Assembly: GCA_902803145.1 (NCBI GenBank)
Contig: CADCOT010000089.1
Location: 1-40,094, forward strand
Direction: 5' to 3'
Source of the DNA: an uncultured Spirochaetales bacterium
Lineage (GTDB): Bacteria; Spirochaetota; Spirochaetia; Sphaerochaetales; Sphaerochaetaceae
Length of the DNA: 40,094 nt
Made by a program: the position numbers and the translations under genes. How positions within the stretch are numbered: the first letter of the stretch is position 1; each line of letters opens with the position of its first letter. The notes beneath the pieces are model-generated. The model worked only from the letters and a program-made list of their open reading frames with translations, was not told where the DNA came from and did not search any database. This document shows, in pieces, positions 1 through 40,094 of this stretch.

Positions 1-6
1 TCTCAA

Positions 7-1413
7 TCAGAGAGGCATAATTCCTGCAATTGCTGCAAAAATCATACACAGAATTGAGAAGCCCCAAACATAGAGGAAGCTGGACTTGATGTGGTCTTTG
101 ATGTCAACTTCAGCAAGACCTGTTCCAAGCAGTGTTGCGGGAACCATGGGGCTGATGAATGTAGCACAGTTGCGGCAAACAACCATTGCAACAGCAATAG
201 GAAGTGCGTTGACGCCGAATGCCTGACCAATTCCGATCATGACGGGGAGCATGCCGTAGAAGTAGCTGTCTGTGTCAAATGCAAGAGCAAGAGGAACAGA
301 AAGGATACCGATGATAAGCGGCAGATGCTGTCCAAGGGCGGCAGGAAGAATCTGAGAAACAATACCTGCAAGACAACGTACAACTGAAGGAATAGCGTCT
401 GCGGGCAGTTCCATAACCTTGGCGGAGATAGCCTTTCCGTCTGCTCCAAGGCTTGTTGTCAGAATACCCATCAGAACTGCAGCACCCATGAGAGTTGAAC
501 ACATCATCAATGCGGGACCTGCATGGAGGTTGATAATCTTCTTATGCATCTTTGCTGAGAAACCGTAGTTAACAAAGAGAGCAATTGAAAGACCAATCAT
601 GAACGGTACATAGCTGGGGAATACGTCCCAGATGAGCATTGCAATAACTGCAATTGTAAGGGCAATGTTGAACAGGAAGAGTTTGGGTCTTGCAAGTTCG
701 TTGTCCTTCTTTTCCTCAACAACTTCAACAACTTCAATGTTGCCTTCAATGTCAGCAAGCTTTCCGTGAAGGCCTGCACCGCGTTTCTTTTCCTGGAAAC
801 CGGCAAGAACTGCGTGTGCAATTGCAAGGATGATACCGAAGATCTGGATGGGGAGAATTGTCTGCCAAAGTGAACCGGCTTCAATTCCGAGAACAGATGC
901 TGCACGCATTGTGGGTCCTGCCCAAGGCATGAGGTTAAGAACACCCATTGAAAGGACTGCAATACGAAGTAGGGTGGTCGGTCTCATGTGCATTCTCTTG
1001 TAGACAGGAAGCATTGCGGGAACAACAATACAGAATGTTGATGCTCCACCGCCGTCCAGGTGTCCGACAAGGGCAATGATAGCTGTAACAACAGCAACAC
1101 CAACTACGTTGTCTCCAACCAGTTTCATAAGTCTGCCGATAATTGCGTCAAACATTCCGGCATCTGTCATGACACCGAAGTACAGAACAGAGAACACAAA
1201 CAGGGCTGCTGTAGGACCTGTGCTGCTGAAACCTGACTTGATCATTGTTGCGAGATCATCAAAGGAGTTTCTTCCGAAGATGACCAGAATCAAACCCAGA
1301 ATTGCCGGGAAAACAATAAAAGCAATAGCCGGCTGGGTTTTACTCCTGAATAAGGTGACTACTATGGCAACGATTGTCGCCAGGCCAAGAAGGCCAACTA
1401 CCAAATTACTCAT
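7..1413 (-). CDS. CitMHS-family citrate/divalent-metal-type transporter
   Basis: A 468-residue, strongly hydrophobic multi-pass inner-membrane protein. The segment 'GHLDGGGASTFCIVVPAML' followed by 'PVYKRMHM' (about residues 117-143) is the signature region of the CitMHS family, secondary carriers that take up citrate or related carboxylates with a metal ion and protons. Length is close to the usual 430-470. A hydrophilic loop rich in Glu, Val and Lys (about residues 210-240) splits the membrane segments into two halves, as is usual. The ATG has AGAGG about 6 nt upstream. It is divergent from the MATE gene across 86 bp. The substrate cannot be read from sequence; citrate is the family default only. 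The stop codon lies at the window edge, so downstream partners are not visible. Confidence 0.85.
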   Translation of the reverse strand: MSNLVVGLLGLATIVAIVVTLFRSKTQPAIAFIVFPAILGLILVIFGRNSFDDLATMIKSGFSSTGPTAALFVFSVLYFGVMTDAGMFDAIIGRLMKLVGDNVVGVAVVTAIIALVGHLDGGGASTFCIVVPAMLPVYKRMHMRPTTLLRIAVLSMGVLNLMPWAGPTMRAASVLGIEAGSLWQTILPIQIFGIILAIAHAVLAGFQEKKRGAGLHGKLADIEGNIEVVEVVEEKKDNELARPKLFLFNIALTIAVIAMLIWDVFPSYVPFMIGLSIALFVNYGFSAKMHKKIINLHAGPALMMCSTLMGAAVLMGILTTSLGADGKAISAKVMELPADAIPSVVRCLAGIVSQILPAALGQHLPLIIGILSVPLALAFDTDSYFYGMLPVMIGIGQAFGVNALPIAVAMVVCRNCATFISPMVPATLLGTGLAEVDIKDHIKSSFLYVWGFSILCMIFAAIAGIMPL

Positions 1414-1499
1414 AATTACCTCTTTGTGGTTTTATGTTACGATTATAAATGACAAATATGTTCTTTTCAAAGAGTTAAGCTATCCTTAAGATTGAAAAT

Positions 1500-2852
1500 A
1501 TGACGGAAAAAGACAGATTAGGAACAGAACCGGTTGGAAGATTAATGCTTAGAATGGCAACTCCTTCGGTTTTTGCAATGATAATGCAGGCTTTGTACAG
1601 TACTGTTGACTCAATGTTTGTGGGTAGAATCAGTGCTACCAGTCTTGCAGCCATAACCCTTGCATTTCCTGTAACTATGTTTTCCGGTGCAATTTCAACC
1701 GGAATAGGCGTAGGTATAAACTCAAGTATTTCCAGAAACCTTGGAGCGGGTTGTCCTGACAAGTCTTCCAAGGCGGCAGTAAACGGAATGGCAATAGGCC
1801 TGCTTTCCGCATTTATTATGATTATGTTCGGTCTGTTCGGAGTAAGAACATTTCTTGGATTATACACATCTGATCCTACTCTTATCAGTGATGGAATAAT
1901 CTACATAAGAACTATTTCTCTTCTTGCCTTTGGTCAGATTTTTACCCAAATTTCTTTTTCAATTCTTCAAGGCTCAGGAAACATGGTCATTCCATTGCTT
2001 TCTCAAATAGCAGGTGCAATAAGTGTCCTTGTTCTTGATCCATTGCTGATTCTTGTTTTTCATATGGGAATTCAAGGAGCGGGTCTTGCATCAGGTTGTG
2101 CCCAAATTGTTTCAATGAGTGTGGGTTTGTACGGGGTGTTTGTTGTAAACAAAAAGAATTTGGAGGTAAGAATAAAGGGCTTCAGACCGGATATTGATGT
2201 AATGAAGGATATTCTTTCAGTAGGAATACCTTCAATGCTTACACAGGCAACAACATCCGTTGTAAGCGGAATAACAAACAAGATTATTTCCGTCTATGGT
2301 TCTGCTGCAATCTCAGTGTATGGAGGCTTTTCCAAACTCAGCAGTTTCGGAATACTTCCGGTATTTGGAATAACCAGAGGAATGACTCCTATTTTGGGTT
2401 ACAGTTACGGAGCAAAAAACCGCGAACGTTTCATTCAGACCAGAAGAATTGCACTTTTCTGTGCTTTCATTATCTCCTCAGTTTCAGGTCTTTCTTTCGT
2501 TCTTCTGCCAAACGTTGCGCTCAGTTTAATTAATGCAGATGAAAATATGCGCACAATCGGAATGAGCGCATACAGATACTTGGGAACTACTCTTTTTATA
2601 TGCGGAATCTCAATTGTTCTTTCACAGAGCTTTCCGCCGGCAAAAAGATCTTACCTTACAATGATATATACAATTTCAAGGCAGGTGGGCATTCTTATAC
2701 CTCTTTGTCTTATTCTATCCAAAGAATTCGGACTGACAGGTGTCTGGGTAGGATATGCTCTGACTGACTACCTTGCATTTTTGATTGTCCTGATAATGAG
2801 TGTTATATTCCGCAGGAGGGTGCTGGATAAATGGCCAGCCAAGGTTGAATAA
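1500..2852 (+). CDS. MATE-family multidrug/cation efflux protein
   Basis: A 450-residue membrane protein with about 12 hydrophobic segments. The N-terminus 'PVGRLMLRMATPSVFAMIMQ' and 'LYSTVDSMFVGRISATSLAA' is typical of MATE (multi-antimicrobial extrusion) proteins of the DinF/NorM type, which export cationic compounds in exchange for Na+ or H+. Length is normal for the family. The ATG has only a weak upstream purine stretch (CTTAAG), so translation may start weakly. The next gene, an HNH-type protein, begins 5 nt after the stop, implying one transcript. The substrate is not inferable. Confidence 0.9.
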   Translation: MTEKDRLGTEPVGRLMLRMATPSVFAMIMQALYSTVDSMFVGRISATSLAAITLAFPVTMFSGAISTGIGVGINSSISRNLGAGCPDKSSKAAVNGMAIGLLSAFIMIMFGLFGVRTFLGLYTSDPTLISDGIIYIRTISLLAFGQIFTQISFSILQGSGNMVIPLLSQIAGAISVLVLDPLLILVFHMGIQGAGLASGCAQIVSMSVGLYGVFVVNKKNLEVRIKGFRPDIDVMKDILSVGIPSMLTQATTSVVSGITNKIISVYGSAAISVYGGFSKLSSFGILPVFGITRGMTPILGYSYGAKNRERFIQTRRIALFCAFIISSVSGLSFVLLPNVALSLINADENMRTIGMSAYRYLGTTLFICGISIVLSQSFPPAKRSYLTMIYTISRQVGILIPLCLILSKEFGLTGVWVGYALTDYLAFLIVLIMSVIFRRRVLDKWPAKVE

Positions 2853-2856
2853 AGGT

Positions 2857-3792
2857 ATGGCAGCGAAAAACGTTGAAACATCAAAAGGAAACATCTTAAA
2901 GAGACTCAGAAACATTACCTGTCCCTACACTGGGATAAGGATGATTTCCGGTTCAATGATGAACAGAATTGAAGTCAAACTGGGTGAGTGCAGAAACATA
3001 AAGGAAAAACTGTTTCTTCTATCAAGGTATGCAAGTCATATGCAACCCGTTGAACACCGAATCTTTGACCATATTACATATTACATTGATTCAAATCCTA
3101 ACAAAGGGCTTGCTGACTTCTTTTCTTCAAACTATGAATTCCATCTTGAAAAGCTCAGGCTTGAAGAGTTCAGAGTTATAGACAGGGTGGATGAAAAATC
3201 ATCAATCCTAAGTGCCGGTACACAGCTGAAGCTTAGGAAAGAAACCACAAGTTGCAGAACCAAAATTCTCAGTATCAGCAGTGATTCTGTCTTCAGACGC
3301 AAAGGTTTTCTATCCGCCCTTGAAGGCATAGAGCCACGGAATCCCTATGAAGAAAGAGTTCTATCAGAAATAAGGAACCTTGCACTTTTTCTTCCTACAT
3401 CAGGTAGCAGTGAACATGCTTTTATTGTCAAGTACAAGGTCAGAAATGAAGATGAGGTTCTTAGCAGATTGTTGATGGGCTCAGTTGCCACAATTGAACA
3501 TATAAGACCTCACAGCATGGGCGGAAAGAATGAACTTTCAAACTTTATGCTGGTCTCAAGAAACGGCAACAAGTATCGTGAGAACAATCCTCTTTCGGCC
3601 TACATTGACAGAAACCCAAATATCCCTGAATACTGCCAAATATACATAAACGAAATAATTGACAGCATTAAAAAGGGAGCCCTGAAGGGAAACGAAGATT
3701 ATCCTTTCAAATTAAAGGAAACACTGTTCAATGAGTCTGAAGGAAGAATTCTTTTGGATTTGTCGGAAATGAAGTCAACAACAGCCTTATGA
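2857..3792 (+). CDS. HNH-type nuclease-like protein, unrecognised family
   Basis: A 311-residue soluble protein with no membrane segments. Near the N-terminus is 'CPYTGIRM', resembling a single zinc-knuckle half-site. Around residues 215-240 is 'TIEHIRPHSMGGKNELSNFM' followed by Arg/Asn-rich residues, a good match to the core of HNH endonucleases (E-H-I-x-P-x-S-x-G-G-x-N, then Asn). The second zinc-binding Cys pair seen in many HNH proteins is absent. I chose the ATG at 2857 rather than one 57 nt upstream that would lie inside the MATE gene; AAGG occurs shortly before it. It is probably cotranscribed with the MATE gene. Its last 94 bp overlap the convergent hydrolase gene. The specific function is unknown; the HNH core is read by eye. 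Confidence 0.6.
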   Translation: MAAKNVETSKGNILKRLRNITCPYTGIRMISGSMMNRIEVKLGECRNIKEKLFLLSRYASHMQPVEHRIFDHITYYIDSNPNKGLADFFSSNYEFHLEKLRLEEFRVIDRVDEKSSILSAGTQLKLRKETTSCRTKILSISSDSVFRRKGFLSALEGIEPRNPYEERVLSEIRNLALFLPTSGSSEHAFIVKYKVRNEDEVLSRLLMGSVATIEHIRPHSMGGKNELSNFMLVSRNGNKYRENNPLSAYIDRNPNIPEYCQIYINEIIDSIKKGALKGNEDYPFKLKETLFNESEGRILLDLSEMKSTTAL

Positions 3793-4634
3793 GCTGATTT
3801 TGCATCAGGAATAGGATACAGCGGGTAAACATGGTTCAGGCCATTTCCCACAATCAGTTCTACCGTTCTTCCTGCCTGCACCAGTTTTCTGTAAAACGCT
3901 GTTACATCCGGATAAAAAATCTCTCTAGTTCCTGTAAATAGCAAGGTTTCCGGAAAATTCTCAAGATTACCATACAGAGGACTTACTTTTGGATCTTTTG
4001 AATCAAGATTCCCTGCCCAGATGCGTCCCATCTCCCTAAGTCCGTCAACTCCCAGCATGGGATCTTTGTTTTCATAATCCGAGTAGTCACCTGACATTGA
4101 AATATCAACCCAAGGGGAGAGCAGACAGACTTTCTCTGGTAAGGCTATGCCCTGTTCTGAAAGATACATTACAAAAGCTGCAGCCAGACCGCCTCCTGCA
4201 CTGTCTCCCATTATCACAGCGGGGTGGTTGGCATTGTACAGATTTAAGAGAAAGTCAAACGTTTCTTCCCACGTGTGGTTTGGTGCAAGTCTGTAAAGCG
4301 GAATAACAAAGTTTACATTTGCTTCAGAGCACAAAACATCGCAATAGCATATGTGGAAGAACGATATTTGCTGAACATAGGCTCCTCCGTGAAGATAGAA
4401 AACTGTCTTTGCAGATTCGTTTTTCGGTGAAAAACGGATTACCTGGTTGCCCTGAAACTCGGTTATTTCAACATTGCTACGGTATAATCTGAAGGGGAGT
4501 CTGTAGGGTTTGTCTTCTATACGGCTGCGTCTTTTCATGTACTTTTGTGCTTTCTCAACACTGTCAAAGCAGCCTGTATTTATCAGTTTCAGGGTCTTTT
4601 CAGCGGCCCATGCCGCAAACGAACGGTTTTTCAT
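3699..4634 (-). CDS. Alpha/beta hydrolase (HSL/acetyl-esterase type)
   Basis: An alpha/beta-hydrolase-fold enzyme of the hormone-sensitive-lipase-like group (fold-3), probably a cytoplasmic carboxylesterase. It carries the oxyanion-hole motif 'YLHGGAY', the nucleophile elbow 'GDSAGGG' with catalytic Ser, a 'LLSPWVDIS' strand typical of the group, and a late 'GNGLNHVYPL' holding the catalytic His. The start is set at the ATG at 4634 (311 residues), because longer readings would overlap the divergent channel gene and add a low-complexity Cys/Arg/Phe-rich segment. No strong ribosome-binding site is visible there, so the start is uncertain. The last 94 bp overlap the HNH gene on the other strand. 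The substrate is unknown. Confidence 0.8.
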   Translation of the reverse strand: MKNRSFAAWAAEKTLKLINTGCFDSVEKAQKYMKRRSRIEDKPYRLPFRLYRSNVEITEFQGNQVIRFSPKNESAKTVFYLHGGAYVQQISFFHICYCDVLCSEANVNFVIPLYRLAPNHTWEETFDFLLNLYNANHPAVIMGDSAGGGLAAAFVMYLSEQGIALPEKVCLLSPWVDISMSGDYSDYENKDPMLGVDGLREMGRIWAGNLDSKDPKVSPLYGNLENFPETLLFTGTREIFYPDVTAFYRKLVQAGRTVELIVGNGLNHVYPLYPIPDAKSAHKAVVDFISDKSKRILPSDSLNSVSFNLKG

Positions 4635-4764
4635 ACAAAGTAAGTGACATAATAGCAAATCCTGAAGAAAACGCAAATCTTTATTTACACGCGCACGTAA
4701 TATCTTCAAAAAGTTTGTGGTTCTATGATATGATTTTGTAATTGTTTTATCATGGGGGTTGTCT

Positions 4765-7700
4765 GTGGCAAATACTAGGAAAGTCCTGAAGAGAAAAATA
4801 ATCACATACATTGTGACAGTTCTTGCGACAGTTGTTTTGATGATTGGTCTTCTTTCATTTATGCAGACACGTGGTCAGGCAGAGTATCAGAAGAACATGA
4901 GCCTTCTTCCTCTGTTGGATGAGATTGTTGAAGAGTTGGATCTTCATACTGAGAGCGTAGATGCTCTGACAAAGAGGTTCCACAACGCAAACCAGATTTC
5001 TGTCCGGCTTGTTGCTTTATTCCTGCAGTCCGGAGCATTTAAAGAAATCAATGACGCACCGGATGCAGTATCGGCTGCTACAGCCCTTAGAAATCTGACT
5101 TCAAATACAGGCTTGTATTCCATGATGATTGTGGATACTGCCGGTAATTTGCTTTTGATGGACAATGCAGATGTGTACCGCATGGCCGGTGGAGACATGC
5201 AGTACAACATGATAAAAGGCGTTGACAACCCCAACGGAGCCTTTACCCTTGTTGAGTTTGAAAGACTTACTGTAAACACTGCCGGATGGGAGGGAACATA
5301 TAAGCTTCTGCCAAACGGAACAGCACTTTTCTCACCAATTCAGACAGATGTAACTGCATCTGACGGTAAAACATATCACGGATATTACTACAGCACCCCA
5401 ATTAAAAACGAAGACGGAACTGCTTCCAGTTACTTCCTTATTGCTATGGCAGATGCCTCCCAGATGGAAGAAGATATTGCCGGTCTTACTAACATGAAGG
5501 ATGTTCTTGATTCCGTTGGAGTAGGTGATGACGGTTTTGTATTCTCTCTTGATCCTGCAACCGGAGACTTCTCTTTCTATGAAGATGCAGACGGTGTTGT
5601 CAGAACAGGAGAAAACTTCAGAGAAAGCGGCTTAACTGAAGATATTCTTAAAGACGGATATGCCGGAATTCAGACAATTTTCGGAACAGAGTACTACTGT
5701 GTTGCCAAGCAGTATACATCAGATGTCTTTGGTGACCGTATTGTAATTGCCGCAACCCTCCCTGAAACAGAACTGTACGGTTCCAGAATCTACAACATTT
5801 TCTGGTCATTATTGGCCTTCATTGTTGTAGGAAGCCTTATTTTGACCTATGCACTTATTTTCCAGTTAGACCAGATAAAAACCGCCAAAGTATTCTCTAC
5901 ACGTAAAACTTTGTATACAACAAAATCCGGAAAAGAGGTTTATTACAACAGAGCTCTTGCTGTAAAGATTTTCCCGCTTTTGTTAATTGGACTTCTGATT
6001 ATTTTTGCTGTTTCAATTTATACGCAGACACTTGCCTACCTTTCCACAGCAACAAGAATTTCAGAATCTAGAATTAAGGAAATTGGAGCAAGCGTAGAGA
6101 AGAATATTAAGAGGGCTGAAACTGTATCTGAATTCTACGACAAGCAGAATCTGAACAAGACTCTGCTTTTGGCAGATATTATCAAGAGAGCTCCTGAACT
6201 TGTCTTTGACTATGATATGACAGATGCTGTCCATTATGAGTATGCTAAGAACGAAGACGGAAGTATTGTTACAGACAATTACGGCAACCCGGTTCTTACT
6301 GCACGTTATCAGCCAAACCTTTTGGCTTTGTGTAAGGCCTACGACTTTGCTTCTATGTACGTTTTCAACGACAAGGGCCGCGTAATTGCCACAAGCACAC
6401 AGTGGTGGAACTTTGTCCTGAGCGAGGATCCTGAGGCTCAATCCTATCCGTTCCGCGATGTTCTTATAAATACAGACTCTTTGATTCAGGACCTTCAGAC
6501 AAGTGACATTGGACAGTCAGAGCAGTACATTGGCAGCGCATACTATTACTACACATACAACGACAACGGAACAACGCGTTTTGTTTCAGAGTATGAGTAT
6601 AAGAACGGTGTTAGAGCAGAAGACGGAACAATTATTGTCCCAAGTTCTGCAATTACCAGACACAGAGGTCTTGTTCAGACAAGTGTTTCTGCTCACAGCA
6701 TAGAAGACTACATTTCCATGACAACGGTTGAGTACACCATTGAAGGCATGAACATGTTCTATGAGGGTTCTTTCATAGCCTTCTCAGCAGATTCGGAGCA
6801 CAAGGTTCTTTACTCTCCGTTCAAGGAAAACGTAACAATTCCTGTAAGAGAGGGAATGTTTAACGGTAACTTCAACGGTTTCATTACAGTAAACGGAGTA
6901 AAATATTACTCAAGTATCAGAGAAGCAGGTGGAATCTTCCTTGGAACTTTGATTCCGACATCTACATTGTTCTCACTGAGAAATAACATTTCTACTGCAA
7001 CAATCATTATTGCTTTCATTTCTTTTGCAAACCTGCTTGGTTTCATGTTGTATTCAAACAGCGAACAAGATGACGCAATTTGGGAATATCTTGAAGAGAG
7101 AGACTTGGAATCTGAACAACTTGAACAAGCAGCCTCAGAGATGAAGAAGGGCAGTGCTGTCTTTGAAATGACAATGCCTGACGGCAAGAAGAAAACTGTC
7201 AAATCTGCCCAATCAAGATGGGCTAAACGTTTTACGGAATGGAGCAAGAAATCTGTTGAACAGAAGTTCTCAAGCATAGTTGGAATGTGCGCCATATTAT
7301 TCTTTGTGTTTATCCTTCTTTCGGTTCTTCTTGCTAAATACATATTCCCAAGCGGTTCAATTATGGATTACATAATTCACGGTGATCTTGAAAGAACTCC
7401 CAATATCTTTGTTCTTACAAAATGTGCCATGTTGTTTGTTATGGTTCTGTTCGGAGCCAAGATGGTTCAGAAAATTATCAATGTCCTTTCTTCCAACCTT
7501 GGAGCCAGGGCAGAGACTGTAGGACACCTTCTTGAGTCTGTTATCAAGTATGCAGGTGTTATTGGAATTGCCTTCTACTCCCTGTATCTTGTAGGTTTTA
7601 ACACGGCATCGCTTCTGACAAGCGCCGGAATCCTTTCCATTGTTGTTGGTCTTGGTGCCCAGAGCCTTATATCAGATATTCTTGCCGGTATCTTCATTGT

Positions 7701-8271
7701 ATTTGAAGGTGAGTTCAGAGTAGGAGACATTGTTACTATCTCTGACTTCAGAGGAACAGTTATTGAAATTGGAATCCGAACTACCAAGATTGAAGACTTC
7801 CTTGGAAATATTAAGATTTTCAATAACAGTCACATTTCCGGTGTTCTGAATATGACAAAAGAGTACTCTACAATACCGATTACTCTTTCAATTGAATACG
7901 GAGAATCTCTTGAGCGTGTTGAAAATGTTCTTAAGGAAGAATTCCCCAACATCAAGAGAAAAGTCCGCAAGATGGTAAACGGTCCGTTCTACAAGGGTGT
8001 TTCTGCCATGGCTGATAGTTCAGTAAATCTCTTGGTTGTTGCCCAGTGTTTGGAAGAAGACAGAGCTCAGGTACAGAGAGATCTGAACAGAGAGCTTTAT
8101 CTGGTCTTTAACAAGCACGGAATCAACGTTCCGTTCCCGCAGGTTACTGTTTCTTATCTTAAGGATGAAGAAAATAAGAAGGCCAACCTTAAGGAAAAGC
8201 GTGAAGCCGAACAGTTCATTGCAGATCAGAAGAGAAAATCAAAGGGTGTTGATACTCCGGAGAAAGACTAA
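4765..8271 (+). CDS. Giant sensor-linked mechanosensitive channel (double Cache + MscS)
   Basis: A 1168-residue inner-membrane protein. The GTG at 4765 is preferred because GGGGG sits 6 nt upstream. A TTG 6 nt earlier abuts that SD. Order: membrane helix (about 11-33); large outer domain (about 35-343) resembling a Cache sensor, with 'GVGDDGFVFSLDPATGDFSF'; helix (344-366); helix (402-422); second outer sensor-like domain (about 430-740); helix (743-763); charged cytoplasmic linker; helices near 836-864 and 882-905; then the MscS pore region (about 924-980), 'TSAGILSIVVGLGAQSLISD', and the beta domain 'GEFRVGDIVTISDFRGTV'. MscS channels open under membrane tension, and the outer domains suggest extra ligand control. 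The SpoIIE-phosphatase gene follows 4 nt after the stop. MscS identity is firm; the Cache assignments rest on pattern and topology. Confidence 0.9.
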   Translation: MANTRKVLKRKIITYIVTVLATVVLMIGLLSFMQTRGQAEYQKNMSLLPLLDEIVEELDLHTESVDALTKRFHNANQISVRLVALFLQSGAFKEINDAPDAVSAATALRNLTSNTGLYSMMIVDTAGNLLLMDNADVYRMAGGDMQYNMIKGVDNPNGAFTLVEFERLTVNTAGWEGTYKLLPNGTALFSPIQTDVTASDGKTYHGYYYSTPIKNEDGTASSYFLIAMADASQMEEDIAGLTNMKDVLDSVGVGDDGFVFSLDPATGDFSFYEDADGVVRTGENFRESGLTEDILKDGYAGIQTIFGTEYYCVAKQYTSDVFGDRIVIAATLPETELYGSRIYNIFWSLLAFIVVGSLILTYALIFQLDQIKTAKVFSTRKTLYTTKSGKEVYYNRALAVKIFPLLLIGLLIIFAVSIYTQTLAYLSTATRISESRIKEIGASVEKNIKRAETVSEFYDKQNLNKTLLLADIIKRAPELVFDYDMTDAVHYEYAKNEDGSIVTDNYGNPVLTARYQPNLLALCKAYDFASMYVFNDKGRVIATSTQWWNFVLSEDPEAQSYPFRDVLINTDSLIQDLQTSDIGQSEQYIGSAYYYYTYNDNGTTRFVSEYEYKNGVRAEDGTIIVPSSAITRHRGLVQTSVSAHSIEDYISMTTVEYTIEGMNMFYEGSFIAFSADSEHKVLYSPFKENVTIPVREGMFNGNFNGFITVNGVKYYSSIREAGGIFLGTLIPTSTLFSLRNNISTATIIIAFISFANLLGFMLYSNSEQDDAIWEYLEERDLESEQLEQAASEMKKGSAVFEMTMPDGKKKTVKSAQSRWAKRFTEWSKKSVEQKFSSIVGMCAILFFVFILLSVLLAKYIFPSGSIMDYIIHGDLERTPNIFVLTKCAMLFVMVLFGAKMVQKIINVLSSNLGARAETVGHLLESVIKYAGVIGIAFYSLYLVGFNTASLLTSAGILSIVVGLGAQSLISDILAGIFIVFEGEFRVGDIVTISDFRGTVIEIGIRTTKIEDFLGNIKIFNNSHISGVLNMTKEYSTIPITLSIEYGESLERVENVLKEEFPNIKRKVRKMVNGPFYKGVSAMADSSVNLLVVAQCLEEDRAQVQRDLNRELYLVFNKHGINVPFPQVTVSYLKDEENKKANLKEKREAEQFIADQKRKSKGVDTPEKD

Positions 8272-8275
8272 GAAG

Positions 8276-11200
8276 ATGAAGATAATAAACAGACTATTTG
8301 TATTTATCGCAATTTTTCTCATTGCCTTTCCTGTTGCAGCAACAGGCTTTGTGGATCCTGTCAAACAGCCGGACAACTATTCCACAGTGCTGTATGACAA
8401 CACCAACGGGCTTCCTACTGCAGAGGCAAACGCAATAGTTCAAACATCTGAAGGTTTTATCTGGATTGGTTGTTATGGCGGTCTTATCCGCTATGACGGC
8501 CACACCTTTGTCAGAATGGACTCAACAACAGGTGTTGCCAGCGTTGTCAGCCTCTATGTAGACAGTAAGGACAGACTTTGGATCGGAACCAATGACACGG
8601 GTCTTGCTCTTATGGAAAAAGGGAAATTCAGAATGTGGGGAGAAGATGACGGTCTTGGATCTTCCTATGTCTGTACAATCACAGAAGACACTGACGGAAA
8701 AATCTATGCCGGAACCACTAAAGGTATTACAACCCTGGATCCGGAGACTTTTACCATCAGTCATCTGAATCATCCCAAAATTGCAACTACATATATAGAA
8801 AATATAATAAAGGGTAACAACGGTCTTCTTTACTGTCTTACCAATGATGATGACTTCTTTATCCTTAGAAACGGCGAACTGATAGAGTACATTGACCATG
8901 AGCAGTCAGGTTTCTCCGGAATTACCAGCATTCTTCCGGATCCAAACTCTTTTGGCCTTGTTTACATTGCAACAGCAGACGGCGGCTTCTACTACGGAGA
9001 TCCGAATAATCCTTCAACAATGAATAAGATTGACATTGAGCCTCTTTCAGATGTGATGGAGGTTCAGATGATCGGAGACAAAATCTGGATCTGCGCCCGT
9101 AACGGAATCGGTGTTCTTGACAACAAAGATTTCTACTACATGGAAGATTTCCCAATGGACAACTCTGTCAACCATGTTATGGCTGACTATGAGGGAAACC
9201 TTTGGTTTACATCTTCCCGTAAGGGTGTAATGAAAGTAGTAAGAAACCAGTTCTCAGATATTTTTGTCAGATACAACTTGGCATCTACTGTTGTTAACAG
9301 CACATGTATGTACAACGGACAGCTCTTTATCGGAGCAGATACCGGCCTGATTGTCATTGATGATAAGAGTGTGGTAAACACAGTACCTCTTACATCTGCA
9401 AAGACTGCATCAGGCACAGATCTTAAAACAAAAGACCTTTTGGATTTCCTTAACGGAATTCGTATCCGCTCCATTCTCAGAGACAGCAAGAATCGCCTTT
9501 GGATTTCCACATGGAGAGGCTCCAAAGGCCTGATCCGCTATGACAACGGCGTTGTTACATCTTTCACTTCGGCTGACGGACTTCTTTCCGACCAGGTGCG
9601 TGCAATCTCTGAAGCTGCAGACGGCTCAATCATGGTTGCCTGCCCGGGTGGCGTTAGCATAATCAGCGGAGACCGCGTTGCCAAAAGCTACGGAGAATCC
9701 AACGGCATTACCAACACGGCAACCCTTACAGTTCTCAATGCGCCTAACGGCGATATCCTCCTGGGTTCTGACGGCGGCGGTATCTATGTAATAGGAAAGG
9801 ACGGCAATGTACGCAATATTGGTACTCATGACGGACTTAGTTCCGGCATTGTCATGCGCATAAGCCGCTCCAGAACTAAAAATATCTACTGGATCATAGC
9901 CAGTAACTCAATTTCCTATATGACAGATGATTACAAGGTAACCACAGTTCAGAACTTCCCATACTCAAACAACCTTGACCTTTATGAAAACAGCAAGGGC
10001 GATGTCTGGATTCTGAGCAGTAACGGAATCTACGTAATCTCCTCTGATGAACTTGTTGCAAACGGGGAAATCAAGCCTGTCCACTACGGAATAGCAAACG
10101 GTCTTCCTTGCATTTCTACAAGTAACTCTTACAGCGAACTGACAAAAGACGGAGACTTGTATCTTTCCGGAACCACCGGAGTTGCACAGGTTAACATTGA
10201 GTCGTCTTTGGAAGACGTAAATGACCTTAAACAGGCAGTTCCTTTTGTAGATGCAGACGGAGTTCGCATCTATCCTGATAAGTCAGGAGCTTTTACAATT
10301 CCTTCTTCAGTTCAGAAGCTGATTGTCTACGGTTTTGTTTACAACTATTCACTTACAGACCCGCAGGTCAGTTACTGCCTTAATGGCTTTGAACGCGAGA
10401 CTGTTACAGTAAACCGCAGTGACCTTGGTCCTGTTTCCTACACAAACCTTCCCGGAGGAACTTACTACTTTGAACTTGAACTCAAAGATGCTCTTGGAAG
10501 AGGCAGCAATGCCATGACAGTGACCATTGTCAAAGAAAAGGCTTTCTATGAGCAGGCTTGGTTCTACATCTTCATAGTTCTTGCCACAGTAACTGTCATG
10601 GCCTTCCTTGTCGGTCTTTACATCCGCCGCCGCATGCACGCAATGGAGCTGAAGCACAGAGAAGAGGCTGACCGTGAGAGAATTGAAGGCGAACTTAAGA
10701 TGGCAAGCCGCATCCAGAGTGGAATGCTTCCTCACGTGTTCCCACCGTTCCCCGACAGGAAGGAGTTTGACATCTTTGCCTCAATGAAGCCTGCAAAGGA
10801 AATTGGCGGAGACTTCTACGATTACTTCTTCATAGACGATGATCATCTTTGTATGGTTATGGCAGACGTTTCCGGTAAGGGTGTTCCTGCAGCTCTGTTC
10901 ATGATGGTTTCAAAGGCCATTATCCAGAGTGTGGGAGGCATGTGCTCTTCTGCTTCAGAGGTCTTGAACAAGGCTAATGAATCAATCTGTGTTAACAACC
11001 AGGAAGAGATGTTTGTAACAGTCTGGATTGGCATTCTTGAAATCTCTACAGGAAAGCTTAAGGCTGCAAACGCCGGTCATGAATATCCTGTAATCAAGCA
11101 GCCGGGAGAGGACTTCAAGCTTCTTGAAGACAAGCACGGCTTTGTTGTAGGCGGAATGAAGGGTGTTAAATATAAGGAATATGAAGTCCTTCTTAAACCC

Positions 11201-11428
11201 GGTGCAAAGATCTTCCTCTACACGGACGGAGTTCCTGAGGCTACAGATGCAGAGAACAACATGTTTGGCACAGACCGCATGGTTGAGGCTCTTAACAAGA
11301 ACCCGGAAGGTCCGCCTGAGAGCATTCTTGAGGGCATTCGTGCTGCAGTTGCAGACTTTGTAAAGGATGCAGAGCAGTTTGATGACATGACCATGCTCTG
11401 TCTGGAATATCATCCTGATAAAACCTAA
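8276..11428 (+). CDS. Periplasmic beta-propeller sensor with SpoIIE/PP2C phosphatase domain
   Basis: A 1050-residue signalling protein. A signal peptide or anchor (1-24, ending 'PVAATG') precedes about 660 residues of two-component-regulator propeller repeats, for example 'DSKDRLWIGTNDTGLAL', 'DYEGNLWFTSSRKGVMKV' and 'DSKNRLWISTWRG'. A Y_Y_Y-type beta domain (about 680-755), a membrane helix (about 760-783) and a basic/acidic coiled segment follow. The C-terminus is a SpoIIE-type PPM Ser/Thr phosphatase with 'AKEIGGDFYDYF', 'MVMADVSGKGVPAALFM', 'ANAGHEYP', 'LYTDGVPEATD' and 'QFDDMTML', the metal-binding aspartates all present. Such proteins usually act on anti-anti-sigma factors. I reject an in-frame extension to 8165 because it lies inside the channel gene and lacks a signal peptide. 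It forms an operon with the channel. Confidence 0.93.
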   Translation: MKIINRLFVFIAIFLIAFPVAATGFVDPVKQPDNYSTVLYDNTNGLPTAEANAIVQTSEGFIWIGCYGGLIRYDGHTFVRMDSTTGVASVVSLYVDSKDRLWIGTNDTGLALMEKGKFRMWGEDDGLGSSYVCTITEDTDGKIYAGTTKGITTLDPETFTISHLNHPKIATTYIENIIKGNNGLLYCLTNDDDFFILRNGELIEYIDHEQSGFSGITSILPDPNSFGLVYIATADGGFYYGDPNNPSTMNKIDIEPLSDVMEVQMIGDKIWICARNGIGVLDNKDFYYMEDFPMDNSVNHVMADYEGNLWFTSSRKGVMKVVRNQFSDIFVRYNLASTVVNSTCMYNGQLFIGADTGLIVIDDKSVVNTVPLTSAKTASGTDLKTKDLLDFLNGIRIRSILRDSKNRLWISTWRGSKGLIRYDNGVVTSFTSADGLLSDQVRAISEAADGSIMVACPGGVSIISGDRVAKSYGESNGITNTATLTVLNAPNGDILLGSDGGGIYVIGKDGNVRNIGTHDGLSSGIVMRISRSRTKNIYWIIASNSISYMTDDYKVTTVQNFPYSNNLDLYENSKGDVWILSSNGIYVISSDELVANGEIKPVHYGIANGLPCISTSNSYSELTKDGDLYLSGTTGVAQVNIESSLEDVNDLKQAVPFVDADGVRIYPDKSGAFTIPSSVQKLIVYGFVYNYSLTDPQVSYCLNGFERETVTVNRSDLGPVSYTNLPGGTYYFELELKDALGRGSNAMTVTIVKEKAFYEQAWFYIFIVLATVTVMAFLVGLYIRRRMHAMELKHREEADRERIEGELKMASRIQSGMLPHVFPPFPDRKEFDIFASMKPAKEIGGDFYDYFFIDDDHLCMVMADVSGKGVPAALFMMVSKAIIQSVGGMCSSASEVLNKANESICVNNQEEMFVTVWIGILEISTGKLKAANAGHEYPVIKQPGEDFKLLEDKHGFVVGGMKGVKYKEYEVLLKPGAKIFLYTDGVPEATDAENNMFGTDRMVEALNKNPEGPPESILEGIRAAVADFVKDAEQFDDMTMLCLEYHPDKT

Positions 11429-11439
11429 ACAGACAACCC

Positions 11440-12123
11440 TTATTTTATTGATAATGTACGCCAGTAGACTTTGCGGTTAAGCTCTACAAAAACATAGCAC
11501 AGTCCCATGCCAATGCAGAAAATGATGGCTGCAATTCCCAGAACAAAAGCAACTCCTGTGCTTCTGATGTCTAGGAAGAAGTAGGGAACCATGTCCTGGG
11601 ATATGGGGCCTAATTCAATAAGAGAAAGAATCACTATTGTATAAATGAGAGCATAGGCATTGCCGGCAAAGATCCACCTGAAGCGGAATTTGCCGATAGG
11701 GGAATCGTTGTAGATAAAAGAAGCAATTGTCAGAATTGGGATAATCACATGCATAAACAGCATGTCCAATCTGTCAATGATCATATGGTCTTCAAAGAAA
11801 GGCAGCTGGCTGATCATTACCACAATAAAAATAATTCCCTCTGTTACGGCACTTGAGAGTCTTATCAAATAGATAAAATTCTTTGTGAGTTCGGTGTATT
11901 TCTCAAACTCAACAATATTTACAACTACAGCTATTGCAGTAAGGACGGTTGCAAAGATTGTTCCGTCTACCGTAAGCCACCTGAAAGTAAATACGCCGTC
12001 AGCATCGTGCATAAAGATGAAGTGGACTGAAAAAATGCCCATCAGCACGGTTGCAATTGAGATTATTATGTTTGTTATCTTCTTTTTTCTGTACTTTGCA
12101 TTAAAGATTTCAAGCGGTTCCAT
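11440..12123 (-). CDS. Conserved multi-pass membrane protein, copy A
   Basis: A 227-residue protein with about six hydrophobic segments; family not recognised. Starting at the ATG at 12123 (AGGAG 8 nt upstream, inside the preceding gene) gives 'MEPLEIFNAKYRKKKITNI', aligning at residue 1 with its paralogue at 14347-15036. The two share long nearly identical stretches, for example 'FIYNDSPIGKFRFRWIF' and 'DIRSTGVAFVLGIAAIIFC', and the same C-terminus 'ELNRKVYWRTLSIK'. It overlaps the upstream YwaF-like gene by 14 bp, implying translational coupling and a joint role. It ends 11 bp from the convergent SpoIIE gene. The function is unknown. Confidence 0.8.
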   Translation of the reverse strand: MEPLEIFNAKYRKKKITNIIISIATVLMGIFSVHFIFMHDADGVFTFRWLTVDGTIFATVLTAIAVVVNIVEFEKYTELTKNFIYLIRLSSAVTEGIIFIVVMISQLPFFEDHMIIDRLDMLFMHVIIPILTIASFIYNDSPIGKFRFRWIFAGNAYALIYTIVILSLIELGPISQDMVPYFFLDIRSTGVAFVLGIAAIIFCIGMGLCYVFVELNRKVYWRTLSIK

Positions 12124-12928
12124 CGGGCCTTCTCCTGAAAGGAATATAGACAAGTATTAAAAGAATGAGAGCAAGAACAAAGCGAATCAAAAGGTACAAA
12201 AGCCACTGCCACTTCTCTGTAAGCACAAGACCCAGAGGGTTTACGTAAGAAGAGAACAAGTTGATTCTGTGGGTTGCTCCTACAAGCTCTCCGTTAAAGT
12301 AGACTTTATTTGAGAGAACTGAGTTCAAGTAGAACGTAGGAATGTCCATAAGTATTAAAGCAAACAGGGCCAAACGCCATTTTTTGAATGTAAGGCCACT
12401 CTCGGGACACATGCCTATGTAGATACTCAATACAACAATCATGGAGTGGTAGAGGAAAAACTGATACATGCGTGCAGATGTGAAGAAATCGCCCATTAGG
12501 GCCGCGTAGGAAGCTGCCCCTGAAAAAACAATGCCAAAAACCCCGCCAATGACTCCTGTAGGATACATGATGGCGTATATATTCTGTTTTTTCTTCTCAT
12601 CTTTGATAAGGATGGCAAGCAACATTAACACAATCTGGAGGCTACACAATTCAAGGGGAATATGCTCAGAACCAAGTAATGGTGTGTAGTCGTTTTCCGG
12701 GATATAGGTCAGAACAGGCTGGCCGTTTTGCATTACTACTGCCGGATTTACCACCGGAACAATGAGAGCAACTGATAAAATTTTTACAAATTCAGAGATA
12801 AGACCTAGAAAAAAACAGATTTTAATCACTTTGATAAGTGGAGGCTTTGTTTTTTTGAGGTACAGAATACCTGCAATGATTAAAACGATGGATATAGCTA
12901 TCCAGATTAAATGGCCTGTAGTAAACAT
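12110..12928 (-). CDS. YwaF/TIGR02206-like integral membrane protein, copy A
   Basis: A 272-residue protein with about seven hydrophobic helices. It resembles YwaF/TIGR02206-family membrane proteins: 'GSEHIPLELCSLQIVLML' followed by 'IYAIMYPTGVIGGVFGIVF'. The family core is usually HLCSL; here the His is Glu, while the paralogue at 15083 keeps 'LPLHLCSI'. The N-terminus 'MFTTGHLIWIAIS' aligns with 'MFSLQHIIWVVIS' in that paralogue, supporting the start. There is no Shine-Dalgarno sequence: a Rho-independent terminator for the upstream SDR gene ends just before the start codon. Expression may therefore depend on readthrough or a leaderless start. It is coupled by 14 bp overlap to the small membrane protein downstream. 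The biochemical role is unknown. Confidence 0.75.
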   Translation of the reverse strand: MFTTGHLIWIAISIVLIIAGILYLKKTKPPLIKVIKICFFLGLISEFVKILSVALIVPVVNPAVVMQNGQPVLTYIPENDYTPLLGSEHIPLELCSLQIVLMLLAILIKDEKKKQNIYAIMYPTGVIGGVFGIVFSGAASYAALMGDFFTSARMYQFFLYHSMIVVLSIYIGMCPESGLTFKKWRLALFALILMDIPTFYLNSVLSNKVYFNGELVGATHRINLFSSYVNPLGLVLTEKWQWLLYLLIRFVLALILLILVYIPFRRRPDGTA

Positions 12929-12931
12929 AAC

Positions 12932-12966
12932 AAAAAAGAGGTTATCACAATTAAGCGATAACCTCT
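12932..12966 (-). terminator. Rho-independent terminator downstream of the SDR gene
   Basis: On the minus strand, AGAGGTTATC, a 10-nt loop, then GATAACCTCT (a perfect 10-bp stem, 12937-12966) is followed by TTTTTG. It lies 22 bp beyond the SDR stop codon and 3 bp before the start codon of the next minus-strand gene. Confidence 0.85.
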
Positions 12967-12988
12967 ATAGCTTCTATTATTAGAAATG

Positions 12989-13729
12989 TTATGCGTCAAC
13001 TCCGCCATCAACACGCAGAAGCTGTCCGGTGATGAAGCTGGAATCGTCTGTTGAGAAGAACAGACAGGCTGTTGCAATCTCGCTGCCTTCACCAACTCTC
13101 TGAAGAGGAGCTGTAGCCTTCATGAACTCAATTGTTGCATCAGCGCCGCAGCCTTCAAGCATTGCTGTGCGGATAGCACCGGGGCAGATTCCGTTAACAT
13201 GGATATCCGGACCCATTTCACGAGCCATAGCTCTTGTCATACCAACCATGGCAAACTTACTTGTGCAGTAAGCAATGGGACCCCATTTTGCTGCTGTTCC
13301 GGCAACAGATGAGATATTTACAACATGACCCTTGTTCTTCTTAAGTTCGGGCTCACAGAGCTGTGTAAGAAGCAGCGCAGAGGTAAGGTTAACATTAAAT
13401 ACTGCATCCCATTCCTCAAGAGTTATCTTCTGAACGGGTGTGAGGCTGAGCTGACCGGCGTTGTTGATAAGAATATCAACTGTTCCGTAAGCCTTCATTG
13501 TCTCGTCGTAGATTTTCTTTGCAGCCTTGCGGTCTGATGTGTCTGCGATAACATAAATTGCCTCGCCGCCGTCGGCTTTGATCTTGTCAATAACAGCCTT
13601 TGCTCTGGCTTCGTTACGACCTGTTACTACAACTTTTGCACCTTCTTTTGCAAAGAGGTAAGCAGTATCACGGCCCATTCCTGATGTGGAACCTGTGATA
13701 ATTGCAACCTTTCCTTCAAGTCTTCCCAT
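12989..13729 (-). CDS. Short-chain dehydrogenase/reductase (FabG-like)
   Basis: A 246-residue classical SDR. The N-terminal NAD(P)-binding motif 'TGSTSGMG' (12-19), 'NNAG' (about 90), the catalytic Ser in 'NISSVAG', the Tyr-x-x-x-Lys in 'YCTSK' and a C-terminal 'GQLLRVDGG' are all present, and length is typical. It is a cytosolic oxidoreductase acting on a hydroxyl/keto group; FabG, sugar or sugar-acid dehydrogenases share this pattern. GGAG lies 8 nt before the ATG. It is divergent from the YhcH/YiaL gene across an intergenic region with two inverted repeats. Because YhcH-type proteins work on sugar acids, a role in sugar-acid metabolism is plausible but inferred. A strong terminator follows. 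Confidence 0.9.
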   Translation of the reverse strand: MGRLEGKVAIITGSTSGMGRDTAYLFAKEGAKVVVTGRNEARAKAVIDKIKADGGEAIYVIADTSDRKAAKKIYDETMKAYGTVDILINNAGQLSLTPVQKITLEEWDAVFNVNLTSALLLTQLCEPELKKNKGHVVNISSVAGTAAKWGPIAYCTSKFAMVGMTRAMAREMGPDIHVNGICPGAIRTAMLEGCGADATIEFMKATAPLQRVGEGSEIATACLFFSTDDSSFITGQLLRVDGGVDA

Positions 13730-13753
13730 TTTAATTCTCCTATGAATTATATC

Positions 13754-13773
13754 AGTATTGATTTATCAATACT
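13754..13773. promoter_or_regulatory. Perfect 20-bp inverted repeat, probable operator
   Basis: AGTATTGAT-TT-ATCAATACT is a perfect 9-bp-arm palindrome 25 bp upstream of the SDR start, in the divergent SDR/YhcH region. Its placement fits a repressor or activator site acting on the SDR gene. The regulator is not identified. Confidence 0.5.
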
Positions 13774-13844
13774 CTGTTATCGTATTACAAAACGGTCGGG
13801 CTGTTCAATAAGTTATGTCAAATTAATATTGCACCTTGTATGTC

Positions 13845-13859
13845 AATTGTCGGACAATT
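13845..13859. promoter_or_regulatory. Inverted repeat AATTGTCGGACAATT, GntR-type operator candidate
   Basis: AATTGT-CGG-ACAATT lies 17 bp before the YhcH start. The layout TTGTCnGACAA is common for GntR/FCD-type regulators of sugar-acid genes. A possible promoter (TTGCAC at 13829, GACAAT at 13853, 18-bp spacing) would have its -10 inside this palindrome, consistent with repression. The regulator is not in the window. Confidence 0.4.
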
Positions 13860-13876
13860 AGGTATGGAGGACTGCT

Positions 13877-14332
13877 ATGTTTTCTTTTGCAAACGGACTT
13901 GAATACAAATACGACATCAGTAATAAGGCATTTAAAACTGCCTTTGAGTTTCTTAAAAGGAAGGATCTTTCAGACCTTGAAAAAGGAAGCCTTGAACTGG
14001 AAAACGGGGTTAAGGTAAAGATTCTTGAGTACAACTCAAAATCCTGGGAAGAAAGCACCTGGGAGACACATGACAATTACTTTGATATTCAGTACATAGT
14101 AAAAGGCTCTGAATACATGGGAGTCTGTAGCCGTGACGAACTTACTCAGTTGGTCAAACCGTACAATCCGGAAAAAGATATTACCTTGTATGCAGACCCT
14201 GCAGTATACGGAAAGATCTTGCTCAGAGCTGGAGATTTTGCTGTTCTTGCGCCTGAAGACGGACATAAGCCATCCGTTTCCGTAAAAGAAAGCATTCCAA
14301 TGAAAAAGATTGTTCTAAAAGTCCCTGTCTAA
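13877..14332 (+). CDS. YhcH/YjgK/YiaL-family protein
   Basis: A 151-residue cupin-like protein. 'WETHDNYFDIQYIVKGSEYM' and 'GDFAVLAPEDGHKPSV' contain the conserved His and acidic residues of the YhcH/YjgK/YiaL (DUF386) family, and length matches (about 150). Members are linked to sugar-acid and sialic-acid catabolism; E. coli NanQ/YhcH is an anomerase for N-acetylneuraminate. GGAGG lies 6 nt before the ATG. It is divergent from the SDR gene and convergent with the next gene, 14 bp apart, so it is probably transcribed alone. The substrate here is unproven. Confidence 0.85.
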   Translation: MFSFANGLEYKYDISNKAFKTAFEFLKRKDLSDLEKGSLELENGVKVKILEYNSKSWEESTWETHDNYFDIQYIVKGSEYMGVCSRDELTQLVKPYNPEKDITLYADPAVYGKILLRAGDFAVLAPEDGHKPSVSVKESIPMKKIVLKVPV

Positions 14333-14346
14333 AATACCACAAGGCA

Positions 14347-15036
14347 TCAGGATTCTTTGATGGACAAGGTCCGCCAGTAGACTTTGCGGTTAAGTTCTAC
14401 AAATACATAGCTCAGTCCCATGCCTATACAGAAAATAATGGCTGCAATTCCCAAAACAAAAGCAACACCTGTACTTCTGATATCCAAAAAGAAGTAAGGA
14501 ACCAAGTCCTGGGATATGTGGCCTTTTGCAATAAGAGTAACAACAACTATTGCATAAAGAAAAGCATAGGCATTTGCAGCAAAGATCCATCTGAAGCGGA
14601 ATTTTCCGATAGGGGAATCGTTGTAGATAAAAGAAGCTATTGTCAGAATAGGAATTATCACATGCATGAGCATATTTTCCGGCGTGAAGATGGTCATATG
14701 GTCTTTAAAGAAAGGCAACTGGCTGATCATTACCACAATAAAAATAATTCCCTCTGTTACGGCACTTGAGAGTCTTACCAAATAGATAAATTTCTTTGTA
14801 AGTTCGGTGTACTTCTCAAATTCAACTATATTCACAACAACAGCGATGGTAGTAAGCACAGTTGTAAAGATAGTACCATCTACTGTGAGATATCTGAATT
14901 GAAGGCCACCTCCCCGCCAGTGAGTAAACACATAGGCCAATGAGTAGAATCCCATCAGCATGGTGATAAATGAAATAACAATATTCGTTATCTTCTTTTT
15001 ACGATACTTTGCATTGAATATTTCAAGATAATCCAT
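14347..15036 (-). CDS. Conserved multi-pass membrane protein, copy B
   Basis: A 229-residue paralogue of the protein at 11440-12123, starting 'MDYLEIFNAKYRKKKITNI' and ending 'ELNRKVYWRTLSIKES'. Most of the length is conserved, including 'VEFEKYTELTK', 'SSAVTEGIIFIVVMISQLPF' and 'DIRSTGVAFVLGIAAIIFC'. The start at 15036 is chosen because copy A begins at the same point; no clear SD precedes it. Unlike copy A it is divergent from its YwaF-like partner, with 46 bp between the start codons. Family and function are unknown. Confidence 0.78.
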   Translation of the reverse strand: MDYLEIFNAKYRKKKITNIVISFITMLMGFYSLAYVFTHWRGGGLQFRYLTVDGTIFTTVLTTIAVVVNIVEFEKYTELTKKFIYLVRLSSAVTEGIIFIVVMISQLPFFKDHMTIFTPENMLMHVIIPILTIASFIYNDSPIGKFRFRWIFAANAYAFLYAIVVVTLIAKGHISQDLVPYFFLDIRSTGVAFVLGIAAIIFCIGMGLSYVFVELNRKVYWRTLSIKES

Positions 15037-15082
15037 AAATATGATAATAATTCTTTTTCCAGTATTGGCAAGGGGAGTAATT

Positions 15083-15871
15083 ATGTTTTCTTTGCAACAC
15101 ATAATATGGGTGGTAATATCAATTATCCTTACTGCTATAAATTTGTTCTTTATGAAGCAGAGAAGGTCGTCTCTTAAAAATGTTCTCACTGCATGCTGTA
15201 TTGTCTGCGTAGCATCAGAAGTAACAAAGATTCTAAGCTGTATTGAGATGGTACCGTCATCAGATGGCTCAATAATGTATCCATACCTTCAGATGCAGCA
15301 TCTTCCGCTGCACCTTTGTTCAATCATGATATTTGCCATCTTCTACTGCAGATTTGGTAAAGGAACCATAGCTGAAAGCAAGATAAAGCAGTTCTTACTT
15401 GCATTCATGTATCCAACATGCGTTTTGGGTGCATTCTTTGCCATAGCTCTTCCTTCAATCTTCAGTACAACAATTACAGTCAATCAGGCATTTACTCATC
15501 CAATTGCCTACCAGTTGTTCATCTATCATTCAGTACTGTTGTCTTTGGGACTGTACATTCCTATGTCAGGAGAGGTTCGCTTTTCATGGTCCACATACAA
15601 GAGCACAATGATTTCCCTTATTGGTCTGACTTTCTTTGAAATCTATTTCAATTCAATTTTTGCCAGCCCCACCTATGTAAACGGAAAACTTGTCAGTGTT
15701 GACTACGTAACTAACTTCTTTTTCCTGTACCGCACACCGATTGGAATTGCACTGAACACAAAGCTTGCCTGGATTATCTATCTTTTAATTCTGGTAGCTC
15801 TGGCTTTCTCTTTAATTGCTTTGTTGTACCTTCCATTGAAGAAAAACACTGTTAAAGATAGAATACGGTAA
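15083..15871 (+). CDS. YwaF/TIGR02206-like integral membrane protein, copy B
   Basis: A 262-residue membrane protein with about seven helices. 'MQHLPLHLCSIMIFAIFYC' carries the family HLCS motif, followed by 'LAFMYPTCVLGAFFAIALP' and 'AYQLFIYHSVLLSLGLYIPM'. The start at 15083 has GGGGAG 6 nt upstream, and the N-terminus matches copy A; an ATG 42 nt upstream lacks this support. The metallophosphoesterase gene begins 21 bp after the stop, suggesting a joint transcript. YwaF-type proteins have no settled biochemical role. Confidence 0.78.
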   Translation: MFSLQHIIWVVISIILTAINLFFMKQRRSSLKNVLTACCIVCVASEVTKILSCIEMVPSSDGSIMYPYLQMQHLPLHLCSIMIFAIFYCRFGKGTIAESKIKQFLLAFMYPTCVLGAFFAIALPSIFSTTITVNQAFTHPIAYQLFIYHSVLLSLGLYIPMSGEVRFSWSTYKSTMISLIGLTFFEIYFNSIFASPTYVNGKLVSVDYVTNFFFLYRTPIGIALNTKLAWIIYLLILVALAFSLIALLYLPLKKNTVKDRIR

Positions 15872-15892
15872 TTCAATTTAGAGGTTATTTGG

Positions 15893-16990
15893 ATGACGTT
15901 AATGTTGTTTGTTTTATGGGTATCTGAATGTTTGGGATTGTCTGCAATCCTGTATCTTATCCAGCGTCCAATCAGAAGAAGGAAAGGAATTCTTGTTCGT
16001 GTAGCAGTACTTCTGCTTAAGATACTCCTGCTTGTAGTTACTGCCTTCCTTTCAATTTCAATCATTTCCAAGATTACATGGAACGTTGGCTATCTTCTTG
16101 GTGCTGTCTATGTTGCACTTGGCGGAGACATTTTTGCAGAGCTTATCTGCATTCCTGTTGTGCTGATTCGCAAAAACAAAAACAACATTCGCCTCCAGAC
16201 TGTCATTGTCTTTCTGATGACTCTTGCCTTTTTAATCTACGGCACAGTGAATATGGAGACAGTCAGGGCAAATGAAATTACCTACAAATCAGATAAGGTG
16301 AAAACGAATCACACCTTTGTCTTCCTTTCAGACCTTCACTACGGTTCTTCCCAGACACCAAAGGTAGTAGAGAAGGCTATAGAAAAAATAAAGTCCTATA
16401 ACCCAGAGTTCATCCTTCTTGGTGGCGACATTACTGATGAACATACAACCAATGAAGAGATGAAAGAAATATATCGCCTGTTGGGCTCAACAGGCATTCC
16501 TGTTTACTATGTCTACGGAAACCACGACAGACAGATGAGCGCAGATTTGATTGGAGGAGCTGCTTACACGCCACAGGAGCTTGAGAGCACAATTAGGGCA
16601 AACGGAATTACAATCCTTCAGGATGGTTGGACCCAGGTGGCAGATGACCTTGTTCTCTTTGGCCGTGAGGATATTTCCGAGCCCACAAGACTTCCGCTTG
16701 AAGATCTTCCTGCCTTGCCCAGAAATGCTTTTGTCCTGAGTGTGGACCACTCTCCGTACCAGTATGGCGATATTGCCAACTTAGGAGCAGATTTTCAGTT
16801 GTCAGGCCACACCCATGCAGGTCAGTTCTTCCCGTTGCAGATTATTTACAACATGCTTAACTTAAATGCCTACGGATTCTATCGCCACGGCAACACAGAT
16901 GTGTATGTTTCTTCCGGTATTTCGGGGTGGCTTTTCCCGTTCAGAACAGAAGAGGCCTGCCATTTTGAAGTTATAACGCTGCTGCCTTGA
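15893..16990 (+). CDS. Membrane-anchored calcineurin-like metallophosphoesterase
   Basis: A 365-residue protein of the YkuE-like group. About four N-terminal membrane helices (residues 1-125) precede a metallophosphoesterase domain with all metal-binding motifs: 'FLSDLHYG' (D147, H149), 'LGGDITDEH' (D179), 'YGNHDR', 'LSVDHSP' and 'SGHTHAGQF'. It probably hydrolyses a phosphoester at the membrane; the substrate is unknown. GAGG lies 8 nt before the ATG. It sits directly downstream of the YwaF-like gene and directly upstream of the peptide-cassette promoter. A decayed relative of its C-terminus lies near 30571-30720. Confidence 0.9.
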   Translation: MTLMLFVLWVSECLGLSAILYLIQRPIRRRKGILVRVAVLLLKILLLVVTAFLSISIISKITWNVGYLLGAVYVALGGDIFAELICIPVVLIRKNKNNIRLQTVIVFLMTLAFLIYGTVNMETVRANEITYKSDKVKTNHTFVFLSDLHYGSSQTPKVVEKAIEKIKSYNPEFILLGGDITDEHTTNEEMKEIYRLLGSTGIPVYYVYGNHDRQMSADLIGGAAYTPQELESTIRANGITILQDGWTQVADDLVLFGREDISEPTRLPLEDLPALPRNAFVLSVDHSPYQYGDIANLGADFQLSGHTHAGQFFPLQIIYNMLNLNAYGFYRHGNTDVYVSSGISGWLFPFRTEEACHFEVITLLP

Positions 16991-16997
16991 TAAAAAA

Positions 16998-17052
16998 TGT
17001 CGCATTTTGTTTTCCAAATGTGTATAAATGTATATAACGAAAAAAAACGGAG
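16998..17052 (+). promoter_or_regulatory. P1: probable ECF-sigma promoter of precursor gene 1
   Basis: GTCGCA (16998-17003), 14 nt, TGTGTATAA (17018-17026), a TATAACG tract, a run of A and CGGAGGCA precede precursor 1. The same block, with the same 14-nt spacing and about 85% identity over some 57 nt, precedes precursor 2 at 22355-22408. No sigma-70 -35 hexamer is seen. The ECF sigma gene in the same cassette is the natural candidate reader. Confidence 0.6.
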
Positions 17053-17060
17053 GCATTACG

Positions 17061-17222
17061 ATGTCAGATAAAAAGAAAATTAAAGAAGCAGATGAAGGAA
17101 GAGTCACAACAAAGGCTAGTGTTCTGACAGATGAACTGCTGGACAAGGCAACCGGCGGTAATAAACCCACTCTTGTCAGAGTCAGAAAAGATCAATTTAG
17201 AAGTGACAGATGCGAAGGTTAA
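17061..17222 (+). CDS. Double-glycine leader peptide precursor 1 (RiPP/bacteriocin-like)
   Basis: A 53-residue peptide starting 'MSDKKKIKEAD', with GGAGG 8 nt before the ATG. A charged leader ends 'SVLTDELLDKATGG', a typical double-glycine site cut by C39 peptidases during export. The remaining core of about 19 residues, 'NKPTLVRVRKDQFRSDRCEG', is basic and has one Cys. The C39 exporter lies two genes downstream. A longer reading from 17028 starts inside the promoter block and is rejected. Whether the mature peptide is modified or antimicrobial cannot be told. Confidence 0.7.
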   Translation: MSDKKKIKEADEGRVTTKASVLTDELLDKATGGNKPTLVRVRKDQFRSDRCEG

Positions 17223-17240
17223 TCTGATTTAATCTGAAAG

Positions 17241-17268
17241 TTGACCAAGTTTCGTTTAGCATTAGAAT
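17241..17268 (+). promoter_or_regulatory. Sigma-70-type promoter upstream of the export genes
   Basis: TTGACC (17241-17246), 16 bp, TAGAAT (17263-17268), about 20 bp before the HlyD-like start codon. It would let the exporter genes be transcribed independently of P1. Confidence 0.45.
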
Positions 17269-17288
17269 AGAATGTAACGGAGCTTGTT

Positions 17289-17519
17289 ATGGAGAATAAG
17301 AAAATATTCCGAGAGAAGAGCCTTGAAAGGATTTCCTCTCCGGACAAGATTAACGATTATATCAAGACAACAACGCCCGGAATCTGGATTGTTCTCATTG
17401 CCGTTCTGCTTATTCTGGCAGGAGCAATAGTCTGGAGTGTGTTTGGTCGCATTACGGTGAATACCCCGTCCGGAAGCAAGACGGTTGCTCCCGTTACATA
17501 CATTCTGCCTTCTGAGTGA
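17289..17519 (+). CDS. Very short HlyD-type membrane-anchor protein of the peptide exporter
   Basis: A 76-residue protein. 'KSLERISSPDKINDYIKTTT' and then 'PGIWIVLIAVLLILAGAIVW' match the N-terminus of NHLM-type bacteriocin secretion (HlyD/membrane-fusion) proteins, which are normally about 250 residues or more. Here the reading stops shortly after the single membrane helix (about 31-53) and a short outer tail, and the ABC exporter begins within 10 bp. No remnant of the missing hairpin and lipoyl domains is visible. GGAG lies 6 nt before the ATG. It could be a genuine mini-anchor or an old truncation. Confidence 0.7.
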   Translation: MENKKIFREKSLERISSPDKINDYIKTTTPGIWIVLIAVLLILAGAIVWSVFGRITVNTPSGSKTVAPVTYILPSE

Positions 17520-17527
17520 GATTGGGT

Positions 17528-19681
17528 ATGAAGATAGCAAAGGTTCCTGTCATTTTACAGATGGAAGCTCAGGAGTGCGGGGCAGCATGTCTTACGATGG
17601 TGCTTGCCTATTACGGCAAATGGGTTCCCCTGGAAAAGATAAGAGAAGACTGCGGTGTGTCCAGAGACGGAGTCAAGGCGGGTAACATAGCAAGAGTTGC
17701 CAGAACTTATGGACTTGAGGCCAACGGATACAGCATGGAGCTTGAACAACTCAAGCAGCAAGCTGTTTTTCCCTGCATTATTCACTGGAACTTTGACCAC
17801 TTTGTAGTACTCAAGGGATTCAAAAAAAACAGATATTACATTAATGACCCGGAGAAGGGAGATCTTGTCTTATCTGAGAAAGAGTTTGATGAAGGCTTTA
17901 CCGGTGTGTGCCTTATGTTCGCTCCGGGAAAGACTTTCAAGCCATCAGGTTCTCCGAAAAGTATTTTTGCGTTTGCAGCAAAAAGAATGAAGAAGATAAA
18001 GAACGAGATGCGCTTTGTTGCCATTGCCACGGCAATTCTGTCCCTGTTGGGAATAATCTCAGCTGCAATGTCACGCTTTTTCTTGGACAACCTTCTTGGC
18101 GGAGGCAACCCCGATTCAGTAAGACCGTTTATACTGATACTCTGCGGTTTCACCCTTATAGAGGCCATAACTGCATGGCTTCTGTCCTATAACTCATTTA
18201 AAATCAGCGGAAAGTTTGCCGCTTCTGAGAACGCCAGTTTCTTTTGGCATGTTTTGCATCTGCCCATGAGGTTCTTCTCACAGAGAATGGCAGGCGATAT
18301 TGAGCAGAGAAGGGAATCCAGCGCCCAGATAGCTGACCGCCTGGTCAACATACTTGCCCCTCTGTTCATAAACATTGTGATGCTTGTGTTCTACTTTGTG
18401 GTAATGCTCAAGTATTCCGTTACAATGACCCTTATCGGGCTGTTCTTTGTAATTCTTAATCTGTTTATAACAAGTCTTGTGGGACGCAAAAGAACCAACC
18501 TCATGCGTGTAATGCTCAGAAACGAGGCCAAGCTTTATTCTGCAACATTGCACGGTGTGGATATGGTGGAATCCATAAAGAGCAGCGGTGCAGAAAACAG
18601 TTTCTTCCGTAAGTGGGCAGGATATCAGGCCGGAGTAAACACCCAGAATGTTGAATTTGCACGCCTTGATGCAAGGTTGGGAAAGCTTCCTCAGATAATA
18701 ATGGAGCTTACAGGAAACCTGATCTTGGTGATGGGAGCATATCTTGTTATTAAAGGCAACTTCACACCAGGTATGGTCTTGGCTTTTTCCGCTCTTATGA
18801 CAAAATTCTTCCTTCCTTCAGAGACACTTGCTGAAGCCGGACGTCAGATGCAGGAAATGCGTAGCGACATGGAACGCATAGATGACGTTATGGATTATCC
18901 ACAGGACTACATGTTTGCCGAAGCAAAGCGCAGCAAGAAAAAAGAGGAAAGGGCAAAACTTAGCGGAAACATCAGTGTCAGAAATGTACAGTTCGGGTAT
19001 TCAAATCTGACAGAGCCTCTTATCAAAGATTTCAATTTGGAACTTGAACCCGGAAAGAGCGTTGCAATAGTGGGAAGCTCCGGCTGCGGAAAGAGTACCA
19101 TGAGCCGCCTTCTTTCAGGTCTTTACAGACCTTGGGAAGGAGAGATTCTTTATGATGGCAAGGCTATAGATGAAATTGACCGAGATGTCTTTACAGGCTC
19201 CGTTGCCGTTGTTGATCAGAACATAATCCTGTTTGAGGATACAATTGCCAACAATATCAAGATGTGGGATACCTCAATTGAGGATTTTGAAATGATAATG
19301 GCCGCCAGAGACGCTCAGATTCATGACGACATTATGGAGCGTGACGGCGGTTACCAATACAGACTTTCAGAAGACGGAAGAGACCTTTCCGGAGGTCAGA
19401 GGCAGCGTCTTGAGATTGCCAGAGTGCTGGCTCAGGATCCGTCTATAGTCATAATGGATGAGGCTACAAACGCTCTTGATGCCCAGACTGAATATGATGT
19501 TGTAAAGTCAATTAAGGATAGGGGGATAACCTGTGTAGTCATTGCCCACAGGCTCTCTACCATACGCGACTGTGATGAGATCATCGTCCTTGATAAAGGA
19601 CAGATTACAGAGCGTGGGACCCATGATGAACTTATGAAGCTTGATGGCCGGTATACAAGGCTTGTCACCGTTGAGGAGTAG
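17528..19681 (+). CDS. Peptidase (C39)/ABC exporter for leader peptides, NHLM type 1
   Basis: A 717-residue inner-membrane exporter. The N-terminal C39 peptidase (about 1-135) has 'QMEAQECGAACLTMVLAYYG' (catalytic C17, Q11), 'IIHWNFDHFVVL' (His) and 'INDPEKG' (Asp), so it should cut after the double glycine. Six membrane helices (about 155-430) follow, then an ATPase domain with Walker A 'GSSGCGKST', signature 'DLSGGQRQRLEIA', Walker B 'IVIMDEATNALD' and H-loop 'VIAHRLSTI'. A GTG at 17516 overlaps the preceding stop codon; I prefer the ATG at 17528, though neither has a strong SD. Architecture and neighbour match the NHLM-type peptidase/ABC pair. Confidence 0.9.
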   Translation: MKIAKVPVILQMEAQECGAACLTMVLAYYGKWVPLEKIREDCGVSRDGVKAGNIARVARTYGLEANGYSMELEQLKQQAVFPCIIHWNFDHFVVLKGFKKNRYYINDPEKGDLVLSEKEFDEGFTGVCLMFAPGKTFKPSGSPKSIFAFAAKRMKKIKNEMRFVAIATAILSLLGIISAAMSRFFLDNLLGGGNPDSVRPFILILCGFTLIEAITAWLLSYNSFKISGKFAASENASFFWHVLHLPMRFFSQRMAGDIEQRRESSAQIADRLVNILAPLFINIVMLVFYFVVMLKYSVTMTLIGLFFVILNLFITSLVGRKRTNLMRVMLRNEAKLYSATLHGVDMVESIKSSGAENSFFRKWAGYQAGVNTQNVEFARLDARLGKLPQIIMELTGNLILVMGAYLVIKGNFTPGMVLAFSALMTKFFLPSETLAEAGRQMQEMRSDMERIDDVMDYPQDYMFAEAKRSKKKEERAKLSGNISVRNVQFGYSNLTEPLIKDFNLELEPGKSVAIVGSSGCGKSTMSRLLSGLYRPWEGEILYDGKAIDEIDRDVFTGSVAVVDQNIILFEDTIANNIKMWDTSIEDFEMIMAARDAQIHDDIMERDGGYQYRLSEDGRDLSGGQRQRLEIARVLAQDPSIVIMDEATNALDAQTEYDVVKSIKDRGITCVVIAHRLSTIRDCDEIIVLDKGQITERGTHDELMKLDGRYTRLVTVEE

Positions 19682-19689
19682 GTACTGTT

Positions 19690-21846
19690 TTGAGTTGGTT
19701 TGAAGAACAGATTGAATTGAGAAAGAAAGCAGATAAGGAAGCCCTTGAGGATTCCTGTATGCAAATTGCAGGCTCTGTAACCGGAAAGATAATCAACGCC
19801 GCCCTCCATGACGGTGCAGTTGCAGAGATTCTTGCTTTCTACCACATAAAGAACAGGGAAGTCCCCAAAGATATAGAGTCTATTCTCAGACCTTCAGGAA
19901 TAATGATGAGGGATGTTGTCCTTTCGGAAAAATGGAGCAGCGATGCATCCGGGGCAATGCTTGCCAACTTCAAAGGCAGTAAGAATCCGGTTGCCCTGAT
20001 TCCTGACGGAGTTAAGGGATACAGATACCTTGATCCTAAAACGGGGCGTTTTGCTCATGTAAACAAGGACAGTGAAAAGCTTTTTGAGAATGAAGCTGTT
20101 GTGTTCTATAAGCCGCTTCCCAGTGAAAAACTGACAGTAAAGACACTGTATCGTTTTATTCTGAACTGTGTGGATAGAAAGGCTCTTGCCGGCTACCTTG
20201 TCTTTGGCTTGGTGTCTTTGTTTACAGGTATGCTGCTTCCGCTTTTGTCCAGAAACCTCTTTTCAACAGTTATTCCCACGGGCTCTGCTTCTGCTCTTAT
20301 TGCAGTTGCAGTTTTCATATTCTGTGTCTCCATAGGCAAATTCCTGTTCTCCGTTGTTCAGGATCTGTATCTGAAAAAGATATCTTTGGGTGTTAACCTT
20401 ACTTTGGAAAGTGCAACAATGATGAGGGTTCTCTCATTGCCCGTTTCTTTCTTTAAGAAGTACTCTGCAGGTGATTTGGGAAGAAGGGTTTCCTATGTAT
20501 CTCTTCTTGCAGAGAATCTGATAGACATGGGTTTTGCAGGTTTGTTTACAGCCGGCATTTCCATACTTTATGTATTTCAGATATTCACATTTGCTGCTCC
20601 GGTGGCACTTCCGGCTTTGATTGTCACAGTCTTGGTAGTTGCAACGGATATTATCACCCTTGTTCTCAGATCAAGAATCAAAGTAAAGCAGATGGAGTTG
20701 TCTGCAAAGGAAAGCGGTCTGTCTTATTCCTTTGTTTCAGGTATTGAGAAGATCAAACTCGCAGGTGCTGAAAACCGTGCTTTTGCCAAGTGGGGAAAGG
20801 CCTATGCTCAGCAGGCTGAGCTTATGTACAACCCGCCGGCCTTTATCAAGGTTTCCAGTGCAATAACCAGAATAATCCCGCTGGTCGGTACTATTGTCAT
20901 TTATCTTTCTGCAATAAAGTCCGGCCTGTCCGTTGGTGATTACTACGCATTTAACACTGCATTCGGAATGGTAACAGGCGCTCTTACATCACTTGGTTTG
21001 ATAATCGGCCCCGTGTCTGCCGTGCGTCCTATTCTTGAACTTGTTAAGCCCATAATGGAGACAGTTCCTGAGGTTTCAGAGGACAAACCTGTCATAGAAA
21101 AACTCTCCGGAGCTGTTGAGCTGAACAATGTATCATTCCGCTACAATGACAACATGCCACTGGTTCTGAACAATCTTAACCTTAAGATAAAACCGGGCGA
21201 GTATGTTGCAATAACAGGCAAAACAGGGTGCGGTAAGAGCACTCTGATGAGAATACTGCTTGGTTTTGAGACCCCTCAGAAGGGAGCTGTCTACTATGAC
21301 GGAAAAGACCTTTCCAAGATTGACCTTAAGTCTCTTAGGTCCAAGATAGGTACTGTTATGCAGAACGGGGATCTTTTCTCAGGTAATATTTTCTCAAACA
21401 TTGCTATTTCTGCTCCCGATCTTACATTGGATCAGGCTTGGGAAGCTGCCGAATCAGCAGGTATTGCGGATGACTTAAGGGAAATGCCCATGGGTATGTT
21501 TACCCTTATCTCCGAGGGTGCAAGTGAAATATCAGGAGGACAAAAGCAGAGAATCCTGATTGCCAGGGCAATTGCATCCCGTCCCAAGATTTTGATGTTT
21601 GACGAGGCCACAAGTGCTCTTGATAATTTAGCCCAGAAACAGGTTACAGACTCTTTAGACAAGCTTGATTGCACCAGGATAGTTATCGCCCACAGATTAT
21701 CAACAATAAGGCACTGTGACAGGATTATCGTTTTGGATAACGGCAGGATTGTGGAAGACGGAAACTACGAGAGTCTGATGAAGAAGAACGGTTTCTTTGC
21801 TGAACTTGTAAAGCGCCAGCAGGTTGAGAAAGGAAAAAAGGCATGA
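19690..21846 (+). CDS. Second ABC transporter of the peptide export system, NHLM type 2
   Basis: A 718-residue protein with a TTG start, GGAG 11 nt upstream, 8 bp after the first exporter gene. A soluble N-terminal region of about 150 residues lacks the C39 catalytic Cys. Six membrane helices (about 160-440) and an ATPase domain follow, with 'GKTGCGKST', 'EISGGQKQRILIA', 'ILMFDEATSALD' and 'VIAHRLSTI'. The pair of one peptidase-bearing and one peptidase-less ABC protein is characteristic of NHLM-type bacteriocin systems; they may form a heterodimer. The next gene overlaps by ATGA. Confidence 0.88.
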   Translation: MSWFEEQIELRKKADKEALEDSCMQIAGSVTGKIINAALHDGAVAEILAFYHIKNREVPKDIESILRPSGIMMRDVVLSEKWSSDASGAMLANFKGSKNPVALIPDGVKGYRYLDPKTGRFAHVNKDSEKLFENEAVVFYKPLPSEKLTVKTLYRFILNCVDRKALAGYLVFGLVSLFTGMLLPLLSRNLFSTVIPTGSASALIAVAVFIFCVSIGKFLFSVVQDLYLKKISLGVNLTLESATMMRVLSLPVSFFKKYSAGDLGRRVSYVSLLAENLIDMGFAGLFTAGISILYVFQIFTFAAPVALPALIVTVLVVATDIITLVLRSRIKVKQMELSAKESGLSYSFVSGIEKIKLAGAENRAFAKWGKAYAQQAELMYNPPAFIKVSSAITRIIPLVGTIVIYLSAIKSGLSVGDYYAFNTAFGMVTGALTSLGLIIGPVSAVRPILELVKPIMETVPEVSEDKPVIEKLSGAVELNNVSFRYNDNMPLVLNNLNLKIKPGEYVAITGKTGCGKSTLMRILLGFETPQKGAVYYDGKDLSKIDLKSLRSKIGTVMQNGDLFSGNIFSNIAISAPDLTLDQAWEAAESAGIADDLREMPMGMFTLISEGASEISGGQKQRILIARAIASRPKILMFDEATSALDNLAQKQVTDSLDKLDCTRIVIAHRLSTIRHCDRIIVLDNGRIVEDGNYESLMKKNGFFAELVKRQQVEKGKKA

Positions 21847-22337
21847 CGTTTCCCCAGGTCTATGAGACATATTATAAAAATGTATTCAACATGGTATACA
21901 TGAGGTTGCTCAACCGCGACGACGCCGAAGATGTGGTCCAGGAAATCTTTATTCATGCATACTCGGCCTGGGATTCCTATAATCAGGAAAAGGGCTCTGT
22001 TCTGACCTGGCTCTATGCTATTGCAAAAAACACACTGATTAACTACATGAGAAAGAACAAGAGCTTTTCACAGCCTTTTTCTATTGATGATGTGGTTGAA
22101 CCGGGAATTGAAGACAAAGAACTTGCTGCCCTTACAGATGACAACGCTCACGATGCCTACCTTATCCTTAGACAACTGAAAGACAGTGACCGCGAGCTTT
22201 TGACAATGCGCTATACCATGAATATGTCTTATAGAGAAATTGCAGAGGAAATAGGTTCCAATGAAAAGGCTGTTGGTAAGCGTATGGAACGTCTGGTTTC
22301 CAAGTGCCAAACAATAGCTGAAAAAATCAATTTGTAA
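21843..22337 (+). CDS. ECF-type RNA polymerase sigma factor
   Basis: A 164-residue sigma-70-family protein of ECF size. Region 2 has 'NRDDAEDVVQEIFIHAYSAW' and 'VLTWLYAIAKNTLINYMRK'. Region 4 has 'DRELLTMRYTMNMSYREIAE' followed by 'IGSNEKAVGKRMERL'. Its ATG overlaps the ABC stop (ATGA), so it is translationally coupled to the exporter. No anti-sigma gene follows. The duplicated block before precursors 1 and 2 is its likely target, giving a self-contained cassette switch. Confidence 0.88.
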   Translation: MTFPQVYETYYKNVFNMVYMRLLNRDDAEDVVQEIFIHAYSAWDSYNQEKGSVLTWLYAIAKNTLINYMRKNKSFSQPFSIDDVVEPGIEDKELAALTDDNAHDAYLILRQLKDSDRELLTMRYTMNMSYREIAEEIGSNEKAVGKRMERLVSKCQTIAEKINL

Positions 22338-22354
22338 AAATTTTTCAAAAAAAA

Positions 22355-22408
22355 GTCGCATTTCGTTTTTCAGATGTGTATAAGTATGTGTAACGAAAAA
22401 AACGGAGG
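22355..22408 (+). promoter_or_regulatory. P2: probable ECF-sigma promoter of precursor gene 2
   Basis: GTCGCA (22355-22360), 14 nt, TGTGTATAA (22375-22383), then GTAACG, an A-run and CGGAGGCA. It is the near-copy of P1 and lies 17 bp after the sigma-factor stop codon. Conservation extends through the untranslated leader to the SD, so part of the block may act in the mRNA. Confidence 0.6.
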
Positions 22409-22415
22409 CACGAAA

Positions 22416-22568
22416 ATGTCAAATGTTATTTGGAAAGATGATAAAGAGACTGAGATTGTTCTCAAAGTTAAGGATTCACAGGTTTTGACAGATGCAGAAC
22501 TGAACAGCGCATGCGGCGGTGTTTCAAAGGCAGGCGACGAAAAGAAAGAGGATATTATTGATAGGTAA
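22416..22568 (+). CDS. Double-glycine leader peptide precursor 2
   Basis: A 50-residue peptide starting 'MSNVIWKDDKETEIVLKV', with GGAGG 7 nt before the ATG. The leader ends 'SQVLTDAELNSACGG', parallel to 'SVLTDELLDKATGG' in precursor 1. The predicted mature part is about 15 residues, highly charged (Lys, Glu, Asp) and without Cys, unusual for a classic bacteriocin. The third small gene starts 4 bp after its stop. A longer reading from 22374 begins inside the promoter block and is rejected. Confidence 0.65.
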   Translation: MSNVIWKDDKETEIVLKVKDSQVLTDAELNSACGGVSKAGDEKKEDIIDR

Positions 22569-22572
22569 TCTG

Positions 22573-22761
22573 ATGAAGAATACTGAAGATATTTTCAAGA
22601 ATGCGGATTTTACACGCGGAAGTGACCATAAGCAGCAGCTTTACAGTACACTTTTTGAGAATTCTTCACAGAAGACTCTTAGCTTGTCTGACGATCAGCT
22701 CGATAGAGTTTCAGCGGCAGGTACTGGGATAAATAGTTTTAATAGTTTTCTGAAGAATTGA
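22573..22761 (+). CDS. Small leader-type peptide 3
   Basis: A 62-residue protein starting 'MKNTEDIFKNADFTRGSDHK'. The pattern ADFTRGSDHK...LYSTLFE and then 'LSLSDDQLDRVSAAG' resembles small leader-bearing proteins found beside peptide exporters, with an Ala-Ala-Gly end in place of Gly-Gly. Only about 14 residues follow ('TGINSFNSFLKN'), Asn/Ser-rich and without Cys. A longer reading from 22519 lies inside precursor 2 and is rejected. Its last 51 bp overlap the convergent oxidoreductase gene. It could be a third precursor or an accessory/immunity peptide. Confidence 0.55.
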   Translation: MKNTEDIFKNADFTRGSDHKQQLYSTLFENSSQKTLSLSDDQLDRVSAAGTGINSFNSFLKN

Positions 22762-23277
22762 TTCTACATCTGCACCGATAATATCCAGTCCGGTGGCTTT
22801 AATCAGTCTTACTTCGGGTATCCCGTGGTAAGACTTAGCTATTTCTTTGATATAGCCATAGCCGTATTCTTCAGGCGCAACCGGACCACCGGATGTTGTG
22901 ATGTACGTTAGGTGTTTTGCCTTACACAGTCCCTTGGGTGCACCTTCCGGGGTGTATACGAATGTTATTCCCAATACATTAATCTGCTCTATGTACTGCT
23001 TAAGCGAAGCCGGGAACGAAAGGTCCCAGTACGGAGCAGCAATTATTATTTCATCAGCCTTGGCATATTGTCTTGCAAGCTTGAACATAGGATTGTCATA
23101 ATCTTTTGCCGCAATAAGGCTGTCTCGTTTTTTAAGAAAGGCCTGATCAGCTACAGGGAAGGTAATTTCATGAAGTATTACTTCTTCATAATTCCCGTTA
23201 AGTTTGGAAAGCAGGCACTCTGCCAGTCTTCTTGTCCTTGAATTGTCATTTACACAGGCATTAATGAACAGTGTCAT
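22711..23277 (-). CDS. Flavodoxin-fold NAD(P)H oxidoreductase
   Basis: A 188-residue flavodoxin-like reductase of the AzoR/quinone-reductase type. 'INACVNDNSRTRRLAECLL' is the FMN phosphate-binding loop region, 'IIIAAPYWDLSFPASLKQYI' the second flavin contact, and 'TYITTSGGPV' the third. It probably transfers electrons from NAD(P)H to quinones, azo dyes or nitro compounds in the cytosol. GGAG lies 7 nt before the ATG. It is divergent from the HAD gene (49 bp), and its 3' end overlaps the third small peptide gene. Confidence 0.85.
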   Translation of the reverse strand: MTLFINACVNDNSRTRRLAECLLSKLNGNYEEVILHEITFPVADQAFLKKRDSLIAAKDYDNPMFKLARQYAKADEIIIAAPYWDLSFPASLKQYIEQINVLGITFVYTPEGAPKGLCKAKHLTYITTSGGPVAPEEYGYGYIKEIAKSYHGIPEVRLIKATGLDIIGADVESILQKTIKTIYPSTCR

Positions 23278-23326
23278 ATTTTTTCTCCATTCTCTTTAAG
23301 TTATAATACACCGAGAAGGGAAAGCA

Positions 23327-23932
23327 ATGATTCGCAATATCATTTTTGACATGGGAAATGTTCTGATTAAGTTTGTTCCTTCTCAAATAGTGGAGGAACT
23401 TGGCCTTACTTCAAAGGAAGACGAAGAACTTCTTTTGAAAACTGTCTTTCATTCCGGAGAATGGCACCAAACAGACCTGGGTACAATGACAGAACTTGAT
23501 CTGTGGAACAGTGTTTCTCAGAAACTCCCTAAGCACCTGCTTCCTTATGCCCATGACATTATCCTTGAATGGGACAAGGACCTGGTTCCGGTTCCCGGAA
23601 TGGAAGATTTTGTGAGAACTTGCAAGGAAAAGGGATATAAGATTTATCTTCTCTCCAATGCCAGTCTGCGACAGCCTTTGTACTTCCCGCGTATACCCGG
23701 AAATCAGTATTTTGACGGAACCGTCATTTCAGCTATTTTGGGAATCTGTAAGCCTGACAGAAGAATCTACGAATATCTGCTTTTTAAATACGGACTGAAA
23801 GCAGAGGAGTGCGTCTTTATAGATGACCTTCCTGCAAACATTGAGGCCGCAAATGAAGTGGGAATACACGGTATTATCTTTGACGGAGATGTTCAGAATC
23901 TGAAAAAGGCTTTAAGTCCTTTTTTCTCGTAA
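23327..23932 (+). CDS. HAD-family (subfamily IA) hydrolase
   Basis: A 201-residue haloacid-dehalogenase-superfamily phosphatase. Motif I is 'IIFDMGNVLIKF', slightly atypical because the second Asp of DxD is replaced by Asn (D-M-G-N), as in the 'FDMGNVL' group. Motif II is 'IYLLSNAS', the motif III lysine is in 'GICKPDRRIYEYLL', and motif IV is 'VFIDDLPANIEAA'. It is a cytosolic phosphatase of unknown substrate. AAGGGA precedes the ATG. The last 40 bp overlap the convergent HMA gene. Confidence 0.87.
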   Translation: MIRNIIFDMGNVLIKFVPSQIVEELGLTSKEDEELLLKTVFHSGEWHQTDLGTMTELDLWNSVSQKLPKHLLPYAHDIILEWDKDLVPVPGMEDFVRTCKEKGYKIYLLSNASLRQPLYFPRIPGNQYFDGTVISAILGICKPDRRIYEYLLFKYGLKAEECVFIDDLPANIEAANEVGIHGIIFDGDVQNLKKALSPFFS

Positions 23933-24153
23933 GGTGCAGACTCAACAGACAAACATGTATAGCCGCTAGCATTGATTGCATTTTTAAGTACTTGTGCATC
24001 TACTGTATCTTCAGTCAGAAATGATGCTTCTTTCTTGCTGCGCGATGCAACTACCTTCTTTGCAGAAGGAACTGCCTTACGAATAGCATCGCAGATATGA
24101 GCCTCACACATTCCGCACATCATTCCTTCAATCTTCAATGTTGTCTTAATCAA
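23893..24153 (-). CDS. Small heavy-metal-associated (HMA) domain protein
   Basis: An 86-residue HMA domain, 'IEGMMCGMCEAHICDAI' with the metal-binding C-x-x-C. It is probably a soluble Cu(I)-type metallochaperone, or a free-standing relative of the domain in metal-transport ATPases. The N-terminus begins at a TTG with GGAG 8 nt upstream. A C-terminal extension 'EKKGLKAFFRF' overlaps the HAD gene by 40 bp. Its promoter has a palindrome over the -10 region, consistent with metal-responsive control. No metal ATPase is in the window. Confidence 0.82.
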   Translation of the reverse strand: MIKTTLKIEGMMCGMCEAHICDAIRKAVPSAKKVVASRSKKEASFLTEDTVDAQVLKNAINASGYTCLSVESAPYEKKGLKAFFRF

Positions 24154-24175
24154 AGTTTAGTCTCCTATATTATTT

Positions 24176-24220
24176 AGTTAGCCTATGCTAACTATATTGA
24201 ATAACACAAAGAGAAATCAA
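24176..24220 (-). promoter_or_regulatory. Promoter with overlapping palindrome for the HMA gene
   Basis: On the minus strand TTGATT (24215-24220), 18 bp, TATAGT (24191-24196) form a promoter. AGTTAGC-CTAT-GCTAACT (24176-24193) overlaps the -10 and the start site. The half-site resembles DtxR/MntR-type metalloregulator boxes (TTAGGTTAG-like), but the regulator is not present here. Confidence 0.5.
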
Positions 24221-24230
24221 GCCATATAAT

Positions 24231-24264
24231 CCCGGAAAACGCAAATCCAATTTGCGAATTCGGG
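24231..24264. repeat. Nested inverted repeat between HMA and DUF6442-like genes
   Basis: An inner perfect stem CGCAAAT-CCA-ATTTGCG (24240-24256) sits within an outer CCCG (24231-24234) and CGGG (24261-24264). No T-run follows on either strand, so it is not an obvious terminator. It may be a regulatory site or an RNA structure. Confidence 0.4.
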
Positions 24265-24280
24265 AAAAGTGAAGAATATC

Positions 24281-24314
24281 TTGACAAGTATACTTGGCGC
24301 CAAGTATACTTGGC
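24281..24314 (+). promoter_or_regulatory. Promoter covered by two copies of CAAGTATACTTG
   Basis: TTGACA (24281-24286), 18 bp, TATACT (24305-24310). The palindrome CAAGTATACTTG occurs at 24285-24296 and 24301-24312, the second extended to GCCAAGTATACTTGGC. One copy covers the -35/spacer and the other the -10. This is a classic repressor layout, most likely for the XRE regulator encoded downstream. Confidence 0.7.
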
Positions 24315-24329
24315 ACAAAGAGGTCTAAT

Positions 24330-24653
24330 ATGAACAGAGAAGAAATACTTGAGAAAAGCAGAGAGGAGAATCACGGACAGGATTTTGCTGAGCTTGAAGT
24401 TTCAAAATCAAGCATGGCTATAGGCTGGATTGTTGCTATATGCATGCTTGCATTGGTTGCTGTAGTAGAAGCCGTAATATTCGGACGAATGAACAGCGGA
24501 ATCTTTTTTGCTGTTATGGCAGGGTGCTCGGCAATTTTCATCCGTAAATATCTGAAACTTCGTCACAAACATGAACTGTTTATTTCGATAGTTTACGTTG
24601 TTGCAGCACTTGCGTTTCTTGCTTCTTGGATAATTCAACTGACAAAGATGTGA
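24330..24653 (+). CDS. DUF6442-like small membrane protein
   Basis: A 107-residue protein with a charged N-terminus, 'MNREEILEKSREENHGQDF', and three hydrophobic helices (about 31-49, 53-68 and 83-103). The 'REEILEKSR.EN...D.(A/Y)ELEV' start is typical of small membrane proteins (DUF6442-like) encoded next to YozG-type XRE regulators. GAGG precedes the ATG by 6 nt; an upstream reading from 24294 would begin inside the operator and is rejected. The regulator gene starts 9 bp after its stop. The function is unknown. Confidence 0.7.
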   Translation: MNREEILEKSREENHGQDFAELEVSKSSMAIGWIVAICMLALVAVVEAVIFGRMNSGIFFAVMAGCSAIFIRKYLKLRHKHELFISIVYVVAALAFLASWIIQLTKM

Positions 24654-24662
24654 GGTGAGGCA

Positions 24663-24869
24663 ATGGATGACAGCTTGGTTTTGAAAAACAGATTGAAAGA
24701 TATACGTATTGAGAAAGGTCTTTCCCAGTCTTCACTTGCAAAAATGGTTGGTGTTTCGCGTAACACAATAAGTTCCATTGAGACAGGACAGTTCTGTCCG
24801 ACTGCAAAGCTTGCCCTAATACTGTGCATTGCAATGGACAAGAAGTTTGAAGAAGTATTTTATTTCTGA
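24663..24869 (+). CDS. XRE-family (Cro/CI-type) small transcriptional regulator
   Basis: A 68-residue helix-turn-helix protein, 'RLKDIRIEKGLSQSSLAKMV' followed by 'GVSRNTISSIETGQFCPTAK', typical of the YozG-like XRE group that consists of the DNA-binding domain only. It is cotranscribed with the small membrane protein and likely represses their shared promoter at the tandem palindromes. It ends 15 bp from the leader-distal end of the CRISPR array, in convergent orientation to array transcription. Confidence 0.88.
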   Translation: MDDSLVLKNRLKDIRIEKGLSQSSLAKMVGVSRNTISSIETGQFCPTAKLALILCIAMDKKFEEVFYF

Positions 24870-24884
24870 CAGACAGACTAAACT

Positions 24885-25649
24885 GTTTTAGATGATGAAT
24901 TCACTTTAGCACAGTCCTAAAACCCAAACAATTCCAACTGGTCGTTTCCGGTCGTTTTAGATGAATTCACTTTAGCACAGTCCTAAAACACAATTCCGAT
25001 GGTGCTGTTCTTGACACAGGTTTTAGATGAATTCACTTTAGCACAGTTCTAAAACACACTCTATGCAGGTATCACAACTGCATCTGTTTTAGATGAATTC
25101 ACTTTAGCACAGTCCTAAAACAGCGTATATAGCAATTAAACAGTCCCTATGGTTTTAGATGAATTCACTTTAGCACAGTCCTAAAACGAAGCGGAGTGAA
25201 GGTGCCATTGTCTACTTGTTTTAGATGAATTCACTTTAGCACAGTCCTAAAACATGGTGGAGATTTTATAAGCCTTCCATCTAGTTTTAGATGAATTCAC
25301 TTTAGCACAGTCCTAAAACGTAATAAATTTTTCCCAAATGGGCTGACCGGTTTTAGATGAATTCACTTTAGCACAGTCCTAAAACGCGATAGTCAGTTCG
25401 GTTTGGTCATCAAGTGTTTTAGATGAATTCACTTTAGCACAGTCCTAAAACTTGCCTGTTCAGCCATAGCCGAAATCTCTGATTTTAGATGAATTCACTT
25501 TAGCACAGTCCTAAAACTAGAGCAGGGCACTACTGAAACATCTGAGTCTTTTAGATGAATTCACTTTAGCACAGTCCTAAAACTAGTTGTAGAAACCATA
25601 CTCCCTGTCTTCTGTTTTAGATGAATTTACTTTAGCACAGTCCTAAAAC
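24885..25649 (-). CRISPR. Type II CRISPR array, 12 repeats and 11 spacers
   Basis: The 36-bp repeat begins GTTTTAGGACTGTGCTAAAG on the transcribed (minus) strand and ends TGAATTCATCTAAAAC. All 11 spacers are exactly 30 nt, giving a strict 66-bp period from 24954. Orientation is set by the tracrRNA anti-repeat and by the leader-like TTGAG at the 25649 end. Variants: the leader-distal copy (24885-24923) is 39 bp through a GAT duplication; the copy at 25020 has one C-to-T; those at 25482 and 25548 differ at the outermost base; that at 25614 has one C-to-T inside. No spacer was seen to match elsewhere in the window, but this was not searched systematically. Confidence 0.98.
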
Positions 25650-25663
25650 CTCAAGCAACTATA
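25650..25663 (-). promoter_or_regulatory. Residual CRISPR leader end
   Basis: On the minus strand CTTGAG (25650-25655) abuts the first repeat, close to the ATTTGAG leader-anchoring sequence of type II-A systems. A -10-like TATAGT (25658-25663) precedes it. A convincing -35 is not visible. Coding remnants reach to within about 9 nt of the array, so a normal leader of about 100 nt is missing. Confidence 0.45.
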
Positions 25664-25924
25664 TTGATTGAGGTTTAGGCTGTTTTGGATACACGATTTC
25701 CTCGTTGTAATCTTCATCAATATACAACGAATAAACATACATACTTTATTGTTTGCCAATTCAGCAAGTAATACACCAGTCAGAGAAACTGCAGGGGTCT
25801 CAAATATCACAGTGCTGATTTCAGAGACGTGAATCATTGTCATCTTCTCTTCTTTTATCAGCATATACCCGTTTTTATAACTGCACTTGCAATGACTGGT
25901 TATTACAACAGTCCTAAATCCCAA
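25659..25924 (-). pseudogene. cas1: Truncated cas1 remnant between cas9 and the array
   Basis: The minus-strand frame from the TTG at 25924 (AGGAG 8 nt upstream, overlapping the end of cas9) reads 'GFRTVVITSHCKCSYKNGY', then 'IHVSEISTVIFETPAVSL' and 'TGVLLAELANNK'. This matches the N-terminal 60 residues of type II Cas1 (compare the 'WRTVV...HLSEI' start of streptococcal Cas1). After about 25742 the similarity ends; full Cas1 is about 290-300 residues. In this frame the reading runs into the first CRISPR repeat and stops there. Another frame gives a tail 'YIDEDYNEEIVYP' ending at 25659, which could be the C-terminus of a deleted neighbour such as csn2 (weak). No catalytic Cas1 residues remain. 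Confidence 0.75.
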
Positions 25925-28900
25925 GTGTGTAACTCCTAGTATGCATACCCGTAATAGAAGAATCAACAAACTTGATATTTTCAGGCTTGAGAACTTTTAG
26001 GAGCCTTGAACTTGGAATATCAAAATCCAAAATTCTTTGATTAGCATCAACTCTTTTCCAATTTGGCTTATCTACACGTTTGCTATTTGCATGTAAAACC
26101 GTAAGCATGTTTTGAATATGCTTTATCTTTTCTGCAACCGGCAACTCCATGAAAACAGCTTTGTAACTATAACATGCTTTTCCAATGTTTCTGAAACATG
26201 GATAATACTTGTCCATTCTTTCGCAAAGCTCAACATAGAGATTTTCAATTCTCGGAAAATCTTCATTACAAATCTTTTCAACAGAATTAAATAGTTTGTC
26301 TAATGTGTGTAAAGACCAGTCAGTCAACCACAATTGTTTGGCATTGATTACCTCAGAATTGCCTACAAGATAGTACTCGTCAATATTACCTTTTTCATAG
26401 TAATAAAAATGTTGATACTTTTTTATTTTTTTGTTTTTGACTATCGTCGGCTCCTTGAAACCTGATTCCTTAAGATAGTCATTGATTGCTGAAGGATGCT
26501 GTTTCTGAAGTGCAACTATTCTTATGGGAATGCCTACAATAGAATAAGTAATTTTTCCTTTCTTGTCTAAGTGTTCTACTACACAGAAAAATGCATCCTG
26601 TTCGCCTGTATAACCTCCATACAGTTCGGGTTTAAGACCTTTTTTCTTTTGGATCAGTTTTTCTGGATTACTTGTTTTTTTAAGCGGAATCTGATTATAG
26701 AACTCTCCTGTCTGCTCTTCCACTAGACAATTGACGTAAAAATCATGCCGTTTTGAAAAATTCAGGAGATCAAGCTGATGCTTTGGTCCGTCCCATCCAG
26801 TTGTTGGCTGACAAAAAAGCTCTGCTATAATACCATACCGGGCCTCTCTCTTCGTTCCGACACCTGCTATTAGATTACGATAAATGTTATTGACTTCTGT
26901 TCGTGGCAGAGAAAGTCGCTTCTGTGCAAAAAGGCCTGCGAGGATGGCTGTATAAGCATCAACCGCATGATGGAAATCATTAACATCTCTAATTTTAATT
27001 ACTCCTATACGGCTTTTGAGATTTCTCGATAGTTTTGCAGATACTCCGTACACGTTGAGCCGGCCTGAATACGCTGCCTTCAATGCGTTGTAAACATTAG
27101 TACATATTTGCCTAGTTTCCACCAGCTGTCTATTGATGAAACCTTCCATTGCGTTTTCATCGACAGTTCTTCTGCAAAGATTGTTGTATTTTTTCTGACT
27201 TATTAATTTGTTTTTTAGAAGAAGTTCCCACATGTTCTTTTGTGAATCAATAATTGAATCATCAAGAACCTTTGAATCGAGTTTTCTTTGGTTTTTTGAG
27301 GCTTTAACAAGCGCAAGATTGTCGAAACTGTCATCCTTTACATAGCATCTAGGAAGAATGTGGTCAATTTGATAATTATTCAATTCGGACAGTTCTAGAG
27401 GTTCCCCACTGTAAAGGCATTTTCCGTTCTGAATGAAATAAAGTGCCACAGCTTTCTTGTCCAGATCTTTAGGATGATTACTATATTCTTTTAGTTCGTT
27501 ATATACTTTTTTAAACCAATCATCATTTGTTTTGGAATAGATTTTATCCAACTTTCTGTATCGACTCATTGTACGTTTTTTCTGTTCGTCACCAGAGGCA
27601 ACCTCAATGAAGACATTAGACGGAGAGCACCCCATAATCTTTTCAATCTCATCTATAACTTTAGCAGCTACCAATGAGCACTTCTTGATTGCAGGAGATC
27701 CAGGATAATTGGTAATAATATCTTTTACAGATTTGGCTTCTTCTGCTCCCTGATTTGCGTTCTCTGCTGCAATTAGGTATTCAAAATCATAGTTCTTATT
27801 AAATAGAATCTGCATAAGATTCTGATCTGTAGACCGAAGAAGATCCATAATTGTAACAGGAAATCCGTTTTTATCCTTAGAGTACAAGCCGGTTAGTAGC
27901 TTTCTGCTGAGCTTACCCCAACCTGTATATGAAAGTCGAAGGATGTCTTTGATTATATAATCAGAATAGTTCTCTGGTAACAATTCCCTTATCTTTGTTT
28001 CTAAAACATCTTTATTCTCAAATATTGTAATATATTCGATAATCTTTTCTGCCAGCTCATATTTTTCATTTGAATCAATGTCGCCAATAAACCTGGTTAG
28101 ATCTATATAAGAGCTTAGATTTGATATGAATTTGGAAGGGTCTGAAAGTCCGGATACAAACGGTAACTGTTTTGCTTCCGGCATGTATTTATTTCTGTAC
28201 CAATTTTTGAATAAAGATAGGCTTACTGACTTATGCGTTTTGAACAATTCTTCTACTGCAGCAATCTTGCAATCTGGAGTCAGATGTCGATTATCCACAT
28301 ATACATTGGAAAGCTCGGAAAGAACCGTATATTCGGAAAATAGGAGAGATTTTTTCGGTAGAACGTTCTCATGAATCAAATAGGAGCATTTGTTTGTAAG
28401 CCGTCTAATAAACTGTTCTGCTGTCTCTTTATAGTCCACAACTTGTTTGAAATTCCAAGGGTAAATCTTATCTTTTGACCTGACAACCCAATGCCGTTCA
28501 TCACTAGAACTGAGGGGGCCTACAAAGTAGGGAATGCGGAATGATGCAATTGAGAGAACCTTATCCTTGATTTCATTCAAATATGGATAGTATTTTGACT
28601 GCTTATCAATAATTGCAACAAGCTCCTCACAATGTAGTTGATTAGGTATAGCTCCATTATTGTTGTTTCTTGGTTTTAGAAGGAACAGTTCTTCTTCTAT
28701 TCTTCTGATACAGTATTGAACATCAGCATCCTGAGGCATTTTAAGTAGTTCCTTTTTTATTACACTACAAAGGTCTTTGTTTGAGCAGCTTCGCGTTGAT
28801 TTAATGTAATTCGCATAGCTTTTGACTTTGTTGCCTGTGCTGTTGATTATCGTATTGTAGTCTTTCTCAGAGGTGTATTTTTTCAGAACTCTTTTAAGCG

Positions 28901-29873
28901 TTTCAAGATCTTTATGATGAGCATCATAAACAGCAATGTAGGCATCTGAAATTGTTGAAACATTGCCAGAAAGAAGGGAGGTAAGAACTTGACCAGAGTA
29001 TACTTTTTGGATTGCTTCGAATTGTAAAACTTGATTGTCATCAAGGCTTTCTTCGGCTTCAATATATTTCTCATCAACAAATGAAACTTTTTTCTCTTCA
29101 ATTCCAAACAATATAGATATGTCTGCAGAATAACCCATAATCAAAGAAGCAATTGCTTTTGCCCAGTTTTTGGGCTTTTCAATTCCTTCTAGGGCACACT
29201 CTGATAAAAGGTCTGAAATCTTGTCTCTTCTGTCGGCTTTTTTGCTTCCCACATCAGCAATAGCAGTCTCAATGGCTTCTACAAGACTGTTATCATCGTC
29301 AACAGATAATTCCAAAGCTTCGAGCATATTCCTGATGCTCCCCTGAAGGTTGAGGTTTTTGATGCTGATTTTTTGGCCTTCATAGAGAAAATTGCCCCTG
29401 TATTTTACTATGTGATGTAAAGCAAGATAGACTAGCCTGATATCCATCGGTGCATCAATCACAGCTAGGCTTTTTCGCAGATGATAGATTGTATGAAAAG
29501 TCTCGTGGAATTCATGTGATTTGTAATATGAGTTGTCAAATAGCAGAGCTGGGTCAATTTCACAAGATTCATCTCCGTGCGCAACATAGGAATATTTGAG
29601 TCTCTGAAAAAAATTCGGATCCTCCTTTTCAAAAAGGGGATATAGGAGATTTTGAAGCCATTCAATGCGCTGACGCCGTCTGGCAAGTCTTCTCCTGGTA
29701 GACCTGAACAACCTCCTTGCTGAAGCCGTTTTGCCTTCTTCTTGAATCAGGACAACGCCGCTCATGGGCTTCTTCCTATAAGTAAGTATGTCACCCTGAG
29801 AGTCTGCAACCGCCCATCCAAGACTGTTAGTTCCGATATCAAGTCCAATGTTGTAATTAAGGTTTTTCTGCAT
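25914..29873 (-). CDS. cas9: Cas9 RNA-guided DNA endonuclease, type II-A-like
   Basis: A 1319-residue Cas9. It binds crRNA paired with tracrRNA and cuts both strands of matching DNA. RuvC-I is 'YNIGLDIGTNSLGWAVAD' (D12); the Arg-rich bridge helix is 'RRLFRSTRRRLARRRQRIEW'; RuvC-II is 'VFIEVASGDEQKKR' (E757); HNH is 'YQIDHILPRCYVKD' (D837, H838), followed by 'SFDNLALV'; RuvC-III is 'DFHHAVDAYTAI' (H969, D972). All catalytic residues are present and spaced as in the S. pyogenes enzyme. The start at 29873 has GGGGAG 9 nt upstream; an in-frame ATG at 29924 lies at the tracrRNA promoter and lacks an SD. The stop overlaps the cas1 remnant, as in normal cas9-cas1 coupling. Cas2 and Csn2 are absent. 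Confidence 0.98.
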   Translation of the reverse strand: MQKNLNYNIGLDIGTNSLGWAVADSQGDILTYRKKPMSGVVLIQEEGKTASARRLFRSTRRRLARRRQRIEWLQNLLYPLFEKEDPNFFQRLKYSYVAHGDESCEIDPALLFDNSYYKSHEFHETFHTIYHLRKSLAVIDAPMDIRLVYLALHHIVKYRGNFLYEGQKISIKNLNLQGSIRNMLEALELSVDDDNSLVEAIETAIADVGSKKADRRDKISDLLSECALEGIEKPKNWAKAIASLIMGYSADISILFGIEEKKVSFVDEKYIEAEESLDDNQVLQFEAIQKVYSGQVLTSLLSGNVSTISDAYIAVYDAHHKDLETLKRVLKKYTSEKDYNTIINSTGNKVKSYANYIKSTRSCSNKDLCSVIKKELLKMPQDADVQYCIRRIEEELFLLKPRNNNNGAIPNQLHCEELVAIIDKQSKYYPYLNEIKDKVLSIASFRIPYFVGPLSSSDERHWVVRSKDKIYPWNFKQVVDYKETAEQFIRRLTNKCSYLIHENVLPKKSLLFSEYTVLSELSNVYVDNRHLTPDCKIAAVEELFKTHKSVSLSLFKNWYRNKYMPEAKQLPFVSGLSDPSKFISNLSSYIDLTRFIGDIDSNEKYELAEKIIEYITIFENKDVLETKIRELLPENYSDYIIKDILRLSYTGWGKLSRKLLTGLYSKDKNGFPVTIMDLLRSTDQNLMQILFNKNYDFEYLIAAENANQGAEEAKSVKDIITNYPGSPAIKKCSLVAAKVIDEIEKIMGCSPSNVFIEVASGDEQKKRTMSRYRKLDKIYSKTNDDWFKKVYNELKEYSNHPKDLDKKAVALYFIQNGKCLYSGEPLELSELNNYQIDHILPRCYVKDDSFDNLALVKASKNQRKLDSKVLDDSIIDSQKNMWELLLKNKLISQKKYNNLCRRTVDENAMEGFINRQLVETRQICTNVYNALKAAYSGRLNVYGVSAKLSRNLKSRIGVIKIRDVNDFHHAVDAYTAILAGLFAQKRLSLPRTEVNNIYRNLIAGVGTKREARYGIIAELFCQPTTGWDGPKHQLDLLNFSKRHDFYVNCLVEEQTGEFYNQIPLKKTSNPEKLIQKKKGLKPELYGGYTGEQDAFFCVVEHLDKKGKITYSIVGIPIRIVALQKQHPSAINDYLKESGFKEPTIVKNKKIKKYQHFYYYEKGNIDEYYLVGNSEVINAKQLWLTDWSLHTLDKLFNSVEKICNEDFPRIENLYVELCERMDKYYPCFRNIGKACYSYKAVFMELPVAEKIKHIQNMLTVLHANSKRVDKPNWKRVDANQRILDFDIPSSRLLKVLKPENIKFVDSSITGMHTRSYTLGI

Positions 29874-29892
29874 ATAGCAATTCTCCCCGCAA

Positions 29893-29921
29893 TTGATTTC
29901 CAATTTAATATGTGCTAGAAT
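29893..29921 (+). promoter_or_regulatory. tracrRNA promoter
   Basis: TTGATT (29893-29898), 17 bp, TAGAAT (29916-29921) preceded by TGC, an extended -10. The expected start, about 7 nt on at 29928, is the first base of the anti-repeat. It lies in the cas9 5' untranslated region on the opposite strand. Confidence 0.75.
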
Positions 29922-29927
29922 CAAATC

Positions 29928-30036
29928 AGATGAATTGACTTTAGCACAGTCAAGTTAAAACAAATCGAAAGATTTAATGCCTGTTTTTCAGGCCCTGTAT
30001 TGACAGGAAAAGCAAGGTTTGACCTTGCTTTTTTTT
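29928..30036 (+). ncRNA. tracrRNA
   Basis: About 109 nt, divergent from cas9. The anti-repeat 29928-29951 pairs with repeat positions 8-31 at 23 of 24 bases. An AAGU bulge opposite a single G, then UAAAAC pairing with the first six repeat bases, gives the same AAGUUAAAA arrangement as the S. pyogenes tracrRNA. Downstream hairpins: AAATC-GAAA-GATTT (29962-29975), GCCTG-T5-CAGGC (29979-29993), CCTGT-ATTG-ACAGG (29994-30007) and the terminator AAAGCAAGGT-TTG-ACCTTGCTTT followed by T's to 30036. The set is complete and should be functional with the adjacent Cas9. Confidence 0.93.
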
Positions 30037-30042
30037 ATTATA
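30037..30042 (-). promoter_or_regulatory. Candidate -10 of the cas9 promoter
   Basis: A perfect TATAAT on the minus strand just beyond the tracrRNA terminator; the -35 17 bp upstream (CTTATT) is weak. If used, the cas9 mRNA would begin near 30030 with a leader of about 155 nt fully antisense to the tracrRNA. Confidence 0.35.
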
Positions 30043-30205
30043 CACTAGGTTTTTCACAAAATAAGGTACTAGTTTGGTTTCTTATTAAAGGCAGAAATGC
30101 TCCTACTCAATAATGACAATTTAACGAACTAGAGTTTTTCAATTACTCTGAATTTTTTTTGAGCGCTGTCTAATTTATATTTTAGACAAAATCGGACAGT
30201 AGAAA

Positions 30206-30594
30206 ATGACAGAAGTGTATGTTATAGCCTTAATCGAAAATCGTGTAGAATTCTACGCTTTACTAGGTGTGTATGATTGCAAGAAGTAAGTACCTGAACC
30301 AGCTGATGAATGGGACGGGACATTATTCCATTCAATGGAGAACTGCCGATGGGTATAGGGGGAACAGAGGATGGCAACAGTCTTATATTTGATCTTGCAG
30401 AAGCTCATGTTTATTGCTTTTCCTCTTAATACACATCATCAGGGCTTATCAATCTGCAGTTGCTAGAGTCTTTGGTTAATCCGCTGATTGAGAAGACGCA
30501 GATTTGGGGATTTAACGCAGGTGAGGATTATCATAGTTTTCAAAGCTCCTTGTCAAATCACTTCTGGCATTTTCCGAAAACGTCTTTGTACTGA
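30206..30594 (+). other. Decayed coding remnants in the region after the tracrRNA
   Basis: The 687-bp stretch from 30037 to 30723 holds no intact gene. Three short open fragments follow in different frames: 30206-30289 (27 codons, 'MTEVYVIALIENRVEF'); 30310-30429 (39 codons, including 'PFNGELPMGIGGTEDGNSLI' and then 'FDLAEAHVYCF'), which loosely resembles the core of SMI1/KNR4 (SUKH) immunity-type proteins; and about 30430-30594, including 'LLESLVNPLIEKTQIWGF', unrecognised. A 7-bp-arm inverted repeat TGTCTAA/TTAGACA lies at 30167-30188. They look like gene debris; the SUKH idea is weak. Confidence 0.35.
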
Positions 30595-30720
30595 GTGTGG
30601 ATTACTCTCCATACCAGTGCTTTTAAACTGAGAAACACGTGGCAATCTTCTGATGTCAGGATATACCCATGCAGGCTAGTTCTTTCCTTTGCAGTTCATC
30701 TAAAAAATGATAGGCTATGA
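30571..30720 (+). pseudogene. Metallophosphoesterase pseudogene fragment
   Basis: The fragment encodes 'NVFVLSVDYSPYQC', then, after a frame shift, 'LLMSGYTHAG', a TAG stop and 'FFPLQFI'. This follows 'NAFVLSVDHSPYQ...LSGHTHAGQFFPLQII' in the intact gene at 15893-16990, and the DNA is also clearly similar (for example CTGAGTGTGGA and ACCCATGCAGG are shared). The domain start and the N-terminal membrane part are missing, the Q-to-stop change sits at the same site, and a conserved His is lost. It ends just before the aconitase-X gene. Confidence 0.8.
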
Positions 30721-30723
30721 TAC

Positions 30724-32016
30724 ATGAATAAAGGCGTAATGCATCTTACACAGGAACAGCAGGACATCCTGGACGGTAAAAAAGGCGAGGTTCTTGCCAA
30801 GGTCATGAAAACTCTGGTCATGTACGGCTCACTGTTCGGAGCCGAGTCCATGGAAAAAGTCACAGGTACCTACAATCATCTTGTTACATCGGTCGGTGTC
30901 ACGGCCTTGAAACCGGTATATGATCTGATTGAGACTCTTATAGACGCAGGGGCAGTTAGCAGCAAGAAGTTTACCGCAGACCCTCGTCCGATGGACGATA
31001 ACATGCCCTGTTCGTTTCTGCAGAACCTCGTATTCAAAAAGTTTATGTTCTCAAGACAGGAAAGCTACGAAAAACAGCTTCAGAAATTGGGTCTTCTTGA
31101 GAAGGATGCATTCACATGCGCCTGTTACCTTCCAGAGGTAGGCAATATTCCCAAGATGGGAGACGTGCTGTCATGGTCTGAATCTTCTGCTGTTGTATAT
31201 GCAAACTCTGTACTTGGAGCACGTTGCAACCGCAATTCCGGGATCCTGGATCTGATGGGCGCAATAGTCGGCTATGTTCCAAAGGTCGGTTTGCTGACAG
31301 ATGAGGGAAGAAAGGCCTCCTGGAAGATAGATGTAAGAACCACATCAAAACCCGAAGCCCAACTGCTGGGCTCCTGCGTGGGAATGAAAGTGATGGAGGA
31401 TGTTCCGTACATTACAGGTCTGGACAGGTTTTTTGACGGACTGAACGATGAAGCCAGAACCTATCTGAAGGATTTCGGAGCCGCCACCGCTTCAAACGGA
31501 GCAGTTGGACTATATCATGTGGAAGGGTTGACACCGGAGGCTGTTCAGCAGGGTCAGACCCTGCTCAAAGAAGGATATCAGACCTTCGTCATCACTGATG
31601 AAACTTTGAAGCAGACCTATGACAACTATCCTGTTGTATGGAAAAACAAGGATGCAAAGCCCAAGCTGTGCTTCATCGGATGTCCCCATATGACACTTCC
31701 CCAATTGGTGGATTGGACACACAAAGTGAACAAGTCCCTGAAGGAAGCCGGAAACAAGAAGGTTTGTATTCCCACGGTTTTCACAACAGCACCTGCTGTA
31801 ATCAAGGCTTTCAAGAAAATGCCCGAATACTCAATACTGCAGGATACAGGCGTTGTTCTCTCATTTGTCTGTCCGTTGATGTATATGGAAAATCCTCTCT
31901 GCAACAGGATGCCAGTCATTACAGCCAGCAACAAGCTCAGGACATACTCCACGGCCAAATACTACACAGAAGATGAAATTCTCGTGCAGATTACAAGGGG
32001 AGGGAAGGACGAATGA
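30724..32016 (+). CDS. Aconitase X catalytic (large) subunit, DUF521
   Basis: A 430-residue protein of the aconitase-X (AcnX, formerly DUF521) family. 'MHLTQEQQDILDGKKGEVLA' is the usual N-terminus. 'CACYLPEVGNIPKMGDVLSW' and 'SSAVVYANSVLGARCNRNSG' are characteristic, with Cys residues for the Fe-S cluster (including 'FIGCPHMTL'). Known members dehydrate cis-3-hydroxyproline or mevalonate 5-phosphate; which applies here is not decided. The usual family start would be the ATG at 30739; 30724 adds five residues and has a somewhat better-spaced AGG. The small subunit overlaps by ATGA. Confidence 0.9.
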   Translation: MNKGVMHLTQEQQDILDGKKGEVLAKVMKTLVMYGSLFGAESMEKVTGTYNHLVTSVGVTALKPVYDLIETLIDAGAVSSKKFTADPRPMDDNMPCSFLQNLVFKKFMFSRQESYEKQLQKLGLLEKDAFTCACYLPEVGNIPKMGDVLSWSESSAVVYANSVLGARCNRNSGILDLMGAIVGYVPKVGLLTDEGRKASWKIDVRTTSKPEAQLLGSCVGMKVMEDVPYITGLDRFFDGLNDEARTYLKDFGAATASNGAVGLYHVEGLTPEAVQQGQTLLKEGYQTFVITDETLKQTYDNYPVVWKNKDAKPKLCFIGCPHMTLPQLVDWTHKVNKSLKEAGNKKVCIPTVFTTAPAVIKAFKKMPEYSILQDTGVVLSFVCPLMYMENPLCNRMPVITASNKLRTYSTAKYYTEDEILVQITRGGKDE

Positions 32017-32456
32017 AAACATTCAACGGAAGAGTTGTTGTCTCAGGAACCGTCACAGGTCAGGCACTTGTTTCCCACGGAGGGTTCAACACCCTTGCTT
32101 CATTCCAGAGAGCACTGATGTTCGGCGACAAAAAGGCCACATGCGGAGACCAGAACAACCCTGATCTCTATGGCAAGAAGATGGCCGGAAAGGTTCTTTG
32201 TCTGCCCAAAACCATAGGTTCCACCACCGGTGGTCTGGTTCTCTACTGTACCTGCGCCATGGGACGTCAGCCAGCCTGCATGCTTTTTTCAGAGCCGATT
32301 GATTCACTAGCCGCCGCAGGAGCGGTCCTGGCCGATGTATGGCTTGATGATTGCTCCATGCCCGTAGTTGATTCCCTTGGTCAGGAGTTTCTTGACTATG
32401 TGAAGGAAGGCATGACCATCACTGTAAAACCGGACGGTGTGGTTGAGGTTGACTGA
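32013..32456 (+). CDS. Aconitase X swivelling (small) subunit, DUF126
   Basis: A 147-residue partner of the large subunit. 'GRVVVSGTVTGQALVSHGGF' begins the swivelling beta domain, and 'CLPKTIGSTTGGLVLY' is the conserved Gly/Ser/Thr loop of DUF126. Two-subunit AcnX enzymes are common in prokaryotes, with the substrate bound between the subunits. The ATG overlaps the large-subunit stop. The next gene is convergent, 37 bp away. Confidence 0.9.
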   Translation: MKTFNGRVVVSGTVTGQALVSHGGFNTLASFQRALMFGDKKATCGDQNNPDLYGKKMAGKVLCLPKTIGSTTGGLVLYCTCAMGRQPACMLFSEPIDSLAAAGAVLADVWLDDCSMPVVDSLGQEFLDYVKEGMTITVKPDGVVEVD

Positions 32457-32493
32457 AATCATTCCCACTCAACAGTTGCAGAGTTTTGTCTTC

Positions 32494-32769
32494 TTAGAAT
32501 AAGTCAGAATGAGTTCCAGTATAACAAAGCTCAAGAATCAAGCAATCTTCGATGATTCTGTAGACAAGAAGCCAATCCGGCTGGATATGACATTCATGCA
32601 GGCCTTTGTATTTGCTGCCTAAGAGAATATGATCTCTGTACTTGGCATCAAGTTTTTCGCCTTTCAATAAAGATTCGACAACAGTATCAAGCAACACGAG
32701 ATTGTATCCACGCTTCCTCATGAGTTTATAATCTTTCTTGAAACTGTTTGTGAATCTCAGTTTAAGCAT
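32494..32769 (-). CDS. YafQ/RelE-type toxin
   Basis: A 91-residue toxin of the YafQ branch of RelE/ParE. It starts 'MLKLRFTNSFKKDYKLMRKR' and ends 'LELCYTGTHSDLF', with the His residues ('HECHIQPDWLLVYRI', 'GTHSDLF') used by YafQ for ribosome-dependent mRNA cleavage. It overlaps the antitoxin gene by 8 bp, the normal coupled arrangement. It likely acts in growth arrest or stability of the locus. Confidence 0.92.
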   Translation of the reverse strand: MLKLRFTNSFKKDYKLMRKRGYNLVLLDTVVESLLKGEKLDAKYRDHILLGSKYKGLHECHIQPDWLLVYRIIEDCLILELCYTGTHSDLF

Positions 32770-33022
32770 TTAACCAGGCCTTTGCCTCTTCCATACTTGA
32801 AAAAACAGGGCTCAGATTCTCCGGATTTTCGGCTTCCTTCAACCTTTCAAGAATCAACTCATCCCTTGTTCTCAGTTTTGTATTAATTGGTAATCCTTCT
32901 TCCCTGATTGCTGCACGAAGAAACATGTTGATTGCAGCAGACATGGTAATGCCCAACGACTCGAAAATCGCCTCGGAATTAACTTTTACTTCATCATCAA
33001 CTTTGCATGTAATAGTGCACAT
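32762..33022 (-). CDS. RelB/DinJ-type antitoxin
   Basis: An 86-residue antitoxin. The N-terminal ribbon-helix-helix 'CKVDDEVKVNSEAIFESLGI' followed by 'TMSAAINMFLRAAIREEGLP' is the RelB/DinJ DNA-binding and dimer domain; the C-terminus would wrap the toxin. GAGG lies 7 nt before the ATG. It is expected to autorepress through palindromes in its promoter. Confidence 0.92.
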   Translation of the reverse strand: MCTITCKVDDEVKVNSEAIFESLGITMSAAINMFLRAAIREEGLPINTKLRTRDELILERLKEAENPENLSPVFSSMEEAKAWLNA

Positions 33023-33070
33023 AGTATTACCTCTTATAGATAATGTAATACTATAACATTACTATGTCAA
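33021..33070 (-). promoter_or_regulatory. Toxin-antitoxin promoter and operator
   Basis: On the minus strand TTGACA (33065-33070), 17 bp, TACATT (33042-33047). ATAGTATTAC (33021-33030) and GTAATACTAT (33045-33054) form perfect 10-bp arms, and a second smaller GTAAT/ATTAC pair (33045-33062) overlaps. This fits binding by the ribbon-helix-helix antitoxin. The -35 begins one base from the S66 peptidase stop codon. Confidence 0.7.
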
Positions 33071-33916
33071 TTAGTAGTGGCTCTTCAAATTCATGTTGCG
33101 GCCAATGACAATTGCTTTAGAATCTGCACCATGGCCAATTTCTGCTGTTTGAGCAACAGGGAGTGAATCAGAGATATGCATCTTCAACAGATCGTATACG
33201 CTTAAGCTCAATCCGGCTTTTTTATATGCAGTGAATGTTCCAAGTAATATGCCTGCAACTTGATTAAATACACCCATTAGATCTAACTGATTCAATGCAG
33301 TTGCAATACCTCCGGTTTCTCCACCTAAGGATTCCAGAAGCAAAATCTTTCCCGTCATATCTGGCCAGTACTCCGTTCCTGCCAGTTTTAAAAAGCACCG
33401 AATATTTCCACCTATTACAATGCCTTCCATTCTTTTGCCTTGTAGGAAGTTGTAATTAAAGTTGAATAAATCCTGATTTGTTCCGGATATGTAGTCTGCA
33501 AATCTTCTTTGCTGCAAGTTGCCTTCAGCATAGACCATGTTTTTTACTTGGTATAAGACAGACTCTCGTCCCGTCTTTGCATAGATTGCGTTTATGATGG
33601 TGCATAAATCGCTGTATCCCCAGAACATTTTCCGGCTGTGAGCAATTACATCCCAGTCCAAGTATTTCAACACTCCGTTGGCCAAGTCGCCACCGGAGAT
33701 GTCATAAATGGCCTCCACTGAGTCATCTCGGTAGAATCTCATCAGATCTTCTGCTCGCTCTGCGTCAGTTCCACTGTAGGCATCCTGTGTTGCATAGATG
33801 TGATTTGCCATAACCGATTTCACACCCATTCTGGCAAGAATCTTGCGGAGTTCAATATTATGTTGTTCCCATTCCTTAAACTGCCCGTCAGAGCATGCAG
33901 ATAATCCAATCTTCAT
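33071..33916 (-). CDS. S66-family peptidase (LD-carboxypeptidase/MccF-like)
   Basis: A 281-residue protein of peptidase family S66. The nucleophile is in 'FWGYSDLC' (S102), the Glu region is 'LLLESLGGETGG', and the catalytic His is in 'AEIGHGADSKA'. The family includes LdcA, which trims murein tetrapeptides, and MccF, which inactivates microcin C. The context does not decide, but proximity to a toxin-antitoxin pair makes a self-immunity role worth considering. The start is set at the ATG at 33916, where the S66 sequence begins ('MKIGLSACSDGQ'); GGGAG lies 13 nt upstream, rather far. An upstream in-frame start at 33949 is possible. Confidence 0.85.
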   Translation of the reverse strand: MKIGLSACSDGQFKEWEQHNIELRKILARMGVKSVMANHIYATQDAYSGTDAERAEDLMRFYRDDSVEAIYDISGGDLANGVLKYLDWDVIAHSRKMFWGYSDLCTIINAIYAKTGRESVLYQVKNMVYAEGNLQQRRFADYISGTNQDLFNFNYNFLQGKRMEGIVIGGNIRCFLKLAGTEYWPDMTGKILLLESLGGETGGIATALNQLDLMGVFNQVAGILLGTFTAYKKAGLSLSVYDLLKMHISDSLPVAQTAEIGHGADSKAIVIGRNMNLKSHY

Positions 33917-34119
33917 TACTACTAAATTACTCCCATTCAATAATAACATTTTTTACACTTTTCCAACTGTTGTTCTCGATTAAGTCTGATTTTTGTGGTT
34001 GAGGTTTCGTAGTCTCAACCTCTAATTTCAGTCATAAATCTGGAATAACAACCATTTTTGGTTTTGCTCTATTTTTTCTTCTCAAATTGATTCTTCTGTT
34101 GATTTCTCGGATAAACGGA

Positions 34120-34149
34120 TTTACCATTTTAACTAGGTTTTTTTATAAC
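34120..34149 (+). promoter_or_regulatory. Candidate promoter of the maltodextrin operon
   Basis: TTTACC (34120-34125), 18 bp, TATAAC (34144-34149), 26 bp before the substrate-binding-protein start. A short AACCA-TTTT-TGGTT inverted repeat lies upstream at 34050-34063. The 226-bp gap otherwise shows only a hairpin at 33997-34020. Confidence 0.4.
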
Positions 34150-34175
34150 CGGAAATTACAAAAAGGAGATAGACT

Positions 34176-35465
34176 ATGAAGAAATTCGTCACAGTTCTTC
34201 TTGTCGTCGCAATCGCACTCACATGTGCATTCGCAGGCGGTTCAAAGGAAGATTCAGCAGGATCTGTCTACTGGCTTAACTTCAAGCCCGAGTCAGATGC
34301 AACACTCCAGGTTCTTGCAACACTTTACACAACAAGAACAGGAGTCCCCGTAAAGGTTGTCACAGCTGCATCCGGTACTTACAACCAGACACTGACAGCA
34401 GAGATGGACAAGAGCGCAGCTCCCACACTGTTCGTTGTCGGAAACCAGGCAGCAGTAGAGACATGGGACGATTACTGCTATGACCTCAAAGAGACAAAGA
34501 TTGCCAAAGAGCTCAACACAGATGCTTACAACCTCTATGGTAAAGACGGCAAGCTTGCTTCAATCGGTTACTGCTACGAGTGTTTCGGTATCATCGTCAA
34601 CACAGAGCTTCTTGAGAAAGCCGGTCACAGCATTGACGAGATTAAAGACTTCGCTTCACTGAAGGCAGTTGCAGAAGACATCCACGCCAGAGCAAAGAGC
34701 CTGGGATTCGATGCATTCACATCAAGCGGCATGGACGGCAGCTCATCATGGAGATTCTCAGGTCACCTCGCAAACGCAGCCCTGTACTATGAATCAAGAG
34801 ATGCAGGCAACTGGACAGCAGCTCCCGCAGAGATCAAGGGCACATACCTTGCCAACTTCAAGAACCTCTGGGATCTGTACATCAGCAACAGCGCTTATGA
34901 TCCTGCAGTCCTGGCAACAGGCGGATTCGATGCAGAAGCAGAGTTCGGAAAGAAGCAGGCTGTCTTCTATCAGAACGGTAACTGGGAGTATGACGCACTG
35001 GTCAACAACTACGGCCTCGATCCCAAGAAGCTTCAGATGATCCCGTTCTACTGCGGAGTTGAAGGCGAAGAGAAGGCCGGTCTGAATGCCGGTACAGAGA
35101 ACTGCTGGGCAGTCAACGCCAAGGCATCCGATGCCGACATCAAGGCAACTCTTGACTTCATGTACTGGATGGTCACAGACAAGGATGCAACAGCTATCCT
35201 CGCAACAACATTTGGAGCCATCCCCTACAAGAAGGCAGCAGCACCCGAGAACGTATTCCTTGCTCAGGCAAACGAGTACTCAAACAAGGGCTGCTACACC
35301 ATGACATGGGCATTCAACTTCACTCCCAACGTAGACGAGTGGAGAGCCGGTGTTGTATCAGCAATGAACCAGTACGATGCAAACAGAACAGCCGCTACAT
35401 GGAAGCTTGTTGAAACAGCATTTGTCCAGGGTTGGGCAACTCAGTACAAGGCTGCAAACAAATAA
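34176..35465 (+). CDS. ABC sugar transporter substrate-binding protein
   Basis: A 429-residue family-1 extracellular solute-binding protein. The signal peptide 'MKKFVTVLLVVAIALTCAFA' is followed by 'GGSKEDSAG', a mature start common in Treponema binding proteins; signal peptidase I cleavage after AFA is favoured over lipidation at C17. The body has typical sugar-binding features: 'TLFVVGNQAAVETWDDYC', 'QAVFYQNGNWEYDALV' and 'PFYCGVEGEEKAGLNAGTEN'. AAGGAG precedes the ATG. With MalQ and MsmK downstream, maltodextrin-type oligosaccharides are the likely ligand. Confidence 0.9.
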   Translation: MKKFVTVLLVVAIALTCAFAGGSKEDSAGSVYWLNFKPESDATLQVLATLYTTRTGVPVKVVTAASGTYNQTLTAEMDKSAAPTLFVVGNQAAVETWDDYCYDLKETKIAKELNTDAYNLYGKDGKLASIGYCYECFGIIVNTELLEKAGHSIDEIKDFASLKAVAEDIHARAKSLGFDAFTSSGMDGSSSWRFSGHLANAALYYESRDAGNWTAAPAEIKGTYLANFKNLWDLYISNSAYDPAVLATGGFDAEAEFGKKQAVFYQNGNWEYDALVNNYGLDPKKLQMIPFYCGVEGEEKAGLNAGTENCWAVNAKASDADIKATLDFMYWMVTDKDATAILATTFGAIPYKKAAAPENVFLAQANEYSNKGCYTMTWAFNFTPNVDEWRAGVVSAMNQYDANRTAATWKLVETAFVQGWATQYKAANK

Positions 35466-35489
35466 TCAGTCTTGAGCATAAGTACGGAG

Positions 35490-35546
35490 GCCGGAACATT
35501 CCGGCTTCCGGACATGTCTCTTTCCACGGAAGGGGACATATCCGGA
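35490..35546 (+). promoter_or_regulatory. Two stem-loops between binding protein and permeases
   Basis: GCCGGAA-CA-TTCCGGC (35490-35505), then TCCGGACATGTC (35507-35518) pairing with GACATATCCGGA (35535-35546) with one mismatch. No T-run follows. Such structures after a binding-protein gene commonly protect its mRNA and lower permease expression. Confidence 0.55.
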
Positions 35547-35577
35547 ATACAAACACACAAAAAAAGAATGGGAGGAT

Positions 35578-36528
35578 ATGATGGCAATCAGGAGAAGATT
35601 GTTCAGTGGTAGGCGTAAGCATCCGTCTATCGATTCAACCCTTGTGAAAAGACCTATGAAGAGGTGGTTCCCGTTGTTCATGGGACCTACCGTACTGGCC
35701 TTTGCACTGGGATTTGTTTGGCCATTCGTTCAGGGATTTTACCTGTCCTTCACAAAGTTCAGGACAACATCCGACGCAAAGTTCCTGGGAATTGCGCATC
35801 TGTTTGACAACTACAAGAACGCATTCAGTGACCCGAGTTTCCTTCATGCGTTCTGGTATACCGCACTTTTCACCGTGGTTTCGGTAATTTTCATCAACGT
35901 TCTGGCATTCACGGTTGCATACTTTTTGACCCAGAAGATCAAGGGAAGCAACCTCTTTAGGACAGTGTTCTTCATGCCGAACCTGATCGGCGGTATTGTT
36001 CTGGGTTACATCTGGTCCATGATCTTTGACGGAATCCTGACAAACCTCAACACATCAATCATGTTGGAGACAAAGTACGGATTCTGGGGACTGATAATCC
36101 TGATGTGCTGGCAGCAGATAGGTTACATGATGATCATCTACATTGCCGGACTCCAGGCCGTGCCGGATGACATGCTTGAGGCAGCAAAGATCGACGGAGC
36201 AACAAAGTGGCAGACCCTCACAAAGGTCACCATCCCCAACGTCATGCCGTCCATCACAATCTGTTTCTTCCTGACACTGTCAAACGGCTTCAAGCTGTTC
36301 GACCAGAACCTGGCCCTTACCGGTGGTCAGCCGTTCATATTCCAGGAAGACGGTTCCGTTGTAAAGACAACCGAAATGCTGGCTCTTAACATCTACAACA
36401 CGTTCTACGGCCAGAACACAGCATCAAGAGGTACGGCACAGGCCAAGGCCGTTCTGTTCTTCATCCTTGTTGCAGCCCTGGGTCTCATCCAGCTTTACAA
36501 CACAAGAAAGAGGGAGGTTCAACAGTAA
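35578..36528 (+). CDS. ABC sugar transporter permease, MalF type
   Basis: A 316-residue inner-membrane permease with six helices. The conserved cytoplasmic EAA loop 'EAAKIDGATKWQTLTKVTIP' contacts the ATPase. The N-terminus is basic, then helix 1 is 'PLFMGPTVLAFALGFVWPFV'. Two consecutive ATGs (35578, 35581) follow GGAGG; either may be used. The stop overlaps the next gene by one base. Confidence 0.92.
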   Translation: MMAIRRRLFSGRRKHPSIDSTLVKRPMKRWFPLFMGPTVLAFALGFVWPFVQGFYLSFTKFRTTSDAKFLGIAHLFDNYKNAFSDPSFLHAFWYTALFTVVSVIFINVLAFTVAYFLTQKIKGSNLFRTVFFMPNLIGGIVLGYIWSMIFDGILTNLNTSIMLETKYGFWGLIILMCWQQIGYMMIIYIAGLQAVPDDMLEAAKIDGATKWQTLTKVTIPNVMPSITICFFLTLSNGFKLFDQNLALTGGQPFIFQEDGSVVKTTEMLALNIYNTFYGQNTASRGTAQAKAVLFFILVAALGLIQLYNTRKREVQQ

Positions 36529-37385
36529 TGAAAAAAGCAACGCTTCATGCCGAAAAAAGGCACAAGATAATCATTACAGTAGTGTTTGCACTGATTGCCC
36601 TACTGTGGGTCTATCCCGTCGTGCTGGTGCTGATCAACTCTTTCAAGCTCAACACCTACGTAAAGACAAACACCTTCGCATTTCCGTTCGGAGAGCTGTC
36701 TGCGGGCTTCAACAACTTTGTAAAGGGCGTGACATTCGGAAACTATCCGTTCTTCAAGTCAGCCCTGTACAGTGTGGTCATCACAATTGTATCAACCGCA
36801 CTGATTCTCATCTGTACGGCCATGACCGGATGGTACATTGCACGTGTGGACAGCAAGTTCTGCCGCATCATGTATCTGCTCTGCGTCTTCTCAATGGTCG
36901 TTCCCTTCCAGATGGTCATGTTCACATTGTCCAAGACGGCCGATGTTCTGAAACTGAACACACCGTGGACAATTCCCATCATCTATCTGGGATTCGGTGC
37001 AGGTCTTGCAATCTTCATGTTTGTAGGCTTTGTGAAGAGCGTTCCGCGTGAGATTGAGGAAGCTGCCGCAATAGACGGCTGCGGTCCCGTAAGAACCTTC
37101 TTCCTCATTGTCCTGCCCATTCTCAAGCCCACCCTGATTTCAGTAGGAATCCTTGAGATAATGTGGATCTGGAACGACTATCTGCTCCCGTACCTTGTAC
37201 TGGACAGAACAAAGTACATGACAATACCAATCCACATCCAGTACCTGAAGGGAAGCTACGGAACAGTAGACCTCGGCGCGACAATGGCCCTGATACTGAT
37301 GAGTATCATACCGGTCATCGTCTTCTACCTTACCTGTCAGAAACACATCATCAGAGGTGTTGCAGCAGGAGCAGTAAAGGGTTGA
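36528..37385 (+). CDS. ABC sugar transporter permease, MalG type
   Basis: A 285-residue six-helix permease pairing with the preceding protein. The EAA loop is 'EEAAAIDGCGPVRTFFLIVL'. The N-terminal helix 'IIITVVFALIALLWVYPVVL' and the C-terminal 'QKHIIRGVAAGAVKG' are standard for the CUT1 sugar-permease group. The start codon overlaps the previous stop, with GGGAGG upstream. Confidence 0.93.
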   Translation: MKKATLHAEKRHKIIITVVFALIALLWVYPVVLVLINSFKLNTYVKTNTFAFPFGELSAGFNNFVKGVTFGNYPFFKSALYSVVITIVSTALILICTAMTGWYIARVDSKFCRIMYLLCVFSMVVPFQMVMFTLSKTADVLKLNTPWTIPIIYLGFGAGLAIFMFVGFVKSVPREIEEAAAIDGCGPVRTFFLIVLPILKPTLISVGILEIMWIWNDYLLPYLVLDRTKYMTIPIHIQYLKGSYGTVDLGATMALILMSIIPVIVFYLTCQKHIIRGVAAGAVKG

Positions 37386-37388
37386 TCC

Positions 37389-38906
37389 ATGCCGCGTTTT
37401 GAACGTTCAGCCGGAGTTCTCATGCACATCACATCCCTGCCTGGAAAGTACGGCATAGGGGACTTCGGACCTTCAGCCCTTGAATTTGCAGACAGGCTTG
37501 CAGATGCCGGATTCAAACTCTGGCAGATGCTCCCCCTGGGCCCCACAGGTTACGGCAACAGTCCGTACTCGGCCCAGAGCGCCTTTGCGGGCAACGAACT
37601 TCTCATCTCGCCTGACCTTCTTAAGAACGAGGGTTGGCTGACAGAGAAGGAGTGCAGGTTTGCCGAGGACGAGTTCGAGCATGCAAATCCTGTAAGGGTT
37701 GATTTCAACCATGTGCGTGAAGTGAAGGTGCCGCTTCTGGAAAAGGCGGCTTCAAGGGCTCTGACGGACAACGCCTTCTGCGGTGCACTGGAGGAATTTG
37801 AACGCAACAACGCATTCTGGCTTGATGACTATGCCTTGTTCAGCGTCCTGTACAACAGGTACAACGACGCACGCTGGTACAGCATCTGGGATGAAAAGGA
37901 AGGCAGAAGGGATTATCAGACACTGGAAAGACTGAAATCCGAATACGAGAAGCAGATCAACATCTGCAAGGCAATCCAGTTTTTCTTCGATAACCAGTGC
38001 AAGGCCCTGAAGAACTACCTGCACTCCAAGGGAATCAAGTCCATAGGAGACATTCCCATCTTTGTAGGGATGGACAGTGCCGACACCTGGTCAGGCATGG
38101 AGTTGTTCAAAACGGACGGGGAGGGGCACTTCACCGACATCTCCGGAGTTCCGCCTGATAACTTCTCGCCGACAGGCCAGCTGTGGGGAACCCCGGTCTA
38201 TGACTGGGACTACCACCTGAAGACAGGCTTTGCATGGTGGATAAAGCGCATAAAGCGCTGTCTTGAGCTGAACGACATTGTCAGGATAGACCACTTCAGG
38301 GGCCTTGCCGCCTACTACGACATACCTGCAGGATCAAAGACGGCCGAGTACGGGGTATGGACACCGTCTCCCGGAAAAGAGCTGTTCATGGCCATGAAGA
38401 AGGAGCTTGGAGATCTTCCGATAATTGCCGAGGACCTTGGAAACATCACATCAGATGTGATTGAGCTGAGAAAGTCCAACGGATTCCCGGGCATGAAGAT
38501 ATCCCAGTTCGGCTTTGACCTGACAAAGCAGGGAAAACTGAGGCTTACCCATGAGTTCCTGCCGCGCAACTACAACAGAAGCTGTGTTGCGTACACCGGA
38601 ACCCATGACAACGATACCACCAGAGGGTGGTTTGACAGCCTTCCGACAAGACTTGCCGGAAAGGTTCTGGAGTACCTTGATACGGACCGAGAGTCCGTTG
38701 TGAAGGCACTTATAGGGTGTCTGCTTGAAAGCAGGGCGGACACAGTGATTATTCCCATGCAGGATATCCTTGAGCTGGATACCACTGCAAGGATGAACTT
38801 CCCGTCGTCATGCAATGACATCAACTGGAGCTGGCGCATGAATGACGGAGCTTTCAACAATGAAATTGTGAAACGTTACAGGAAATTAACCAGGAGGGAG
38901 AATTAA
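37389..38906 (+). CDS. malQ: 4-alpha-glucanotransferase (amylomaltase)
   Basis: A 505-residue GH77 enzyme that moves glucan segments between maltodextrins, releasing glucose. 'RSAGVLMHITSLPGKYGIGD' begins the barrel. The nucleophile Asp is in 'IVRIDHFRGLAAYYD', the acid/base Glu in 'PIIAEDLGNIT', and the third Asp in 'YTGTHDNDTTRGW'. Length is normal for the short bacterial type. AAGGG lies 7 nt before the ATG, 3 bp after the permease stop, firmly tying the transporter to maltodextrin use. Confidence 0.96.
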   Translation: MPRFERSAGVLMHITSLPGKYGIGDFGPSALEFADRLADAGFKLWQMLPLGPTGYGNSPYSAQSAFAGNELLISPDLLKNEGWLTEKECRFAEDEFEHANPVRVDFNHVREVKVPLLEKAASRALTDNAFCGALEEFERNNAFWLDDYALFSVLYNRYNDARWYSIWDEKEGRRDYQTLERLKSEYEKQINICKAIQFFFDNQCKALKNYLHSKGIKSIGDIPIFVGMDSADTWSGMELFKTDGEGHFTDISGVPPDNFSPTGQLWGTPVYDWDYHLKTGFAWWIKRIKRCLELNDIVRIDHFRGLAAYYDIPAGSKTAEYGVWTPSPGKELFMAMKKELGDLPIIAEDLGNITSDVIELRKSNGFPGMKISQFGFDLTKQGKLRLTHEFLPRNYNRSCVAYTGTHDNDTTRGWFDSLPTRLAGKVLEYLDTDRESVVKALIGCLLESRADTVIIPMQDILELDTTARMNFPSSCNDINWSWRMNDGAFNNEIVKRYRKLTRREN

Positions 38907-38907
38907 T

Positions 38908-40062
<1,155 letters not shown>

Positions 40063-40094
40063 TACTCTCCCTGAGTTTTTCCACCATCTCCGAA

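Follow-up and report, generated by a model that had tools for sequence, protein, structure and literature searches.

A Spirochaetal type II-A CRISPR-Cas locus that has very probably lost its adaptation genes through a single deletion

Introduction

A type II-A CRISPR-Cas locus in an uncultured Spirochaetales bacterium (family Sphaerochaetaceae) raises the question of what became of the genes that belong between cas9 and the CRISPR array. The locus lies in the 40,094-nucleotide stretch of contig CADCOT010000089.1 that was analysed here and is referred to as the window. A first-pass annotation had noted that the expected cas1-cas2-csn2 set is missing from this interval, and in related loci a complete set does occupy exactly that place. 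We propose that the adaptation module was very probably removed by a single deletion of about 1.6 kb, leaving a locus that is predicted to have kept interference and lost spacer addition, with the array as a fixed memory.

Results and Discussion

Remnants of cas1 and csn2 between cas9 and the array

The interval begins with the first 61 codons of cas1 (25742..25924, minus strand). Read on the minus strand from 25924, the DNA translates to LGFRTVVITSHCKCSYKNGYMLIKEEKMTMIHVSEISTVIFETPAVSLTGVLLAELANNKV, the N-terminus of a type II Cas1. The TTG start codon (25924) overlaps the stop codon of cas9 (25916-25914) and has AGGAG upstream, both as described in the first-pass annotation, and the estimate given there of some 60 codons of type II cas1 agrees with a match to PADLOC Cas1_II over residues 1-64 (E=1e-15). 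The stump is also matched by TIGR03639 from NCBIfam (E=9.6e-10) and, in tblastn, by the Cas1 of a relative, G038 (1.3e-17); a Pfam search returned no match to it. It is identical to the Cas1 of the closest relative, G027, at 41 of 61 residues (67%) and to that of G038 at 33 of 61. The frame had been said to run into the first repeat and end there, and this is what is found: likeness to Cas1 stops at codon 61-63, and the same frame stays open until a stop within that repeat. Every catalytic Cas1 residue is absent from the stump. A stray repeat considered at 25903-25924 was rejected, this being cas1 coding sequence (LGFRTVV) common to the relatives.

A second frame, suspected earlier to be the tail of the final gene among those lost, can be identified as the end of csn2 (last 28 codons and stop; 25659..25745, minus strand). 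Running from 25745 to 25659 in a different reading frame from the cas1 stump, it reads SMYVYSLYIDEDYNEEIVYPKQPKPQSI before its stop codon and matches the Csn2 tail YVDEDYEEEVLLP of G027, in which the full protein ends in SPYARIIYVDEDYEEEVLLPLR. This match scores 61, a value reached by none of 20,000 shuffles (best shuffle, 56). Among 11,436 six-frame tiles across the window no other scores as high, and only overlapping tiles come close. Against the more distant Csn2 of G038 alone the match is marginal (p ~0.04-0.05); the comparison with G027 decided the assignment. Both relatives have a complete csn2. Where an intact csn2 would be the last gene before a type II-A array, the present locus has this 28-codon C-terminal remnant, in the correct place. 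The check suggested with the annotation thus assigns the first frame to Cas1 and the second to the csn2 tail.

The cas1 start lies 274 bp from the first repeat here, but 1.89-2.02 kb from it in 23 of the 24 related loci compared. In the remaining locus (L028, from G042) the array lies 3.2 kb from cas1, and an extra gene of 394 residues (6773-7957), unlike anything in the other loci, is situated between csn2 and the array. Because the relatives span about 1.9-2.0 kb between cas1 and the array, one deletion within the locus, of about 1.6 kb, would account for the arrangement. Starting from a presumed ancestral type II-A order of tracrRNA / cas9-cas1-cas2-csn2-array, such a deletion would have taken most of cas1, the whole of cas2 and most of csn2.

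Cas9, tracrRNA and predicted interference

The cas9 gene (type II-A; 25914..29924, minus strand) was taken as the longest frame, 1336 aa in length; the true start is likely an ATG about 17 codons into that frame (MQKNLNYNIGLDIG). Its product matches TIGR01865 over the full length (E=1.3e-220) and, in Pfam, Cas9_REC, HNH and Cas9_PI. All of the catalytic motifs are kept (GLDIG D29, FIE E774, DH H855, FDN N869 and HHAVD H986/D989), the correspondence of these residues to positions in SpCas9 being in part our assumption. The locus therefore encodes the effector typical of type II-A, with RuvC and HNH domains, and the description of Cas9 as intact holds for its length, for its REC, HNH, RuvC and PAM-interacting regions and for its catalytic residues.

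The same is true of the tracrRNA, which is encoded divergently upstream of cas9 (29928..30036, plus strand) and had likewise been called intact. Its anti-repeat (29928-29963) matches the CRISPR repeat at 96%, forms a duplex of -39 kcal/mol that is strong with every repeat variant, and is followed by a terminator hairpin at about 30008-30036. A promoter-like site lies at 29893-29921 (two such sites were found, against 1.5 expected by chance). The orientation of the tracrRNA indicates that the array is read from the cas9 side.

Since Cas9, the tracrRNA and 11 spacers remain, interference is predicted to be retained, and, judged from the sequence, crRNAs are most likely still made and matching DNA still cut. 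Recent use of the array is not demonstrated. No spacer matched phages or plasmids, the six of 11 spacers compared with viral contigs gave no exact match, and neither the genome itself nor the family genomes contained a convincing match. This lack of a protospacer among the spacers tested counts against the explanation that we favor. A Cas9 scan of genome and viral contig collections and a repeat scan of genome contigs yielded no close relative.

The array and its leader end

The CRISPR array (24885..25649, minus strand) is built from twelve 36-nt repeats (GTTTTAGGACTGTGCTAAAGTGAATTCATCTAAAAC), between which lie 11 spacers of 30 nt. Its distal repeat has a 3-nt insertion, and because the degenerate repeat sits at the far end, the leader end must adjoin the cas9-array interval. 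Directly after the csn2 stop and before the first repeat is the retained 3′ end of the leader, TTGCTTGAG (25650..25658, minus strand), which is identical to the 9 nt before the first repeat in G027; TTGAG or a similar sequence is found at the leader end in most relatives. The TTGAG/GTTT seen here resembles the Group 1 consensus, ATTTGAG/GTTT, of the type II-A leader-anchoring motif (PMC5382924). Upstream of the csn2 tail the leader has mostly disappeared, and the neighborhood of the array yielded no promoter-like site, so that crRNA transcription may rely on read-through from cas9 or be weak. With the anchoring motif and the first repeat kept, the array would still be a substrate for a compatible Cas1-Cas2-Csn2 supplied in trans, and whether a conserved leader end suffices for accepting spacers in this way is a question to which the locus lends itself as a natural test.

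The leader-proximal repeat (25614..25649, minus strand) carries a private G-to-A substitution (AAAGTAAATT), present in one of the 12 repeats. In 24 intact relatives the leader-proximal repeat bears no substitution at all; the lone mismatch listed for one of these (L053) is the base preceding the repeat and is not counted as a repeat substitution. Acquisition in type II-A systems copies the first repeat. Because of this duplication, the presence of the substitution in repeat 1 and not in repeat 2 implies that no spacer was gained after the mutation arose, and this one mutation is suggestive of an array frozen ever since. The substitution falls on the sole internal position of the anti-repeat duplex that was already mismatched and costs 2.6 of 39 kcal/mol; crRNA function should consequently be little affected.

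Probable loss of adaptation in the genome and in the family

The genome comprises 1.54 Mb in 150 contigs and is 95.6% complete. Searches of it with Cas1 PF01867 and Cas2 PF09827 gave no match, an absence that covers Cas1 and Cas2; the cas1 stump is the only type II Cas1 signal, and there is no second array with the same repeat. The search for another cas1 or cas2 recommended in the annotation thus came back empty. Instead of a functional cas1-cas2 module, the locus has a cas1 that ends at codon 61 and no cas2, and since neither gene was found elsewhere in the genome, it is best regarded as a degenerate derivative of type II-A rather than a complete type II-A locus. A cas9 and an array in a genome without cas1 or cas2 conform to the Cas9-only form of type II. 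With no Cas1, Cas2 or Csn2 remaining, the locus is predicted to be unable to add spacers. The suggestion that it may be fixed, able to interfere but not to gain spacers, is in keeping with the lack of a second cas1 or cas2 and with the private substitution in repeat 1.

A survey of the family covered the 26 genomes whose Cas9 match reached E<=1e-100, in which type II cas1 was called by its curated cut-off. A type II cas1 exceeds this cut-off in 22 of the 26. In G020, G105 and G129, judging from coordinates, cas9 reaches the contig end, and the genome described here is the only one of the 26 with cas9 inside a contig and without a complete cas1. Two genomes of the same genus (78% and 57% complete) have no cas9.

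The nearest homologue of both remnants, on contig C81 of G027 (same family, other genus), has likewise lost adaptation, but by an IS21-type insertion after cas1 codon 98. In this locus (L050; 724-4153) istA and istB frames, encoded on the opposite strand, separate the two parts of cas1 (724-1020 and 3599-4153). Its cas2 and csn2 genes are undamaged, and the array has dwindled to about one spacer. Next comes a second CRISPR with other repeats and a Cas2-like gene of its own. Adaptation thus appears to have been lost at least twice independently in the family, by different mechanisms (deletion and IS21-type insertion), which suggests that it can be the first function to go. It could further be supposed that the module was lost under selection, with Cas9 and a frozen array retained for fixed defense or gene regulation, and with acquisition-only loss recurring in the family; we consider this quite unlikely.

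Another account has acquisition continuing in trans, through the Cas1-Cas2(-Csn2) of another replicon or locus such as a plasmid or a contig outside the bin. Cross-help between CRISPR loci is known (PMC8092290), the leader end and first repeat that it would use are in place, and plasmids are often missing from bins, this one being 95.6% complete. However, the bin has no match to either the Cas1 or the Cas2 family, and the private mutation means that repeat 1 has not been copied since it arose. On balance, ongoing acquisition in trans is very unlikely.

The proposed deletion junction

Under the single-deletion reading, cas1 codon 61 would have been fused to the 28-codon 3′ end of csn2, with the leader end and the array left untouched. 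The junction (25730..25745), delimited by the end of Cas1 likeness and the start of the Csn2 frame, is resolved to about 15 bp, and GTATGTATG at this point is a possible microhomology. A junction of this kind might be produced by misassembly or misbinning of a locus that is in truth complete, and an assembly in 150 contigs is fragmented. Yet the window lies within one contig, no long repeat is present at the junction to mislead the assembler, the two gene ends are correctly ordered and oriented next to an intact leader end, and the remaining cas1 and the cas2 are on no other contig. An artefact is accordingly highly improbable.

The stump differs from the G027 cas1 at 18, 10 and 38 sites by codon position. 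This excess at third positions implies that most of the divergence from G027 arose while cas1 was still under constraint. Private changes number nine in the stump and two in G027 (p=0.07), so that the relative-rate excess is not significant. Taken jointly, the two patterns suggest that the loss may be fairly recent relative to the split from G027. We give almost no credence to the idea that the 93-codon fused frame encodes a functional small protein, or that selection maintains the region as a new regulatory leader: the ribosome site and start codon are kept and no stop interrupts the frame before the first repeat, but beyond codon 61 it is csn2 sequence read out of frame, it has no Cas1 catalytic domain, and the private changes, if anything in excess, fit relaxed constraint.

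Relation to known systems

The locus shares with type II-A (cas9-cas1-cas2-csn2) its gene order, Cas9 family, tracrRNA, 36-nt repeats and 30-nt spacers, the csn2 tail and TTGAG/GTTT, and differs in that cas1, cas2 and csn2 are cut down to remnants of 61 and 28 codons. Cas9-only type II loci are already known, and the present one is an unusually legible case derived from type II-A. In Campylobacter coli clade 3 (PMC4607530) and CampyICE1 (PMC8743540), cas9, tracrRNA and arrays occur without cas1 or cas2, and the available texts propose that these loci are unable to acquire spacers. Those loci are of type II-C, and the same texts describe no fossil of the lost genes, whereas in the type II-A locus studied here the scar can be read on both sides. 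In house-finch Mycoplasma gallisepticum (PMC11893278), the type II CRISPR decayed within a lineage through mutations and deletions; there, cas9 is usually inactivated and mutations in cas1 and cas2 are additional, in contrast to the intact cas9 and the loss of adaptation alone seen here. The locus is a readable fossil of an adaptive immune locus turning into a fixed one, in which both ends of the deletion can be identified alongside a surviving effector, guide RNA parts, leader motif and array.

Additional observations

Locus L020 (contig C10 of G038) has a cas9 spread over two overlapping frames of 976 and 374 residues (563-4589), reflecting a frameshift or a sequencing error, and beside this split cas9 are an intact cas1-cas2-csn2 set and some 32 perfect repeats. 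Elsewhere in the window, two TMEM164-family membrane proteins are encoded in opposite orientation within 3 kb of each other (12110-12928 and 15041-15871). Two ABC exporters are encoded one after the other, the first of them bearing a C39 peptidase domain, and an ECF-like sigma factor follows (17516-22337); the arrangement recalls a cluster for exporting a peptide or bacteriocin.
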